From Anaeromyxobacter sp. Fw109-5 (GTDB lineage: Bacteria; Myxococcota; Myxococcia; Myxococcales; Anaeromyxobacteraceae): 64,000 bases of DNA. Below are positions 1 to 64,000 of the stretch, piece by piece (the first letter of the stretch is position 1; every line of letters begins with the position of its first letter). The stretch lies in contig NC_009675.1 of assembly GCF_000017505.1 (NCBI RefSeq), forward strand, positions 248,001-312,000, read 5' to 3'. Made by a program: the position numbers and the translations under genes. A model generated the notes under the pieces. The model saw only the letters and a program-made list of their open reading frames with translations. It was not told where the DNA came from and did not search any database.

Positions 1-365
1 TGGGCATGAAGACCGAGGCGCAGGCGAGCCAGGCCGCCTTCTACGTCCCCCAGTACCTCGCCGGTCAGGGCGTCGAGGTCGTGCCCGTGCCCGTCTACTA
101 CCCCGAGGTGCAGGAGATCCTCGGCCGGCGCGTGTACCGGAGCCTCGCCGCGGTGCCGGGCGATATCGATCTCGTGGACGTGTTCCGCCGCCCGCGCGAC
201 GTCCCCGGCCACCTCGACGATCTGCTCGCGAAGCGGCCGCGCGCGGTCTGGCTGCAGCTCGGGATCCGCCACGACGCCGTCGCCGAGCAGCTCGCCCGCG
301 CGGGCATCCAGGTCGTCCAGGACCGCTGCTTGATGGTCGACTGGCGGCGGCTCGTGTCGGGCTGA
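1..365 (+). CDS. CoA-binding domain protein (YccU-like), 5' end cut by the window
   Basis: This is the C-terminal part of a small Rossmann-fold CoA_binding_2 protein. The reading frame is open to the first base, and the visible part starts inside the family's first conserved block (residues reading AAFYVPQYL). It continues through VVPVPVYYPEV, the VDVFRRPRDVP block and WLQLGIRH to the typical ending QDRCLMVDW. Family members are about 140-150 residues, so roughly 20-30 N-terminal residues, including the first Gly-rich loop, lie outside the window. The ATG at position 6 is therefore internal rather than the start. The cellular role of the family is unclear; CoA binding is known from structures of relatives. 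The next gene lies on the opposite strand with a 2-base gap. Confidence 0.85.
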   Translation, partial: GMKTEAQASQAAFYVPQYLAGQGVEVVPVPVYYPEVQEILGRRVYRSLAAVPGDIDLVDVFRRPRDVPGHLDDLLAKRPRAVWLQLGIRHDAVAEQLARAGIQVVQDRCLMVDWRRLVSG

Positions 366-367
366 CG

Positions 368-1423
368 CTAGGGCTCGTCGTCGGCCGGCTCCGAGGCGCC
401 GGCCTCGGCGTCCGCCGCCTTCTTCTTCAGCCCGGCGGCCTCGAGCGCGCCGGCGACGCCGGGCGGCTTGCGGACGTCGGGCAGCGCCGCGCTCGGCGCC
501 GCGATGGGCGCGGCCGTCTCCCCGAGCGCCGTCACCTGGGCGAGGAGCTCCACCCGCGCGCGCACGCCGGGCGCGTCCTTCACGGTGAAGGAGCCGGCGA
601 GCCGGACGCGCAGCGGCGCGCCGGTCTCGGCGTCGAGGAGGAGCTCGCCCTCGGCGGACTCGGGCACGCGGGCGTCCAGGAACGCGAACCGGGCGGCGGA
701 GTCGGGATCGGGCGCGCCGGTGGGGAGGACGCGCGGCTTCGCCGCCGCCTGGGGCGCGCCGGGGGCGAGCGAGAGCCGGAAGCGCCGCGCGGAGCGCCCC
801 GCGACCGTCGCCTCTCCGGCCGGCTCCAGCGCGAGCGCCTCGCCGTAGAGCGCCGCGAGCGCGTGCGCCACGCGGAAGCTGTCGTCCCGGAAGCGGCGCG
901 CGTCGCGGCCGCGATCGGTGGGGCGCTCGCGGAACGGCGCGTAGCGGGCGCGCGCGTAGGTCATGCCGCCCGCGTAGATGATCTCCTTGCCGGTGTCGGA
1001 CCCGGGCCCGAGGCCCGGATCCACGTCCGCCTCGACGTGGAACTCGCCGGTCGCCGACTGGCGGAGGCGGTGGCGCTCGAGGGCGTGGACCCGCGGCGGT
1101 GGCGGCGGCGGCGGGACGAACGGGGCGGGCTTGCCGTCCACGGCGGGAGCCGTCGCGGGCGGGGGCGGCGGCGCGGGGTCGTCGCCCTCCCGCGCGACCG
1201 TCCAGTCGATCGCAGCGGACCACTCGAAGGAGCCGAGTCGCGCGGCCACCTCGTCCGCCGTCAGGGCGAGCGCCTCGCGCGGCTTCGACGGGTCGACGGT
1301 CGCCGCCTGGCCGGCGCGCGCGGTGTCGGCGCCGCCCTCGAGGCGCTGCTTGCCCTCGGGCTCTGGGCCGCCGGAGCAGGCCGCGAGCAGCGCGGCGAGG
1401 GTCAGGGCGAGCGTGCGGGTCAT
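368..1423 (-). CDS. Putative lipoprotein of unknown function
   Basis: I do not recognise a family. The 351-residue product opens with a hydrophobic signal and a lipobox (LLAAC, Cys16), so it is probably an outer-membrane or periplasmic lipoprotein. Two proline-rich runs near residues 80-110 look like flexible linkers. The middle and C-terminal parts (about 115-330) alternate short beta-like stretches and contain ELLLDAETGAPLRVRLAG, reminiscent of LolA/LppX-like beta-sheet lipoproteins that carry lipids; that is only a resemblance. The tail is charged and Lys/Ala/Glu-rich. The ATG at 1423 was chosen because the signal peptide begins there; the same frame extends upstream only as Arg-rich non-coding-like sequence. 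Confidence 0.75.
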   Translation of the reverse strand: MTRTLALTLAALLAACSGGPEPEGKQRLEGGADTARAGQAATVDPSKPREALALTADEVAARLGSFEWSAAIDWTVAREGDDPAPPPPPATAPAVDGKPAPFVPPPPPPPRVHALERHRLRQSATGEFHVEADVDPGLGPGSDTGKEIIYAGGMTYARARYAPFRERPTDRGRDARRFRDDSFRVAHALAALYGEALALEPAGEATVAGRSARRFRLSLAPGAPQAAAKPRVLPTGAPDPDSAARFAFLDARVPESAEGELLLDAETGAPLRVRLAGSFTVKDAPGVRARVELLAQVTALGETAAPIAAPSAALPDVRKPPGVAGALEAAGLKKKAADAEAGASEPADDEP

Positions 1424-1433
1424 GCGGAGCGCG

Positions 1434-1439
1434 ACTCTA
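1434..1439 (-). promoter_or_regulatory. Candidate -10 box TAGAGT for the lipoprotein gene
   Basis: TAGAGT on the minus strand ends 10 bases before the ATG at 1423. No good -35 and no Shine-Dalgarno sequence are visible. If used, the transcript would begin within a few bases of the start codon. Confidence 0.35.
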
Positions 1440-1472
1440 GACCGGAAGCGTGCCCTGGCGCGAGCGGAGGCG

Positions 1473-3272
1473 CTACGACACGCGCGCGATCCGGGAAGGG
1501 AGCAGGCGCGCCGCGGGGGAGGGCGGTGTGGGCTCGGGCGCGGCGCGATCCGTCGCTGCCGCGCGTGCGGCTCCCTCCTCGCCCGGTTCCGGCGTCGCGG
1601 GCGGCGGCGGCGCGCTCGCCGCGACGTCGGCGAACGCGACGCGGCGGTCCTCCCACAGCAGGCGGTCGCACAGGTGCAGCAGCTCGGCGAGCCCGTCGCG
1701 CGAGAGCGCCGAGACCGCGATCCCCTCCGCGCGGTGCGCGAGCGCGGCGCCCTCACCCGGCGGCAGCCGGTCGGCCTTGTTGAACACGAGCAGCCGCTGC
1801 TTCTGCTCGAGGCCGAGGGAGGCCAGGATCGTCTCGACCGCCTCGATCTGCTCGGGGTGGCGCGGGTCGGAGGCGTCCACGACGTGCAGCAGCAGGTCCG
1901 CGTCGGAGAGCTCCTCCAGCGTGGCGCGGAACGCGTTCACGAGGTCGGGGGGCAGGTCGCGGATGAAGCCGACCGTGTCGGTGATGATGACCTCGCGGTC
2001 GCGCGGGAAGCGCAGGCGCCTGCTGGTCGGATCGAGGGTCGCGAACAGCTTGTCCTCCGCGAGCACCGCGGAGTCGGTGAGCGCGTTGAGGAGCGTGGAC
2101 TTGCCGGCGTTGGTGTAGCCCACGATGGAGAGCACGGGCAGGCCGCGGCCGTTGCGCTGCTTGCGGCGCAGCTGGCGGCTCGAGCCGAGCGCCTCGATGC
2201 GCCGCTCCAGCGCCGTGATCCGGTCGCGCACCCGGCGGCGATCGATCTCGAGCTTCGTCTCGCCGGGGCCCCGGCCGCCGATGCCGCCCGCGAGGCGCGA
2301 GAGGGAGTCGTCGCGGCCGACGAGCCTCGGGTAGAGGTACTTCAGCTGGGCGAGCTCGACCTGGAGCTTGCCGTCGGCGCTCTGCGCGCGCTGCGCGAAG
2401 ATGTCGAGGATGAGCTGGGTGCGGTCCAGGATCTTGAGGCTCGTCGCCTCCGCGATGTGGCGCGCCTGCGACGGCGAGAGCTCGGCGTCGAACACGATCA
2501 CCGTCGCCATGAGCTGCATCGAGCGCAGCACGACGTCCTCGAGCTTGCCCTTGCCGATGAGGTAGCGCGGATCGGGATCGCGGCGGAGCTGGACGGTGGC
2601 GTCGATCACCTCGACCCCCGCGGTCCGGGCGAGCTCCTTCAGCTCCTCGAGCGAGGACTCCGCGTCCGCGCGCGACCGCCCCTTCCCGCCGAAGCCCACG
2701 AGGATGGCCCGCTCGCGCCCGCCGGTGCGGCGCACGGCCCGGGCGCGGGCGAACTCCTCCTCGAGCGCGAGCGCGCCGGAGAGCGCGTCGTAGGCGAGGT
2801 CGTGGACGCTGGCCGCCGCCTCGTCCTTCCACATCGCGCCCTGGGCGTTCTCCGGGACGAGGTGCGCGAAGTGCACCTTGCCCGGGAGCCCGTCCTCGCG
2901 GACCTCGATCGCCGCGACCAGGTCGAGGCGCAGGAGGGCGAGGTCGGTGTGGTCGTCGCGGGTGAGCGGCTCGCCGTTCAGGTGCGTGTGCACGAGGCGC
3001 AGGCCGCGCAGGCGGCTCTCGCCGGCGCGGCCGCGGCCGACGTCGGGGAGCTCGAGCTTGCGGGCGTCGCCGACGATGACCGAGTGCACGTCGCCCTTTC
3101 GGTCGAGGAGCACGCCGATCTGGCGGTTGGTCTCGCGCGACACCTCGGAGAGGTGCCGGGCGAGCTCCGGCGACACGATCGACGCGGCGTCGACGCGGCG
3201 GCGGTAGGTGCGGCGGAGGGCGTGGAGCTGGGAGGGCTTGAGGCCGAGGGTGTTGCCGAGGACGTCCTGCAT
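1473..3272 (-). CDS. hflX: Ribosome-associated GTPase HflX, long form
   Basis: HflX binds the 50S subunit and splits or rescues stalled ribosomes using ATP/GTP. This 599-residue copy shows the HflX-specific middle domain (about residues 187-375, including the GGIGGRGPGETKLEIDRRR block that precedes the coiled helices). The G domain has a P-loop GYTNAGKS (385-392), DTVGF (432-436) and NKAD (498-501). Typical HflX is about 430 residues. Here there are some 180 extra N-terminal residues, an architecture I recall from deltaproteobacterial long forms, and a Pro/Ala-rich tail after about residue 545. The start at 3272 gives the full N-terminal domain and has TATGCT 11 bases upstream, but no Shine-Dalgarno sequence. 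Confidence 0.95.
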   Translation of the reverse strand: MQDVLGNTLGLKPSQLHALRRTYRRRVDAASIVSPELARHLSEVSRETNRQIGVLLDRKGDVHSVIVGDARKLELPDVGRGRAGESRLRGLRLVHTHLNGEPLTRDDHTDLALLRLDLVAAIEVREDGLPGKVHFAHLVPENAQGAMWKDEAAASVHDLAYDALSGALALEEEFARARAVRRTGGRERAILVGFGGKGRSRADAESSLEELKELARTAGVEVIDATVQLRRDPDPRYLIGKGKLEDVVLRSMQLMATVIVFDAELSPSQARHIAEATSLKILDRTQLILDIFAQRAQSADGKLQVELAQLKYLYPRLVGRDDSLSRLAGGIGGRGPGETKLEIDRRRVRDRITALERRIEALGSSRQLRRKQRNGRGLPVLSIVGYTNAGKSTLLNALTDSAVLAEDKLFATLDPTSRRLRFPRDREVIITDTVGFIRDLPPDLVNAFRATLEELSDADLLLHVVDASDPRHPEQIEAVETILASLGLEQKQRLLVFNKADRLPPGEGAALAHRAEGIAVSALSRDGLAELLHLCDRLLWEDRRVAFADVAASAPPPPATPEPGEEGAARAAATDRAAPEPTPPSPAARLLPSRIARVS

Positions 3273-3283
3273 TCGTTGTCCGG

Positions 3284-3289
3284 AGCATA
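3284..3289 (-). promoter_or_regulatory. Candidate -10 box TATGCT for hflX
   Basis: TATGCT on the minus strand lies 11 bases before the hflX start codon and is preceded by TGGC. No -35 hexamer is convincing. The leader would be only a few bases long. Confidence 0.35.
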
Positions 3290-3385
3290 GCCACGGTCGC
3301 GGCGCGGATCGAGCCGATCGCGCGGGCGGGAGGCGGCGGGGGTCTCCGTGCGCAGCGGGCCGCCGAGCGGCGGAGAGCTCCTCGT

Positions 3386-3691
3386 TCAGGCCGCCCCGCT
3401 CTCCGGGCCCAGGTCCACCCCCGCGGTGTCGATGTGGAGGTAGCGCAGGAGGCGCAGGTGGTGCTGGCGCAGGCCGCGCACCGCCACGTGGCGCGGCCGC
3501 ACCGCCAGCACCTGGGCGAGGAACGCGACGCCGAAGTCGTGGAACTCGCGCACGTGGGTGAGATCCAGGTGCACCGGCTCGTCCGCGTCGCCCTCGGCGA
3601 GGGCGCGCGCCACGCGCTGTGCGGCGGAGACGTCGAACACTCCCTCGAGCTTGAGCAGCCGCGCCGCGCGCGGTATCGGCCTGCCGTTCAT
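3386..3691 (-). CDS. STAS-domain protein (anti-sigma factor antagonist-like)
   Basis: A single-domain protein of 101 residues. It has the beta-alpha pattern of STAS proteins: an N-terminal strand ending LEGVFDVSAAQRVARAL, a central VHLDLTHVREFHDFGVAFLA matching the DLS.V.fiDs.gl phosphorylation loop, and a C-terminal helix and strand. The usual phosphorylatable Ser/Thr in the D-S-S/T-G loop is replaced by His-Asp-Phe-Gly (HDFGV), so classical phospho-switching of the SpoIIAA type is doubtful. A strong Shine-Dalgarno (GGGGGAAGGA) precedes the ATG at 3691. It is monocistronic, divergent from the HAD gene, with no anti-sigma factor adjacent. Confidence 0.8.
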   Translation of the reverse strand: MNGRPIPRAARLLKLEGVFDVSAAQRVARALAEGDADEPVHLDLTHVREFHDFGVAFLAQVLAVRPRHVAVRGLRQHHLRLLRYLHIDTAGVDLGPESGAA

Positions 3692-3947
3692 CGGTCCTTC
3701 CCCCGGCAGCGCAGCCGCGCCGCCAGCGGCGAGCGTTGGAAGAAGCGTGCCGACGGCGGCGACCCGATCAGGTTGCACGCGCGATCCCCGTAGCTCCGCA
3801 TTCGGACTCGGGGTCCGGGGCAAATCGGTGACCCGGGCGTCCCGTTTGACGCTGTGTCCGGGCGGCCCCAGGGTCGGCGCGATCGGGCGCTGTCGGGCGC
3901 GCATGCAGCGCGTGCCGCATGGGCGAGCAGCGCCCACCTTGCAGGAC

Positions 3948-4619
3948 ATGGCGCGGCCTGAGGCGGTCCTCCTCGACGTGGACGGGACGATGGTGGACTC
4001 GGTGGACCTCCACGCGCGCGCGTGGCAGGAGGCGCTCCGGAGGTTCGGCCGGGACGTCCCGCTCCCGGAGGTGCGGCGGCAGATCGGCAAGGGCGGCGAC
4101 CAGCTCGTGCCGGTGTTCCTCCCTCCCGAGCAGCTCGCCCGGGAGGGGGAGGCGCTCGAGCGGTTCCGCGCCGAGCTGTGGCGGCGCGAGTACATGGCGC
4201 AGGTGCGGCCGTTCCCGGGGGCGCGCGCGCTCCTGCGCCGCGCGCGAGAGGCGGGGCTGCGAGTGGCGCTCGCGTCGAGCGGCAGCGAGGAGGAGGTCGC
4301 GCACAACCGGCGGCTCCTCGACGTCGACGCGCTGCTCGAGGGGTCCACCACCTCCGACGACGCGGCGCGCTCGAAGCCGCACCCGGACATCTTCGAGGCG
4401 GCGCTCGCGCGCGTTCGCGCGCCGCCCGAGCGGGCGATCGCGGTGGGCGACTCGCCCTGGGACGCCCTCGCCGCGGGGCGCGCGGGCGTGAGGACCGTCG
4501 GGCTCCTCTCCGGAGGGTTCGAGGAGCGCGAGCTGCGGGAGGCGGGCTGCGTGGCGATCTACGCCGGGCCCGCCGACCTGCTCGCGCGCTTCGACGAGTC
4601 GCCGCTCGCGCGCGGCTGA
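3948..4619 (+). CDS. HAD-superfamily hydrolase (beta-phosphoglucomutase/phosphatase type)
   Basis: A 223-residue haloacid dehalogenase-like phosphatase. Motif I is DVDGTMVDS (nucleophile Asp in the first DVD), the helical C1 cap follows, and motif II lies in LRVALASSGSEEE. The motif III Lys is in ARSKPHPDIF, and motif IV is AVGDSPWDALAA. This order matches subfamily IA enzymes such as phosphoglycolate phosphatase and beta-phosphoglucomutase; the substrate cannot be told from sequence. The ATG at 3948 has AGGA 4 bases upstream. The 256-base gap to the divergent STAS gene holds no ORF. A TTGACG at 3846-3851 is a possible -35, but no matching -10 is clear. Confidence 0.9.
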   Translation: MARPEAVLLDVDGTMVDSVDLHARAWQEALRRFGRDVPLPEVRRQIGKGGDQLVPVFLPPEQLAREGEALERFRAELWRREYMAQVRPFPGARALLRRAREAGLRVALASSGSEEEVAHNRRLLDVDALLEGSTTSDDAARSKPHPDIFEAALARVRAPPERAIAVGDSPWDALAAGRAGVRTVGLLSGGFEERELREAGCVAIYAGPADLLARFDESPLARG

Positions 4620-4793
4620 ACCACGGCTCGCGCTTCGAGAGCGGCATCGCTGTCTCGAACGCCGTCTCCGGGTCGCGCACGCTCGTTCGGAGCGCTCCTC
4701 GCGAGCGGTCGCGGCGCCGCGCCGTCCCCGGCGGCCGGGCGGGCGGCGACGCCTCGACTCCGCCGCGCGACTCTGCTTCACTCGCGCGCCAGC

Positions 4794-6053
4794 ATGGCGA
4801 CCCTCGTCTCCCCCGAAGCCGGCGCGCCCGCCGGCGCGCGCTCGGTGCTGAACGCCGCCGTGATCGTCGCGGCGCTCGGCTACTTCGTCGACATCTACGA
4901 CCTCATCCTCGTCTCGATCGTGCGCAAGCCGAGCCTCACCGCCCTCGGCGTCGCACCCGAGCTGCTCCTCACCGAGGGCTTCTCGATCCTCAACTGGCAG
5001 ATGATCGGGATGCTGCTCGGCGGGATCGTGTTCGGGGTGGTCGGCGACAAGCTGGGGCGGCTGCAGATCCTGTTCGGCTCGATCACGCTCTACTCGCTCG
5101 CGACGCTCGCGAACGGCTTCGTCACGGACCTCTCCACCTACAAGGTGCTGCGCTTCGTCGCCGGGCTGGGCCTCGCCGGCGAGCTCGGGGCCGGCGTGAC
5201 GCTCGTGTCGGAGATCCTGCCCGCCCGGCTGCGCGGGTACGGGACCATGATCGTCGCCTCGGTGGGGGTCTCCGGGGCGGTGGCGGGGAACCTCGTGGCG
5301 AAGTGGCTCGACTGGCGCTGGGCGTACTTCGTGGGCGGCGGGCTCGGGCTCGTGCTCCTCGTCCTGCGCATCAAGGTGCACGAGTCGGGGATGTTCCGGA
5401 AGGTGGCGCGGCAGGCGGGGATCTCCCGCGGGGACTTCTTCTCCCTGTTCACCGACCGCGAGCGCTTCACCCGCTACCTCGCCTCCATCCTCATCGCCGT
5501 GCCGATCTGGTTCGCGAACGCGATCCTCGTGCTGGGCGCGCCGGAGTTCGCGCAGGCGCTCGGCGTGACCGGGCCCGTCTCGGCCGGTGACGCGGTCATG
5601 TTCTTCTACGGCGGGCTCGTGGTGGGCGACGTGGCGAGCGGCTCGCTCTCGCAGCTCCTGCGCAGCCGCCGCCGCGTGGTGCTCCTCTTCCTCTCCCTCC
5701 TGGCGGCGGCGATCGCGGCCTACTTCCTCGCCGGCCGGGGCGCCTCTCCGGGGCTGTTCCTCGCGCTGTGCGGGCTCCTCGGCGTGACGAGCGGCTACTG
5801 GGCCATCTTCGTCACCATCGCCGCCGAGCAGTTCGGGACGAACATCCGCGCCACGGTCGCGACCACGGTCCCGAACTTCGTGCGCGGCCTGGTGGTGGTG
5901 GTGACCTCGACGTTCGTGTGGCTGCGGCCGCAGGTGGGGCTGGTGGGCGGCGCGCTGGCGGTGGGCGCGATCTGGTTCGCGCTCGCCCTCGGCTCCGCGC
6001 TCCGGCTGCGCGAGACCTTCGGCATCGACCTCGACTACGTCGAGCGGGACTAG
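4794..6053 (+). CDS. Major facilitator superfamily transporter
   Basis: A 419-residue inner-membrane carrier with about 12 hydrophobic segments. The family signature between helices 2 and 3 reads GVVGDKLGRLQ, and the first helix (GYFVDIYDLILVS) resembles the sugar/metabolite:H+ symporter group that includes ProP- and phosphate-transporter-like proteins. The cytoplasmic loop near residues 200-225 is short. The substrate is unknown. The ATG at 4794 lacks a strong ribosome binding site. The exonuclease gene starts 9 bases after its stop, with GGAGGGACC in between, so the two are probably co-transcribed without obvious functional link. Confidence 0.9.
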   Translation: MATLVSPEAGAPAGARSVLNAAVIVAALGYFVDIYDLILVSIVRKPSLTALGVAPELLLTEGFSILNWQMIGMLLGGIVFGVVGDKLGRLQILFGSITLYSLATLANGFVTDLSTYKVLRFVAGLGLAGELGAGVTLVSEILPARLRGYGTMIVASVGVSGAVAGNLVAKWLDWRWAYFVGGGLGLVLLVLRIKVHESGMFRKVARQAGISRGDFFSLFTDRERFTRYLASILIAVPIWFANAILVLGAPEFAQALGVTGPVSAGDAVMFFYGGLVVGDVASGSLSQLLRSRRRVVLLFLSLLAAAIAAYFLAGRGASPGLFLALCGLLGVTSGYWAIFVTIAAEQFGTNIRATVATTVPNFVRGLVVVVTSTFVWLRPQVGLVGGALAVGAIWFALALGSALRLRETFGIDLDYVERD

Positions 6054-6062
6054 GGAGGGACC

Positions 6063-6581
6063 ATGTCGCTCTACGTGGTGGACGTCGAGGCGGACGGCCC
6101 GATCCCGGGGAAGTACTCGATGGTGTCGCTCGGCGCGGTGCTCGTCGAGCCGGGGCTCGGCCGCACCTTCTACGGCCGGACGCGCCCCATCGCCGACGCG
6201 TTCCTCCCCGACGCGCTGGCGGTGTCTGCGACCACGCGCGAGGAGCACCTTCGCTTCGACGAGCCGGGCGAGGTGATGGCCGCCTTCGAGCGCTGGATCC
6301 AGGAGACCACGCGGGGCAAGCCGGTCTTCTTCTCCGACAACCTCGCCTTCGACTGGCAGTTCGTGAACTGGTACTTCCACACGTACCTGGGCCGTAACCC
6401 CTTCGGCTGGAGCGGCCGGCGCATCGGCGACCTCTACTGCGGGATGGTGAAGGACGCGTACGCACAGTGGAAGCACCTCCGCAAGACCGGCCACGACCAC
6501 CACCCGGTGAACGACGCCAAGGGGAACGCCGAGGCGCTCCTGGCGATGATCGACATGGGGCTGAAGCTCACGGCGCGGTGA
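6063..6581 (+). CDS. 3'-5' exonuclease, DEDDh (RNase T-like) family
   Basis: A 172-residue single-domain nuclease. The metal-binding residues are visible: D7 and E9 in VVDVEADG (ExoI), D97 in DNLAFDWQF (ExoII), and H146 with D151 in HHPVND (ExoIII, H-x4-D). This is the DEDDh subtype found in RNase T, oligoribonuclease and the DNA polymerase epsilon subunit. The insert with NPFGWSGRRIGDLYCGM is typical of small stand-alone bacterial members. Substrate (RNA or DNA 3' ends) is undetermined. GGAGG sits just before the ATG. Confidence 0.88.
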   Translation: MSLYVVDVEADGPIPGKYSMVSLGAVLVEPGLGRTFYGRTRPIADAFLPDALAVSATTREEHLRFDEPGEVMAAFERWIQETTRGKPVFFSDNLAFDWQFVNWYFHTYLGRNPFGWSGRRIGDLYCGMVKDAYAQWKHLRKTGHDHHPVNDAKGNAEALLAMIDMGLKLTAR

Positions 6582-6663
6582 GCGGGGCTGATCCGGAGGC
6601 CAGGGTCGCACCACATGGGCCGCTCGAGGAGCTCGCCGAGGTGCCGGCGCCGGGTCAGGGCGG

Positions 6664-6669
6664 TACAAT
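6664..6669 (+). promoter_or_regulatory. -10 box TACAAT for the toxin-antitoxin-like pair
   Basis: TACAAT overlaps the first possible ATG (6668) of the small gene. A transcript from it would start at about 6676, next to the in-frame GTG at 6677, which argues for leaderless translation from that GTG. No -35 match was found. Confidence 0.45.
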
Positions 6670-6676
6670 GCTCTCC

Positions 6677-6898
6677 GTGGACCGGCACGAGACACGGGCG
6701 GGGGCGACGAGCCGGGTGATCCGGCTTCACGAGGACGACGGCGCGTTCGACCGAGCATTCTGGTCTTCCGTCCCGGCGTCGCGTCGCCTCGAGTCCGTCT
6801 GGGAGCTGGTGCTCGAGTACCTCGCGTGGCGGGAGCCCGATGCCGGTCAACCCCGACTTCAGAGATCTGTTTGCCGCGTTGAACGCCGAGCGCGCTGA
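6677..6898 (+). CDS. Small protein, putative partner of the downstream nucleotidyltransferase
   Basis: A charged 73-residue protein with no domain I can name. The core (VIRLHEDDGAFDRAFW, followed by a helix SRRLESVWELVLEYLAW) is rich in acidic and aromatic residues, as in small antitoxin-like partners that precede AbiEii-type or MNT-type nucleotidyltransferases. Its last 59 bases overlap the next gene in another frame, so the two must be translationally linked. GTG 6677 was chosen because the TACAAT box overlaps the alternative ATG at 6668; using that ATG would add three residues. Confidence 0.55.
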   Translation: MDRHETRAGATSRVIRLHEDDGAFDRAFWSSVPASRRLESVWELVLEYLAWREPDAGQPRLQRSVCRVERRAR

Positions 6899-7286
6899 GT
6901 ACCTGCTCGTCGGCGGCTACGCGCTCGCGGTTCACGCGGCGCCGCGCTTCACGAAGGATCTCGACGTGTGGGTCGCCCCGACGACCGCGAACGCGGTGCG
7001 CGTCCGGGCAGCGCTGGAGCGCTTCGGAGCGCCGCTGGCGGACCTCCGCGAGTCGGATCTCGCGACCCCAGGCATCGTCTTCCAGATCGGTGTCCCTCCG
7101 AACCGGATCGACGTGCTCACCGCGATCGACGGCGTCACGTTCACGGAGGCCTGGCCGGAGCGCATCGAGACGACCTACGGCGGCGAGCCCGTCCCGGTCA
7201 TCGGCCGGCTCCAGCTCATCGCCAACAAGCGCGCCTCGGGGCGACCGCAGGACCTCCTCGACGCCGAGATGCTCGAGCGCGGCTGA
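6840..7286 (+). CDS. Nucleotidyltransferase (AbiEii/DUF6036-like), toxin candidate
   Basis: A 148-residue protein of the minimal nucleotidyltransferase fold. The motif YLLVGGYALAVHAAPR followed by TKDLDVWV matches the GG-x(n)-D-x-D active site of AbiEii-like and DUF6036 nucleotidyltransferases, with catalytic Asp residues in DLD. A third Asp is likely in RIDVL, which follows VPPN. AbiEii relatives transfer nucleotides to tRNA in type IV toxin systems; whether this one is toxic is inferred only from its family and the overlapping small partner. It overlaps the preceding gene by 59 bases. The LysE gene starts 62 bases downstream. Confidence 0.8.
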   Translation: MPVNPDFRDLFAALNAERAEYLLVGGYALAVHAAPRFTKDLDVWVAPTTANAVRVRAALERFGAPLADLRESDLATPGIVFQIGVPPNRIDVLTAIDGVTFTEAWPERIETTYGGEPVPVIGRLQLIANKRASGRPQDLLDAEMLERG

Positions 7287-7347
7287 GGCGCCTCGCGGGC
7301 CTCCACCTGCGCATCAGCGCGAACGCCCTCGACGCGGACCCGCTCTC

Positions 7348-7965
7348 GTGATCTCTCCCGCCGCCCTGACGCTCTTCCTCACCGGCGCGACCCTCGGTCT
7401 CTCCGCCGCCGCGCAGCCCGGGCCCTACCAGGCCTACTTGCTGGCGCAGTCGCTGCGGAACGGCGCCGCCCGCACCCTGCCGGTCGCGCTCGTGCCGTTC
7501 GTCTCCGACCCGGCCGTGATCGCGGTCGTGCTGGTGGTCCTCGCCCAGGTGCCGGCGGGGTTCCTCCGCGTCCTCCAGATCGTGGGCGGCGCGGTGGTGC
7601 TCTGGCTCGCGGTGGCGACGCTGCGGGCCGCCCGCGCCGGCGGCCCGGTCGAGGGGAGGGCGCCGCCGCGCGGGTTCGTGCGGGCCGCGGTCGTGAACCT
7701 CACGAACCCGAACGCCTGGATGTTCTGGAGCCTCGTGGGCGGGCCGGTGCTCGCCGAGGCGTGGCGCGACGCGCCGGTGCGCGCGCTCGCGTTCCTCGCC
7801 GGCTTCTACCTGTTCCTCACCGGCGGCAACTTCGCCCTGGTGGGGCTCGCCTCGGCGGCGAGCCGGCTCGGCCCGCGCTTCACGCGCGCGCTCGGGCTCG
7901 TCTCCGGCGCGGCGCTGCTCGCCTTCGGCGCCTGGCAGATCGGGCGCGGGCTCGCGGGGGCGTGA
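7348..7965 (+). CDS. LysE/RhtB-family exporter
   Basis: A 205-residue inner-membrane protein with about six hydrophobic segments. The N-terminal TGATLGLSAAAQPGPYQAYL matches the G-x-x-PGP signature of the LysE superfamily, and the central NLTNPNAWMFW matches the family's conserved NPK/NPN loop. These carriers export amino acids or other small metabolites; the substrate is not predictable. The start is GTG 7348 because the hydrophobic first helix begins immediately after it; the frame upstream is shadow of the nucleotidyltransferase. Confidence 0.85.
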   Translation: MISPAALTLFLTGATLGLSAAAQPGPYQAYLLAQSLRNGAARTLPVALVPFVSDPAVIAVVLVVLAQVPAGFLRVLQIVGGAVVLWLAVATLRAARAGGPVEGRAPPRGFVRAAVVNLTNPNAWMFWSLVGGPVLAEAWRDAPVRALAFLAGFYLFLTGGNFALVGLASAASRLGPRFTRALGLVSGAALLAFGAWQIGRGLAGA

Positions 7966-8007
7966 CGCGCCTTCACGGAGGGAGCGTCCCGGCTCCACGC
8001 TCCGTGC

Positions 8008-8013
8008 TAGGAT
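8008..8013 (+). promoter_or_regulatory. Extended -10 box TGCTAGGAT for the DUF2059 gene
   Basis: TG-C-TAGGAT (hexamer at 8008-8013) lies 32 bases before the ATG at 8046, with a GGAG ribosome binding site in between. No clear -35, as is usual for extended -10 promoters. Confidence 0.4.
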
Positions 8014-8045
8014 GCCGCGTCACCTCACCCGCTCCGGAGCTCGCC

Positions 8046-8546
8046 ATGCCCCGCCTCGCGCTCGTCGCCGCCCTCCTGCTCTCCCTCGCACCCTCCGCCC
8101 GCGCCGGGACGCCGGCGCCTGCCGGACGCGCCGCCGCCGCCGTCGAGCTCGCGCGCTTCGCGCTCCCGAGGGCGACCTGGGATCAGACGCTGGCGGCGGT
8201 GCTGGGTCAGATCGAGCAGCAGGCGGCGAGCGGAGGCTCCGCGCTCCCCGCCGGCTTCTCGGAGGCGCTGCGGGAGGAGCTCGGGCAGCTGTTCTCGTAC
8301 GAGGAGATCCTCGACCTGCAGGCCGGCCTGCTCGCGAAGCACTACACCGAGGCGGAGATGCAGCAGCTCGTCGCCTTCTACCGGACCCCGCTCGGACAGA
8401 AGACGATCCGGATCATGCCCGAGGTGGCGGCGGACGCGATGGGGCAGGTCCAGGTGCTCATGGGGCAGCGCGTGCCCGCCATGATGGAGCGGCTCCAGAG
8501 GCGCTTCGGACCGGAGGCGGCGAAGGCGAAGGCCGGCGCGAAGTGA
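8046..8546 (+). CDS. Secreted DUF2059 domain protein
   Basis: A 166-residue protein with a cleavable signal (MPRLALVAALLLSLAPSARA, likely cut after ARA) and a DUF2059 domain over about residues 85-150. The diagnostic stretch is YTEAEMQQLVAFYRTPLGQK followed by a helix with MPEVAADAMGQVQ, as in the family's F-x-sp-x-G-x-K block. The function of DUF2059 is unknown; proteins are periplasmic and all-helical. A GGAG motif is 7 bases upstream of the ATG. Confidence 0.85.
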   Translation: MPRLALVAALLLSLAPSARAGTPAPAGRAAAAVELARFALPRATWDQTLAAVLGQIEQQAASGGSALPAGFSEALREELGQLFSYEEILDLQAGLLAKHYTEAEMQQLVAFYRTPLGQKTIRIMPEVAADAMGQVQVLMGQRVPAMMERLQRRFGPEAAKAKAGAK

Positions 8547-8577
8547 GCGGCCGGTGCAGGGGCCGGGCCTGATGGGG

Positions 8578-8583
8578 TAGGCT
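8578..8583 (+). promoter_or_regulatory. Candidate -10 box TAGGCT for proBA
   Basis: TAGGCT ends 9 bases before the proB ATG, and the intervening bases are C-rich with no Shine-Dalgarno sequence, so the proB message would be leaderless or nearly so. Confidence 0.4.
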
Positions 8584-8592
8584 CTCGCCCCC

Positions 8593-9726
8593 ATGCGCAG
8601 CGCCCTCTCCCGCACGAAACGGCTCGTCGTCAAGGTCGGCACCGGCACGCTGACCGACCCGAGCGGCCGGTTCGACCGGGCGAACTGCGCCCGGCTCGGC
8701 GCGGAGCTCGCCGAGCTCGCGCGGCGCCGCCGGGTCGTGCTCGTCTCCTCGGGCGCGGTCGCGCTCGGGGCCGAGCGGCTCGGGCTCGCCCGCTCCCGTG
8801 GCAAGCCCTGGGACATCCCCACCAAGCAGGCCTGCGCCGCCGTCGGCCAGCCGCACCTCATGGCCGCCTGGGGCGACGCGCTCGGCGCGCACGGCGTCAC
8901 CGTCGCCCAGGTGCTGCTCACCGCGGACGACCTGGCGTCGCGCAAGCGGTTCCTCAACGCGCGGCGCACCTTCGACAAGCTCCTCGAGGCGGGCGTCGTG
9001 CCGGTCGTGAACGAGAACGACACCGTCGCCGTGGACGAGATCAAGGTCGGGGACAACGACACGCTCGCCGGGCTGGTGGCGGGCTGCGTCGAGGCCGAGC
9101 TCGTCGCGATGCTCACCGACGTGGAGGGGCTCTACGATCGGAACCCGTCGGAGCCGGGCGCCAGCCTCCTGCACGACGTGCCGCGGGTGACCGGCGAGAT
9201 CGAGCGCATCGCGGGCGGCGCCGGCAGCGAGCGGAGCGTCGGCGGGATGGCCACCAAGGTGAAGGCGGCGCGCCGCCTCGGCGCGCAGGGCGTCACGACC
9301 GCCCTCCTCTCCGGCCGCCGGCCCCGGGCGCTCGCGGCGCTCCTCGCGGGCGACCGGGTGGGGACGGTCTTCGCGCGGGGGGCGGCCCGGCTCACCTCTC
9401 GCAAGGGCTGGCTCGCCGCGGCCGCCAAGGGGAAGGGCGTCATCGTGGTGGATCCCGGCGCGCGGCGGGCGCTGACCGAGCAGGGGCGGTCGCTGCTCCC
9501 CTCCGGGGTCAGGGCGGTCGAGGGCCACTTCGGCGTGGGGGATCCGGTGGACATCGCGGTGGACCCCGCGAGGCCGTTCGCGCGCGGGCTCGCCGGCTAC
9601 GGCGCCGACGAGGTCCGCCGCATCGCCGGGCTGAAGACGGGCGAGATCGAGCGGGCGCTCGGGTATAAGTACCTCGACGAGATCGTCCACCGGGACGATC
9701 TCGTCGTCCTCGAAGCCCGGGAATGA
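8593..9726 (+). CDS. proB: Glutamate 5-kinase
   Basis: ProB phosphorylates glutamate to gamma-glutamyl phosphate, the first step of proline synthesis in the cytoplasm. The 377-residue protein has the amino-acid kinase domain (about 1-265): [21 protein letters not shown], the [19 protein letters not shown] block that binds glutamate and metal, and [12 protein letters not shown]-terminal PUA domain (about 285-365) starts at GVIVVDPGA. Full family length. Its stop overlaps the proA start (ATGA), so the two genes are translationally coupled. Feedback inhibition by proline is expected for PUA-containing ProB. Confidence 0.97.
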
Positions 9727-11018
9727 CGGCCATGAGACAGCCTGCGAGCGAGGGGCTCGCCGCCGAGATGCGGCGGCTGGCGGAGGCGTCGAGCGACGCC
9801 TCGCGGGCGCTCTCGCGCGCCCAGCCGCGCGCCAAGGACGAGGCGCTCCGCGCCGCCGCCGACGCGATCGGCCGCCGGGCGAAGGAGATCCTCGCCGCCA
9901 GCGCCGAGGACGTCGCCGCCGCGCGCGCCGCGGGGCAGTCGGCCGCCTACCTCGACCGGCTCGCGCTCGACCCGAAGCGGCTCGACGGGATCGCCGCGGC
10001 GCTGCGCGAGGTCGCGGCGCTGCCGGATCCGGTGGGCGAGGTGACCGCCACCTGGCGGCGCCCCAACGGCCTCTCCGTGAAGAAGGTGCGCATCCCGCTC
10101 GGCGTCGTGCTGATGGTGTACGAGGCGCGGCCGAACGTGACGGTGGACGCCGCGGCGCTGTGCGTGAAGAGCGGCAACGCCGCCATCCTCCGGCCCGGCT
10201 CCGACGCGCTCCGCTCCTCCCTCGCGCTCGCCGCCGCCTTCGCCGAGGGGCTCGCCGCGGCGGGGCTGCCGGCCGCGAGCGCGCAGGTCGTCCCCACCAG
10301 CGATCGCGAGGCCACCTTCGAGCTGCTCCAGCTCGACGACCTCATCGACCTCGCCATCCCGCGCGGCGGGCCGTCGCTCATCCGCGCCGTGGCGGAGCGG
10401 TCGCGCGTCCCGGTCGTGAAGCACTACCAGGGCGTCTGCCACCTGTTCCTGGACCAGAGCGCGCCGCTCCAGCAGGCCATCGACCTCGCGCTGAACGGCA
10501 AGGTGCAGCGCCCCGCCGTGTGCAACGCGCTCGAGTGCCTCCTCGTGCACCGCGAGGCGGCGGGGCGGCTGCTGCCCGCGGTCGGGCGCGCGCTCGTCGA
10601 CGCGGGGGTCGAGCTCCGCTCGTGCCCGACTTCGACGACCATCCTCGCGAGGGCCGGCGTGCCCGCGGTGACGGCCGCGCCGGACGACTACGGCAAGGAG
10701 TTCTCGGACCTGATCCTGGCGGTGCGCGTGGTCCACGACCTCGACGGCGCGCTCGATCACATCGCCCGCTACGGCTCGCTCCACACGGAGGCGATCCTCA
10801 CGCGGGACCTCGCGAGCGCGCGCCGCTTCGAGCGCGAGGTGACGGCGAGCGCGGTCATGGTGAACGCCTCGACACGGTTCAACGACGGCGGCGAGCTCGG
10901 CCTGGGAGCCGAGATCGGAATCTCGACGACGAAGCTCCACGCGTTCGGCCCGATGGGCCTCGCCGAGCTCACCACCCAGAAGTTCGTGGTGGAGGGCGAC
11001 GGGCAGGTGCGGAGCTAG
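9723..11018 (+). CDS. proA: Gamma-glutamyl phosphate reductase
   Basis: ProA reduces gamma-glutamyl phosphate with NADPH to glutamate semialdehyde, which cyclises to the proline precursor. The 431-residue enzyme is an aldehyde-dehydrogenase fold with family landmarks [37 protein letters not shown], and the catalytic Cys267 in RPAVCNALE. The C-terminal block [23 protein letters not shown] is also typical. It overlaps proB by 4 bases. rsfS follows 8 bases after its stop with GGGGAAAGA as ribosome binding site. Confidence 0.97.
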
Positions 11019-11026
11019 GGGAAAGA

Positions 11027-11602
11027 ATGGCGATCAAGAAGAAGGCGACGGCGAAGAAGACGGCGAAGAAGACGAAGCCCCTGAAGAAGACCGCGAGGTC
11101 CCGTCAGGCGCCCGCGCGCGGCGGGAAGGAGCTTGCCCGGCGCCGCGGCCCGGCCCCCGTATCGCAGGCCTTGAAGCGCGTGCCCCGCGCCGCGAAGAAG
11201 CCGGCCGCCTCGGCGGGGGGCCCCGTCTCGGCGGCGCCCGCCGCCGCGCCGCAGCCGGATCACGCCCGCCCGACCGCGCTCGCCATCGCGCACGCCGGCC
11301 TCGACAAGAAGGCCGAGGAGGTCACGGTGCTCGACGTGCGCGGGCTCACGAGCTACGCCGACTACTTCGTGGTCATGACCGCCGACTCCGACCGGCAGGC
11401 CTCGGCCATCGCGGACCACGTCGAGCAGACCATGAAGGCGCAGGGCGTCTCCAAGGTCGGCGTGGAGGGCTACGAGACCGGGCGCTGGATCCTGGTGGAC
11501 TACGGCGACGTGGTCGCCCACGTCATGAACCGCGAGTCGCGCGGCTTCTACGATCTCGAGGGGCTCTGGGCGGACGCGCCGCGGTTCGCCGTGGAGGGGT
11601 AG
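11027..11602 (+). CDS. rsfS: Ribosomal silencing factor RsfS with histone-H1-like N-terminal tail
   Basis: RsfS binds ribosomal protein L14 and blocks joining of the 30S and 50S subunits in slow growth. The RsfS domain fills residues 80-185: KKAEEVTVLDVRGLTSYADY, VMTADSDRQASAIADHVEQ, YETGRWILVDYGDVVAHVM, and REFYDLE-like RGFYDLEGLW. The domain normally makes the whole protein (about 105-120 residues). Here about 80 residues precede it, made almost only of Lys, Ala, Arg and Pro with KKTAKKTKPLKKTA repeats like histone H1 tails. Codon usage is the same in both parts, and the single frame and good Shine-Dalgarno at 11020 support the long start. Linked to proBA. Confidence 0.93.
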   Translation: MAIKKKATAKKTAKKTKPLKKTARSRQAPARGGKELARRRGPAPVSQALKRVPRAAKKPAASAGGPVSAAPAAAPQPDHARPTALAIAHAGLDKKAEEVTVLDVRGLTSYADYFVVMTADSDRQASAIADHVEQTMKAQGVSKVGVEGYETGRWILVDYGDVVAHVMNRESRGFYDLEGLWADAPRFAVEG

Positions 11603-11642
11603 GGCCTCCCTCCCCGGGCGCGAGGCGAGCCGCGCGCCTCCC

Positions 11643-12938
11643 TCAGAACATCGAGTGGCAGCGGTCGCAGGAGACGGACCGCACGTAGGGCTCTCCCCAC
11701 TGCAGAGGGGGATACCCCGCGTTCACCATCGACTGCCTCCCCAGGTGGCAGCCCACGTTCGAGCAGGTGCGGGTGGCGGGATCGTAGCTCGCCTGCTCGA
11801 GCGAGACGGTCAGCACCTCCTTCCCGGTTTCGGTCAGCCGGATCTCGCTGCCGGGCGGCAGCTCCCAGCCGATCATCGAGACGTTGAACGGGCTCACGTA
11901 GTAGGGCGCGATCGGCGCGGTCGTCGCGAGCGCCGGCAGGCCCGTCACGTAGCCGTCCGGCAACGCCGAGCGCCGGTCGAACGCGACGTCCGGCCGGCCG
12001 TTCACGTGGCGCAGCGGCAGCACCGCACCGCCGGCCGCGGGAGCGCGCAGCCCTTCGCCGTGGCAGGTGACGCACTGGGTGCGCGCCCAGCTCGGATGCG
12101 AGAGGCGCGCGGGGTCGCCGCCGTCGAGCGCGTAGTCGCCGCTCGTGTCGAGGTAGTAGAAGCCGCCCGGCGTCGTGTGCGCGGGATCCACGGTCTCGAA
12201 GTGGCAGGTCTGGCAGGTGATGGGCGCCGCCGCGAAGCCCGCGGTCGGGCTGCCGTGGAGCGGGTAGTGGTAGGGGCCCGGCATGCCGGCGTAGTGACCC
12301 CACTCCCAGGCGAGGCTCCCGTCCTCGGCGAGCTGGATATGCGAGTTGGGGGCGGCGCTCGTCGCTCCCGGGCCGGACGACGCATAGCCGGGAGGGTTCC
12401 CGTGACAGCCGCCGCAGCCGAGCGTTCCCGGCGCCGCGGTCCAGGCGGGCGTGGCGCGGTACTCGAGCTGCGCTTCCGGGTGACCCTGCCCGCTCGAGTG
12501 GCAGTAGACCCCGCTGCACGAGCCGGACGCGCTGTCCCAGCCGGCCTGCGGCGTGTTGCGCGCCTTGATGACGTCCCCCGCGACGAGGGGAACCGGTGGC
12601 GTGAGCACGACGTCGGGGAGCCCGTCGTCTCCGAGGTCCGCCTCGTGCGCGGCCTCGTCGACGGGGTGGCAGTGGCCGCAGCCGAACGCGTAGCGCGTCC
12701 CGCCCGTCGCCACGTCCTCGAGGACGCGCAGGTCGCCGTACGCGAGGCCGTCGAGCGCCGCCGGCGCCACGTGCGCGAGGTGCGCGCCGGTCGCGGGAGG
12801 CGCGGCGTGACACGTGTCGCACGGACCGGCCTCCACCCGCTGGCGCCGAGGGAGCGGCGCGCGGGACTCGCATGCAGCGGCGACGAGCAGCGTGACCGCC
12901 GCCGCGCGGAGCGCGACGCCAAGCGTGATGCGCGCCAT
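11643..12938 (-). CDS. Octaheme c-type cytochrome, probable lipoprotein
   Basis: The 431-residue product has a signal with a lipobox-like end (LLVAAAC) and eight haem-binding motifs: six CxxCH (CDTCH, CGHCH, CGGCH, CQTCH, CVTCH, CDRCH) and two with four intervening residues, CSGVYCH and CSNVGCH. The mix of CxxCH and CxxxxCH is typical of the Geobacter-type family of outer-surface or periplasmic cytochromes used in metal respiration. GGGAGGG lies 5 bases before the ATG at 12938. The gene stands alone and is convergent with rsfS. Its redox partner is unknown; no porin or outer-membrane conduit gene is adjacent. Confidence 0.88.
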   Translation of the reverse strand: MARITLGVALRAAAVTLLVAAACESRAPLPRRQRVEAGPCDTCHAAPPATGAHLAHVAPAALDGLAYGDLRVLEDVATGGTRYAFGCGHCHPVDEAAHEADLGDDGLPDVVLTPPVPLVAGDVIKARNTPQAGWDSASGSCSGVYCHSSGQGHPEAQLEYRATPAWTAAPGTLGCGGCHGNPPGYASSGPGATSAAPNSHIQLAEDGSLAWEWGHYAGMPGPYHYPLHGSPTAGFAAAPITCQTCHFETVDPAHTTPGGFYYLDTSGDYALDGGDPARLSHPSWARTQCVTCHGEGLRAPAAGGAVLPLRHVNGRPDVAFDRRSALPDGYVTGLPALATTAPIAPYYVSPFNVSMIGWELPPGSEIRLTETGKEVLTVSLEQASYDPATRTCSNVGCHLGRQSMVNAGYPPLQWGEPYVRSVSCDRCHSMF

Positions 12939-13066
12939 CGAAACCCTCCCGGTGCAGCCCCCGGACGGGATTCTCGGGCAACCACGCCAGCCGCGCCAGT
13001 TCTCGGGGAGGCGGCCCTCGCCGTCTCGGCGCGCCACCTGTACGAGATCGCGCTCACGCTCGTGCA

Positions 13067-13966
13067 TCAGGCGCCGCCGTCGGAGGTGCGCGGGGCGTCG
13101 CGCGTGGCGAGCGCGGCGGCGGCGAGCACCATCGCGCCGCCGAGCGCGAGGTGCCAGCCGAGGGACTCGCCGAGCAGGAGCGCGCCCAGCGACACCGCGA
13201 CCGTCGTATCGAGGAGCGGCAGCGCGCCGATGGCGGCGATGGGGACGCGCGGCACGAGCCAGTAGAGGCCGATGTAGGTGAGGGCCGTCCCGAAGACGGC
13301 GAGGTAGGCGAGCGCGGCGAGCGCGGCGGGCACGTACGCGGCCGGGCGTCCCGACTCGAAGACGAGCGCGGCGACGAGGAGCACGACGGCGCCCACGAAG
13401 GTCTGGCCCGCGGTCATGGCGAGCGGCGTGACGGCGACGAGGTGGCGGCGCACGAGCACGTTCGCGATCGCCACGACGATCGAGGCCGAGACGATGAGGG
13501 CGCTGCCGAGCGCCAGCTCGCCCGAGCCCTCGAGCGAGCCGAGGTGTGGCCACTGCAGCACCGCGATGCCCGCCACGCCGAGCGCCGCGGAGGCGAGCTT
13601 CGCCGGGGTGAGCCGCTCTCCGGGGAGGAACACCCGGGCGAGCAGCGAGATCCAGACGGGGAAGCTCGCGAAGAGCAGCGCGGCGAGGCCGGAGGGCACC
13701 CACTGCTGCGCGACGAACATGAGCCCGTAAGGGATGGCGATCTGGAACAGCCCGACGACCGCGACGCGCGGCCCCACCTCGCCCGCGAGCACGCGCCAGG
13801 CGCCGCCGCGGAGCGCGAAGGGCGCGAGGATCGCCGCCGCGAGCGCCATGCGGATCCCGGCGAAGCGCAGGGGCGGGAGGTGCTCGAGGCCGATCCGGAT
13901 GACGGCCCAGGTCGAGCCCCACAGGAAGGCGATGGCGACGTAGACGAGGACGATGCGAGCGCGCAC
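13067..13966 (-). CDS. EamA/DMT-family transporter
   Basis: A 299-residue inner-membrane protein with ten hydrophobic segments arranged as two EamA repeats. The first repeat starts AFLWGSTWAVIRIGLEHLPP and continues with PLRFAGIRM. The second starts near residue 150, with LGSALIVSASIVVAIANVLV and a later GTALTYIGLYWLVPRVP. Family members export amino acids and other metabolites; substrate unknown. The GTG at 13966 was chosen because the first membrane helix starts there and TAGGAT lies 8 bases upstream; an ATG at 14014 would add 16 charged residues that look non-coding. Confidence 0.88.
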   Translation of the reverse strand: MRARIVLVYVAIAFLWGSTWAVIRIGLEHLPPLRFAGIRMALAAAILAPFALRGGAWRVLAGEVGPRVAVVGLFQIAIPYGLMFVAQQWVPSGLAALLFASFPVWISLLARVFLPGERLTPAKLASAALGVAGIAVLQWPHLGSLEGSGELALGSALIVSASIVVAIANVLVRRHLVAVTPLAMTAGQTFVGAVVLLVAALVFESGRPAAYVPAALAALAYLAVFGTALTYIGLYWLVPRVPIAAIGALPLLDTTVAVSLGALLLGESLGWHLALGGAMVLAAAALATRDAPRTSDGGA

Positions 13967-13974
13967 GGGGGCGC

Positions 13975-13980
13975 ATCCTA
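13975..13980 (-). promoter_or_regulatory. Candidate -10 box TAGGAT for the EamA gene
   Basis: TAGGAT on the minus strand ends 8 bases before the GTG start. The AGGA inside it could also act as a weak ribosome binding site, so the two roles cannot be separated by eye. Confidence 0.35.
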
Positions 13981-14097
13981 ACCGCTCGCCCGGCCGGCGG
14001 CCGGGCGCCGGCACGGCGCGCGCCGCGGCACCAGCGGCGGGCGTGCCGCTCCGCCCACGGGTCCTGTCCCTATCTTTAGAAGCGAAGGGGGTTTCAC

Positions 14098-14796
14098 ATG
14101 ACGCGCGCGCTCTCGCTCTCGCTCGCCGTCGTCGCGGTCGCCGCCTCGGCGTGCGCCACGTCGAGCAAGGAGAATCAGTTCAGGCCGGTCGCCCAGGAGG
14201 ACGTCGGGCGGCTGTCCGCGCAGCAGATGGCGCCCATCAGCGCGGCGCGCCAGGACCTGGCGCGCGCGAACGACGAGCTCGCGCGCGCCAAGCTCCGGAT
14301 GGCGGAGGCGAGCCGCGACCGGGGGCTCTCGGAGGCGGAGAAGACGGCGGTGCAGGCGGATCAGCAGCGCGCTGCGGCGCTGAGCAAGGAAGCCGACGCG
14401 TCGCGCGAGCCCGCGAAGCTCGCGGCGGCTCGGCAGGCCGCGGCAGCGGCGCAGCTGCGTCAGCGGGCCTCGGAGGCGCACCAGGACTACACGGCGAAGA
14501 TCATCGCCGCGCGCGAGGCGGAGGTGCGCGCGGCCGAGGCTCGCGTCGCGGAGATGCAGGCGCGCCTGGATCAGGCGCAGCTCGCCGCGCTGCAGCAGGC
14601 CGGCATCCCGGCGGCGACGAAGTACGACCCGGCGAGCTTCCAGCGCCGGGTGGCCGAGGCGGCGGGAGCGTCTCAGCGGGCGCAGACCGAGCTCGCGCGG
14701 GCCATGGGCGCCGCCCAGCAGTCCGAGAACCAGTGGCGCGCGCTGAGCGAGCAGCTGCGCGTCCCGCAGCAGGGGACGGCGACCGGGGGTCGGTGA
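14098..14796 (+). CDS. Helical coiled-coil lipoprotein of unknown function
   Basis: A 232-residue lipoprotein (signal ending AASAC, Cys19) followed by an Ala/Glu/Arg/Gln-rich chain predicted to be almost entirely alpha-helical, with heptad-like spacing from about residue 45 to 220. It resembles DUF4398-type periplasmic helical lipoproteins, but I cannot identify a specific family. GAAGGGGG precedes the ATG and TATCTT at 14071-14076 is a possible -10. It is divergent from the EamA gene. Confidence 0.72.
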   Translation: MTRALSLSLAVVAVAASACATSSKENQFRPVAQEDVGRLSAQQMAPISAARQDLARANDELARAKLRMAEASRDRGLSEAEKTAVQADQQRAAALSKEADASREPAKLAAARQAAAAAQLRQRASEAHQDYTAKIIAAREAEVRAAEARVAEMQARLDQAQLAALQQAGIPAATKYDPASFQRRVAEAAGASQRAQTELARAMGAAQQSENQWRALSEQLRVPQQGTATGGR

Positions 14797-14949
14797 GCGC
14801 CTGACGGCGCCGGTGCGGCCGCGAACGGGGCGCGGGGCGGCCCGCGGTGCGCGTGGAGCGCTCCGCCGCCACCAGCACACCTTGGGGCGAGCCCTCGCAG
14901 GCGAACCGCCGAGCGTCGCGGCGGTGTAGGCGTGGAGGCGGAGGCGCCC

Positions 14950-16332
14950 ATGCCGCTTTCCGTGTTCGTCGCCCTCGCGCTCTCGGCCGGGGCGCCGTCC
15001 GCGCCCGGCGCGTGCGGCTGCCCGGATCCCGAGACGGCGCCCACAGGGCTACTCTGGCGCGGGGCGGGCCCGCTTCCGCCCGGCGAGCTCGCGCGCCTCG
15101 CCGCGCCCATCGTGTGGTTCTCGCGGGACGAGCCGCTCGTCGTTCCGGGCGCGACGCCGCCGCCCGATCCCCACCCGTGCGACGCGGAGGCCCCGCGCGA
15201 CTCACCCGTCGTGTACTGGTCCCTCGATCGCGTCCAGCTGCGTGGCACCGACCAGCTCGCCCGACCCGTGGAGGAGGACGCGCGCCTCATGGAGCGGGCC
15301 GTGAGCGCGGTGTTCCGCTTCTTCTTCTATTACCGGGAAGACGTCGGGGTCGGTCACCATCCGAACGACATCGAGCTCGTCGACGTCACGGTGAACCTCG
15401 TGCGCGAGTCCGGCTGCTGGGAGGCGCGCGTGCGATCCGTGACCGGGTTCGCGCACGGGGTCGACTGGTACTCGAACGAGCTCGCCGTGCAGCCCGACAC
15501 GCGGCTGCCCATCACCATCCTCGTGGAGGAGGGCAAGCACGCGAGCTGTCCGGACCGGAACGCGGACGGGATCTACACGCCCGGATACGACGTGAACCGC
15601 CGCATCAACGACGCGTGGGGGGTGCGCGACGTGATCGGCTCGGGGTTCCTGCTCTCGAGCGGCTACGCCGCGTCGATGACGAAGCCGCGCACGCCCATCG
15701 AGCGGGTGCTCCCGCCGGAGCCCGGGCCGCCGTGCGCGACGGGGAGGCGCTCGTCCGTGCGCGACCCCGACGCGGCGCTGGGCCGCTACGTGCTCCGGCC
15801 CGCCCGCGAGGTGCCGATCTGCCTCCAGGCGCCGGAGCCTCGCGCGCTCGAAGCCTCCATGCGCCGCAACCACTTCGGCCTCGATCACGAGGCGCCGCAG
15901 CGCTGGTTCGAGCTCGGCGACGCGCTCGAGCAGCCCATCAACGGGACGGAGAGCCTCGTCCCGAGCATCGCGCTCCGCTGGGACGGCGGGCTCGGCTTCG
16001 CAGCGCTCTTCCGCGGCCTCGACCTCCGCGAGCTGTACCTCGTGCCGCGGCTATCGTTCGTGGGCGTGGCCGACGCGCTCGAGCTGCTCGTCACGAACTC
16101 GGCGGCGCGCTTCGCGAGCGGGTACGCGAGCGCCGGGGTGGCGCGCGAGGAGTCCGAGTGGCGCTTCGTCTCGGAGGCGGGCCTCAAGCTCCGCGTCACC
16201 GCGAAGGGCTGGCAGCGCGTCCTCAGTCTCGGCTATCAGTTCGCGGGCCTGCGCGTCGGCGTACGCTCGAGCGGGTTCGACCCGCTGGAGGACCTGCGGT
16301 TCGTCGCGGAGCTGGGGGCGGGAGTATGGTGA
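14950..16332 (+). CDS. Secreted protein of unknown function with a conserved His/Asp/Glu core
   Basis: A 460-residue protein with an N-terminal signal (MPLSVFVALALSAGAPSAPG) and many dispersed Cys residues, so it is probably periplasmic or exported. No family is recognised with confidence. The central part (about 125-225) contains HHPNDIELVDVTV, GVDWYSNELAV, ILVEEGKHASCPD and DRNADGIYTPGYDVN, which resembles the VPS62/DUF946-type core found in some secreted proteins. The Asp/Asn-rich DRNADG loop looks like a calcium site. The C-terminal 130 residues alternate strands with aromatic ends, possibly a beta-barrel or sandwich. ATG 14950 was preferred over 14932 because the signal starts there and GGAGGCGGAGG lies just upstream. 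It overlaps the HepT-like gene start. Confidence 0.7.
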   Translation: MPLSVFVALALSAGAPSAPGACGCPDPETAPTGLLWRGAGPLPPGELARLAAPIVWFSRDEPLVVPGATPPPDPHPCDAEAPRDSPVVYWSLDRVQLRGTDQLARPVEEDARLMERAVSAVFRFFFYYREDVGVGHHPNDIELVDVTVNLVRESGCWEARVRSVTGFAHGVDWYSNELAVQPDTRLPITILVEEGKHASCPDRNADGIYTPGYDVNRRINDAWGVRDVIGSGFLLSSGYAASMTKPRTPIERVLPPEPGPPCATGRRSSVRDPDAALGRYVLRPAREVPICLQAPEPRALEASMRRNHFGLDHEAPQRWFELGDALEQPINGTESLVPSIALRWDGGLGFAALFRGLDLRELYLVPRLSFVGVADALELLVTNSAARFASGYASAGVAREESEWRFVSEAGLKLRVTAKGWQRVLSLGYQFAGLRVGVRSSGFDPLEDLRFVAELGAGVW

Positions 16333-16682
16333 GCCCGATGTCTGCCCGGGACGATCGGGTGCGGCTGAAGCACATGCTGGACGCGTCGCGCGTCGTGGAG
16401 GCGTTCGCCGCGGGCCGCACGCGCGAGGACCTCGATCGAGACCTCCAGCTGACGTTCGCCCTCGCGCGCGCCGTCGAGATCGTCGCGGAGGCGGCGAAGG
16501 ACGTCTCCGAAGAGCGGCGGATGCACCATCCCGGCGTCCCCTGGCGCGCGATCGCCGCGACGCACCACCGGCTCGTGCACGATCCGCTCGCCCTCGACCT
16601 CGACCGGCTCTGGCACATCGTCTCCGTCGACGTGCCGGTCCTCATCCCGCACCTCCGGGACGCGCTCGGCGAGACGCCCTGA
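16326..16682 (+). CDS. Orphan HepT-like (DUF86) protein with degenerate active site
   Basis: A 118-residue all-helical protein of the HepT/DUF86 family. HepT proteins are HEPN ribonuclease toxins normally encoded with the antitoxin MntA, which adenylylates a Tyr in the R-x4-H-x-Y motif. Here the framework is clear (VRLKHMLDASRVVEAF, ARAVEIVAEAAKDVS, PGVPWRAIAATHHRLVHDP). However, the motif reads H80-x4-H85-D-P87: the Arg is His and the Tyr is Pro. No mntA is adjacent. The gene overlaps the stop of the secreted-protein gene; a second in-frame ATG at 16338 is possible. Confidence 0.8.
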   Translation: MVSPMSARDDRVRLKHMLDASRVVEAFAAGRTREDLDRDLQLTFALARAVEIVAEAAKDVSEERRMHHPGVPWRAIAATHHRLVHDPLALDLDRLWHIVSVDVPVLIPHLRDALGETP

Positions 16683-16820
16683 AGGCGGGCGCCGCGGGTC
16701 GCCTCGGCAGGTCTGCGTGACGTGCGGGAGCCGGCGCGCGACGCGGGCTCGTCTTGCGAGAGGTGGGGGAAGGGGATTACTCTCGGTCGAAGCCGAGCGC
16801 GGTGCGGGGACACCTTCGCG

Positions 16821-17276
16821 ATGAGCAGACTCGCCACGAGCAAGTGGGTCACCACGAAGCGCTCCGGCCGCTTCCTGGACCTGATCGTAGGGCTGTTCAC
16901 GGCGCTGCTCTTCTTGATCGCGCTGGCTCTGGGGCCCGGCGTTGGCTGCGATCCGTGCGTAAACTCGGTGATGTCGGAGGCGAGCTCTCCTTCGGGTGAT
17001 CACCGCGCGGTCGTCTTCTTGCGTAACTGTGGCGCGACGACGTCATACAGCGTGGAGCTGTCGATACTGCGGGGAGACGAGCGGCTGCCGACGTGGAAGG
17101 GAAACGCATTCAGCGCCGACGCTGGTTACAGCGATGCCCCGCTGAAGCTCGAGGTTCACTGGGACTCGGACCAGGCTCTGACCGTCAGGCACGATCCACG
17201 CCTGCGTCTCTTTCAGAACGAGGCGAAGGTTGGCCCCATCGGCCTGAGGTACGTGGCGGCGGAGAGCGCTCCGTGA
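16821..17276 (+). CDS. Small membrane-anchored protein of unknown function
   Basis: A 151-residue protein. The N-terminus is basic, followed by one membrane segment (about 17-37: FLDLIVGLFTALLFLIALAL). The extracytoplasmic domain has four Cys and the pattern SPSGDHRAVVFLRNCGATTSYSVELSI, which recalls DUF5412-like or similar small proteins; I cannot assign a role. Base composition is lower in GC than the surroundings, with frequent A/T third positions, as in the next gene. It overlaps the next gene by 4 bases (GTGA), so the two are likely coupled. No strong ribosome binding site precedes the ATG at 16821. Confidence 0.65.
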   Translation: MSRLATSKWVTTKRSGRFLDLIVGLFTALLFLIALALGPGVGCDPCVNSVMSEASSPSGDHRAVVFLRNCGATTSYSVELSILRGDERLPTWKGNAFSADAGYSDAPLKLEVHWDSDQALTVRHDPRLRLFQNEAKVGPIGLRYVAAESAP

Positions 17277-17743
17277 CTCAGGCGTCGAGCGATTCGGCCG
17301 CCACGGAGGGCGCACGGCCCGGTTCGACGGGCGGGCTCCTCGGCACCGTGAGCCGAATCGTCGGAGCGCTCGACCTCCTCCTCGCGTCCATCCTGGCGGT
17401 ATTCCAATGGGCCGCGATGGTGTGTGCTCCGGCGGCTTATCAAGCCAGTTCGACCGAACCGGAAGATCTCGTAGGTGTTGTCGTCTGGAGTGCCTTCCTG
17501 GTACCGGCAATTCTTTCTGCCGGGGTCTCCGGACTCATTTTGCTGAGACGTAGGACGACTGCTTCAGTAACGCCCCGTGCGGCCTCATGGCTGTGCGTAG
17601 GGCTCGCGGTGCCCTCTGCGGCCATGTGGGTGGGTTCCATTGCTGCAGGCGACCGAGAGTTGAGGATCGCCATGGTGCTACCCACGGGATTGTTCGTCCT
17701 CTCTGCGTGGCTCCTGCGCCGGATGGACGGGGCAGTTCCCTAG
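17273..17743 (+). CDS. Small integral membrane protein of unknown function
   Basis: A 156-residue protein with about four membrane-spanning stretches (near residues 25-50, 68-92, 103-125 and 131-150) and short charged loops. No family recognised. GTG 17273 overlaps the stop of the previous gene. Its composition is distinctly AT-richer than the rest of the window (codons such as ATT, TTT, GTA and TCA appear), which with its neighbour suggests recent acquisition. It converges on the Ser/Thr kinase gene with only 4 bases between stops. Confidence 0.6.
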   Translation: MTQASSDSAATEGARPGSTGGLLGTVSRIVGALDLLLASILAVFQWAAMVCAPAAYQASSTEPEDLVGVVVWSAFLVPAILSAGVSGLILLRRRTTASVTPRAASWLCVGLAVPSAAMWVGSIAAGDRELRIAMVLPTGLFVLSAWLLRRMDGAVP

Positions 17744-17747
17744 CTCC

Positions 17748-18806
17748 TCAGATCCTCACCACCCACGCCGCCACCCCCGCCGCCAGCGCAAGGATCAACG
17801 CCAGTCCGATACGGAACGGCGCGCGGCGGCGGATGGGGAACTCGGCGGCGGTGGCGGAGCCGCGCACGTCGGCGATGCGGGTGGCGCGCAGGGTGGAGAG
17901 GTCGAGCTTGGAGAGCGCGACCTCCTCGGTGGCGTAGCCGCGGTTGGCGAGGAGGGCGACGAGGCGGGCGCGCGGGTGGACCTCGCGCCCGACGAGCCGC
18001 GCGGCGGTCGCGTCGAGCACGCGCGCGAGCGCGCCTGCGGAGGCGATGCGCGCGGCCGGGGTCCTCGAGAGGCAGCGCTCGATGGCGTGCGCGAGCCGGC
18101 GGGGGCAGTCGGGGGCGAGGGCGCGCACCTTCCTGAATCGGCCGCGCGCGATGGCGGCGAAGAGCTCCTCGGCGTTCTTCCCGCGGAAGGGCTTCTCGCC
18201 CGTCGCGAGCTCGTACAGCGTGACGCCCAGCGCCCACACGTCTGCGCCCGGCCCCTCCTCCTCGCCCGCGAGCACCTCCGGCGCCATGTACGACGGGCTC
18301 CCCACGAGCATGCCGGCCTTGGTGAGCGACAGGTCGTCGGCGCCCTTCGCGATGCCGAAGTCCATGAGCTTCACCTCGCCGTCGCGCGAGACCATCACGT
18401 TCGCCGGCTTCACGTCGCGGTGGAGGAGCCCGTTGAAGTGGACGTAGTCGAGCGCGTCGGCGATCCGCGCGCCGATCACGGCGACGCAGTCGGCCGGCAG
18501 CGCCCCGCCGGTCGCGAGGACGCGGGCGAGGTCCGCGCCGTCCACGAGGTCGGTCACCAGGTAGAGGCCGTCGTCCTTCTCGACCAGGTCGTGCACGCCG
18601 ACGATCGCCTCGTGCCGGAGCCGGGCGTACGCTCGCCCTTCTCGACGGAACCGCTCCACAATCTCCTTCGAGCGGGCGAGCTTCGTGTCGAGGGACTTCA
18701 CCGCGACCGTGCGCTCGAGGCCGTCCTGGTACGCCTCGTACACGACGCCCATGCCGCCACGCCCGATTTCACGGACGATCCGGCTGGTCCCGACCTTGCG
18801 CACCAT
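17748..18806 (-). CDS. Membrane-anchored Ser/Thr protein kinase (PknB/Hanks type)
   Basis: A 352-residue eukaryote-like kinase with all catalytic motifs: Gly-rich loop GRGGMGVVYEA (15-25), ATP Lys37 in VAVKSLD, catalytic loop HRDVKPAN (Asp131), DFG (149-151), and SPSYMAPE (APE 175-177). The kinase domain ends near residue 275. A linker leads to one C-terminal membrane helix (about 332-350), so the kinase faces the cytoplasm and only a few residues lie outside; there is no sensor domain. Such kinases are numerous in myxobacteria. No obvious substrate gene adjoins it. The start follows a C-rich leader without a clear Shine-Dalgarno sequence. Confidence 0.93.
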   Translation of the reverse strand: MVRKVGTSRIVREIGRGGMGVVYEAYQDGLERTVAVKSLDTKLARSKEIVERFRREGRAYARLRHEAIVGVHDLVEKDDGLYLVTDLVDGADLARVLATGGALPADCVAVIGARIADALDYVHFNGLLHRDVKPANVMVSRDGEVKLMDFGIAKGADDLSLTKAGMLVGSPSYMAPEVLAGEEEGPGADVWALGVTLYELATGEKPFRGKNAEELFAAIARGRFRKVRALAPDCPRRLAHAIERCLSRTPAARIASAGALARVLDATAARLVGREVHPRARLVALLANRGYATEEVALSKLDLSTLRATRIADVRGSATAAEFPIRRRAPFRIGLALILALAAGVAAWVVRI

Positions 18807-18941
18807 GGCGGGGGAGCTTGCGACGCCGAGGACCCGGCGTGCAAGCGGGCGGCTGGACGCGGATGTAGGACTGACGCCGAAGTCATGCCGAAGCGATACC
18901 GGAGCGACCCGGTCCTGGAAGAACCTCGCCGTTGCGAGGGG

Positions 18942-18972
18942 TTGTCGAGGGGGTCGGGCGATCTGCTACAGT
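18942..18972 (+). promoter_or_regulatory. Possible nifJ promoter (TTGTCG, 19 bp, extended TGC-TACAGT)
   Basis: The sequence TGCTACAGT (hexamer 18967-18972) is an extended -10 with TTGTCG 19 bases upstream. A transcript would have a leader of about 100 bases before nifJ. The long spacing makes the -35 doubtful. Confidence 0.3.
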
Positions 18973-19078
18973 CCCCCGTTCCAGCGCAGGTCCCGGATCG
19001 ACACGAAGTAAACCCGCTCGGCACTGCCCAGCGGCGCGAACGCGCGCGCCGTGGCGCGCATGCCCGAGGAGTCAACCG

Positions 19079-22690
<3,612 letters not shown>

Positions 22691-22710
22691 CCGGCTCCCA
22701 CGGACGCACG

Positions 22711-22744
22711 ACGGGCCCGATCCGCTCCGGCGGGTCGGGCCCGT
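22711..22744 (+). terminator. Hairpin terminator after nifJ
   Basis: A perfect 10-base inverted repeat, ACGGGCCCGA (22711-22720) with TCGGGCCCGT (22735-22744), starts 20 bases after the nifJ stop. The downstream T-run is weak (TTCCCATTC). Confidence 0.65.
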
Positions 22745-22861
22745 TCCCATTCGTGCGCCCGCCGGGGGAGGCGCCGCGGAAGCGGCGGATCGCGCGGGCG
22801 GATTCCCCGCCCCCCCGATCGGACTCGCCTTTCGCCCCCCGAACGGACATAAGGAGGGCGT

Positions 22862-22892
22862 CCGCCCGTATGGGCGGTTTCTTCTTTTGTTC
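22862..22892 (+). terminator. Intrinsic terminator or attenuator in the RND operon leader
   Basis: CCGCCC (22862-22867), loop GTAT, GGGCGG (22872-22877), then a T-rich run to about 22892. The hairpin base ends 32 bases and the T-run only 17 bases before the ATG of the RND adaptor. nifJ already has its own terminator 120 bases upstream, so this one is positioned to stop transcription just before the efflux genes. Confidence 0.6.
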
Positions 22893-22909
22893 TACTGGAA
22901 GGGCAGACG

Positions 22910-24103
22910 ATGGCGGGTCGATCCCATCGGATCTCGGCGCTCGTCGCGGCCTCGACGCTCGCGCTCGGCGCATGCAAGGGCGGCGGCGGCGAGCAGGCCG
23001 CGGCGCAGCCGGAGCCGGTCACGCTGGCGCCGGAGAACGTCACCACCGTGACGGAGCGGACGCTGCAGTCCGGCCCGGACATCTCCGGCACGCTGCGCGC
23101 CCGGCGCGCCGCCGCGCTGCGCGCGGAGGTCGGCGGGACGGTGCTCGAGGTCCTCGCCGAGGCGGGCGAGCGGGTGAAGCCGGGCCAGCTCCTCGCGCGC
23201 GTCGACGACACCGCGCTGCGCGACGCGCTCATCGCCGCACGCTCCGGCGTGAGCGCCGCGAAGAACACGCTCCAGGTCGCGGAGGCGAACGCGAAGCGCG
23301 CGCGGACGCTCGCCGAGGCGGGCGCCTTCGCCGCCCAGCAGGCGGAGCAGGCGGAGGCCGCGCACGAGGGTGCCCGGGCGCAGCTCGCCGACGCGCGGGC
23401 GCGCCTGGTCCAGGCCGAGCAGCAGGTGAGCAAGGCCCGCGTCCGCGCGCCGTTCTCCGGCGTCGTCTCCGAGCGGCAGGTCTCCGTCGGCGACGTCGTC
23501 GCGCCCGGCGCCCCGCTGTTCACGGTCATCGACCCGACCCGCCTGCAGTTCGAGGCCTCGGTCCCGGCCGCCCAGGTCGGGCTCGTGCGGCCGGGCGCGC
23601 GCGTGGACTTCACCGTCACCGGCTTCGACCGGGTCTTCGAGGGCGCCATCGAGCGGGTGAACCCCGCCGTCGATCCCGCCACGGGGCAGGTGCGGGTCTA
23701 CGTGGACGTGAAGAACGAGAACGGCCAGCTCATCTCCGGCCTCTACGCGCACGGGCGCGTGGCGGCCGAGAGCAGCACGGGCCCCTCGGCGCCGGCCGCG
23801 GCGGTGGACGACACGAGCAAGCCGCCGACGGTGATGCGCGTCTCGGGCGGCAAGGTGGAGCGCGTGGAGGTGCAGATCTCGGTGCACGACGACGTGACCG
23901 GCGCGGTGGGCTTCCGCGCGGGCGTGAAGCCGGGGGACGTGCTCGTGCTCGGCTCGGCGCGGGCGACGCTCGCGGAAGGCGCTCCGGTGCAGGTCGCGCC
24001 GGCGGGCGCGGACCAGGGCTCCCGGGCGCAGCCGGCCCCGGAGTCCGGGGCGCCCGCGGAGACGGGGGGCGGCGCGCAGGCGTCGGACGGCGGGGGGCGG
24101 TAG
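22910..24103 (+). CDS. RND efflux periplasmic adaptor (membrane fusion protein), lipoprotein
   Basis: The adaptor joins an inner-membrane RND pump to an outer-membrane channel. The 397-residue protein has a lipobox (LALGAC, Cys22). It shows the biotinyl/lipoyl-like half-motif EVGGTVLEVLAEAGERVKPG and an Ala/Glu-rich alpha-hairpin (about 105-170). The second lipoyl half is VRAPFSGVVSERQVSVGDVV, followed by beta-barrel and membrane-proximal domains (about 200-355). A Gly/Ala/Pro-rich tail ends the chain. The pump gene starts immediately after the stop codon. No outer-membrane factor gene is nearby, so a TolC-like partner elsewhere is presumed. Confidence 0.94.
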   Translation: MAGRSHRISALVAASTLALGACKGGGGEQAAAQPEPVTLAPENVTTVTERTLQSGPDISGTLRARRAAALRAEVGGTVLEVLAEAGERVKPGQLLARVDDTALRDALIAARSGVSAAKNTLQVAEANAKRARTLAEAGAFAAQQAEQAEAAHEGARAQLADARARLVQAEQQVSKARVRAPFSGVVSERQVSVGDVVAPGAPLFTVIDPTRLQFEASVPAAQVGLVRPGARVDFTVTGFDRVFEGAIERVNPAVDPATGQVRVYVDVKNENGQLISGLYAHGRVAAESSTGPSAPAAAVDDTSKPPTVMRVSGGKVERVEVQISVHDDVTGAVGFRAGVKPGDVLVLGSARATLAEGAPVQVAPAGADQGSRAQPAPESGAPAETGGGAQASDGGGR

Positions 24104-27100
24104 ATGCTCATCTCGGACTTCGCCATCAAGAAGCCGATCGTCACCGTCACGGTGATGCTCGCGCTCGTCATCTTCGGGCTCATCGCGCTCGTCGCGCTCA
24201 AGACCGACGAGTTCCCCGACGTGCAGCCGCCCGTGGTGGCCGTCACGATCGTCTACCCCGGGGCGTCGCCGGAGACCGTCGAGCGCGAGCTCATCGATCC
24301 GATCGAGGACGCCATCTTCTCGATCAGCGGGATCGACGGCGAGCAGACCACCGCCTCCGCCACCGACGGCCTCGCGCAGTTCATCGTCTTCTTCGACTTC
24401 GAGAAGGACCTGCAGGAGGCGACGCAGGACATCCGCGACGCCATCAGCGAGAAGCGCGCCGACCTGCCGCTGGAGATGGAGGAGCCGATCATCACGCGGT
24501 TCGATCCGGCCGACGAGCCGATCGTCTCGCTCACGCTCACCTCCGGGTCCATCGACGTCCCGTCGCTGACGCGGCTCGCCGACGAGGTGGTCTCGCGCGA
24601 GCTGCGCGCGGTGCAGGGGGTGGCGGACGTGCGGCTCGTGGGCGGCCGGAAGCGCGAGCTCACGGTGGAGCTGAACCCGCAGGCGATGGCCGCCGCGGGC
24701 GTGTCGGCGAGCGACGTGGTGGGCGCCCTCCAGGCGCAGAACCTGGCCGCGCCGGTCGGCAGGGTGAACACGCCCCTCGGCGAGCAGTCCATCCGGCTCA
24801 GCGGGCGGCTGCAGACGCCCGACGAGTTCGCGGCCATCGCGGTCGCGACGCGCGGCGGGCAGGTGGTGCGGCTCGGCCAGCTCGGGAGCGTGAAGGACGG
24901 CGCGGAGGAGCCGCGCACGCTCGCGCTCTACGACACGTCGGAGGCGGTCGGCCTCGAGGTGCTGAAGACGAAGGGCTACTCGACCACCGCGGTGGCCGAC
25001 GAGATCAAGGCGCGCGCGAAGGCCCTCGAGCCACGGCTGCCGAAGGCCGCGAAGCTCCAGGTCGTGCAGGACGCGGGCGAGCGCGTGCGGCGCTCGGTGA
25101 ACGAGGTGCAGACGACGCTCGTGGAGGGCGCGCTCCTCACCGTGCTGGTGGTGTTCTTCTTCCTCAACTCCTGGCGCTCCACGGTCATCACCGGCCTCGC
25201 GCTGCCGGTCTCCGTGCTGGCCGCGTTCATCAGCGTGTGGATGTTCGGGTTCACCCTCAACACGATGTCGCTCCTCGGCCTGTCGCTCGCGATCGGCATC
25301 CTCATCGACGACGCCATCGTCGTGCGGGAGAACATCGTCCGGCACATCGAGCTCGGCGAGGACCACACCACCGCGTCGTTCAAGGGCACCGACGAGATCG
25401 GGCTCGCGGTCGCGGCGACCACCTTCTCGATCGTCTCGGTGTTCGTGCCGGTGGCGTTCATGTACGGGGTCGCCGGCCAGTGGTTCAAGCCGTTCGCCCT
25501 CACCATCGCCGCCGCCGTGCTGGTCTCGCTGTTCGTGTCCTTCTCGCTCGACCCGATGATGTCGGCCTACTGGCCCGACCCGCAGATCGAGAAGGGCCAG
25601 GCGCGCGGCCCCGTCGGGCGCGCGCTCGGGGCGTTCAACGCCTGGTTCGACCGGCAGGCCGATCGCTACAAGGGGGTCGTGGCGTGGGCCCTCGATCACC
25701 GCTGGACGATGATCGCGCTGGCCGGGCTCTCGTTCTTCGGGGCGATCTTCCTGCAGGGCGCCTTCGGCGGGGCGGGCTTCGTGCCCATCTCCGATCGCAG
25801 CGAGGTGAACCTCATCGTCCAGACGCCGCCCGGCTCCTCGCTCGACTACACCCGCGCGAAGGTGGAGGAGGCGAACGCCATCGTCCGCAGCCACCCCGAG
25901 GTGAAGTACGTCTACTCCTCCATCGGCACGCCCATCCCGCTCCAGGCGCCGGGCGTGGACCAGGCGCTCGTGTACGTGCGGCTCGTACCGAAGGCGGACC
26001 GCGCGCGCTCGCAGGAGGAGCTCGGGACCACCCTGCGCCGCGAGCTGAAGCGCGTCGCGGGCGCGGAGATCTCCGTCTTCACGAGCGGCTTCGGCGGGGC
26101 GTTCAAGTCGATCCAGCTCGAGCTGCGCGGGCCGGACTCGCGCGTGCTCGCCCAGTACGCGGAGAAGGTGAAGGCGGTCGCCCAGGCCGTCCCCGGCGCC
26201 GTGGACGTCGGCCTCTCCACGCGCGGCCAGAAGCCGGAGCTGGAGGTGGCGGTGAACCGCGGCCTCGCGGGCAACCTCGGCGTCACCGTCGGCCAGGTCG
26301 CGCAGTCGCTCCGCATCGCCTTCGCCGGCCTCGACTCGGGCGACTGGGTCGACCCGACCGGCGAGACCCGCGACGTCATGGTGCGGCTCGCGCCAGAGGC
26401 GCGCGAGCGCGCGGTGGACCTGCGCCAGCTGCCGCTCGTCCTGCACCCGCAGAACGGGGGCAACCCCCAGGTCGTGCCGCTCGGCCAGGTGGCCACGGTG
26501 CGGGAGGGCCTCGGGCCCGCCCAGATCGCGCACCTCGACCGCGAGCGCGTCATCAACATCCAGGGGAACGTGGCGGGCCGCTCGCTCACCGAGGTGGTGC
26601 AGGACATCGAGCGGCGCCTCGGGGCCGAGGTGAAGCTCCCGCCGGGCTACACCATCCGTCAGGGCGGCGAGTCGCGCGACCAGCAGGAGGTGTTCATGCG
26701 CGTCGGGCTCGCGCTGCTGCTCGCGGTGCTGCTCATGTACCTCATCCTCGTCCTGCAGTTCGGGTCGTTCCTCGACCCGCTCGCGATCCTCCTCTCCCTG
26801 CCGCTGTCGCTCATCGGCGTCGTGGGCGCCCTCCTCCTCACCGGGGACACCCTCAACATCATGAGCCTCATCGGCGTGATCCTGCTCTTCGGCATCGTCG
26901 CGAAGAACGCGATCCTGCTCATCGACTTCGCGAAGTGGGCGCGCGAGGAGCGGGGCATCTCGATACGGGACGCGCTCGTCGAGGCCGGCCGCATCCGCCT
27001 GCGCCCGATCATGATGACGAGCGTCGCGATCATCGCCGGCATGATCCCGGTGGCGCTCGGGGCGGGAGAGGGCGGCGACTTCCGCGCGCCCCTCGGCCGG

Positions 27101-27307
27101 GCGGTGATCGGCGGCGTCATCACCTCGACGCTCCTCACCCTGCTCGTCATCCCGACCGTCTACGAGATCATGGACTCCTTCCGCGAGCGGGCGCTGCGGG
27201 GGTTCCGCCGCCTGCTGGGGGGCGGCCGGGGCGGGGGGAACGGGACGAGCGAGCCCGCGCCGGCGCCTCACGCGCGCGCGGGCGGGGTGAGGCGCGAGCT
27301 GGAGTAG
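24104..27307 (+). CDS. RND-family efflux permease (AcrB/MexF-like)
   Basis: A 1067-residue proton-driven exporter of the HAE-1/AcrB superfamily. One membrane helix starts at residue 10 (KKPIVTVTVMLALVIFGLIA). The first periplasmic porter loop includes FPDVQPPVVAVTIVYPGASPE, then helices 2-6 with GILIDDAIVVRENIVRH, the family's Asp-Asp proton relay. A second large loop (about 560-860) and helices 8-12 with LIGVILLFGIVAKNAILLID follow. Full length. Translation is likely coupled to the adaptor, as its ATG directly follows the adaptor stop. Substrate range is unknown; the leader hairpin at 22862 suggests controlled expression. Confidence 0.95.
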   Translation: MLISDFAIKKPIVTVTVMLALVIFGLIALVALKTDEFPDVQPPVVAVTIVYPGASPETVERELIDPIEDAIFSISGIDGEQTTASATDGLAQFIVFFDFEKDLQEATQDIRDAISEKRADLPLEMEEPIITRFDPADEPIVSLTLTSGSIDVPSLTRLADEVVSRELRAVQGVADVRLVGGRKRELTVELNPQAMAAAGVSASDVVGALQAQNLAAPVGRVNTPLGEQSIRLSGRLQTPDEFAAIAVATRGGQVVRLGQLGSVKDGAEEPRTLALYDTSEAVGLEVLKTKGYSTTAVADEIKARAKALEPRLPKAAKLQVVQDAGERVRRSVNEVQTTLVEGALLTVLVVFFFLNSWRSTVITGLALPVSVLAAFISVWMFGFTLNTMSLLGLSLAIGILIDDAIVVRENIVRHIELGEDHTTASFKGTDEIGLAVAATTFSIVSVFVPVAFMYGVAGQWFKPFALTIAAAVLVSLFVSFSLDPMMSAYWPDPQIEKGQARGPVGRALGAFNAWFDRQADRYKGVVAWALDHRWTMIALAGLSFFGAIFLQGAFGGAGFVPISDRSEVNLIVQTPPGSSLDYTRAKVEEANAIVRSHPEVKYVYSSIGTPIPLQAPGVDQALVYVRLVPKADRARSQEELGTTLRRELKRVAGAEISVFTSGFGGAFKSIQLELRGPDSRVLAQYAEKVKAVAQAVPGAVDVGLSTRGQKPELEVAVNRGLAGNLGVTVGQVAQSLRIAFAGLDSGDWVDPTGETRDVMVRLAPEARERAVDLRQLPLVLHPQNGGNPQVVPLGQVATVREGLGPAQIAHLDRERVINIQGNVAGRSLTEVVQDIERRLGAEVKLPPGYTIRQGGESRDQQEVFMRVGLALLLAVLLMYLILVLQFGSFLDPLAILLSLPLSLIGVVGALLLTGDTLNIMSLIGVILLFGIVAKNAILLIDFAKWAREERGISIRDALVEAGRIRLRPIMMTSVAIIAGMIPVALGAGEGGDFRAPLGRAVIGGVITSTLLTLLVIPTVYEIMDSFRERALRGFRRLLGGGRGGGNGTSEPAPAPHARAGGVRRELE

Positions 27308-27332
27308 GGGCACCGTCGCTCGGGCGCGGTCA

Positions 27333-27365
27333 CCGCTCGTGCCGGGACGGTCGAGGCACGAGCGG
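27333..27365. terminator. Bidirectional hairpin between convergent genes
   Basis: An 11-base perfect inverted repeat, CCGCTCGTGCC (27333-27343) and GGCACGAGCGG (27355-27365), with an 11-base loop, lies between the RND permease stop and the stop of the convergent oxidoreductase. No T-run follows on either strand, so it may act as a barrier or a Rho-assisted terminator. Confidence 0.5.
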
Positions 27366-27385
27366 GAACGTCCGCGCGCCTCGCG

Positions 27386-28810
27386 CTACCACAGCCTCCG
27401 CAGCGCCGTCTGCGCCGCGTGGTACCCGCACATCCCGTGGACGCCGCCGCCCGGCGGCGTCGAGGCCGAGCAAAGGTACAGCCCGGGCACCGGGGTGGAC
27501 CAGGGGACGAGCCGCGCCGCGGGCCGGAACAGCGTCTGTCCCAGGGTGTTCGCGCCGGCGCCGACGTCCCCGCCCACGAGGTTGGGATCGTCGGCCTCCA
27601 GCGCAGCCGGCCCCCGCACGGCGCGCGTGAGGACGCGCTCGCGGAACCCCGGGGCGAAGCGCTCCAGCTGCGCCTCGAGCGCGCCGAGCGCGTCGCCGCC
27701 GAAGCCGCTCGGCACGTGGCAATAGGCCCAGGCGGTGTGCTTCCCGGGCGGCGCGCGCGGCGGGTCGAAGAGCGTGTGCTGCGCCACGAGCACGTAGGGG
27801 CGCACCGCGAGCTCGCCGCGCCAGACCGCCGCCTCGGACGCCGCGATCTCCTCGAGCGTGCCGCCGAGGTGCACCGTCCCCGCCCGCGCGCACTCCGCCG
27901 CGAGCCACGGGATGGGCCCGTCGAGCGCGTAGTCCACCTTGAAGGCGCCCGGCCCGTAGCGGAAGCGCGCGAGCGCCCGGGCGTACCGGCGCGGCAGCCG
28001 GTCGCCGGCGACGCGGAGCACCTGGCGCGGCGTGAGGTCGAGGAGGGTGGCGCGGGTCCGTGGGAGCGCGGCGAGGCTCCTCACCTCCTCGCCCGTCACG
28101 ATCTCGCCGCCCGAGGCGCGGAGGAGCGCGGCGAGCGCGTGCGGGATGGCCTGCGCTCCGCCGGCGGGGAACGGCCAGCCCTCCGCGTGCGCCGCCGCAC
28201 CGAGCACGAGCGCGAAGGCGGCGCTCGGCGCCCGCTCGAGCGGGAGCTGCGCGTGCGCGGCGAGCCCGGCGAGGAGCGCGCGCGCCCTCGGGCCGCGGAA
28301 GCGCGCCCGGGCGAGCGCCGAGGCCGGCACGAGGGCCGGCAGCGCGAAGCGCGCGAGGAGGAGGGGCCGGCGGGGGACGCGGACGAGCCCGCCCAGGAGC
28401 TCGTCCATGAGCTCCGGGAAGCGCTCCGCGAGCGGCGCGAAGAGCGCGCGCCAGGCCCGCGCGTCGCCGCGGTCGAGGCTCCCTCCCGTGGCCTCGAACG
28501 ACCGCGACAGCAGGGCGGCCGTGCCGTCGTCGAACGGGTGCGCGACGGCGATGGGAGGCTCGACCCACGTGACGCCGTGCGCCCCGAGCGGCAGGCGGCG
28601 CAGGAACGGCGAGCCCGCCGCGAGCGGGTGGATCGCCGAGCAGTGGTCGTGGTGGAAGCCGGGCAGGGTGAGCGACAGCGTGCGCGCGCCGCCGCCCACC
28701 TGCGCGTTCCGCTCGACGACGCGGACCCGCAGGCCGGCAGTGGCGAGCGCCACGGCGGCCGCGAGGCCGTTCGGGCCCGCGCCCACCACGATGGCGTCGG
28801 GAGCGCTCAC
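27386..28810 (-). CDS. FAD-dependent NAD(P)/phytoene dehydrogenase-like oxidoreductase
   Basis: A 474-residue flavoprotein of the COG1233 (CrtI/amine oxidase-like) group. The dinucleotide fold is at the N-terminus ([17 protein letters not shown], residues 6-22) with the acidic end [14 protein letters not shown]. The middle contains [19 protein letters not shown], the usual second FAD-contact region, and the C-terminus has the FAD signature [20 protein letters not shown]. Relatives act on carotenoids, retinoids or related polyenes; no other carotenoid gene is nearby, so the substrate is open. GTG 28810 was chosen because the FAD motif begins five residues later. It is divergent from the nos operon. 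Confidence 0.88.
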
Positions 28811-29062
28811 CGGCTGGTCGTAGCGGCGCCGGCCGGCCGCCGCGAGTGCCCGCGCCGGGGGAGCGCGGAACGGCGCGCGCCGGAGCGAGCCGCTCGGAGG
28901 CATGGCGGGGGAGGGTACGACCGGGCGTGCGCCAGTCGACCCGCAGTGCGAGCGGGGCCGATCGCCGCGCCCCAACGGCCGCGACCTCGGGGCGCCGTCA
29001 CGGTGCCGAAGATCCAGGGTCCCGACCGGCGCCGCCAAGCGCCGATCGAGCTGGGGGGCTTC

Positions 29063-31021
29063 ATGGCGATCCGTGCCCGGGTTCCGGAGCTCGAGGACTG
29101 GAAGGCACAGGTGAAGTGCCAGGCCGGCTGCCCCGTCGCCACCGACGCGGGGCGCTACGTGCAGCTGGTCGCGGCGCGGCGGTACGAGGACGGCTACCTC
29201 GTCGCGCGGGCGCCGAACCCGTTCGCCTCCGTCTGTGGCCGCGTCTGCGCCGCGCCGTGCGAGGACGCGTGCCGGCGCGGCAGCATCGACGCGCCCATCA
29301 CCATCCGGGCCCTGAAGCGGACGCTCTCCGAGCGCTTCGGCGTCGAGTCCGTCCACCCCGACACGCAGGATCGGCTGCTCGAGGCGCTGCTCCCCGAGGG
29401 CAACCGCTACGTGGGCCATCTCCCCGTGGCGCCCTTCTCGGCGCGCGGCCCGGAGGCCCGCCGCAAGGTGGCGGTGATCGGCGCGGGGCCGGCCGGCCTC
29501 TCCGCGGCGCACGATCTCGCGCTGCTCGGCTATGCCGTCACGGTGCTCGAGGCCTCGGACGAGCCGGGCGGCATGATGCGCTTCGGCATCCCGGAGTACC
29601 GGCTGCCTCGCGGCGTCATCCGCGCGGAGATCGAGAAGATCCTGTCGTTCGGCGTGACGCTCAGGACCGGGACGCCGCTCACCCCCTCGTTCGGGCTCGA
29701 GGCGCTCCGCCGGGACGGCTTCGAGGCGGTGTTCCTCTCCGTGGGCGTGCAGAAGGGCCGCGATCTCGAGCTGCCCGGGGTCGACCTGGACGGCGTCGTC
29801 AAGGCGGTGGACTACCTCCTCAACGCCAACCGCGGCTACCGCGTCGACCTCGGGCGCAAGGTCGTCGTCATCGGCGGCGGCTTCGTCGCGTTCGACGCCG
29901 CGCGCATGGCGCTCCGCCTCGGCCGCGAGGAGGCGCCGGAGATCGGCGCGCGCCTCGGCGAGGAGGTGGACGCGAGGATGAAGGAGGCGTTCGACGCCGC
30001 GCGGGAGGCGGTGCGGGGCGGCGCGACCGAGGTGACCATCGTCTCGCTCGAGAGCTTCGCGGAGATGCCGGTGCTGCGCACGTCGCAGGGCCACGAGGAG
30101 TTCGAGGAGGCGAAGCGCGAGGGGATCCGCTTCGAGCCGAGGCGAGGCCCGAGGCGGTTCCTGGGAGAGAAGCGGCTCGAGGCGGTGGAGCTGAGGCGCG
30201 TCATCTCGGTCTTCGACGAGGCGGGCCGCTTCTCGCCGCGCTACGACGACGCCGACGTCCTCGCGATCCCCGCCGACGCCTGCGTGCTCGCCATCGGCCA
30301 GCGCGCGGAGCTCTCCTTCCTGAAGCCGGAGGACGGGGTCGAGGTCACGCCCGGCGGGACCATCAAGGTGGACCGCGCCACCCTCGCCACCAGCGCGCCC
30401 GGGGTGTTCGCCGGCGGCGACGTGGCGTTCGGGCCGCGCAACCTCATCGAGGCGATCGCCAACGGCAAGCGCGCGGCGCGCTCGATCCACGAATACCTCT
30501 CGCGCGAGGCCGCCCGGGTCGAGGCGCTCCTCGAGATCGAGAAGATCCCCACCCGCGAGTACCGGATGATCGCCGGGTTCGAGGTGCTCGACCGCAGGCC
30601 GCCGCCGACGCTCGACCTCGGGCGGCGCACCGGCGTCGCGGAGGTCGAGATCGCGTTCTCGGAGGAGGAGGCGATCGCGCAGGGCGCGCGCTGCCTCGTC
30701 TGCCACGTGCAGACGATCTACGACCCGGAGAAGTGCGTCCTCTGCGGGCGCTGCGTGGACGTGTGTCCGGAGTACTGCCTGTCGCTCGTCCCCATCGAGG
30801 AGCTCGAGCTCCCGGAGGAGGAGCGGCGGGCGCTCGTCGCGCTCGCGCGCGCCGACGGGCTGCCGCTCTCGGCGATGCTGAAGGACGAGGAGAAGTGCAT
30901 CCGGTGCGGGCTCTGCGCCATCCGCTGCCCCACCGACGCGATGACGATGGAGCACTTCCAGATCACCGAGCGGTACGGGGCCGCGGGCGAGCGGGCCGCG
31001 CCGCGCGAGAGGTCGTCATGA
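29063..31021 (+). CDS. GltD-like FAD oxidoreductase with C-terminal 2x[4Fe-4S] ferredoxin domain
   Basis: A 652-residue protein combining three parts. An N-terminal Cys-rich cluster domain as in glutamate synthase small subunit (CQAGCP at 19-24, CGRVCAAPCEDACRRG near 57-72) is followed by an FAD/NAD(P)-binding pair of Rossmann folds (VIGAGPAGLSAAHDLALLG; VVVIGGGFVAFDAARMA). A C-terminal ferredoxin domain has CVLCGRCVDVCP (from 558) and CIRCGLCAIRCP (from 612). It could move electrons between NAD(P)H or ferredoxin and a membrane complex. It is first in the operon, and its stop overlaps the Rieske ATG, which argues that it works with the Rieske/cytochrome b complex. Exact donor and acceptor are inferred. 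Confidence 0.9.
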   Translation: MAIRARVPELEDWKAQVKCQAGCPVATDAGRYVQLVAARRYEDGYLVARAPNPFASVCGRVCAAPCEDACRRGSIDAPITIRALKRTLSERFGVESVHPDTQDRLLEALLPEGNRYVGHLPVAPFSARGPEARRKVAVIGAGPAGLSAAHDLALLGYAVTVLEASDEPGGMMRFGIPEYRLPRGVIRAEIEKILSFGVTLRTGTPLTPSFGLEALRRDGFEAVFLSVGVQKGRDLELPGVDLDGVVKAVDYLLNANRGYRVDLGRKVVVIGGGFVAFDAARMALRLGREEAPEIGARLGEEVDARMKEAFDAAREAVRGGATEVTIVSLESFAEMPVLRTSQGHEEFEEAKREGIRFEPRRGPRRFLGEKRLEAVELRRVISVFDEAGRFSPRYDDADVLAIPADACVLAIGQRAELSFLKPEDGVEVTPGGTIKVDRATLATSAPGVFAGGDVAFGPRNLIEAIANGKRAARSIHEYLSREAARVEALLEIEKIPTREYRMIAGFEVLDRRPPPTLDLGRRTGVAEVEIAFSEEEAIAQGARCLVCHVQTIYDPEKCVLCGRCVDVCPEYCLSLVPIEELELPEEERRALVALARADGLPLSAMLKDEEKCIRCGLCAIRCPTDAMTMEHFQITERYGAAGERAAPRERSS

Positions 31022-31524
31022 CCGAGCGGAAGGATCGGCGGGAGTTCCTGAAGGGCCTCGGCATCGGGGCGGGGGTCGTCGCCCTCGGCGGGCAGTCGGT
31101 CGCCGCGCTGCGCTCGCTCGTGCCGAACGTCTCGTACGACGCGCCCACCACCGTGAAGATCGGCGCGCCCGGCGAGTTCCCGGACGGGATGAAGTTCCTG
31201 CCGGAGCAGCGGCTGTTCGTGTTCCGCGAGGGGAAGGTGTTCCACGCCATCTCCGCCGTCTGCACGCACCTCGGCTGCACCGTGCGCGCCGAGGCGCTGC
31301 CGCGCGCGGAGACGAAGACCGTCGAGGGACAGCCGCTCAAGCTCACGCACCGCTTCCTCTGCCCGTGCCACGGCTCGCGCTACGAGGGCGACGGGCAGAA
31401 CGTGGCCGGACCCGCTCCGCGCCCGCTCGACTGGTACCACCTCGAGCTCGCGCTCGACGACGGACAGCTCGTGGTCGATCTGGCGAAGCCGGTGGACCGC
31501 GACTTCCGGCTGACCATCGCCTGA
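31018..31524 (+). CDS. Rieske [2Fe-2S] protein of a cytochrome bc-type complex
   Basis: A 168-residue membrane-anchored iron-sulfur protein on the periplasmic side of a quinol-oxidising complex. The N-terminal RREFLKGLGIGAGVV has the twin-arginine signal/anchor typical of Rieske proteins. Cluster ligands are C82 and H84 (CTHLGC) and C115 and H118 (CPCHGS), with the disulfide pair C87/C117. The 27 residues between the two boxes are more than in the usual bc1 and b6f proteins. It starts within the stop of the previous gene (ATGA), and cytochrome b follows after 10 bases with GAGGAGGA as ribosome binding site. Confidence 0.95.
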   Translation: MTERKDRREFLKGLGIGAGVVALGGQSVAALRSLVPNVSYDAPTTVKIGAPGEFPDGMKFLPEQRLFVFREGKVFHAISAVCTHLGCTVRAEALPRAETKTVEGQPLKLTHRFLCPCHGSRYEGDGQNVAGPAPRPLDWYHLELALDDGQLVVDLAKPVDRDFRLTIA

Positions 31525-31534
31525 GGAGGACGTC

Positions 31535-32881
31535 GTGGCCACCGCTCCCCGAACCGGAACGTCCCCGCCCGCCGCACCCGGCGTGCACCCGCGGCGGTTG
31601 TGGAGCCTCCGCCCGGCGTCGGATCGCCAGGCCGGCGACGCGATCGTCGCGAACTTCCTCCTGCACTGGTTCCCCGCGAAGGCGCTCCGCGCCTCCCTCG
31701 ACTGGCGGTACTCGCTCTGGCTGGGGACCGTCTCCGCGGCGCTCCTGCTCCTGCTCGTCGTGTCGGGCCTGCCCCTGCTCTTCCTGCACGTGCCGTCGGT
31801 GGAGCGCGCCTACGGGTCCGTGAAGGACATCGAGTACGTCGTCACCTTCGGCTCCTGGATCCGCTCCGTGCACCGCATCGCGGCCCACCTCATGGTGGCG
31901 GCGGTGTTCCTCCACCTCGTCCGGGTGTTCCTCACCGGCGCGTACAAGAACGGGACGGGGCGCGGGCAGCACCGAGAGTGGAACTGGGTGCTCGGCGTGG
32001 TGATGTTCCTCGTGACCCTGTTCCTCAGCTTCACGGGCTACCTGCTCCCGTGGGACCAGCTCGCCTACTGGGCGGTCACCGTGGGCACCAACATCGCCTC
32101 GGCGGTGCCGCTCGTCGGGGCGGAGGTGCGCGAGCTCCTGCTCGGCGGCCGGAACATCGATCAGCCGACGCTCATCCGCTTCTACGTGCTGCACGTGATC
32201 GTGCTGCCCGGCGCGCTCGGCGCGCTGTTCGCCTACCACATGTGGCGGATCCGCAAGGACGGCGGGCTCGCCTGCGCGGACCGCGCCGCCGCGCTCCCCG
32301 CGCCCGCGCCGGACGCGCCGGGCGCGACGAAGACCTACTCGCTCCTCGGGATCGCGCGCGGCACGGGCCCGACGATCCGCGCCACCTCCGTCGAGGCGCC
32401 GCTCACCACGGTGAACTCCGTCCCCGACCTCACGCGGCGGGCGGCCATCGTCGTCCTCGGCACCATCGCGGTGGTGAGCATCCTCGCGGTGCTCATCCGC
32501 TCGCCGCTCGAGGAGGCCGCGAACCCGCTCGTCACGCCGAACCCCGCCAAGGCCCCCTGGTACTTCCTCTGGCTGCAGGAGCTCGTCACCGACACCACCT
32601 TCCGCATCGGCTCCTTCACGGTGAACGGCGCGCTCGTGGGCGGGATCATCCTGCCCGGGATCCTGGTGACCGTCATGGCGATCTGGCCGTGGCTCGATCG
32701 GAGCCCGCCGGAGGCCGCCGGACGCTGGATGCCGAGGACCCGCCGGACGCAGAACGCGGTGTTCCTCGTGATCGTCCTGCTCGTGCTCCTCCTCACGTAC
32801 GTCGGGCTGTTCGTCCGAGGGCCGTACTGGAACCTCTACTGGCCGTGGGAGGCCTGGCCCGACATGCCGGGCCGGATCTGA
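31535..32881 (+). CDS. Cytochrome b of a menaquinol:cytochrome c oxidoreductase (fused b6 plus subunit IV type)
   Basis: A 448-residue integral membrane protein that holds two b haems and the quinol site. Haem ligands are H113 and H127 in the second helix and H220 and H235 in the fourth; the 14 residues between the latter pair follow the b6f-type pattern rather than mitochondrial bc1. GYLLPWDQLAYWAVTVG is the Qi/Qo helix block. The C-terminal domain (from about 325) carries KAPWYFLWLQEL, where the usual PEWY Glu is Pro (PWY at 341-343), as seen in some low-potential complexes. An Ala/Pro-rich linker separates the two halves. The start is GTG 31535. Confidence 0.94.
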   Translation: MATAPRTGTSPPAAPGVHPRRLWSLRPASDRQAGDAIVANFLLHWFPAKALRASLDWRYSLWLGTVSAALLLLLVVSGLPLLFLHVPSVERAYGSVKDIEYVVTFGSWIRSVHRIAAHLMVAAVFLHLVRVFLTGAYKNGTGRGQHREWNWVLGVVMFLVTLFLSFTGYLLPWDQLAYWAVTVGTNIASAVPLVGAEVRELLLGGRNIDQPTLIRFYVLHVIVLPGALGALFAYHMWRIRKDGGLACADRAAALPAPAPDAPGATKTYSLLGIARGTGPTIRATSVEAPLTTVNSVPDLTRRAAIVVLGTIAVVSILAVLIRSPLEEAANPLVTPNPAKAPWYFLWLQELVTDTTFRIGSFTVNGALVGGIILPGILVTVMAIWPWLDRSPPEAAGRWMPRTRRTQNAVFLVIVLLVLLLTYVGLFVRGPYWNLYWPWEAWPDMPGRI

Positions 32882-32883
32882 TC

Positions 32884-34113
32884 ATGGAACAGCGCAGCCC
32901 ATCGCCGTACCGCAGCCGTGACCGGCTGGTGCTCGCACTCGTCGGAGTCCTGCTCGTCGTGTCCACCGCCCTGTTCGCCTGGAAGGACTGGGTCCACGAC
33001 TGGCGCTACTACCAGTGGGAGTTCAAGCGGCGCGTCGCGGGTCAGCTCGGCGAGGACAAGGCGTCCGCCATACCGTCCGGCATGCTGCAGGTCTGGGTCC
33101 CCGCGCTGCAGCGCGCCGACCGGTGCGTGATGTGCCACCAGGCCACCGCCTGGAAGGGCTTCGAGGGCGCCGAGGAGCCATTCCGCACCCACCCCCCTGC
33201 CATCCTGGCGTCTCACCCCGTCGAGCGGTTCGGGTGCACCGCCTGCCACGGCGGCCAGGGGTACGCGGTCGACGTCGAGGAGGCGCACGGCCCGGTCCAG
33301 CACTGGGAGGAGCCGGTGCTCGGCGAGTTCCTCGGGGAGGGGTACTCGCTCGCGGGCGACCGCGGCGCGCTCCTGCAGATGAACTGCAACGTCTGCCATC
33401 GCTACGACCGCGCGACGAAGGGCGCGGACGCCATCAACCTGGCGAAGCGGCTCGTCGGGGAGAAGGGTTGCCGCGCCTGCCACGTGATCAACGGCCGCGG
33501 CGGGAACATCGGGCCGGATCTCACCTTCGTGGGCGACAAGGCGCCGGAGCAGTTCGACTACACGCGCCTGCTCGGCCAGCGGACGATGTTCGCCTGGCAC
33601 GTGGCGCACTTCCGGGAGCCGAAGGCGCTCGTGCCCGACACCGTCATGCCGAACTTCAACTTCTCGACCGAGCAGGTGCAGGCGCTCTCGATGCTCGTCA
33701 TGTCCTGGCGCAACGAGCCCGTGCCGGCCGCCTACCTCGCGGGCGCGCCGCGGACCGATCCGCAGACCCCTCAGGAGATCGAGGAGGAGCGGCGGATGCT
33801 CACCGGACCGGGGGCGTGGTTCGTGAAGACCGGCTGCTTCGTCTGCCACAACGTCTCGTCGCTCGGCGTGAAGAGCCCGGCGCAGATCGGCCCCGATCTC
33901 TCGAACGCGGTCGAGGACGTGCAAGCGCGCTTCGGCCGCACCGTCGACGACTTCCTGCGCGCGCCGACCGGCACGATGTCGGTGGTGCTCTCGCGGCAGA
34001 TCGTCCTCACGCCGGCGGAGCTCGAGGTGGCGATCGGGAAGGTCCGCGAGGCTTACGCCGCGTGGCTGGAGCAGCAGAAGGCGAAGGGAGAGCCCGCGCC
34101 GGCCCGGCGCTGA
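32884..34113 (+). CDS. Pentaheme membrane-anchored cytochrome c
   Basis: A 409-residue cytochrome with one N-terminal membrane helix (about 15-33) and a periplasmic part. It has five CxxCH haem motifs: CVMCH (81), CTACH (118), CNVCH (168), CRACH (196) and CFVCH (318). The latter part of the chain has methionines such as TVMPNF that could be axial ligands of class I domains. It replaces cytochrome c1 in this complex and, lying between cytochrome b and nosZ, is the likely electron carrier from the Rieske/cytochrome b pair to NosZ. ATG at 32884, 2 bases after the cytochrome b stop. Confidence 0.92.
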   Translation: MEQRSPSPYRSRDRLVLALVGVLLVVSTALFAWKDWVHDWRYYQWEFKRRVAGQLGEDKASAIPSGMLQVWVPALQRADRCVMCHQATAWKGFEGAEEPFRTHPPAILASHPVERFGCTACHGGQGYAVDVEEAHGPVQHWEEPVLGEFLGEGYSLAGDRGALLQMNCNVCHRYDRATKGADAINLAKRLVGEKGCRACHVINGRGGNIGPDLTFVGDKAPEQFDYTRLLGQRTMFAWHVAHFREPKALVPDTVMPNFNFSTEQVQALSMLVMSWRNEPVPAAYLAGAPRTDPQTPQEIEEERRMLTGPGAWFVKTGCFVCHNVSSLGVKSPAQIGPDLSNAVEDVQARFGRTVDDFLRAPTGTMSVVLSRQIVLTPAELEVAIGKVREAYAAWLEQQKAKGEPAPARR

Positions 34114-34132
34114 GCGTGGCACAGGAGGCACC

Positions 34133-36076
34133 ATGTCGTCCTCGAAGAGCGTCTCGAAGCCACTCGCGATCGCCGCGGTCCTGGTCGCGGCGGCCGCGGT
34201 CGCGGTGCGCTGTGCGCCCAGGGAGCCGAAGGGAGCGAGGCGGGAGGCCGCCAAGTCGGACGTCTCGGTCGCGGCGCAGAAGACGTACGTCGCCCCGGGG
34301 GATCTCGACGAGTACTACATGTTCTCCTCCGGCGGTCACTCCGGTCAGGTGTTCATCTATGGCCTCCCGTCGATGCGCCACCTCGCGACCATCCCGGTGT
34401 TCGCGCCGTACCCCGCCACGGGCTACGGCTTCGACGACGAGACGAAGGAGATGCTCGGGAAGCTCACCTGGGGCGACGTGCACCACCCGGCGCTCTCCGA
34501 GACCAAGGGCGACTACGACGGCCGCTGGCTGTTCGTGAACGAGATGAACGGCCGGATCGCGCGCATCGATCTGCGCGACTTCAAGACGCGGCAGATCATC
34601 GGGCCGGTCCCGAACGTCTCCGGGAACCACGGCTCGGCGTTCGTCACCCCCAACACCGAGTACGCCATGATGTCCTCCCGGTTCTCGATCCCCATCCCCA
34701 AGGGGACGGCCGTCTCGATCGACAAGTACGCGAGCGAGTACAAGGGCATCGTCGCAGGGATCAAGATCGACCCGGAGTCCGGGAAGATGTCGCTCGGCTG
34801 GCAGGTGGCGCTCCCGCCGTTCGACTGGGATCTGGGCGACGCCGGCAAGCTCGTCTCCGACGGGTGGATGTTCCTCACCTGCTACAACTCCGAGCGCGGC
34901 ACCGGCAAGCTCGAGGTCACCGCGTCGCAGCGCGACCGGGACTACATCGCGGCGATCAACTGGCGCGAGGCGGAGAAGGCCGCTGCCGAGGGGAAGGGCG
35001 ACCTCATCGGCGGGGTGAAGGTGCTCGACCCGCGCAAGGTGCCCGGGCTCGTGTACCTCATGCCCTGCGGGAAGTCGCCGCACGGCGTGGACGTCTCGCC
35101 GGACGGCAAGTACATCATCGGCTCAGGGAAGCTGCAGGGCGTCACCACCGCCTTCAACTTCGAGAAGGTCCTCACCGCGATCAAGAACAAGGACTTCACC
35201 GGCGAGGAGGACGGCATCCCGGTCCTCAAGTACGAGTCGATCAAGGACGCCGAGGTGCCGGTGGGGCTCGGGCCCCTTCACACGCAGTTCGGCCCGGACG
35301 GCTGGGCGTACACCTCGCTCTTCGTCGACAGCGCGCTCGCGAAGTGGAAGCTCGGGACCTGGGAGGTCGTGGACAAGGTCCCCATGTCGTACTCGACCGG
35401 CCACCTCTCCGCCGCCGAGGGTGACACCGTGTCGCCCGACGGGAAGTGGCTCGTGGGCCTGAACAAGCTCTCCCACGGGCGCCACCTGTCGGTGGGGCCG
35501 TCGCAGCCCGAGTCCTCGCAGCTGGTGGACATCTCCGAGGACAAGATGAAGCTCGTGTACGACGCCTTCACCGAGCCGGAGCCGCACTACGCGCAGATCA
35601 TCAAGGCGGACAAGGTGAAGCCGATCGAGGTCTACAAGAAGGAGGAGAACAAGAACCCGCTCGCGGTGTGGGACGTGAAGGACACGGGCGCGAGCCGCAA
35701 GGGAAACGAGGTGGTGGTGAAGATGACCGCGGTGCGCTCCACCTTCACGCCGCAGCTCATCGAGGTGAACCAGGGCGACACGGTGAAGGTGGCGGTGACG
35801 AACATCGAGCAGACGACGGACGAGCTGCACGGCTTCGGGCTGCTCGACTACAACATCAACCTCGTCGTCGATCCCGGCGAGACGAAGGTCGTCACGTTCA
35901 AGGCCGACAAGCCGGGCGTGTTCCCCTACTACTGCACGAACTTCTGCTCCGCGCTCCACCAGGAGATGCAGGGCTACCTCGTGGTCCGGCCCGCGCGTGC
36001 CGCGGCGCCGGCCGAAGGCGACGAGGGCGGTGGCGCGCGGGCCGGCCGGGAGGAGACCAGGAGGGGACCGCGATGA
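34133..36076 (+). CDS. nosZ: Nitrous oxide reductase, clade II (atypical, Sec-type)
   Basis: NosZ reduces N2O to N2 in the periplasm with a CuZ cluster and a CuA centre. The 647-residue protein has a seven-bladed propeller with CuZ His blocks GDVHHPALSET, GNHGSAF, KSPHGVDVSPDGKY, LHTQFGPDGWAY and EPHYAQII. A cupredoxin domain follows with the CuA motif CTNFCSALHQEM (C601, C605, H609, M612). The signal lacks a twin-arginine, which with nosB downstream and the Rieske/cytochrome b genes upstream is the hallmark of clade II. An unusual 29-residue Ala/Gly/Glu/Arg-rich tail follows the CuA domain. GGAGG precedes the ATG; nosB overlaps the stop. Confidence 0.97.
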   Translation: MSSSKSVSKPLAIAAVLVAAAAVAVRCAPREPKGARREAAKSDVSVAAQKTYVAPGDLDEYYMFSSGGHSGQVFIYGLPSMRHLATIPVFAPYPATGYGFDDETKEMLGKLTWGDVHHPALSETKGDYDGRWLFVNEMNGRIARIDLRDFKTRQIIGPVPNVSGNHGSAFVTPNTEYAMMSSRFSIPIPKGTAVSIDKYASEYKGIVAGIKIDPESGKMSLGWQVALPPFDWDLGDAGKLVSDGWMFLTCYNSERGTGKLEVTASQRDRDYIAAINWREAEKAAAEGKGDLIGGVKVLDPRKVPGLVYLMPCGKSPHGVDVSPDGKYIIGSGKLQGVTTAFNFEKVLTAIKNKDFTGEEDGIPVLKYESIKDAEVPVGLGPLHTQFGPDGWAYTSLFVDSALAKWKLGTWEVVDKVPMSYSTGHLSAAEGDTVSPDGKWLVGLNKLSHGRHLSVGPSQPESSQLVDISEDKMKLVYDAFTEPEPHYAQIIKADKVKPIEVYKKEENKNPLAVWDVKDTGASRKGNEVVVKMTAVRSTFTPQLIEVNQGDTVKVAVTNIEQTTDELHGFGLLDYNINLVVDPGETKVVTFKADKPGVFPYYCTNFCSALHQEMQGYLVVRPARAAAPAEGDEGGGARAGREETRRGPR

Positions 36077-36759
36077 CGCGCCTGCTCGAGAGCAGCCACC
36101 GCGCGCTCTCGTCGCCGGTCGGAGGCACGCCGCGGGCGCTCGTCCTCGCGGCGGCGCTCCTGCTCCTGCCCACCTACTTCCTGCCGCTCTGGAACCTGAC
36201 GATGTTCGCGCCGCAGTACCAGGGCGGGCTGCGGCTCGACATCTACAGCTACAAGCTCGAGGGCGGGAACGAGGGCCAGGATCTGAAGGAGATCAACCTC
36301 CTCAACCACTACATCGGGATGCGAGATCTCAGGGAGGACGACTTCCGCGAGTTCCAGTGGATGCCGTTCGTGATCGGCGTCCTGGCGCTGCTCTTCCTGC
36401 GCGCGATCGTGATGGGCCGGCTGCTCGACCTCGTGGACTCGACGGTCCTGTTCGCCTGGTTCGCGGGGTTCTCCGGGTGGTCGTTCGCGTACAAGCTGTA
36501 CAGATACGGGCACGACCTCGCCCCGACGGCGCCGGTGAAGGTGGACCCGTTCATGCCGCCGCTCTTCGGCGGGACGCAGCTCGCCAACTTCGAGGTCTAC
36601 TCGTACCCCGCCGCTGGATCGTACGCGCTCCTCGCGGCGGGGCTGGCGCTCGTCGCCGCCCTGCTCCTCGCGGCGCGCGCGGCGCTCCGGGAGGCGCGGG
36701 CTGCACGCGGCGGGACGTCCCCGGCCGGCGCCTCCTCGGCCCGGACCGCCGCACGATGA
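36073..36759 (+). CDS. nosB: Clade II nos-cluster membrane protein NosB
   Basis: A 228-residue protein with about four to five membrane segments (near 20-42, 93-115, 120-140 and 175-200) and a conserved extracytoplasmic stretch, LPLWNLTMFAPQYQGGLRLD, then LLNHYIGM. A protein of this type directly follows nosZ in clade II clusters such as that of Wolinella (NosB); its function is unknown. It starts within the nosZ stop (ATGA), and its own stop overlaps nosD, so the three are translationally coupled. Confidence 0.85.
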   Translation: MTRLLESSHRALSSPVGGTPRALVLAAALLLLPTYFLPLWNLTMFAPQYQGGLRLDIYSYKLEGGNEGQDLKEINLLNHYIGMRDLREDDFREFQWMPFVIGVLALLFLRAIVMGRLLDLVDSTVLFAWFAGFSGWSFAYKLYRYGHDLAPTAPVKVDPFMPPLFGGTQLANFEVYSYPAAGSYALLAAGLALVAALLLAARAALREARAARGGTSPAGASSARTAAR

Positions 36760-38135
36760 TCGCCGCGGCCCTGCTCCTCGCCGTCGCCGCGGGCCAGGGC
36801 GACATGCCGGCGATCCCGGCGGGGGACGTCGAGGGGCGGCCGCCGCGCGGCGAGGCCTCGCCGCTGCAGGCGCGGATCGACGCGGCGCCGCCTGGCGCGC
36901 GCGTGGAGGTCGGGCCCGGCGAGTACGCCGGCGATCTGTTCCTCGACCGCCCGATCCACCTCGCCGGCCGCGGCCGGCCGCGGCTCGTCGGGGCCGGCAA
37001 GGGGAGCGTGGTCCGGATCCGCGCCCCGGGGGTGGTGATCGAGGGGTTCGACATCGACGGGCGGGAAGGCGGTGACCTCGGCCGCGACTCGGCCGGCGTG
37101 CACGTCGCCGCGCCCGGCGCCGTGGTGCGCGACTGCCGGATCGAGCGGGCGCTCTTCGGCGTGTACCTGCGCGAGGCGCACGGCGCCCGCGTGGAGGGGA
37201 ACACCGTCCACGGCATCCCCGGGAAGGAGCCCGGCGAGAAGGGCTCCGGCGTCCACGTGTGGAACACCGAAGGGTTCACGCTCGAGCGGAACGTGGTGTG
37301 GCACGCGCGCGACGGGTTCTACATCCAGTCCTCCCCGCACGGCGTCATCCGCGGCAACGTGGCGCGCGAGCTCCGCTACGGGCTCCACTACATGTTCTCG
37401 GACGACAACGTGTTCGAGGAGAACACGTTCGAGGCGAACGCGGCCGGCGCGGTGCTCATGTACTCTCGACGGATCGAGTTCCGCCGCAACCGCTTCCTGC
37501 ACAACCGCGGCTTCGCCTCGGTCGGGCTCCTGTTCAAGGCCTGCGACGACGCGATCGCCGAGGACAACCTCTTCGCCGACAACGCGCGCGGCATCTTCCT
37601 CGAGGGCTCGTACCGGAACGTCTTCCGGCGGAACGTCGTCGCGGAGTCGGACGCGGCCATCGTGCTCTACGACTCGTGCGGCGAGACCCGCTTCGAGGGG
37701 AACGCCTTCATCGGGAACCTCACCTCCCTCGACCTGGTCGGCCGCCGGACCGACACGAGCTTCGACGGGAACTACTGGTCGGACAACGACCAGCCGGATC
37801 TCGACGGTGACGGGAGGAGCGACCGGCCCTACGTCCTCGGCAGCCTGTTCGACCACCTGCGCGGGAACCTCGCCGCGGCGGACCTCCTCGCCCAGAGCCT
37901 CGCCGCCGCCGCGCTCGCCGCGGCGGAGCGGAGCTTCCCCGTGCTCGCGCCCATCCAGGCGGTGGATCGCGCCCCGCTCGCGCGCGCGCCGCGCCTGCCC
38001 GCGGTCCCCACCGTTCGGTCGGCCGGGCGGCGCGTCTCCGCTCCCGGCCTCGCCGGGTCCGCGGCGGCGATCGTGCTCGGTCTCGCCGTGCTCGGCGGCG
38101 GCCGAAGGTCCGGGCGCGCAGAGGAGGAGCGGTGA
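36756..38135 (+). CDS. nosD: Periplasmic copper-site maturation protein NosD
   Basis: NosD is a right-handed beta-helix protein needed to build the CuZ site, working with the NosFY transporter. The 459-residue product has a signal (MIAAALLLAVAAGQG) and parallel beta-helix repeats from about 70 to 340, including GNTVHGIPG, WHARDGFYIQSS, RYGLHYMFSDDN and FDGNYWSDNDQPDLDGDG, the family's conserved ending. A C-terminal hydrophobic stretch (about 430-449) followed by Arg residues could anchor it in the membrane. It overlaps nosB by 4 bases and nosF by 4 bases. Confidence 0.95.
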   Translation: MIAAALLLAVAAGQGDMPAIPAGDVEGRPPRGEASPLQARIDAAPPGARVEVGPGEYAGDLFLDRPIHLAGRGRPRLVGAGKGSVVRIRAPGVVIEGFDIDGREGGDLGRDSAGVHVAAPGAVVRDCRIERALFGVYLREAHGARVEGNTVHGIPGKEPGEKGSGVHVWNTEGFTLERNVVWHARDGFYIQSSPHGVIRGNVARELRYGLHYMFSDDNVFEENTFEANAAGAVLMYSRRIEFRRNRFLHNRGFASVGLLFKACDDAIAEDNLFADNARGIFLEGSYRNVFRRNVVAESDAAIVLYDSCGETRFEGNAFIGNLTSLDLVGRRTDTSFDGNYWSDNDQPDLDGDGRSDRPYVLGSLFDHLRGNLAAADLLAQSLAAAALAAAERSFPVLAPIQAVDRAPLARAPRLPAVPTVRSAGRRVSAPGLAGSAAAIVLGLAVLGGGRRSGRAEEER

Positions 38136-39031
38136 TCCGGTTCGAGGCGCTCTCGAAGCGCTACGGCCCGAACCGCGCGGTCGAAGGGCTCACCCTCACG
38201 GTGGGGGCCGGAGAGGTGGTGGCGCTCCTCGGCCCGAACGGCTCGGGCAAGACCACCTCGCTCAAGGCGGCGGCCGGGCTCGTCCGTCCCACGTCGGGGC
38301 GCGTGCTCGTCGGCGATCCGGGCGTCAGCGCGGCCGAGCCGCGGGCGCGGCGAGCGCTCTCGTTCCTGCCGCAGAAGGTGAGCTTCCCGGACGCGCTCAC
38401 CGGCGCGGAGGTGGTCGAGTTCTACCGGCGCCTGCGGGGCGGAGCGCCCGGCGCGGCGCGCGAGGTGCTGCGCACCGTCGCCCTGAACGGCGCGGCCTCG
38501 CGGGCGATCGGCACCTACTCCGGGGGCATGGTCCAGCGTCTCGGGCTCGCGGTCGCCGCCCTGCCGGACGCGCGCAGCTACCTGCTCGACGAGCCCACCT
38601 CGTCGCTGGATCCCGATGGCCTGTGCGCGTTCTACGGGCTCGCCGAGCGCTGGCGCCGCGCGGGCAGGTCCGTCCTGTTCAGCTCTCACCAGCTCGGGGA
38701 CGTGGAGCGGCTCGCCGACCGCGTGGCCGTCCTGGTGGAGGGACGCCTCGTGGCCCAGCTCGGGCAGCGGGAGCTCCAGGACCGGCTCGTCGGGCGGGGC
38801 CTCCTGCGGGTGCGGCTCGATCGCTGCCCGCCCGCGCTGGAGGGCAAGCTCGCGCGGCTCGCGCCCGGTGCGCGCTGGACGGGCGAGGAGGTGATCGTCC
38901 CCGGCACGCCGGCGGTGCGCGCCGCGGCGGTGGAGGCGATCCGCGCGGAGGGTCTGGAGCTGCGCGGCCTCTCCGCCGAGGAGGGGCGCCTCGACGCGCT
39001 CTACCGCGAGCTCGTGGAGGGGACCGCATGA
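38132..39031 (+). CDS. nosF: ABC transporter ATP-binding protein NosF
   Basis: The 299-residue ATPase of the NosDFY complex that supports NosZ copper-cluster assembly. Walker A is LGPNGSGKTTS (about 34-44), the Q-loop lies in SFLPQKVSFPD, the signature is YSGGMVQRLG, Walker B is SYLLDEPTSSLDP, and the switch His is in FSSHQLGD. The C-terminal 80 residues form the extra domain typical of NosF-type ATPases. Start and stop overlap nosD and nosL by 4 bases each. Confidence 0.95.
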   Translation: MIRFEALSKRYGPNRAVEGLTLTVGAGEVVALLGPNGSGKTTSLKAAAGLVRPTSGRVLVGDPGVSAAEPRARRALSFLPQKVSFPDALTGAEVVEFYRRLRGGAPGAAREVLRTVALNGAASRAIGTYSGGMVQRLGLAVAALPDARSYLLDEPTSSLDPDGLCAFYGLAERWRRAGRSVLFSSHQLGDVERLADRVAVLVEGRLVAQLGQRELQDRLVGRGLLRVRLDRCPPALEGKLARLAPGARWTGEEVIVPGTPAVRAAAVEAIRAEGLELRGLSAEEGRLDALYRELVEGTA

Positions 39032-39471
39032 GGAACGCGTCCGCCGTGCTGCTCGTCGCCCTGTCCTGCTCGCGCGGACCGCCCGCCCCGGCGCCGCTCG
39101 ACACGCGCAACGACGCCTGCGCGCAGTGCCGCATGGCCGTGTCCGACCCACGGTTCGCCGCCCAGCTCGTCGCGGCGCGCGAGGAGCCACGGTTCTTCGA
39201 CGACATCGGCTGCCTGCGCGACTTCCTGAGGGCGCACGCGTCGCTCCCGGACGGCGCCGTCGCGTACGTGGCGGACCACCGGACGCGGGCGTGGGTGCGC
39301 GCCGCGGCCGCCCGGTACACGCGCGACGACGCGCTCGCGACGCCGATGTCCTCGCACCTCGTCGCGCACGCCGACGACGCGTCGCGCGCCGCCGACCCCG
39401 AGGCGGCGCGAGGGGTCCGGATCACCGTCGCGGAGGTCTTCGGGCCGGGCGGAGTCCCCGACGCCCGATGA
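39028..39471 (+). CDS. nosL: Copper chaperone lipoprotein NosL
   Basis: NosL binds Cu(I) and delivers it for NosZ maturation. The 147-residue lipoprotein has a signal ending ALSC (Cys14), the copper-site block ACAQCRMAVSDPRFAAQL, followed by FDDIGCLRDF, and the later YTRDDALATPMSSHLVAHAD matching the conserved end of the NosL fold with Met and His. Its order after nosF and before nosY differs from many Gram-negative clusters (nosDFYL). Overlaps both neighbours by 4 bases. Confidence 0.93.
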   Translation: MRNASAVLLVALSCSRGPPAPAPLDTRNDACAQCRMAVSDPRFAAQLVAAREEPRFFDDIGCLRDFLRAHASLPDGAVAYVADHRTRAWVRAAAARYTRDDALATPMSSHLVAHADDASRAADPEAARGVRITVAEVFGPGGVPDAR

Positions 39472-40313
39472 CGCCGCCGCTGCCATCTCCGCTCCTGCTC
39501 GTCGCGCGCCAGGAGCTGCTCCTCGCGGCGAGGTCGCGCTGGACGCAGATCTTCGCGGCGGTGTTCGCCGTGCTCGCCCTCGGCGTCGCGTTCTCCGGGT
39601 ACGTCCTCTCGGGTGGGAGCGGGTTCCAGGACTTCGCCCGGACGAGCGCCTCGCTCGTGCAGCTCGTCGCGCTGGTCGTGCCGCTGGCGTCGCTCCTCAT
39701 GGGAGTCCTGTCGCTCGCGCCCGAGCGGGGGACGGTCGAGCTCCTCTTCGCGCAGCCGGTGGCGCGCCGCACCATCCTCGCCGGGAAGCTGCTCGGCCTC
39801 CTCGCGGCGCTCGCCGCGGCGCAGGCGGTCGGGTTCGGGCTCGCGGGCCTCGTCATCTTCTCGCAGGCGGGCGAGGCGGGGGGCGCCGGGTACGCGCTGC
39901 TCGTCCTCGGATCGATGGTGCTCACCGCGGTGTTCCTCGCCGTCGCGGCGCTCGTGGCCTCCGGTGCGGTCGGCCGCAAGCGCGCCCGCGCGATGGCGGT
40001 GGCGATCGTGGTCTGGTTCGCGGCGGTGGTCCTCTTCGACCTCGCAGCGCTCGCGATCGCCTCGGTGCTGCCGTCGGGGACGGCCTCGCGGCTCCTCGCC
40101 GTCTCGGTGATCGTCAACCCCGTGGGCGCGGTGAGGACCGGGGCGCTCCTCGCCATCGAGGGGACCGCGGCGTTCGGGGCCGCGTCGCTCGCCTTCCTGC
40201 GCTTCACGGGCGGCGAGCCGGGCGCGGCGGCGGCCCTCTGCGCGTCGCTCCTCCTCTGGATCGCCGTGCCGGCGCTCCTCGCCGCTTGGAGGCTCGGGCG
40301 CATCGATCTGTAG
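39468..40313 (+). CDS. nosY: ABC transporter permease NosY
   Basis: The 281-residue membrane subunit of NosDFY, with about six to seven hydrophobic segments starting near residue 27 and typical ABC-2 features: N-terminal LLVARQELLLAARSRWTQIF, the conserved SFASLLMG-like block VPLASLLMGVLSLAPERGTVELLFAQPVAR, and INPVGA-like VNPVGAVRTG near residue 220. It is the last gene of the operon; a 123-base gap to the sigma gene follows, without a clear hairpin. Confidence 0.93.
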   Translation: MTPPLPSPLLLVARQELLLAARSRWTQIFAAVFAVLALGVAFSGYVLSGGSGFQDFARTSASLVQLVALVVPLASLLMGVLSLAPERGTVELLFAQPVARRTILAGKLLGLLAALAAAQAVGFGLAGLVIFSQAGEAGGAGYALLVLGSMVLTAVFLAVAALVASGAVGRKRARAMAVAIVVWFAAVVLFDLAALAIASVLPSGTASRLLAVSVIVNPVGAVRTGALLAIEGTAAFGAASLAFLRFTGGEPGAAAALCASLLLWIAVPALLAAWRLGRIDL

Positions 40314-40375
40314 GGGGCCGAGGCGGGGCGCGGGATCCGCCTGCCGGCGAGCGGGCGGGCGGGCGGGCGCCGGCG

Positions 40376-40381
40376 TACAAT
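40376..40381 (+). promoter_or_regulatory. Candidate -10 box TACAAT for the ECF sigma operon
   Basis: TACAAT overlaps a possible ATG (40380) of the sigma gene and sits 55 bases before the GTG at 40437, which has its own GGAG. It favours the GTG start. No ECF-type self-regulated -35 (AAC-containing) was recognised upstream. Confidence 0.35.
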
Positions 40382-40436
40382 GGGCGTAGATCGAAGTCGC
40401 GCCTGGCGCGTTCACCGCGCAGGGCCCGGAGCACGC

Positions 40437-41045
40437 GTGGCGGCGGACGAGAGCGACGAGCGACTCATGCTGCGGTTCCAGGCCGGCGACGCGCGGGCCT
40501 TCGAGGCGCTCGTGGGCCGGCACCGCACCCCCGTCTTCTCGTTCCTCGTGCGGCTCACCGCCGACCGCGCGCGCGCCGAGGATCTCTGTCAGGAGGTGTT
40601 CCTCAAGGTGGTGAAGGCGTCGAGGACATGGGAGGAGCGCGCGCGGTTCCGGACGTGGCTCTACGCGATCGCGCGGAACCTCGCGGTGGACGAGGCGCGC
40701 CGGGCCGCCTTCCGCAGGGCCGAGCCGCTCGACGCGCCAGGCCTCGCCGGCGCCGCGGCGTACCCCGCGGGCGATCCGGCGCCGGACGCCGCCGCCGAGG
40801 CGGCGCTGCTCCGGCCCAAGCTCGAGGCGGCGCTCGCGGCGCTCCCGGACGAGCAGCGTGAGGTGTTCCTCCTGCGCGAGTACGCGGGCCTGCGCTTCGC
40901 GGAGATCGCGGACGTCACGGGCACCCCGGAGAACACGGTGAAGAGCCGCATGCGCTACGCGCTGGAGGGGCTGCGCGAGGCGCTCGCCGCCCTCGGCGTC
41001 GGCCCCGAGGTCCCGGTTTCCGCGGCAGGAGGCGCCTCCCCATGA
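40437..41045 (+). CDS. ECF-type RNA polymerase sigma factor
   Basis: A 202-residue group IV sigma factor. Region 2 covers about 12-80 (LMLRFQAGDARAFEALV, RAEDLCQEVFLKV, FRTWLYAIARNLAVDEAR), and region 4 covers about 125-180 (LPDEQREVFLLREYAGLRF, EIADVTGTPENTVKSRMRYA, a helix-turn-helix). GTG 40437 with GGAG 5 bases upstream was preferred over ATG 40380, which has no ribosome binding site and overlaps TACAAT. It overlaps the downstream anti-sigma gene by 4 bases, the standard pairing. Target genes are unknown. Confidence 0.92.
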   Translation: MAADESDERLMLRFQAGDARAFEALVGRHRTPVFSFLVRLTADRARAEDLCQEVFLKVVKASRTWEERARFRTWLYAIARNLAVDEARRAAFRRAEPLDAPGLAGAAAYPAGDPAPDAAAEAALLRPKLEAALAALPDEQREVFLLREYAGLRFAEIADVTGTPENTVKSRMRYALEGLREALAALGVGPEVPVSAAGGASP

Positions 41046-42241
41046 GCCACGAGCGCTTCAGCGAGCGGATCCTCGACCTCGCCTACGGCGAGCTCTCGCC
41101 GCGCGAGGCGGGCGAGGTGGAGGCGCACGCGGCCACGTGCGCCGGGTGCGGCGCGGAGCTCGCGCGCATCCGCGCGACGCGGCGGCTGATGGCGGCGCTC
41201 CCGGACGAGCGGGCGCCGGACCGGGGAGAGGGCGTCCTCCTCGCGGCGGCGCGCGAGGAGGTGCGCGGGCGCGCGCCGGCGCGGAGCTGGTCGCGCTGGA
41301 GGTGGTCGACGTCCGTCGTCGCGGCGCTCCTCCTGGCGGTGGGGGCCGTCTCGTATCGCCTCCTCGAGATGAGACCCGCCGCGGAGCGGGGCGGCGAGGA
41401 GCTCCTCGGGCGCGGACGATACGCGGAGGCTCCGCCGAGCCCGGAACCTTCCGGCGAGGGGGTGGCGAAGGCCGAGGCGCCGGACGAGGCGCTGAACGAC
41501 ATGCGCGCAGAACCTCCCTCCGTGGCGCAGGCGCCCCGGCCGGAGGGGGCGGCGCGGCCGCGCGCGGAGCTGGCCGCCCCCACCCGCCGCGAGGTGCGAT
41601 CGGCTCCGACCCCTGACGCCCAGGGGAAGCACGCGGCGTCCGCCCCGGCCCGCGAGGAGGAGGCCGCGCCCGCTGCGCGCCGCGCGTACGCGGAGGCCCC
41701 GGCCGACCCGAGCCGTGCCGAGGACGCGGAGGTCGCGAGCGCCGCGGCCGGCGCGGCGGAGGAGGCGGCGGGCTTCGCGGCGCCGCCCGAGCGCGCCCCC
41801 GAGGCGCCGTCGCGGAGCGCCGTCGCCGCAGCGCGTCCTCGGAGCGCCGGCGCACCGGCCGCGGCGCCGGCGGCCGCGCCGGAGCCTGACGGCGCCGCCG
41901 AGGCCGCCTCGTCGGCGGACGCGCTCGAGCGCTACGCCACGCTGAGGGCGCACGGGGCGCTGGCAGGCGAGATCCGCACCTTCGTCGGCTGCGAGGGCGA
42001 GGCATGGCGAAAGGTGGAGCGCGATCGCCAGGGCCGGGTCGTGAAGTACGTGCGGGAGGGGCGCATCGGCGGGGCCCGCGTCCGGGTCGAGCACCTCTTC
42101 GACGCGGACGGACGGCTCGCCGCGGTGCGGGCCACCGACGTGGAGCGGGGCGCCGCAGTCGAGCCCGGCGCGCTCGGGCTCACGCTGCCGCGCCACGCCG
42201 GCGAGGCCGGCGCCGACGCGCCACCCCGCTGCGAGCGCTGA
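41042..42241 (+). CDS. Membrane-bound anti-sigma factor with zinc-finger (ZAS-like) domain
   Basis: A 399-residue partner of the preceding sigma factor. The N-terminal anti-sigma domain has the zinc-binding set H29-x3-C33-x2-C36 (EAHAATCAGC), then a membrane helix at about 90-108. The extracytoplasmic part starts with an unusually long low-complexity region (about 120-300) of Ala, Pro, Glu and Arg. It ends with a folded domain (about 310-385) containing CEGEAWRKVERDRQGRVVKYVREG and DADGRLAAVRATD, which could be the sensing part. The low-complexity linker hampers homology assignment. Confidence 0.85.
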   Translation: MSHERFSERILDLAYGELSPREAGEVEAHAATCAGCGAELARIRATRRLMAALPDERAPDRGEGVLLAAAREEVRGRAPARSWSRWRWSTSVVAALLLAVGAVSYRLLEMRPAAERGGEELLGRGRYAEAPPSPEPSGEGVAKAEAPDEALNDMRAEPPSVAQAPRPEGAARPRAELAAPTRREVRSAPTPDAQGKHAASAPAREEEAAPAARRAYAEAPADPSRAEDAEVASAAAGAAEEAAGFAAPPERAPEAPSRSAVAAARPRSAGAPAAAPAAAPEPDGAAEAASSADALERYATLRAHGALAGEIRTFVGCEGEAWRKVERDRQGRVVKYVREGRIGGARVRVEHLFDADGRLAAVRATDVERGAAVEPGALGLTLPRHAGEAGADAPPRCER

Positions 42242-42306
42242 CTCCCCGCGCGTCGTGAAGAGTCCCCGGCCGTCGCGATGGCGCCGCGGATGGTTCACCG
42301 GCCGCT

Positions 42307-43689
42307 TCAGGGCGCCTCGGGCACGAGCTCGATCCGCCGCCAGGCGCCGGAGCGGAAGCGCAGCAGGAGCGCCAGGGCGAGCAGCGCCAGCCACAGCACC
42401 AGCCATCCCACGGCGACCACCTCGCCCGCGCCGAGCTCGCGCACCGAGATCCAGGTCCCCGGGACGAAGACCGCCCAGCCGAGGGTGACCCGCATCCACA
42501 TGACGAACGCGGTGTCGCCCGCCGCCCTCAGCGCCTCTCCGAGCGACATCGCGGCGGCGTCGAAGAGCTGCCAGGCCGCCGCGAGGAGCAGCACGCGCCG
42601 GCCGATCGCGACGAAGGCGCTCCCCGGTCCGGCGCCGGTCGCGAACGGCGCGAGGATCGCCTCCGGCGCGAGGACGTACAGGGCGCCGACGAAGAGCTGC
42701 CAGGCGGCGCTCACCGCGAACGTGACCGCCACGAGGCGCGGGACGCGGTCGGCGTGGGACGCGCCGATCGCCTGACCCACCAGGATGGCGCCCGCGCTCG
42801 CGAGCGCCCACGCGGGCATGAACGCGACCGTGTTCACCTGGAGGATCGCCATGAGGGCCGCGAGCGACGTCGTCCCGAGCTCGACGAACACCACGTTCAC
42901 GAAGAAGACGAAGGCCAGGACCTCGAAGAACCAGTTGACGCCGGACGGCACGCCGAAGCGGAGCAGCCGCCCGAGCTCCCGGGCGCGGAGCGTCCCGGTC
43001 CCGGTCCGGCGTCCCTCGCGCACGAACACCGCCAGGAGCCCGGCGAACGCGAGCGCGGTCGAGAGGGTGCTCGCGACGGCGGCGCCCGTGACGCCGAGCG
43101 CGGGCAGCCCCAGCCGCCCGTCGATGAGGAGCCAGTTGCCTGCCACGTTCAGCACCATCGCCGCGAGGTTCGCGCGCATCGGCAGCCGCGTGTCGCCCAG
43201 GCCGCCGTAGTAGTTCGAGAGCGCCTCCAGCCCCACCACCGCGCCGGCCGAGAGGAGCCGGATCTGGAGGTAGCCGCTCATGAGCGCGCGCACGTCCGGC
43301 GCGTAGGCGAAGGCCTCGAGGGCGCGCGGCGTCGCGAGCGTGCCCAGCACGCCGAGCACCTGCGCGCCCGCGGCGACGGCGAGCCCGTACCAGCCGAAGC
43401 GCCGCGCCCCGGCGAGGTCGCCGCGCCCGAAGAGCTGGGACGCGAAGCTCTGGACGACGAACACGATCCCCATCGGCAGGATGACGATCGAGAAGGCGTT
43501 CGTCGCTCCCGTGGTCGTCGCCGCGAGCGCCGCCTCGCCGAGGTGGGCGACCATCACGGCGTCCGCGATGCCCACCACGACCTGGGTGGCGCGGGAGACC
43601 ACCATGGGCCAGGCGAGCGCGAGGAGGGGGCGCAGGATCGCGCTGCGCCCGGAGGCGCGCGTGCGCTCGGACGGGTGAGGGGCGTCCAT
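42307..43689 (-). CDS. MATE-family efflux transporter
   Basis: A 460-residue cation-coupled multidrug or metabolite exporter with about 12 hydrophobic segments in two six-helix halves. The first begins LLALAWPMVVSRATQVVVGIADAVMVAHLGEAALAA, the family's N-terminal signature. The repeat is recognisable near residue 240, with LRFGVPSGVNWFFEVLAF, and PAWALASAGAILVGQAIGA matches the conserved helix 8 block. Substrate unknown. Convergent with the anti-sigma gene and divergent from the glycosyltransferase. Confidence 0.93.
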   Translation of the reverse strand: MDAPHPSERTRASGRSAILRPLLALAWPMVVSRATQVVVGIADAVMVAHLGEAALAATTTGATNAFSIVILPMGIVFVVQSFASQLFGRGDLAGARRFGWYGLAVAAGAQVLGVLGTLATPRALEAFAYAPDVRALMSGYLQIRLLSAGAVVGLEALSNYYGGLGDTRLPMRANLAAMVLNVAGNWLLIDGRLGLPALGVTGAAVASTLSTALAFAGLLAVFVREGRRTGTGTLRARELGRLLRFGVPSGVNWFFEVLAFVFFVNVVFVELGTTSLAALMAILQVNTVAFMPAWALASAGAILVGQAIGASHADRVPRLVAVTFAVSAAWQLFVGALYVLAPEAILAPFATGAGPGSAFVAIGRRVLLLAAAWQLFDAAAMSLGEALRAAGDTAFVMWMRVTLGWAVFVPGTWISVRELGAGEVVAVGWLVLWLALLALALLLRFRSGAWRRIELVPEAP

Positions 43690-43698
43690 CGGCCGCGC

Positions 43699-43704
43699 AG
43701 GGTA
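43699..43704 (-). promoter_or_regulatory. Candidate -10 box TACCCT for the MATE gene
   Basis: TACCCT on the minus strand ends 9 bases before the ATG at 43689; no Shine-Dalgarno sequence intervenes, so a leaderless message is possible. Confidence 0.33.
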
Positions 43705-43784
43705 CCCCGGACCTCGCCGCGCCCGGAAGCGCGGGCGCCCGGGCGGGTCCCCGCCGGGCCCGCGGCTCGGTCTCGCCGCTGCGC

Positions 43785-43790
43785 TAGATT
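43785..43790 (+). promoter_or_regulatory. Candidate -10 box TAGATT for the glycosyltransferase gene
   Basis: TAGATT ends 6 bases before the GTG at 43797, which is the expected transcription start distance, so the message would begin at or next to the start codon. Confidence 0.4.
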
Positions 43791-43796
43791 CACGGG

Positions 43797-44897
43797 GTGG
43801 CGCGCATCCTCTACGGCGTGGCGGGCGAGGGCATGGGGCACGCGATCCGCTCGCGCGTCGTCATCGACCACCTCTCCCGCTCGCACGACGTGCAGGTGGT
43901 CGTCTCGGGCCGCGCGCACGGCTATCTCAAGGCGCTGGAGCGAGAGCGCCTGGGGGTGAACCGGATCTGGGGCCTCTCGATCGTCTACGAGGACAACGAG
44001 GTGCGGAACTTCCGGACCGTCCTCGCGAACGTCGCGGGGGCGGCCCTGGGCGGCTGGCCGCGCAACGTGAAGGCGTACTTCGACCTCGCCCTGGCGTTCC
44101 GGCCGGACGTCGTGGTCTCCGACTTCGAGAGCTGGAGCCACCTGTTCGCGCGGATGCACGGGCTCAGGTGCCTCTCGGTGGACAACAACCAGATCGTGAA
44201 CCGCGCCGATCACCCGCCGGAGATCACCGCCGGGCACGAGGCCGAGTACCTCGTCGCGAAGGCCGTCGTGAAGGCGAAGCTGCCCGGCTGCTTCCACTAC
44301 CTCGTCGCGACGTTCTTCCAGCCGGAGGCCGTGAAGCGCCGCACGACGCTCCACCCGCCGGTGCTGCGCCCCGAGATCCTCGCCGCCCGCCCGGAGCCCG
44401 GCGACCACCTCCTCGTCTACCAGACCTCCACGTCGAACGAGGCGCTCCCCGACGTCCTGCGCCGCTCGGGGCGGGAGTGCCGCATCTACGGGCTGCGCCG
44501 CGACCTCACCTCCGACGAGCGCGACGGCAACCTCCTGTGGCGGCCCTTCGACGAGCCCGCCTTCATCGAGGACCTGCGCACCGCCCGCGCGGTCGTCTCG
44601 GGCGGATCCTTCACGCTCATGAGCGAGGCGGTGTATCTCCACAAGCCCATGCTCGCCGTCCCCGTGAAGCGTCAGTTCGAGCAGCTCCTGAACGCCCGCT
44701 ACCTCGAGCGGCTCGGCTACGGCGCCGCCGCCGAGCTCATCGACGACGCCGTCCTCGCGGCGTTCCTCGGGCGCCTCCCCGAGCTCGAGCGGCGCCTCGC
44801 CGCGTACCGCCAGGACGGGAACCGCGACCTCCTCGCCAAGCTCGGCGAGACGATCGCGCGGGCGCTCGTCCCCGGCGACGTCGGCCCACTCCCCTGA
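43797..44897 (+). CDS. Glycosyltransferase of the MJ1255/VC2487 (GT-B) type
   Basis: A 366-residue GT-B fold protein. The N-terminal Rossmann domain starts ILYGVAGEGMGHAIRS, like MurG and UDP-sugar transferases with the Gly-rich acceptor loop. PDVVVSDFESWSH and SVDNNQIVNRADHPP are typical of the MJ1255 group. The C-terminal donor domain contains VSGGSFTLMSEAVYLHKPMLAVPVK, matching the GG-x-x-(T/S)-x-x-E donor-binding signature. Sugar donor and acceptor are unknown. GTG start with TAGATT directly upstream. rlmH follows after 8 bases, so they share a transcript. Confidence 0.88.
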   Translation: MARILYGVAGEGMGHAIRSRVVIDHLSRSHDVQVVVSGRAHGYLKALERERLGVNRIWGLSIVYEDNEVRNFRTVLANVAGAALGGWPRNVKAYFDLALAFRPDVVVSDFESWSHLFARMHGLRCLSVDNNQIVNRADHPPEITAGHEAEYLVAKAVVKAKLPGCFHYLVATFFQPEAVKRRTTLHPPVLRPEILAARPEPGDHLLVYQTSTSNEALPDVLRRSGRECRIYGLRRDLTSDERDGNLLWRPFDEPAFIEDLRTARAVVSGGSFTLMSEAVYLHKPMLAVPVKRQFEQLLNARYLERLGYGAAAELIDDAVLAAFLGRLPELERRLAAYRQDGNRDLLAKLGETIARALVPGDVGPLP

Positions 44898-44905
44898 CGC
44901 CCCCG

Positions 44906-45367
44906 ATGCGCCTCCGCGTCGTCGCCGTCGGCAGGGATCGCTCCGGGCTCTACGCGCCGGCGATCGAGGAGTACGCGAAGCGCCTCGGTCGCTACGTGAA
45001 GTTCGAGCTCGTGGAGGTCCCCGAGGCGAGGAAGCACGCCGGCACCGCCCAGGCGAGGGACGAGGAGGCGGAGGCGCTCCTCGCGAAGCTGGGCCCGCGC
45101 GAGCGGGTCATCGCCCTCGACGAGCGGGGCGCGGAGTGGACGAGCGTCGCCTTCGCGGAGCGGGTGCGGCGCTGGACCGAGGGCGGGCGGGACGTGGCGC
45201 TCGTCATCGGCGGCTCCGACGGCCTGTCGCGCGCGGTGCTGGACCGCGCCGAGGAGACGCTGGCGCTCTCGCGGATGACGCTCGCCCACCGGCTCGCGCG
45301 GCTCGTCCTCGTCGAGCAGCTGTACAGGGCGATGACGATCCTGAGGGGAGAGCCGTACCACAAGTGA
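44906..45367 (+). CDS. rlmH: 23S rRNA (pseudouridine1915-N3)-methyltransferase
   Basis: RlmH methylates pseudouridine 1915 in helix 69 of 23S rRNA using SAM. The 153-residue SPOUT-fold enzyme shows MRLRVVAVGRD at the start, EEYAKRLGRYVKFELVEV, LDERGAEWTSVAFAE, the SAM-binding LVIGGSDGLS, and the C-terminal knot RLVLVEQLYRAMTI followed by GEPYHK, where the final Tyr-His is needed for catalysis. Full length. Confidence 0.96.
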   Translation: MRLRVVAVGRDRSGLYAPAIEEYAKRLGRYVKFELVEVPEARKHAGTAQARDEEAEALLAKLGPRERVIALDERGAEWTSVAFAERVRRWTEGGRDVALVIGGSDGLSRAVLDRAEETLALSRMTLAHRLARLVLVEQLYRAMTILRGEPYHK

Positions 45368-45453
45368 ACGTCGTGCTCCGGGCGTGGTCCGCACGGCGCT
45401 CGTGACCCGAGGAGACCGCGGCGTCAGTGAGGCGCCCCGCGCGGTGCCCTTGG

Positions 45454-45459
45454 CATACT
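45454..45459 (+). promoter_or_regulatory. Extended -10 box TGGCATACT before the Cys-rich lipoprotein
   Basis: TG-G-CATACT ends 7 bases before the ATG at 45467. The TGn extension compensates for a non-consensus first base and the missing -35. Confidence 0.33.
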
Positions 45460-45466
45460 CCGCTGG

Positions 45467-45886
45467 ATGCGTGACGCTGCGTTCATGCGCCTCGCGTTCG
45501 TCGGCGCGGTCGCCCTCGTCCTGACCGCCTGCGAGATCGACGACGATTGCCGTACCGCGCGCGAGCAGCACCAGCCCGTCCAGCCCATCGGAGTCGCCTG
45601 CACGCGCGGCTCCTACGGCGACTGCGCGGAGGACTACGACGACTGTGCCGAGGGGACCTGCCGCCACAGCGACGCCGCGGGTGGGCTCATCTGCACCGTG
45701 CCCTGCGACGCCGGGTGCGAGCGGCACGGCCTGTTCTGCGGGACCCAGGGGATCTGCGAGCCCGCGGCGCGGTGCGGGCTCGCGTGCAGCATCATCGGAT
45801 ACTGCTGCTGCACGGCGGGCGCTCCAGGGCTGCCCACGGAGTGCGGCGTCCTCTACTGCGGGTGGGGCCTCAGCAGCTGCGGGTGA
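45467..45886 (+). CDS. Cys-rich lipoprotein of unknown function
   Basis: A 139-residue secreted lipoprotein: signal ending VLTAC (Cys22), then a small domain with about 17 further Cys residues, including CAEDYDDCAEGTC, CDAGCERHGLFC and SIIGYCCCTAG. The spacing resembles small disulfide-rich surface domains common in myxobacteria, but no family is recognised. The ATG at 45467 follows TGG-CATACT by 7 bases; the second in-frame ATG at 45485 would leave an equally good signal. No ribosome binding site is visible for either. Confidence 0.65.
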   Translation: MRDAAFMRLAFVGAVALVLTACEIDDDCRTAREQHQPVQPIGVACTRGSYGDCAEDYDDCAEGTCRHSDAAGGLICTVPCDAGCERHGLFCGTQGICEPAARCGLACSIIGYCCCTAGAPGLPTECGVLYCGWGLSSCG

Positions 45887-45966
45887 AGGGGCCCGGGGAG
45901 CAGCTCCGTTCGACGCCCGCCGCGCGGGCCGAGATCCCTGGTGAGGGGTGGTGTCGCCCTGGAACG

Positions 45967-45995
45967 TTGCGCAAGTAGCTACCGGGCGCTACCTT
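45967..45995 (+). promoter_or_regulatory. Promoter of the Phd/VapC operon (TTGCGC, 17 bp, TACCTT)
   Basis: -35 TTGCGC (45967-45972) and -10 TACCTT (45990-45995) are 17 bases apart. The GTG of the antitoxin lies 7 bases after the -10, so transcription should begin at or next to the start codon. Confidence 0.5.
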
Positions 45996-46002
45996 TGCCA
46001 TC

Positions 46003-46296
46003 GTGCGCGTCGTGGGGATCAAGGTTCTCAAGAACAAGCTGAGCGAGTACGTCCGTCTCGCCTCGCAGGGGGAGACGGTCCTCATCGCCGATCGCGACCG
46101 CGTCGTGGCGGAGCTCGTCCCGGCCGATCCGCGCCGGAGCGAGATGGTGTCCGACGCGGCGCTCGCCGACCTCGTCCGCCGCGGCGTCGTGACGCCCGCG
46201 CTCATGCCGCCGGGCGCCCGTCCCGCGGCGCCTCCCAGGACGGTGCGCCTCGCGGAGCTCCTCGCGGAGCTGGACGCCGATCGCGCGGACCGATGA
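46003..46296 (+). CDS. Type II antitoxin, Phd/YefM family
   Basis: A 97-residue antitoxin. The N-terminal DNA-binding part is typical (VGIKVLKNKLSEYVRLASQG, ETVLIADRDRVVAELVP), and the Pro/Ala-rich C-terminal part (from about 60) would fold on the toxin. Antitoxins of this family repress their own operon, so the promoter at 45967-45995 is the likely operator. GTG start, apparently leaderless. It overlaps the toxin gene by 4 bases. Confidence 0.9.
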   Translation: MRVVGIKVLKNKLSEYVRLASQGETVLIADRDRVVAELVPADPRRSEMVSDAALADLVRRGVVTPALMPPGARPAAPPRTVRLAELLAELDADRADR

Positions 46297-46682
46297 TCTA
46301 CCTCGACACGTCCGTCGCGCTCGCCGAGCTCTTCGCGGAGGACCGCCGGGCGCCCGACGCGCTCTGGGCGGAGGCGCTCGTGTCGAGCCGCCTGCTCGAG
46401 TACGAGCTCTGGACGAGGATCCACGCGCGCGGTGCTGCCCGGACGCACGACGGTCCGGCGCGGGAGGTGCTCGCCCGCGTGTCGTTCGTCGAGCTCGCGC
46501 GTCCAGTGCTCGCGCGCGCGCTCGAGCCGTTCCCCGCGCCCGTGCGGACGCTCGACGCGCTGCACCTCGCGACGGTCCACTACCTCGCCGAGGCCGGACA
46601 GCGCGTGGCGGTCGCTACGTTCGACGCCCGCATGGCCGAGGCCGCGCGGAGGATGAGCTACCCGCTCGCTTTCGCGCCCTGA
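46293..46682 (+). CDS. Type II toxin, PIN-domain ribonuclease (VapC family)
   Basis: A 129-residue PIN nuclease, expected to cut tRNA or rRNA. The acidic residues are visible: D5 in MIYLDTSVALAELF, an acidic/aromatic pair in SSRLLEYELWTR, D89 in RTLDALHLATV, and D107 in VATFDARMAEAA. Start overlaps the antitoxin (ATGA), the usual coupled arrangement. The pair is intact, so it is probably active. Confidence 0.92.
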   Translation: MIYLDTSVALAELFAEDRRAPDALWAEALVSSRLLEYELWTRIHARGAARTHDGPAREVLARVSFVELARPVLARALEPFPAPVRTLDALHLATVHYLAEAGQRVAVATFDARMAEAARRMSYPLAFAP

Positions 46683-46761
46683 ACGACGCGCGGGCTCCGC
46701 GGCCTCACCGGCGCAGGTCCACTGCGGGTGGGGCGCACCGAGTCGCCGGCGGATTCTCCTG

Positions 46762-46790
46762 TTGTGGCCCAGGGACGCGAAACCTAAGAT
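46762..46790 (+). promoter_or_regulatory. gpmI promoter (TTGTGG, 17 bp, TAAGAT)
   Basis: -35 TTGTGG (46762-46767) and -10 TAAGAT (46785-46790) are exactly 17 bases apart, the best sigma-70-type match in the window. The leader would be about 25 bases and includes GGAGGA at 46811-46816. Confidence 0.6.
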
Positions 46791-46820
46791 CTCGGCTCCC
46801 CAAACGTCTCGGAGGAATCC

Positions 46821-48371
46821 TTGGCCAAGCCGAAGCCCGTGCTGCTCGTCGTCCTCGACGGTTGGGGCCTCCGCGCGGAGCGCGAGGCGAACGCCATCGC
46901 GGTCGCGGGCACCCCGAACATGGACGCCCTCGTGCGGGAGTTCCCGCACACCGCCATCGAGACGAGCGGGCTCTCGGTCGGCCTCCCGGAGGGCCAGATG
47001 GGGAACTCCGAGGTGGGCCACACGAACCTCGGCGCGGGGCGGATCGTCTACCAGGACCTCGTGCGCATCAACCGCGCCGTCGAGGACGGGTCCTTCTTCA
47101 AGAACGACGCGTTGCTCATGGCCTGCCGGCGGGCGAAGGAGAGCGGCGGCGCGCTCCACCTCATGGGGCTCCTCTCCGACGGCGGGGTGCACAGCCACGA
47201 GGAGCACCTCTTCGCGCTCGCCGAGCTGGCGCGCCGCGAGGGAGTGCCGCGCACGTTCGTCCACGCGTTCATGGACGGGCGCGACACGCCGCCCAAGAGC
47301 GGCCTCGAGTACATGGCGAAGCTGGAGAAGGTCCTCCGCGACAAGGGCCATGGCAAGGTCGCCACCGTCTCCGGGCGCTACTACGCGATGGACCGCGACA
47401 AGCGCTGGGATCGGGTCGAGGTCGCCTACCGCGCGCTGGTGAAGGGGGAGGGGCAGCGCGCGCCGGGCGGCGTCGCCGCCATGGAGGCGGCCTACGGCCG
47501 CGACGAGACCGACGAGTTCGTGAAGCCCACCGTGGTCGTGAACGGCGACGGCAAGCCGGTGGGCCCGGTGCGCGACGGCGACGCGGTGCTGTTCTTCAAC
47601 TTCCGCGCCGATCGCGCCCGCGAGATCACGCGCGCGCTCACGGACGAGGGGTTCAAGGACTTCGACCGCGGGCCGGCGCCGCGGCTCTCCGCGTACGTCT
47701 GCATGACCGAGTACGACAAGACGTTCCCGCACCCGGTCGCCTACGCGCCGCAGGACCTGACCGAGATCTTCCCCGAGATCGTGGCGCGCGCCGGCCTGAA
47801 GCAGCTCCGCTGCGCCGAGACCGAGAAGTACGCGCACGTGACCTTCTTCTTCAACGGCGGGCGCGAGACGGTCTTCCCGGGGGAGGACCGCATCCTCGTG
47901 CCGAGCCCGCGGGACGTGAAGACGTACGACCAGAAGCCGGAGATGAGCGCCCGCGAGGTGACCGACAAGCTCGTGCAGGCCATCGGGACCGGCCAGCACG
48001 GCTTCGTGCTCGTGAACTTCGCGAACCCGGACATGGTCGGCCACACCGGCCTCCTCGACGCCGCCGTGAAGGCGGTGAAGGTCGTCGACGAGTGCGTCGG
48101 CCGGCTCTGGCAGGCGGCGAAGGCGCAGCGGATGGCGATGCTCGTCACCGCCGATCACGGCAACTGCGAGATGATGACCGACCCACAGACCGGCCAGCCG
48201 CACACCGCCCACACGCTGAACCCGGTGCCCTTCATCCTCGCAGACCCCGACTTCCGCGGCGCGAAGCTGCGCGCGAAGGGCGTGCTCGCCGACGTGGCGC
48301 CCACCGCGCTGCAGGTGATGGGGCTGCCCCAGCCGAAGGAGATGAAGGGGCTCGGGCTCCTGCAGCGATGA
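46821..48371 (+). CDS. gpmI: 2,3-bisphosphoglycerate-independent phosphoglycerate mutase
   Basis: GpmI interconverts 3- and 2-phosphoglycerate in glycolysis using two Mn ions. The 516-residue enzyme belongs to the alkaline phosphatase superfamily. Metal-site motif [10 protein letters not shown] is near the start, catalytic Ser63 is in [15 protein letters not shown], and the insert domain includes [14 protein letters not shown]. The C-terminal metal sites are in [14 protein letters not shown] and [10 protein letters not shown]. The start is TTG 46821, fixed by the GGAGGA four bases upstream. The comF-like gene overlaps its stop. Confidence 0.96.
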
Positions 48372-49105
48372 CGCCGACGGGCTCGACCCCGCCGGACCGC
48401 CCGCTCGCGGCCGCGCTGCGCGCGGTGGCCGCGGCGCTGCTCGACCTCGTCTACCCGCCGCGCTGCGCCGCCTGCCGCGAGGGGGTGGCCTCCGAGCCGT
48501 TCTGCCCCACCTGCGCCGAGGCCGTGGATCCGTTGCCGGCGGGCTGCGCCCGCTGCGGCATGCCCGGCCCCGACCCGCTCTGCGGCGCGTGCCGCGCCGA
48601 TCCGCCCGCGTTCGACGCGATCCGCGCGGGCGGGCTCTTCGGGGGTCCCCTCGCCGACGCGATCCACGCCTTCAAGTACGGAGGGCGTCCGGCCCTCGCG
48701 CGCCCGCTCGGCGCGTGGCTCGCGCGCACCGCGCCGCTTCCGCCCGGCGCGCTCCTCGTCTCCGTCCCGCTCGCCCGCCGCCGCCGCATCGACCGCGGCT
48801 ACGACCAGGCCGCCCTCCTCGCCGACGCGCTCGCCCGCGCCGCCGGCGCGCGCGACCGCCGCCTCCGCGGCGCCCTCGTGCGCACCCGCGAGACGCCGCC
48901 GCAGGTGGGGAGGACGCGCGCGGAGCGCAGCCGGAACGTCGCCGGCGCGTTCCGCGCCGTGCGGACCCGGGATCTCCAGGGGAAGGACGTGGTGCTGGTC
49001 GACGACGTGGTGACGACCGGGGCGACGGCAGACGCGGCGGCCAGGGCGCTCAAGGACGCAGGGGTGAGATCCGTGATCGTGGTCGCGCTGGCGAGGGCAG
49101 ACTGA
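48368..49105 (+). CDS. ComF-family phosphoribosyltransferase-like protein
   Basis: A 245-residue member of the ComF/GntX family, linked in other bacteria to DNA uptake, with biochemical role unproven. A four-Cys double zinc ribbon lies at the N-terminus ([35 protein letters not shown]), followed by the phosphoribosyltransferase domain: [19 protein letters not shown] and the PRPP loop [18 protein letters not shown]. Overlaps gpmI by 4 bases. Confidence 0.9.
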
Positions 49106-49154
49106 GCACTCACACCTGGCTCCCGAAACGGCATGCTCCGGGGGCGCCGGCGGT

Positions 49155-49160
49155 TAGACT
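49155..49160 (+). promoter_or_regulatory. Candidate -10 box TAGACT for the DUF3857 pair
   Basis: TAGACT ends 7 bases before the ATG at 49168. No Shine-Dalgarno sequence lies between, so the message of this large two-gene operon would be leaderless. Confidence 0.4.
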
Positions 49161-49167
49161 GCGCGAG

Positions 49168-52100
49168 ATGTCTCGCCCCCTCGCCGCCCTGCTCGCGCTC
49201 GCCGTGGTCGCCCCCCTCCCCGTCGCCCGTGCCGCCGGAGGGGCGCCTGGCGCGCGCGGAGCGGATCCCGAGGCCGCGCTCCGCGCCGAGGCGATCGCGG
49301 CGCTGGCGCGGGACCGGCGCGGGCCGCGCGGGATCGTCGCGCTCGCCGAGCTCGGCGAGCTCGAGGCCGAGGCGCCGGAGCTCGCGCCCCTCGCCGCCGC
49401 CTACGCCGCCGCCGTCGAGGACCGCGCGGCCCACCCCGAGGTCCGCGCGCTGGCGCGCCACCGGCTGGCCGCCCTGGAGCGCTCGCGCGGGAACTTCCAG
49501 CGCAGCGCCGCGCAGGTGCGGCGGCTCGGGTTCGTGACGCGCTGGCACGTCGTCGGCCCGTTCGACGACGAGGGCAAGCGCGGGCTCGACACCGCCTACG
49601 CGCCGGAGCAGGGGATCGATCTCGCCGCCCGCCACGACGGCAAGGTCGGCGAGGTCGCGTGGCGCCCGCTGCCGGACGAGGCCGTCGTGCACGGCTTCGT
49701 GGATCTCGGCGCCGCCCTCCGGCCCGCCAGCGAGGGGGTCGCCTACGCCGTGGCTTTCGTGGAGGCGGCGCGCGACGAGCGCGTGGCCCTGTGGCTCGGC
49801 GCGAGCGGCGCCGCGAAGGTGTGGGTGAACGGCGCGGTCGTCGTCGCCGACGCCGGCTACCACCCGGCGAGGCTCGACCAGCGCGGCGCCGTGGTGACGC
49901 TGCGCCGGGGCACGAACCGCATCCTCGTGAAGCTGTGCCATCAGCTCGGCCGCATGGGCTTCTTCCTGCGGCTCGCCGACGAGCGCGGCGACGGTCGTGC
50001 CCGCGCGGCGGGCTCGCCCGACGCTCCCGCCCCCGAGCCCGGGCCCGCGGCTTCCCCGATCGACGGCGCGGTGGCGCGGCTCGAGGCGCAGGCCCGCGGG
50101 GCGAGGACGCGGGCGGAGGAGGCCGCGGCGCGGCGGGACCTCGCCATCGTCCTCGCAGAGCGGCAGAGCGCGGACTTCGAGGAGCGGCGGCCCGCCGCGG
50201 AGGCGCGGCGCGCGGCGGAGCTGGCGCCGCGCTCGGCGGAGCTGCAGCTCCTGGCGGCCTCGATGGAGGAGGACCACGGGCGGCGGCGCCGCTACGTGGA
50301 GGCGGCGCTCGCCGCCAGGCCCGAGGAGCCTCGCGCGCTCGCCGCGCTGGCGCGCGAGGAGCTGGATCAGGGACGGCCCCACGCGGCGCTGCGGCTCCTC
50401 GATCGCGCGGTGGCCGCCGCGCCGCGCTGGGCCGCGCCGCGCGTCGCGCGGGTCGAGGCGCTCGATCGCGCCGGCCTGGAGGTGCGCGCGGTCCGCGCCG
50501 CGGCGGAGGCCGCGGACGCCTTCCCCACCACCCCCGGCGCGGTGCGCGCCGCGGCGCGCGCGGCGGGCCGGCTGAACCGCGTCGAGGAGGCCGTGGCGCG
50601 GCTGCGGACCCTGCTCGCGCTGCGGCTCGACGACGCCGAGGCGCGCGGCACGCTCGCCCACCTGCTCGTGGAGCGCGGCGAGGTCGCGACCGCGGCGGCG
50701 CTCCTCGCGGAGGCCCTCAGGCTCGATCCCGCCGCCGGCGAGCAGCGGCTCCGCCTCGCGGACCTGCTCGCCGCGAACGGACGCGGAGAGGAGGCGGAGG
50801 CCGCGTACGAGGCGGCGCTGCGCATCGCCCCCGCCGACGCGGACGCCCTCGAGCGCCGCGGCCGGGCGCGGCTCGCCGCCGGGCGTCCCCGCGACGCGCT
50901 CCAGGACCTGCACGCCGCGCTCGACCTCCGCCCCCAGTCGCCGGAGCTGAAGGAGCTCGTGCGGAGCCTCGAGCCGGCCCGCGAGCGGTTCGAGGCGCCC
51001 TACGTCCTCGACGCACGCGCGCTCGCCGCGAACGCGCCCGCGCCGCGCGCCGACGACGACGCCATCGTGCTCGGCGAGCTCAAGGTGACGCGCGTCTTCC
51101 CCTCCGGGCTGTCCGCCACGTTCCACCAGCAGGTGGTCAAGATCGTGAGCGCCCGCGGGGCGGAGGCGTTCCGGCGGCACGTCATCGGCTGGACGCCGGA
51201 TCGGCAGGACGTCCGCGTCGAGCGCGTGCGGATCGTGAAGCCCGACGGCAGCAGCGTCGAGACGCACGACGCGGCGGAGCGGAGCGCGAGCGAGCCGTGG
51301 TACCGGCTGTACTACGACACGCGCACCCGCACCCTGTCCTTCCCGTCGCTCGGGGCCGGCGACGTCCTCGAGGTCGCCTGGCGCATCGAGGACAGCGCCC
51401 GCGAGAACCTGCTCTCGGACTACTTCGGCGATCTCACCTTCCTCGACGACACCACCCGCAAGGCGCGCGTCGACTACGTGCTGCTCGTCCCCGAGGCGCG
51501 GCCCATCTACTCGAGCGTGCCCGAGGGCGTGCGCCACGAGACGCGCAAGCTGTCCGGCGGGCTCGTCGAGCACCGCTTCGCCGCCCGGGAGCTCGCGCGC
51601 ATCCGGCCCGAGCCTGGCATGCCCGGCTGGAGCGAGGTCGCCCGCTACGTCCACGTCTCCACCTACGGCGACTGGGACCAGGTGGCCCGCTTCTACTGGG
51701 GGCTCGTGAAGGACCAGCTGCGCCCCACGGACGAGCTCCGCGCCACCTCCGCGCGGATCGTGGAGGCGGCGGTCGGCGCGACCCGGCTCCAGCCCGTCGC
51801 GGCGCGAGCGGGAGGGGCGGCCCCCGCGGCCCAGGGCGGCTGGACGCTGGACCAGAAGCGGGCCATCGCCCGCGGCGTCTACGACTTCGTCGTCTCGCAG
51901 ACGCGCTACGTGGGCCTCGAGTTCGGGATCCACGGCTACAAGCCCTACCGGGTGGATCAGGTGCTGGCGCGACGCTTCGGCGACTGCAAGGACAAGGCGA
52001 GCCTCGTCCACGCGCTCCTCGCCAGCGCGGGGATCGACTCGCGGCTCGTGCTCCTGCGCATGCGGCGGCTCGGCCGCATGCCGGAGGCGCCCGCGTCGCT

Positions 52101-52929
52101 CGCCGTGTTCAACCACGCCATCGTGTACGTGCCCGAGCTCGACCTGTGGCTCGACGGCACCGCCGCCCACTCCGGCTCCGGCGATCTGCCGAGCGAGGAC
52201 CGCGGCGCGACCGTGCTGGTGGTGAACCCCGGCGGGAAGGCGCGCTTCGGCACGGTCCCGCAGGCGCGCCCCGAGGACAACCGCCTGGAGAGCCGCTTCG
52301 AGGTGACGCTCGGGGCGGACGGCCGCGCGCGCGTGCGAGGGAGCTCGCGCGTCCGCGGCTCGCAGGCGCCGCAGTACCGGCGCGCCTACCTCGCCGAGCA
52401 CGAGCGGCGCGCCCAGCTCGAGCGGGCCTTCGGCCGAACCTTCCCGGGCGCCGAGGTGACCGGCCTCTCCGTCTCGGACCTCACCCGCATCGAGGAGGAC
52501 GTCGCGATGGAGTTCACCCTCGACGTGCCGCGCTACGCGCTCGCCGACGGGGGCGGCCTCCGCTTCACGCCGTTCGGCGACGTGGCGGGGTACGCCCAGT
52601 CGTACGCCGCGCTCTCCGCCCGCAGGTACGATCTCGTGGTCGGGGATCCGGGGATCACGCGCTTCACCTATCGTTACGTCCTGCCCGCGGGCTGGGCGCC
52701 GGTCGAGGTGCCCGAGCCCGCCGCCGCCGACACGCCGCACGGCGCGTTCGAGGTGCGCTACCGCCGCGAGGGCGACGCGCTCGTCGCCGAGGGGCACGTC
52801 ACCTTCAAGGCGGCGCGCGTCGCGGCGGCGGAGTACCCCGCGTTCCGCGACCTCGCCGCGCGGATCGACCGCGCCTTCGCGCGGAAGGTCCGCATCGCTC
52901 CCGCCGCGGCGGGGGAGGGCTCGCGATGA
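49168..52929 (+). CDS. Secreted TPR/DUF3857/transglutaminase-like protein (active-site triad intact)
   Basis: A 1253-residue exported protein. It has a signal peptide (LLALAVVAPLPVARAAG), an N-terminal beta-sandwich region (about 115-275) with WLGASGAAKVWVNGAVV, and TPR-like helical repeats (about 300-600). A DUF3857 domain (about 630-790) contains FPSGLSATFHQQVVKI and LSFPSLGAGDVLEVAWR. The transglutaminase-like domain has the triad Cys940 (FGDCKDKASLVHALL), His983 (VFNHAIVYV) and Asp996 (LWLDGTA). A C-terminal DUF3858-type domain ends the chain. Family function is unknown; a cysteine protease or amide-bond role in the envelope is plausible. The next gene is a paralogue and overlaps by 4 bases. 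Confidence 0.9.
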   Translation: MSRPLAALLALAVVAPLPVARAAGGAPGARGADPEAALRAEAIAALARDRRGPRGIVALAELGELEAEAPELAPLAAAYAAAVEDRAAHPEVRALARHRLAALERSRGNFQRSAAQVRRLGFVTRWHVVGPFDDEGKRGLDTAYAPEQGIDLAARHDGKVGEVAWRPLPDEAVVHGFVDLGAALRPASEGVAYAVAFVEAARDERVALWLGASGAAKVWVNGAVVVADAGYHPARLDQRGAVVTLRRGTNRILVKLCHQLGRMGFFLRLADERGDGRARAAGSPDAPAPEPGPAASPIDGAVARLEAQARGARTRAEEAAARRDLAIVLAERQSADFEERRPAAEARRAAELAPRSAELQLLAASMEEDHGRRRRYVEAALAARPEEPRALAALAREELDQGRPHAALRLLDRAVAAAPRWAAPRVARVEALDRAGLEVRAVRAAAEAADAFPTTPGAVRAAARAAGRLNRVEEAVARLRTLLALRLDDAEARGTLAHLLVERGEVATAAALLAEALRLDPAAGEQRLRLADLLAANGRGEEAEAAYEAALRIAPADADALERRGRARLAAGRPRDALQDLHAALDLRPQSPELKELVRSLEPARERFEAPYVLDARALAANAPAPRADDDAIVLGELKVTRVFPSGLSATFHQQVVKIVSARGAEAFRRHVIGWTPDRQDVRVERVRIVKPDGSSVETHDAAERSASEPWYRLYYDTRTRTLSFPSLGAGDVLEVAWRIEDSARENLLSDYFGDLTFLDDTTRKARVDYVLLVPEARPIYSSVPEGVRHETRKLSGGLVEHRFAARELARIRPEPGMPGWSEVARYVHVSTYGDWDQVARFYWGLVKDQLRPTDELRATSARIVEAAVGATRLQPVAARAGGAAPAAQGGWTLDQKRAIARGVYDFVVSQTRYVGLEFGIHGYKPYRVDQVLARRFGDCKDKASLVHALLASAGIDSRLVLLRMRRLGRMPEAPASLAVFNHAIVYVPELDLWLDGTAAHSGSGDLPSEDRGATVLVVNPGGKARFGTVPQARPEDNRLESRFEVTLGADGRARVRGSSRVRGSQAPQYRRAYLAEHERRAQLERAFGRTFPGAEVTGLSVSDLTRIEEDVAMEFTLDVPRYALADGGGLRFTPFGDVAGYAQSYAALSARRYDLVVGDPGITRFTYRYVLPAGWAPVEVPEPAAADTPHGAFEVRYRREGDALVAEGHVTFKAARVAAAEYPAFRDLAARIDRAFARKVRIAPAAAGEGSR

Positions 52930-55900
52930 CGGCCCGCCTCCGTCGCCCCTGCGCCCTCGCGGCCGCGGTTCTCCTGGCCGCGCTCGGCTGCGCCGGGCCC
53001 CGGGCCGGCTCCCCCGGACCGGGCGCGTCGGGCAACGCCCGTCCGGCCGAGGCGCTCGTCCTCCGCAACGACGCCGCCGCCGCGCAGGCGGGCACCTCCC
53101 GGGCCCTCGCGCGCCGGGGCGAGGACCCGTGGGCGCACCTCGGCGCCGCGCTCCTCGCCCGCCGCGCGCTCGACGCGGCCGCGGAGGGTCGCCACCTCCT
53201 CGCCGTCGCCGCCGCCGCGCCCGCCGATCCCGCCGCGCTCGTGGCGCTGCGGCGCCTCTCCGAGCTCGCGGAGGAGTCCCCGGCTCGCGCCGGCGAGGTG
53301 GAGGCGGGCCTCGCGCCGCTCCTCGAGGCCGGCCGGTTCACGGGCCTCGCCGCGTACCGGGCGCGCATCGCGCGGGTGACCGCCGCGGAGGTCCGGGGCG
53401 ACCACGCGCGGGCGGTCGCGCTGCGCCGCGCGAACGGCGCCGTGACCGCCTGGTCGCTCGCCGGACCGTTCGGCCGGTACCAGGCGCTCGACCTCGACGC
53501 GCGCTTCCCGCCAGACGAAGGCGTCCTGCCGGAGGCCGCGCCGGCGCCGGCGGGGCTGCCGCCGCGGCCGACCCGCGCGCTCCCCGCGCCGGACGGCACC
53601 GTCACGCTGGAGGGCGAGCCGCCCGATGCGGACGTGTTCTACCTCGCCTCCGACGTGACCCTCGCCCGCGGGGGCCGGTACCTGCTCACGGTCGGTACGG
53701 GCCTGTCGGCGCGCGTCTCCATCGACGGCGGGCCGGTCCACGAGCGGCGTGCGTTCGCGGGGACCCCGGCGTCGCTCGCCCACCTTCCGCTCGAGCTCGC
53801 GCCGGGTCCCCACCGCGTGCTCGTGAAGCTCACGCGCGGCCCCTCCTCCCGCAGCGGCCTCCACGTCGCGCTCACGCGCGAGGACGGCGCCCCCTCGGAC
53901 GCAGCCTTCACGCCGGCCGCGCCGGGGGCCGCGCCGCGGGCGCCCGTCCCCCCGCGCGCGGGCCCGCCGGTGGGCGCCCCCGACGGCCTCGCGTCCGCCC
54001 TCGAGCCTGCCGGGGGCTACGCCCTCGCGCAGCTGCTCGCGGCGCGCGACGCGGCGCAGGTGGATCGCGAGGGAGCGAAGGCGCTCCTCGCCCGCGCGGT
54101 GGCGCGCCTGCCGAGCTCCGCCGCGCTGCGCGTGGCGCGGGCCACCGTCGTCCAGGACGACGACACGCTCGACTCCCAGGCCGGCCGCGCGCGCGCCGAG
54201 GCCGATCTGCGCGAGGCGCTCGCGCGCGATCCCGGGCACGCCGAGGCGCGCGTGCTGCTCGCCGAGCTGCTCCGGCGCTCCGAGCGGCTCGACGACGCGG
54301 ACGCCTTGCTCGCGGGGCTCTCGCCGGCGGCCGCGGGCCGGGGCGCGGCGCTCGAGGCCCGGGCCCGCGCGGCCGAGGCGCGGGGGCTGGGAGTCCGGGC
54401 CGAGCAGCTCGCCGCGGAGGCGCTCTCCGAGAGCGGCCGCTGCGGCGCGGCCGACCTCGCCTACGCGCTCGCCGGTCGCCGGCTCGCCATCGCGGAGGAG
54501 GACGCCCGGATCCGCGCGGTCGCCGCCTGCCGCGACGGGGCGGCTCGCCTCGCGGAGCACCTGCGCCGGCGCGGGGACGCGCGCGGCGCGGTCGAGGCGC
54601 TCGCGTCGACGGTGGCGGCGCGACCGTGGGCGATCGAGCCGGCCCTCACCCGAGCGGGCGCGCTCGTCGCGGCGGGCGACGCCGCCGGCGCGGTCGAGGC
54701 GCTCGGCGCCCTCCAGGCGGTCTGGCCGCGGAGCCCGCGCGTCGCGAAGAAGCTCGCGGACGTGCGCGAGCTCGCCGGCGATCTCCCGGGCGCGCGCGCG
54801 CTGCGCGAGCGGGCGCTGCTCCTCGACGGGGCGGACCTCGCGCTGCGCCGGGCCCTCGCGCTGGAGGACGGGCGCGAGGTGCTCGACGCCGGCGCCCAGG
54901 ACGGCCGCGCGGCGATCCGCGCGTACGAGCGGGCGCGCCCCCGCGGGGCGACCTCGGCGGCGATGGTGCTCGACGCGGCGGCGATCGAGCTCCACCCCGG
55001 CGGCTCCGCCACGGAGCGGACGCACCAGGTGATCCACGTCCTCGATCAGCAGGGCGTCGAGGAGTTCGGCGAGATCTCCGTCCCGCACGGCGCGGACGTG
55101 CTCCAGCTCCACACGGTGAAGCCCGACGGGCGCGCGCTCGAGCCCGAGCGGGCGGGCGCGTCGAAGGGGTCGGTGTCGCTCGCCGGCCTCGAGCCGGGGG
55201 ACTACGTCGAGGTGGAGCACGTGCGCGCGGTGCGCGGGCTGGGCGGCGCGTACGTGTCCGACCCGTTCTACTTCCAGGTCGCCGGCGTGCCGCTCTTCCA
55301 CTCCTCGTACCTCGTCGTCGCGCCCGAGGGGCTCGGGCTCGCCGTGGACGCGCACGGAATGCCCGCGCCGGAGGTGCGGCGCGAGGGGGGGCGGGACGTC
55401 GTGCGCGGCCTGCGGACCGAGGTCCCGGCCTTCGTCCCGGAGCCCGGCGCGGTGCCGCCGCAGGAGTACCTGCCGTTCGTGCAGGTGGGCGCCGGCGCGG
55501 ACCGGGCGGACGTCCAGCGCGCGCTCGGCGACGCGGTGCTCGAGCGCACCCGGCCGACCGAGGAGCTCCGCGCGTTCGCGCGCGCGCTCAGGGCCGAGGC
55601 GGGCCGCGACGCCTCGCCGGAGGCGCTGGCGCGGGCCGCCTACGCGCGCGTCGCGCGCGACATCCTGGGGACGGGCAGCGCGCTCGGCGAGGACGCGAGC
55701 GTGGTGCTGTCGCGCGGTCGCGGCAGCCGGCTCGTGGTGCTGAAGGCGGTGCTCTCCGAGCTCGGGCTGCGGACCCGCATCGCGCTCGCCCGCCCGTTCT
55801 CGGCGGACGCCGTCGCCTACCGGTTCCCGAACCCCGCCGAGTTCACGCACCCGCTCCTCCGGGTCCAGGCGGGAGCGGAGACCTTCTGGCTCGACCCCGC

Positions 55901-56651
55901 GCTCCGGCTCGCGCCCTTCGGCGCGGTGCCGTCGAGCGTGCTCGACGTGGACGCGATGGTGCTGCCGGAGCCGGGCGACGCGATGGAGGTGGCCCGCACG
56001 CCTGCGCGCGCGCAGGTCGAGGAGCGGCGCGAGGTCGCCGTGCACATCGCCCTGCGCCCGGACGGCGCCGGCGAGGTGCAGGGGAGCGATCGCTACTTCG
56101 GGGCCATGGCGGCCGCGGCGAAGGAAGGGCTCGAGAAGCTCGACGCGACCGAGCGGCGCCAGGCCGTCGAGGCGATGCTCTCGCGGACCTTCGGCGGGGT
56201 CACCGTGCAGGAGGTGACCATCGGCGGCGAGGACGAGCCGGCGGCGCCGCTCGAGATCCGCTGGCGCGGGACCGTGCCGGACCTGGCCCGCGCGTCCGGA
56301 GGCGGGATGGTGATGGACGCGTCGCTCTTCCCGGCGCGGCTCGCGTCGCGCTACGTGCAGATCGCGCAGCGTCGCACGCCGCTCCTGCTGCCCACGCCGG
56401 AGGTGGGCGTGTCGAAGATCGAGATCGCCGTTCCGGAGGGGCTCGCGATCCGGGCCTCGCCGGCGCGGAAGGTGGAGACGCCGTTCGGCACCTTCACGCG
56501 GACCGAGCGCGCCGAGGGGAGGACGCTCGTGCGCGAGGACCGGCTCGCCGTGACGCGCGGGAGGGTCCCACCCGAGCGGTACGGCGAGTTCGCCGCCTTC
56601 GCCGCGGCGGTGGACGCGATCCAGGATGACCCGGCGGTGTTCCACCGCTGA
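52926..56651 (+). CDS. Paralogous TPR/DUF3857/transglutaminase-like lipoprotein lacking the catalytic Cys
   Basis: A 1241-residue lipoprotein (lipobox LLAALGC, Cys22) with the same architecture as the preceding gene: N-terminal sandwich (VRANGAVTAWSLAGPFGRY-like block), TPR region (about 360-660), DUF3857 domain (from about 675, PDGRALEPERAGASKGSVS) and transglutaminase fold (about 890-1000). The block that holds the catalytic Cys in the neighbour reads SRGRGSRLVVLKAVL here, with no Cys. His975 (EFTHPLLRV) and Asp990 (FWLDPA) are kept. It is probably a non-catalytic partner of the upstream protein, although activity by another route is not excluded. Confidence 0.88.
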   Translation: MTARLRRPCALAAAVLLAALGCAGPRAGSPGPGASGNARPAEALVLRNDAAAAQAGTSRALARRGEDPWAHLGAALLARRALDAAAEGRHLLAVAAAAPADPAALVALRRLSELAEESPARAGEVEAGLAPLLEAGRFTGLAAYRARIARVTAAEVRGDHARAVALRRANGAVTAWSLAGPFGRYQALDLDARFPPDEGVLPEAAPAPAGLPPRPTRALPAPDGTVTLEGEPPDADVFYLASDVTLARGGRYLLTVGTGLSARVSIDGGPVHERRAFAGTPASLAHLPLELAPGPHRVLVKLTRGPSSRSGLHVALTREDGAPSDAAFTPAAPGAAPRAPVPPRAGPPVGAPDGLASALEPAGGYALAQLLAARDAAQVDREGAKALLARAVARLPSSAALRVARATVVQDDDTLDSQAGRARAEADLREALARDPGHAEARVLLAELLRRSERLDDADALLAGLSPAAAGRGAALEARARAAEARGLGVRAEQLAAEALSESGRCGAADLAYALAGRRLAIAEEDARIRAVAACRDGAARLAEHLRRRGDARGAVEALASTVAARPWAIEPALTRAGALVAAGDAAGAVEALGALQAVWPRSPRVAKKLADVRELAGDLPGARALRERALLLDGADLALRRALALEDGREVLDAGAQDGRAAIRAYERARPRGATSAAMVLDAAAIELHPGGSATERTHQVIHVLDQQGVEEFGEISVPHGADVLQLHTVKPDGRALEPERAGASKGSVSLAGLEPGDYVEVEHVRAVRGLGGAYVSDPFYFQVAGVPLFHSSYLVVAPEGLGLAVDAHGMPAPEVRREGGRDVVRGLRTEVPAFVPEPGAVPPQEYLPFVQVGAGADRADVQRALGDAVLERTRPTEELRAFARALRAEAGRDASPEALARAAYARVARDILGTGSALGEDASVVLSRGRGSRLVVLKAVLSELGLRTRIALARPFSADAVAYRFPNPAEFTHPLLRVQAGAETFWLDPALRLAPFGAVPSSVLDVDAMVLPEPGDAMEVARTPARAQVEERREVAVHIALRPDGAGEVQGSDRYFGAMAAAAKEGLEKLDATERRQAVEAMLSRTFGGVTVQEVTIGGEDEPAAPLEIRWRGTVPDLARASGGGMVMDASLFPARLASRYVQIAQRRTPLLLPTPEVGVSKIEIAVPEGLAIRASPARKVETPFGTFTRTERAEGRTLVREDRLAVTRGRVPPERYGEFAAFAAAVDAIQDDPAVFHR

Positions 56652-56803
56652 CCTCCTCGCTCCGGACGGAAGTCGGCCAGACCGCCGACCCTGGGTCGGG
56701 CGCGACCCTCGGGCCCCGAAGGGGAAAACCACCCTCTTGCCAAGGGCATACGCCTCCGGTGCGGGGGCGCCGCCAGGGCACGTCGCCTGCACTAAGGGTG
56801 CGC

Positions 56804-56953
56804 GTGCGTCTCGTCGCCTGGATCGCGGAGAGCTGCCGTCGACTCGCCGCCGCGCTGGTCGCGGTGACCGTCCCGCCCGCTCCCCATCCACTCCCCGCCG
56901 TCGTGACGCTGGTCCGCCGCGCTCCCTCCCCGCGCGGCGCCCCCCAGCGCTGA
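56804..56953 (+). CDS. Possible small protein (49 residues)
   Basis: A GTG-started ORF encoding VRLVAWIAESCRRLAAAL followed by a Pro/Val-rich segment and a basic tail. Third codon positions are mostly G or C as in real genes here, and a strong terminator starts 52 bases after the stop, which supports a transcription unit. No ribosome binding site and no known family; it could equally be an untranslated small RNA region. Confidence 0.28.
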   Translation: MRLVAWIAESCRRLAAALVAVTVPPAPHPLPAVVTLVRRAPSPRGAPQR

Positions 56954-57004
56954 CGGGCATCCGGGACCGGGCCGCACGCAGCCGTTCGCTCCCCTGCGAG
57001 AGGG

Positions 57005-57039
57005 GCGGTCGCTTTCCCGGGCGACCGCCTCTTTTCTTT
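57005..57039 (+). terminator. Rho-independent terminator
   Basis: GCGGTCGC (57005-57012), 8-base loop, GCGACCGC (57021-57028), then CTCTTTTCTTTC. The stem is perfect and extended by flanking GAG/CTC. No established gene precedes it directly, which points to an unannotated short transcript upstream. Confidence 0.7.
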
Positions 57040-57077
57040 CACTCCAGCAGGAGCCGGCGCCACGCGTCGGCGAGCCA

Positions 57078-57275
57078 GTGCTCGAACCTCTCGGGAGGCC
57101 AGCCCTCTACGCGGGGGCCGTCCGGCGCATCCTCGGGCGGCTCGCACCGCTCGTGCGTTCGATCCACGCCGCCGCCTCCGAGCACCCGGAGGTCGCCGAG
57201 CTGTGGCGGGAGATCTCGGCGCGCCGCGCGCGCAACATGCGCCTGCTCGCCGCCGACCTCGCCGAGGCTGGCTGA
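57078..57275 (+). pseudogene. Remnant of a TetR/AcrR-family regulator (C-terminal part only)
   Basis: The 65-residue frame reads AVRRILGRLAPLVRSIHAAA followed by EHPEVAELWREISARRARNM and LAADLAEAG. That pattern matches the ligand-binding helices of TetR-family repressors, in which a stretch like this lies close to the C-terminus. No helix-turn-helix domain is found in any frame upstream, where the terminator begins 40 bases away. I read it as a truncated gene, possibly still translated from GTG 57078. Confidence 0.5.
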
Positions 57276-57305
57276 CCGCGGCCCGCGCGCGCGGCTCCGG
57301 TCGAG

Positions 57306-57920
57306 CTACGTCTGCGAGCGCGCGGGCGGGAGCACGTCCACGAAGCGGACGTCCTCGAAGCCGAGCGAGAGCAGCAGCGCCCGGATGTGCCGCTCGGCCG
57401 ACGCGCGCGCGCGCGCCTGCAGCGCGGCGTCGGCGTCGACCTCGCGCTCGAAGGCGGCCTTCGCGAGCTCGAGCAGCCGCGCCGTGTCGGCCGAGTCGAG
57501 GTTGGAGCCGAGGACCTCGGTCTCGCCGGGGCGGAGCGCGACGGTGGTGCGGATGGGGGGCAGCACCACGTCCACGCGGCGCCCTTCCACCTGGACGCTG
57601 TTCGCGTTCAGCCGCTCGAGGTCCAAGGTCAGGTAGGCGTCCGCGAAGACGATGGCCTTCCCCTGCGGCGCGCTCACCGCGTGGCGCAGCCAGCCGGCGA
57701 CGTCGCCCCAGAACGAGCCGGCCGGCGTGGGCTCCGGCGCGAAGCTCACCTTCTTGTAGAGCCGCACCTCGAGGGTCTCGAGCCGCGCCACCTCGCGGAT
57801 CTGCGTCGCGACCGCCGGAGGAGCGGGCATCGGACGGTCGCTCGGCAGCACGCGGAACATCACGGCGAGGCCGGCGCCGAGCGAGAGTCCCAGGACGGCG
57901 AGGCCGAGGAGGCGGCGCAT
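57306..57920 (-). CDS. DUF4230 membrane-anchored protein
   Basis: A 204-residue protein with one N-terminal membrane helix (LLGLAVLGLSLGAGLAVMF) and a DUF4230 domain (about 40-195): LETLEVRLYKKVSF, GKAIVFADAYLTLDLERLN, VDVVLPPIRTTVAL, and the C-terminal AERHIRALLLSLGFEDVRFVDV. Function unknown. It begins 9 bases after the TfoX-domain gene, so hemW, the TfoX gene and this one probably form one operon. TAGCAT six bases before its ATG contains the stop codon of the upstream gene and is not counted as a promoter. Confidence 0.85.
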   Translation of the reverse strand: MRRLLGLAVLGLSLGAGLAVMFRVLPSDRPMPAPPAVATQIREVARLETLEVRLYKKVSFAPEPTPAGSFWGDVAGWLRHAVSAPQGKAIVFADAYLTLDLERLNANSVQVEGRRVDVVLPPIRTTVALRPGETEVLGSNLDSADTARLLELAKAAFEREVDADAALQARARASAERHIRALLLSLGFEDVRFVDVLPPARSQT

Positions 57921-57929
57921 GCGGCGATG

Positions 57930-58352
57930 CTACCGCGTCCGGCCGGGCCGCGCCCGGGGGGCGGCGCGCCGCCTGCGTGGCGCCGCCGTGGGCTTCGCAC
58001 GCACCCGCGCCGCCTTGGCGGCGGCCGCGCGCAGGGCGGCCTCCATCGCGAGGCGCGCCCACGGCAGCATCGCCTCCGGCTCCTCGTGCGCGTCGTCGGG
58101 CGGGCGGAAGTAGCTCGTCCGCTCCGTGGTGCCGTCGCGGCGCGCGTAGAACCACGGCCGGCAGCCCGCGTCGACGAAGCGCGCGCGGGTGACGGCGTCC
58201 GTCTTGAGGAACAGCTCGTCGTCGTCGAGCAGCCCGAACATCGCCCCGCCGGCGTAGAGCCCGTGCCCGCCGAACATCCGGCGGGCCTCCACGGGGCCGG
58301 CGAGCGCCAGCAGGTCGAGCACGTGCTCCACGAACGCCTCGGAGTTCGCCAT
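57930..58352 (-). CDS. TfoX/Sxy N-terminal domain protein
   Basis: A 140-residue protein with only the TfoX N-terminal domain (about 5-100): VEARRMFGGHGLYAGGAMFGLLDDDELFLKTD, then FVDAGCRPWFYA and TTERTSYFRPPDDAHEEPEAM. In gamma-proteobacteria TfoX regulates competence genes, but stand-alone N-terminal domains are widespread with unknown roles. The tail (from about 112) is a basic Arg/Ala/Pro extension. ATG 58352 has GAGGGAGAG upstream. The ComF-like gene elsewhere in the window is the only other competence-related family. Confidence 0.88.
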   Translation of the reverse strand: MANSEAFVEHVLDLLALAGPVEARRMFGGHGLYAGGAMFGLLDDDELFLKTDAVTRARFVDAGCRPWFYARRDGTTERTSYFRPPDDAHEEPEAMLPWARLAMEAALRAAAAKAARVRAKPTAAPRRRRAAPRARPGRTR

Positions 58353-58362
58353 GATCTCTCCC

Positions 58363-59502
58363 TCACTCGAGCAGCCGCTCCGCGATCGAGGTGTGGAGGT
58401 CCATGCCACGCGAGGTGAGGACGAGCGCGCCGCGCCGCCGGACGGCGAGGCGCCGCCGCACGAGCCGGTCCGCCTCGCGCGACTGGATCGGAGACAGCGT
58501 CGCGAGCGGCACGCCCTCGAGCGTGCGGAGCCCGAGCATCATGCGCTCGTTGCGCTCCGCCGCCGGCGCGATGCGGTCCTCCTCCGCCGTCGGCGACCGC
58601 CGGCCGAGCGCCGCGTCGAGGTAGGCGCGCGCGTCGCGCAGGTTCCCGTAGCGGTACGAGCCCGCCTCGCCGCGCGCGCAGCCGTAGGCGCCGGCGCCCA
58701 GCCCGAGGTAGCTCTCGGCGGTCCAGTAGAGGCGGTTGTGCGCGGACTCCAGGCCGGGGCGCGCGAAGTTCGAGATCTCGTAGCGGCGCAGCCCGGCGCG
58801 GCGGAGCGCGGCGCGGATGGCGGCGGCCTGCGCGGCGACCTCGTCGTCGGAGGGGAGGGGGAGCCGGCCCTCGCGGCGCATGCGCGCGAGGGGCACCTCC
58901 TCCGCCATGATCCCGGGGTCGAGCGTCAGCGCGTACGCCGAGACGTGGGCCGCGCCCGAGGCCGCCGCCCGGGCGGCGTCGGCCCGGGCGATCTCCACCG
59001 TGGAGCGCCGGGCCCCGTAGATGAGGTCGACGCTGACGTTCCCGAGCTCCTCGGCCGCCTCGCGGATCGCGCGCTCCGCCGCGTCCGGGCCGTGCCGGCG
59101 GCCGAGCTTCGCGAGGACGCCCGCGTCGAACGATTGCACGCCGACCGACACGCGGTTCACGCCCGCGGCGCGCCAGGCCCGCAGCCGCGCCCGGTCGGTG
59201 GACTCGGGGTTGGCCTCGATCGTCACCTCGGCCCCGGCGGGCAGCGCCAGCCGCGCGCGCAGCGCCGCGAGGAGCGCCGCGACCTCGTCCGGATCCCACA
59301 GCGACGGCGTGCCGCCGCCGAGGTAGACGCTCACCGGCGCGAGCCCGTCGAAGGCGCCGGCGCGCAGCTCCAGCTCCGCGAGCAGCGCGGCGAGATACCG
59401 GCGGCCCTCGGGCGGCCGCTCGGTCGTGACCGCGAAGTCGCAGTACGGGCAGCGGTGCGCGCAGTAGGGGAAGTGGACGTAGATGCCGAACCGGCGCGCC
59501 AT
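58363..59502 (-). CDS. hemW: Radical SAM haem chaperone HemW
   Basis: HemW inserts haem into respiratory proteins and was formerly annotated as an oxygen-independent coproporphyrinogen oxidase. The 379-residue protein has the radical-SAM cluster motif CAHRCPYCDF (C-x3-C-x2-C) followed by the fourth HemW Cys context, VYLGGGTPSL, the TIEANPES block, and GVNRVSVGVQSF. The C-terminal HemN-type domain has NRLYWTAESYLGLGAGAYG. The insertion of catalytic residues specific to HemN is absent, so HemW is preferred. It is first of a likely three-gene operon. Confidence 0.93.
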   Translation of the reverse strand: MARRFGIYVHFPYCAHRCPYCDFAVTTERPPEGRRYLAALLAELELRAGAFDGLAPVSVYLGGGTPSLWDPDEVAALLAALRARLALPAGAEVTIEANPESTDRARLRAWRAAGVNRVSVGVQSFDAGVLAKLGRRHGPDAAERAIREAAEELGNVSVDLIYGARRSTVEIARADAARAAASGAAHVSAYALTLDPGIMAEEVPLARMRREGRLPLPSDDEVAAQAAAIRAALRRAGLRRYEISNFARPGLESAHNRLYWTAESYLGLGAGAYGCARGEAGSYRYGNLRDARAYLDAALGRRSPTAEEDRIAPAAERNERMMLGLRTLEGVPLATLSPIQSREADRLVRRRLAVRRRGALVLTSRGMDLHTSIAERLLE

Positions 59503-59663
59503 CGGCCCTTCATAGCGCGACGCGGCGTCCGGATCTCGCGCGCTTGGGCCGGTCGCCGGGGCCGGCAGGGCGTGGGTGGCGGGCGTCGACCCGAGAGTCG
59601 ACAGCGAGGGGGAGACGTGGTTTCTTGACGCCCCGCAACCGGACCGTGTCGCGAGGACCCCGA

Positions 59664-61745
59664 ATGGCCGAGCTCGCCACCCCCCCGCCCAAGGACTTCA
59701 AGCCCTACATCGCCGACGAGACGACGGTCCCCGAGTTCACGCTCAAGGCGATCGTCGCCGGCGCGCTCGCGGGGATCCTCTTCGGCGCCGCCACCGTGTA
59801 CCTCGCGCTCAAGGCGGGCCTCACGGTGTCGGCCTCGATCCCCATCGCCGTCATCGCCATCTCGCTCGGGCGGAAGTTCCTCAAGACCTCCATCCTCGAG
59901 AACAACATCATCCAGACGGCGGGCTCGGCCGGCGAGTCGATCGCCGCCGGCGTGGTGTTCACGCTGCCCGGCTTCCTCTTCCTCTCCGTCGATCCCTCGA
60001 CGAAGGTCTCGGTCGGCGCGGGCTACTTCGACTACGTGACGCTGTTCGCCCTCTCGCTCGTGGGCGGCATCCTCGGCGTCCTCATGATGATCCCGCTGCG
60101 CCGCTCCCTCATCGTGAAGGAGCACGCGACGCTGCAGTACCCGGAGGGCACCGCCTGCGCGTCGGTGCTCATCGCCGGCGACAAGGGCGGCGAGTTCGCC
60201 AAGACCGCCTTCCAGGGCGTGGGGCTCGCGCTCGGCTACGCCGTGCTGCAGAAGGTCTTCCACGTCATCGCGGAGACGCCCGCCTGGGTCACCCGACAGA
60301 CGAACAAGTGGCTCCCGAACGCCACCGTGAACGGCGAGATCACCCCCGAGTACCTGGGCGTGGGCTACATCATCGGGCCGCGCATCGCGGGCGTGCTCGT
60401 CGCGGGCGGCGTGCTCGCCTGGCTCGCCCTCATCCCGCTCCTCTCGGTGCTCGTGCCGGCGGACGTCATCGCGGGCCAGCTCGTGAAGCTCGGGGACCTC
60501 AAGGACGTCGCCACCGCGGGCGGCGCCGGGGGCTGGGATCCCGCGACGCACGCCTTCTCGAACCTGCCCAACGCCGTGTACCGCGCCTACATCCGCCAGA
60601 TCGGCGCGGGCGCCGTCGCGGCCGGCGGCTTCATCACGCTCCTCAAGACGCTCCCCACCATCTGGACGTCGCTCCGAGACTCGATCGCCTCGCTCGGCGA
60701 CAAGGCCGCCCAGGCGGGCGTGCGCCGCACCGAGCGCGACCTGTCGTTCCTCACCGTCATCATCGGCAGCGTCGGCCTGGTCCTGCTCCTCGTCATGCTC
60801 CCGCAGGTGCCGGGCGAGTCCGTCCTCCAGAAGCTCCTGGTCGCGCTGCTCGTCATCGTCTTCGGCTTCATCTTCGTGACGGTCTCGTCGCGCATCGTCG
60901 GCATCATCGGCTCGTCCTCGAACCCGATCTCCGGCATGACCATCGCGACGCTCATGGCGACCGCCATGGTCTTCGTGGGCGTGGGCTGGACCGGCTCGGC
61001 GTACGAGCCCCTCGCGCTCGTGGTCGGCGGCATGGTCTGCATCGCCGCCGCGAACGCGGGGGCGACGAGCCAGGACCTCAAGACCGGCTACCTCGTGGGC
61101 GCGACGCCGCGCTACCAGCAGATCGCGCTCTTCGTGGGCGCCATCTTCTCGGCCTTCGTCATTGGGCTCACGGTGAAGGTGCTCGACACCCCCACGGCGG
61201 ACCTCGCCGCGCAGGGGGTCCAGCACATGATCGGCACGGAGAAGTTCCCGGCCCCCCAGGCGACGCTCATGGCGACGCTCATCAAGGGGCTGCTCTCCCT
61301 GAACCTCGACTGGCACTTCGTGCTGGCCGGCGCGTTCTTCGCCGTGACCATGGAGCTGTGCGGCGTGAAGTCGCTCTCGTTCGCCGTCGGCCTCTACCTG
61401 CCCCTCTCGACGACGCTGCCGATCTTCGTGGGCGGCGCCCTGAAGGGCGTCGTGGACTGGCTCGCGGCGCGGCGCGGCGAGCACGCGGAGGAGAGCGAGC
61501 TCGGCGGCGGCAGCCTGTTCGCCACCGGCCTCGTGGCGGGCGGCGCGCTCACCGGCGTCATCGTCGCGCTGCTCAACGTGAACGACGGGGTGAACCGCTT
61601 CATCGGGACCACCCTCAACATGGAGCCGCGCATCGCCGGCATCATCGGCCACGGCGGCTACCAGGTGCTCGGGGTGCTCTTCTTCGCCGGGCTCGCGTTC
61701 GCGCTCTACCGCGCCGCGCGGCGGTCGAAGCCTCCCGTGATCTAG
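59664..61745 (+). CDS. OPT-family oligopeptide transporter
   Basis: A 693-residue inner-membrane carrier with about 16 hydrophobic segments. Landmarks of the bacterial OPT group are LKAIVAGALAGILFGAATVYLALKAGLT at the N-terminus, NNIIQTAGSAGESIAAGVVFTLPG, EGTACASVLIAGD, and SSNPISGMTIATLM in the second half. OPT proteins take up peptides or metal chelates by proton symport; the substrate is unknown here. The ATG at 59664 was chosen because the OPT family N-terminus (FKPYIADETTVPEFT) starts shortly after it; GAGGA is nearby. Confidence 0.93.
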   Translation: MAELATPPPKDFKPYIADETTVPEFTLKAIVAGALAGILFGAATVYLALKAGLTVSASIPIAVIAISLGRKFLKTSILENNIIQTAGSAGESIAAGVVFTLPGFLFLSVDPSTKVSVGAGYFDYVTLFALSLVGGILGVLMMIPLRRSLIVKEHATLQYPEGTACASVLIAGDKGGEFAKTAFQGVGLALGYAVLQKVFHVIAETPAWVTRQTNKWLPNATVNGEITPEYLGVGYIIGPRIAGVLVAGGVLAWLALIPLLSVLVPADVIAGQLVKLGDLKDVATAGGAGGWDPATHAFSNLPNAVYRAYIRQIGAGAVAAGGFITLLKTLPTIWTSLRDSIASLGDKAAQAGVRRTERDLSFLTVIIGSVGLVLLLVMLPQVPGESVLQKLLVALLVIVFGFIFVTVSSRIVGIIGSSSNPISGMTIATLMATAMVFVGVGWTGSAYEPLALVVGGMVCIAAANAGATSQDLKTGYLVGATPRYQQIALFVGAIFSAFVIGLTVKVLDTPTADLAAQGVQHMIGTEKFPAPQATLMATLIKGLLSLNLDWHFVLAGAFFAVTMELCGVKSLSFAVGLYLPLSTTLPIFVGGALKGVVDWLAARRGEHAEESELGGGSLFATGLVAGGALTGVIVALLNVNDGVNRFIGTTLNMEPRIAGIIGHGGYQVLGVLFFAGLAFALYRAARRSKPPVI

Positions 61746-61773
61746 CCCGACGCGGCGACGCGGACGCACCGGG

Positions 61774-61797
61774 GGGCGCTCGCCGCGGCGGGCGCCC
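61774..61797. terminator. Hairpin between the convergent OPT and cupin genes
   Basis: GGGCGC (61774-61779) pairs with GCGCCC (61792-61797) around a GC-rich loop, 29 bases after the OPT stop and before the cupin stop. No T-run; probable structure only. Confidence 0.35.
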
Positions 61798-61812
61798 TTC
61801 GCGCTGGAGGTC

Positions 61813-62169
61813 TCAGCCGTCGCGATGCACGGTGTCGAGCGAGAACGCCGGGACGCACACGGCGAGGTACCTCGCCCCCGCGGGCGTGCTGTAGCGCACC
61901 CACTCGCCGCTGGGCGCGTGCACCGCCTGTCCCGCGCCCACCTCCAGCACGCCCTCGCGCGTCTCCACGCGCAGCGCCCCCTCCAGCACGACCGTGTACT
62001 CGTCGAACTCGGGGGTCTGGCCCGGCTCCGCCCAGCCCGGCGGGCTCGTCATGCGGGCGACGCTCACCCCCGCGCTCCCGGTGGCGACGCGGCCGAACAG
62101 CTCCTCGATGAGCTTGGGCGGGTTCCCCGCAGCGGGGACGACGAAGGGGGTGGTGACGAGCCGGGCCAT
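61813..62169 (-). CDS. Cupin-domain protein
   Basis: A 118-residue single-domain cupin. The first motif is around PGQTPEFDEYTVVLEGALRV (metal-ligand Glu/Asp region), with the second near GAGQAVHAPSGEWVRYSTPAG. The first motif lacks the usual HxH pair (PGQTPEFDEY), so metal binding may be altered. Function is not predictable. The ATG at 62169 is the start of the conserved frame; an in-frame upstream ATG at 62205 is possible. It converges on the OPT gene. Confidence 0.82.
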   Translation of the reverse strand: MARLVTTPFVVPAAGNPPKLIEELFGRVATGSAGVSVARMTSPPGWAEPGQTPEFDEYTVVLEGALRVETREGVLEVGAGQAVHAPSGEWVRYSTPAGARYLAVCVPAFSLDTVHRDG

Positions 62170-62326
62170 GCGGCGATCGCTAGCGGGAGCGGGCTGGGCC
62201 CGCAAGCGGCGCGGACGAGCGCACCCCGCCCGCGACCCGCGCGAGGAGGGGTCGCCCCGCGCGGCCGCTCGGCGCGGCCCCCCGGCGGCGTTCCTCGACG
62301 CTCGAGACGAGCGGAGGTCGAGGACC

Positions 62327-64000
62327 TCACGACTCCTTCAGCGAGTCGATCTGCGTCTGCAGCTGCCTGTTGCGCTGCTGGTACCGCGCGACCTCGCCGT
62401 TCAGGAAGTCGTTCTCGCCGCGCAGCTCCTCGAGCTCCTCGCCGAGCTTCGCGACCCGCGCCTTCAGGGTGGCGAGCTCCGCGGGATCGGCCTTCGGCGC
62501 GGGCGCGGGTGGCGGCTTCGCCGAGGCCTTCTCCAGCTCCTGGACGCGCTTCTTGAGCGTCAGCTCCGCCCGGGCGCGCGTCTCGAGGTGCTTCTCCAGC
62601 TCCACCATCGCGGCGCGCAGCCGGGCGACCTCGGCCTGGTGGCGCTTCTCCGCCTCCGAGGCGTCCGCCGCGAGGGCGCGCGCGCGCTGCTCGCCCTTCT
62701 CGTGCGTCTTGCGGCTCTCGTCGCTGCGCGCGCTCCGCTCGCGCTCGAGCTCCTCGAGCTTCCGCCGCGCGGCGCCGAGCTCCGACTCGAGCCGGCTCGT
62801 CGCGCCCTGCAGCTTGCCCGCCTCGACGGCGAGCCGCTCCTCCGCCCGGGCGCGCTCCGCCGCGGCCGCCTGGGCGGCGCGCGACGCGCTCTCCGCCGCC
62901 GCGCTGCGCTGCTGCACCATCTCCTTCAGCGTGGCGACCTCCTTGCGCAGCCGGGCCGCCTCCTCGGCCACCGGCTCGAGCTTCGCGAGCCGGCCGATCT
63001 CCGCCTCGAGCCGCTTCGCCCGCTCGCGGTCCCCCTCGGCGCCGCGACGGGCGGCCTCGATGGCCTTCGCGAGCTGATCGCGCTCCGACGCCGCCTGCGC
63101 CGCCCGCCGCTCGGCGTCCGCGCGCGCGGTCTCGATGCGCGAGAGCTCGCCCTTCGTCCCGGCCACCGACGCGCGCCCCTCCTCGAGCGCCGCGCCGAGG
63201 TCGCGGATCCGCTGCTCCGCCGCGGCCAGCTCGGCCGCCTTCGCCTCGAAGGCGTGCTCGGCGGCGACGGCCTTCTCGTCGTACGCCCGCGCCTCCGCCT
63301 GCGCCTGGCCGAGCGCCTCCTCGAGCCCGGCGTGCGCCTCGGCCTGCGCCGCCGCGTCCGCCTCGAGCGCGCCGATCCGGCCGGTCGCCTCGGCGAGCTC
63401 CGCCGCGACCGCCTGGGCGCGCCCGTGGGCCTCGTCGAGCCGCGTCCGGAGGGCCTCGATCTCCGCGTCTCCCTCGCGGCGCGCCTCGGCCGCCTGCTCG
63501 AGCTTCGCGGCGAGCTCGGCGACCACGCGCCGCAGCTCGGCCGCGAGGGAGTCCCGCTCGCCGGTCAGCGCCGCGAGCCGCGCCTCCGCCTCCGCCTGCT
63601 GCGCGCCCGCCTCGTCGCGCTCGGCGGTGCGGGCGGCCTCGAGCTCGGCCTGCGCGCGCGCGTGGGCCTCGTCCGCCTCGGCGCGCGACGCCTCGAGCCG
63701 CGCGCGCTCGTCGGCGCGCTCCGCCTCGAGGCCGGCGACGGCGCGCGCGTGCGCCTCGGCCCGCTCGGCGAGCTCCGCCTCGAGCCGCGCCCGCTCCGCG
63801 TCGGCCTCGCCGATCCGCGCCGACCAGTCCTGCGCCGCCGCCTCGTGATCCTGCATCGCCTGCGAGAGCACGTCAGAGATCGACTGGCGCGTCGCCTCGC
63901 TCTCCTCGAGCCTGCGGAGCGCGTCCGCGGCGCGCGCCTCGTGCTCGGTGGCCGCCGCCCGCGCGTCGACGAGCGCGTGCTCGAGCTCGTCCGCGCGCTC
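62327..64000 (-). CDS. Long coiled-coil protein, N-terminal part outside the window
   Basis: The frame is open to the last base, giving 557 residues of almost pure Ala/Glu/Arg/Lys-rich heptads, with LxxxLExx-type periodicity, and a short Pro/Ala linker (KPPPAPAPKADP) about 75 residues from the end. The tail ENDFLNGEVARYQQRNRQLQ resembles the C-termini of myxobacterial receiver-domain plus coiled-coil motility proteins (FrzS/AglZ-like). This is only a hint, as any receiver domain would be beyond the window edge. The ATG at 63871 is internal. Confidence 0.8.
   Translation of the reverse strand, partial: ERADELEHALVDARAAATEHEARAADALRRLEESEATRQSISDVLSQAMQDHEAAAQDWSARIGEADAERARLEAELAERAEAHARAVAGLEAERADERARLEASRAEADEAHARAQAELEAARTAERDEAGAQQAEAEARLAALTGERDSLAAELRRVVAELAAKLEQAAEARREGDAEIEALRTRLDEAHGRAQAVAAELAEATGRIGALEADAAAQAEAHAGLEEALGQAQAEARAYDEKAVAAEHAFEAKAAELAAAEQRIRDLGAALEEGRASVAGTKGELSRIETARADAERRAAQAASERDQLAKAIEAARRGAEGDRERAKRLEAEIGRLAKLEPVAEEAARLRKEVATLKEMVQQRSAAAESASRAAQAAAAERARAEERLAVEAGKLQGATSRLESELGAARRKLEELERERSARSDESRKTHEKGEQRARALAADASEAEKRHQAEVARLRAAMVELEKHLETRARAELTLKKRVQELEKASAKPPPAPAPKADPAELATLKARVAKLGEELEELRGENDFLNGEVARYQQRNRQLQTQIDSLKES

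Follow-up and report, generated by a model that had tools for sequence, protein, structure and literature searches.

How electrons reach the nitrous oxide reductase NosZ of clade II N2O reducers is, to our knowledge, poorly known outside Wolinella, and a locus of Anaeromyxobacter sp. Fw109-5 raises the question of why a set of genes for N2O respiration should be headed by one encoding a flavoprotein. The locus lies in the window, i.e., the whole stretch of 64,000 nucleotides that was analyzed (positions 248,001 to 312,000 of contig NC_009675.1), and the host genome of 5,277,990 bp consists of a single contig. The first-pass annotation had described ten unbroken genes, mostly overlapping or adjoining, and all of them were found where it had placed them, between window positions 29063 and 40313 (Table 1). 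They encode, in this order, (i) the flavoprotein, (ii) a Rieske protein, (iii) a fused b6-type cytochrome b, (iv) a membrane-anchored pentaheme cytochrome c, and (v) NosZBDFLY. The intergenic gaps do not exceed 19 bases, six of the nine junctions are 4-base overlaps, and the stop codon of the flavoprotein gene and the start codon of the Rieske gene share an ATGA overlap. Promoter and terminator scans of the operon region gave no match, with no terminator-like site within positions 28600-40700; empty scans of this kind are expected, because the DNA is so GC-rich.

Table 1. Genes and sequence features of the N2O respiration operon (window coordinates).
Feature	Coordinates	Strand	Basis or remark
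Flavoprotein, predicted NAD(H)/FAD oxidoreductase subunit, GltD/NfnL type	29063..31021	+	Fer4_20, Pyr_redox_2, Fer4
S328-L329-E330, at the place of Tyr-Arg-Arg in NADPH-binding homologs	30044..30052	+	motif comparison
C544-x2-C547, CxxC segment behind the Rossmann domain	30692..30703	+	HMMER alignment, conservation
Rieske [2Fe-2S] protein, N-terminal Tat-type anchor	31018..31524	+	PF00355, TIGR01409
CPCHGSRY, second-sphere Ser and Tyr	31360..31383	+	motif; as in Kuste4569
Cytochrome b, fusion of a b6-type and a subunit IV-like domain	31535..32881	+	PF00033, PF13631, PF00032
His44 of cytochrome b	31664..31666	+	equivalent to Kuste4571 His43 / Kustd1481 His62
Pentaheme cytochrome c, N-terminal membrane anchor, replaces cytochrome c1/f	32884..34113	+	five CxxCH
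Fifth heme motif	33835..33849	+	missing in L096, the one close relative that lacks nos
nosZ, clade II (Sec-type) nitrous oxide reductase	34133..36076	+	TIGR04246, 913 bits
nosB, clade II nos membrane protein	36073..36759	+	named by position and conservation
nosD	36756..38135	+	TIGR04247, 391 bits
nosF, ABC ATPase	38132..39031	+	PF00005
nosL	39028..39471	+	PF05573
nosY, ABC permease	39468..40313	+	PF12679

The reductase part of the operon is of clade II. NosZ scored 913 bits with the Sec-dependent family TIGR04246 (cut-off 625) versus 463 bits with the TAT-type family, which identifies it as Sec-type, and it is accompanied by nosD, nosF, nosY and nosL; nosB had no Pfam or NCBIfam match. Clade II nos genes with a neighboring Rieske/cytochrome b pair are already known, as indicated by the legend of Fig. 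2 in PMC13122619 and by the Wolinella work as cited in PMC10653820. Clusters of this kind share with the operon a TIGR04246 NosZ, nosB, D, F, L and Y and the quinol-oxidizing pair, to which the operon adds a conserved flavoprotein of predicted NAD(H) type as its lead gene. No description of nosZ linked with both Rieske and flavoprotein genes was found in the literature searched, which excluded the texts of Sanford 2012, Kartal 2013 and Hein 2017.

A match of 100% to PDB 9rk4 identified the complexes kuste4569-4574 and kustd1480-1485 of the anammox bacterium Kuenenia stuttgartiensis, to which the four-gene module is homologous subunit by subunit. The flavoprotein is 34-36% identical to the Kuenenia NAD(P) oxidoreductases over nearly its full length (E 2e-97 and 1e-117), in the PDB the Rieske protein matches best its two Kuenenia counterparts (9rk4 and 9rk3), and cytochrome b and the multiheme cytochrome c match their Kuenenia counterparts as well. 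Both systems comprise a Rieske protein, a b6-type cytochrome b with subunit IV, an NAD(P) oxidoreductase and a membrane-anchored multiheme cytochrome c. The operon differs from Kuenenia in that its flavoprotein gene comes first, its cytochrome b is a single fused gene (b6 and subunit IV are split in Kuenenia), its cytochrome c has five hemes, and its acceptor is N2O reductase rather than an HAO-like octaheme protein. An electron-transfer complex with an NADH-handling subunit is of a kind so far described only for anammox bacteria, for which a bifurcating, NAD(P)-reducing Rieske/cytochrome b complex has already been proposed (PMC12954380, in a passage citing Kartal et al.); the idea is, in this sense, not new in kind. 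The first four genes of the operon likely encode one membrane complex, and the chances appear about even that this complex splits quinol oxidation between NosZ (downhill) and NAD+ (uphill).

Whether the flavoprotein belongs to such a complex was judged from its conservation. It heads the operon in all nine NosZ-bearing genomes of the Anaeromyxobacter family. Among 347 sampled Acidobacteriota, 20 had the same NosZ type and contigs that permit judgement, and the flavoprotein heads the operon in every one of these (in 19 on one contig), compared with none of 18 with other NosZ types; in the other Acidobacteriota nos clusters inspected the whole module was absent. The order flavoprotein-Rieske-cytochrome b-pentaheme c-nosZ, for which the first-pass annotation had suggested a search of other genomes, is kept on a common strand in 32 of 32 linked loci, which come from several phyla and rule out a chance neighborhood. 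The distances of flavoprotein, cytochrome b, pentaheme cytochrome and NosZ were correlated (r 0.89-0.95). A search of Myxococcota and Acidobacteriota for relatives that have this nos cluster but lack the flavoprotein gene, or carry it elsewhere, found none, in keeping with the earlier view of the flavoprotein as part of the complex. One apparent counterexample, G393, was rejected, as its contig ends inside the pentaheme gene, upstream of nosZ. The module of flavoprotein, Rieske protein, cytochrome b and multiheme cytochrome c is also found in the absence of nos, its cytochromes having 4, 6 or 8 hemes, and NosZ is missing in four of four genomes with other module types; the module is therefore a general device in which acceptors are swapped. 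Two loci are exceptional: L096 has the module with a 4-heme cytochrome and lacks nos, and L080 has the flavoprotein without a Rieske gene downstream.

The same data bear on a more conventional reading, in which the Rieske/cytochrome b pair is a usual proton-translocating quinol:cytochrome c reductase that serves NosZ, while the flavoprotein is a cytosolic partner, loosely attached and outside the electron path, that acts as a redox sensor or in maturation or iron-sulfur repair. This reading fits the clade II nos clusters already known to have Rieske/cytochrome b genes as neighbors, and also the four heme His of cytochrome b (H113, H127, H220 and H235), all of which are conserved. We nevertheless consider it rather unlikely, given that linkage and order are strict across phyla, that the flavoprotein adjoins the Rieske/cytochrome b genes even where nos is absent, and that all subunits of the Kuste4569-4574 complex co-migrate (PMC12954380).

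The flavoprotein (652 aa) combines Fer4_20 and Pyr_redox_2 with two C-terminal 4Fe-4S motifs (Pfam) and is predicted to carry four Fe-S clusters. AlphaFold2 from 14 sequences reached a pLDDT of 65, with a poor C-terminal half. The best Foldseek matches of the flavoprotein, obtained with a medium-confidence model, were NfnABC and NfnI, and it shares fold and domain order with NfnABC/StnABC and NfnAB of the GltD/NfnL family. A CxxC segment located at the N terminus in NfnL lies after the Rossmann domain in the operon flavoprotein, as it does in 9bov and 8oh5; in HMMER, NfnL residues 5-48 and 4ylf_B residues 15-43 align to flavoprotein residues 508-550, each weakly when taken alone. The cysteines C544 and C547 of this segment are kept in 92 of 92 proteins; together with C19 and C70, they are predicted to complete the second of the N-terminal clusters. 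The cluster cysteines and K85 are conserved and align with those of Kuenenia, and K85 would correspond to the lysine named in the Kuenenia paper as replacing the fourth cysteine at the FAD-adjacent cluster, a feature of the Fe-S chain shared by both systems.

The SLE motif predicts, from sequence, that the flavoprotein is specific for NAD(H). (S/C)LE is present in nearly all proteins where the motif could be located, whereas YRR occurs in 9n5u, 8oh5, 9bov, 4ylf and both Kuenenia flavoproteins; since the latter carry this NADP-type motif, the substrate may differ. Of the earlier proposal that NAD(P)H electrons enter or leave at the complex, the link to NAD(H) is upheld by the Kuenenia homology, while NADPH is disfavored by the cofactor motif.

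NfnABC and StnABC handle ferredoxin, and the Foldseek matches to proteins of this kind, together with the C-terminal 2x[4Fe-4S] motifs, could point to ferredoxin rather than NAD(H) as the cytosolic partner exchanging electrons with these clusters. This appears very improbable, as the same clusters wire FAD to heme b in the Kuenenia models (PMC12954380) and the NAD-binding domain, with GGGxVA and its cofactor motif, is conserved among the flavoproteins; the motifs make better sense as an internal wire than as a site for ferredoxin. Compared to the Nfn-type ferredoxin:NADP+ bifurcating enzymes, the operon has SLE instead of YRR and no NfnS gene among its ten, and its flavoprotein has the membrane Rieske/cytochrome b pair as partner in place of a ferredoxin-reducing one.

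The core of Rieske protein and b hemes is shared with the cytochrome b6f and bc1 complexes, from both of which the operon differs by its extra flavoprotein. It has no cytochrome c1 subunit, in contrast to bc1, and the cytochrome found in its place contains exactly five CxxCH motifs, just as the first reading of the DNA had it; five hemes were present in 30 of 30 nos-linked cytochrome c rows compared. The fifth is a candidate docking heme for NosZ. Unlike cytochrome b6f, the operon lacks cytochrome f and the heme cN cysteine. A potential of +303 mV has been reported for the Kuste4569 Rieske protein, along with the roles of its second-sphere Ser and Tyr (PMC12954380). Both potential-raising residues are present in the operon Rieske protein, which speaks for bifurcation, and its potential would be raised in the same way.

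Cytochrome b is the only PF00033 protein found in the host genome, and its nearest PDB relatives are of the b6 type. The Kuenenia counterparts of His44 are predicted to bind an additional heme b, located between the cytochrome b dimer and the flavoprotein (PMC12954380). His44 is kept in 93 of 95 aligned rows, the remaining two being gapped. It was rejected as a diagnostic of flavoprotein-linked cytochrome b, as control L157 has the His with no flavoprotein nearby (control L158, whose contig ends, was left out). H44, R240, K241, R563, R621, K85 and the cluster cysteines all match residues named for Kuenenia; the shared His, Arg and Lys include those of the proposed interface heme b, which in the Kuenenia paper is itself a prediction. 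At the inner quinone site Trp62 is found instead of the heme cN cysteine present in Kuenenia. Most relatives of the module likewise lack this cysteine, and we therefore read the operon as a variant, not a strict member, of the Kuenenia type. The missing cysteine is in favor of a bifurcating complex; the bc1 complexes, however, also have no heme cN and still reduce quinone, so the site cannot be called inactive.

This conserved wiring is also compatible with the same complex running in reverse, the flavoprotein oxidizing NADH and passing electrons to heme bN and on to quinone or into the quinol cycle; the complex would then work as an NADH:cytochrome c (NosZ) oxidoreductase, and complex I would be bypassed. 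The cofactor motif is of NAD(H) type, as with catabolic use of NADH, and fits such a direction, and a relative in L101 is preceded by a NuoG-like gene, so the flavoprotein can act as an NADH-dehydrogenase-like unit. Reverse flow would, however, waste energy that complex I would conserve, an argument made for Kuenenia (PMC12954380), and it gives no reason why the potential-raising Ser of the Rieske protein is conserved. Complex I is encoded in the host genome, which makes a second route for NADH oxidation unnecessary, and we regard this direction as unlikely.

For the proposed bifurcating complex, we infer assembly as one unit, the path and direction of the electrons, and NAD(H) as substrate as follows. 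A quinol-oxidizing Rieske/cytochrome b core would carry two further subunits, the pentaheme cytochrome c facing the periplasm and the NAD(H)-binding FAD/Fe-S protein facing the cytoplasm. Of the two electrons released by quinol oxidation at the outer quinone site, one would reach NosZ by way of the Rieske cluster and all five hemes and be used to reduce N2O, and the other would pass through hemes bP and bN, perhaps the interface heme held by His44, and the Fe-S chain to FAD. Two turnovers would then reduce NAD+ to NADH, and N2O respiration would lift electrons of the quinol pool to NAD+.

It is possible, with chances slightly short of even, that a Rieske/cytochrome b complex shared by several phyla sends quinol electrons, by bifurcation in this manner, both to N2O reductase and to NAD+, so that NADH is formed directly and no reverse flow through complex I is needed. 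N2O reduction may in that case be coupled to NADH production in bacteria of soils and sediments that belong to several phyla. The anammox complexes belong to a broad family whose members exchange the multiheme cytochrome and the terminal reductase around a constant core of flavoprotein, Rieske protein and cytochrome b. If true, the operon would also provide culturable hosts in which the unproven anammox bifurcation of quinol electrons to NAD(P)H could be tested with a clean, strongly oxidizing acceptor, and with such a complex, conserved and NAD(H)-linked, in Anaeromyxobacter, Acidobacteriota, Ignavibacteria and relatives, the energy yield expected from N2O respiration would have to be revised.

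The first-pass annotation described a ten-gene N2O respiration operon in the window, and all ten genes were found where it had placed them. The flavoprotein and Rieske genes share a four-base overlap, the b6 and subunit IV parts of cytochrome b are joined in a single protein, the cytochrome c carries five CxxCH motifs, and NosZ is of the Sec-type clade II (TIGR04246, 913 bits). The Anaeromyxobacter genome (5.28 Mb) encodes only one PF00033 cytochrome b, that of the operon, as well as one complex I NuoF-type protein and one nos_propeller protein.

Coordinates of the operon, its neighbours in the window and two compared loci
Feature	Coordinates	Strand	Description
Membrane-fusion protein and RND efflux pump genes	22910-27307	+	upstream of the nos operon (by eye)
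N2O respiration operon	29063-40313	+	ten genes
Flavoprotein	29063-31021	+	652 residues; Fer4_20 domain, GltD-like FAD/NAD domain, C-terminal 2x[4Fe-4S] motifs
ECF-type sigma factor gene and overlapping anti-sigma-like gene	40380-42241	+	3' of nosY (by eye, from translation)
L096 module (Chloracidobacterium sp. UBA7656)	9980-18526		followed by genes for cytochrome c assembly (PF01578), a nitrate-reductase-delta-like protein (PF02613) and cytochrome c
L101 flavoprotein relative (Methylomirabilota)	7651-11239		directly 3' of a NuoG-like gene; no Rieske gene nearby

Had the flavoprotein been absent or unlinked in relatives with the same nos cluster, the proposed unit would have been in doubt; the opposite was observed. 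The window's NosZ occurs in 9 of 24 Anaeromyxobacteraceae genomes, with the flavoprotein ∼5 kb upstream in all nine (76-80% identity in the eight relatives). NosZ was present in 39 of 347 sampled Acidobacteriota, 21 of which have the window's type (≥63% identity). A flavoprotein of ≥55% identity was found in 20 of these 21, on the same contig and strand as NosZ in 19 and on a separate short contig in the remaining one (G356); in the 21st genome (G393) the contig stops inside the pentaheme gene. None of the 18 Acidobacteriota genomes with other NosZ types encodes a flavoprotein at ≥55% identity, the sole match (G303) being more distant and on a different contig from NosZ. A scan of GTDB genomes yielded at least 522 relatives. 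Among the best 80 of these and the family loci, the order flavoprotein-Rieske-cytochrome b-cytochrome c-nosZ was found on one strand in all 32 complete nos-linked loci. The phyla represented are Myxococcota, Acidobacteriota, Bacteroidota/Ignavibacteriota/Chlorobiota and Planctomycetota; one MAG labelled Acidimicrobiia groups with Acidobacteria. Clade II nos clusters with adjoining Rieske/cytochrome b genes have been described before, as the annotation held. In a 2026 paper on Acidobacteriota (PMC13122619), genes of such clusters are marked as Rieske, as b- and c-type cytochromes and as an 'Fe-S protein'; the last label may stand for the flavoprotein.

A quick maximum-likelihood tree, built from 90 flavoproteins, placed every one of the 33 nos-linked proteins in a single clade of 42 (SH-aLRT 97). 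Contigs of its nine unlinked members end too early, except for loci L096 and L080. Pairwise distances of flavoprotein, cytochrome b, pentaheme cytochrome and NosZ correlated at 0.89-0.95 (30 loci), as would be expected of a unit inherited together, and compatible with both vertical descent and joint transfer. Modules outside the nos clade have no nos genes beside them; their cytochromes carry 4, 6 or 8 hemes, their cytochrome b is fused or split, and NosZ was absent from all four genomes of this kind that were searched. Within the clade, the 4-heme cytochrome of L096 lacks the fifth heme and the locus lacks nos, a single case which suggests that the fifth heme serves NosZ. Since the L101 relative adjoins a NuoG-like gene without Rieske, this type of flavoprotein might stand in for the NADH-oxidising unit in an enzyme resembling complex I. 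In three other Acidobacteriota nos clusters (L163, L165, L167) NosZ may be a lipoprotein, given its lipobox-like N terminus (e.g. LAGC, LGAC). A Rieske/cytochrome b locus without flavoprotein in another genome of the genus (G003) retains the LHLHP histidine motif in cytochrome b.

The top two PDB matches of the window Rieske protein were 9rk4 and 9rk3, both from Kuenenia (PMC12954380). One genome contains the 9rk4 sequence at 100% identity, and two of its loci (L180 and L181) have the gene content published for kuste4569-4574 and kustd1480-1485. The window flavoprotein can be aligned with each of the two Kuenenia NAD(P) oxidoreductases along almost its entire length, at 34-36% identity. The window proteins retain the residues that Hauser et al. 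(PMC12954380) singled out: Kuste4571 His43 corresponds to cytochrome b His44 (no other residue among 95 rows, two gaps), and by alignment Kuste4571 Arg247, Kustd1481 Lys267, Kuste4570 Arg511 and Kustd1483 Arg550 correspond to R240, K241, R563 and R621; the lysine at the cluster next to FAD would be K85. In contrast, the window has Trp62 in place of the heme cN cysteine, a fused cytochrome b, a different gene order and, in the flavoprotein, SLE at the position of YRR. The NADP-type YRR motif is present in both Kuenenia flavoproteins, compared to LE in nearly all other module flavoproteins examined, so members of the family may differ in the cofactor they use. The anammox complexes and a bifurcation proposal have been published (PMC12954380); the open-access literature searched gave no account of such a complex tied to nos, of how widespread that tie is or of the NAD-type variant, which is no proof of novelty.

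Foldseek matched the medium-confidence flavoprotein model best to NfnABC, StnABC and NfnI. HMMER aligned the N-terminal segment of NfnL (...ERCLQC) to residues 508-550, a match weak alone; in 9bov and 8oh5, too, the RCLxC segment lies after the Rossmann domain. C544 and C547 would thus supply the DPD/NfnL-type N-terminal CxxC from the C-terminal side, which predicts four Fe-S clusters. From the sequence, we infer the grouping as C23/C62/C66/K85, C19/C70/C544/C547 and two ferredoxin-type clusters from C558-C568 and C612-C622; the ligand residues are conserved in the alignment.

Both potential-raising residues of Rieske proteins, Ser and Tyr, are present in the window protein, as in Kuste4569 (+303 mV; PMC12954380). 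This Ser is kept in all linked Rieske proteins examined. Menaquinone lies at about -74 mV, NAD at -320 mV and N2O/N2 at about +1.36 V. Calculated from textbook potentials with the Rieske assumed near +300 mV, ∼0.37 V downhill per electron stands against 0.25 V uphill to NAD+, which suffices for NAD+ reduction without a membrane potential and is tight with one. Oxidation of NADH through the same complex would waste energy that complex I can conserve. Bifurcation to NAD+ is feasible because of this balance and because the N2O/N2 couple would hold the acceptor side oxidised; we favour this direction with roughly even confidence, as the argument is energetic and not experimental. That an NAD(H)-linked complex exists is itself quite probable.
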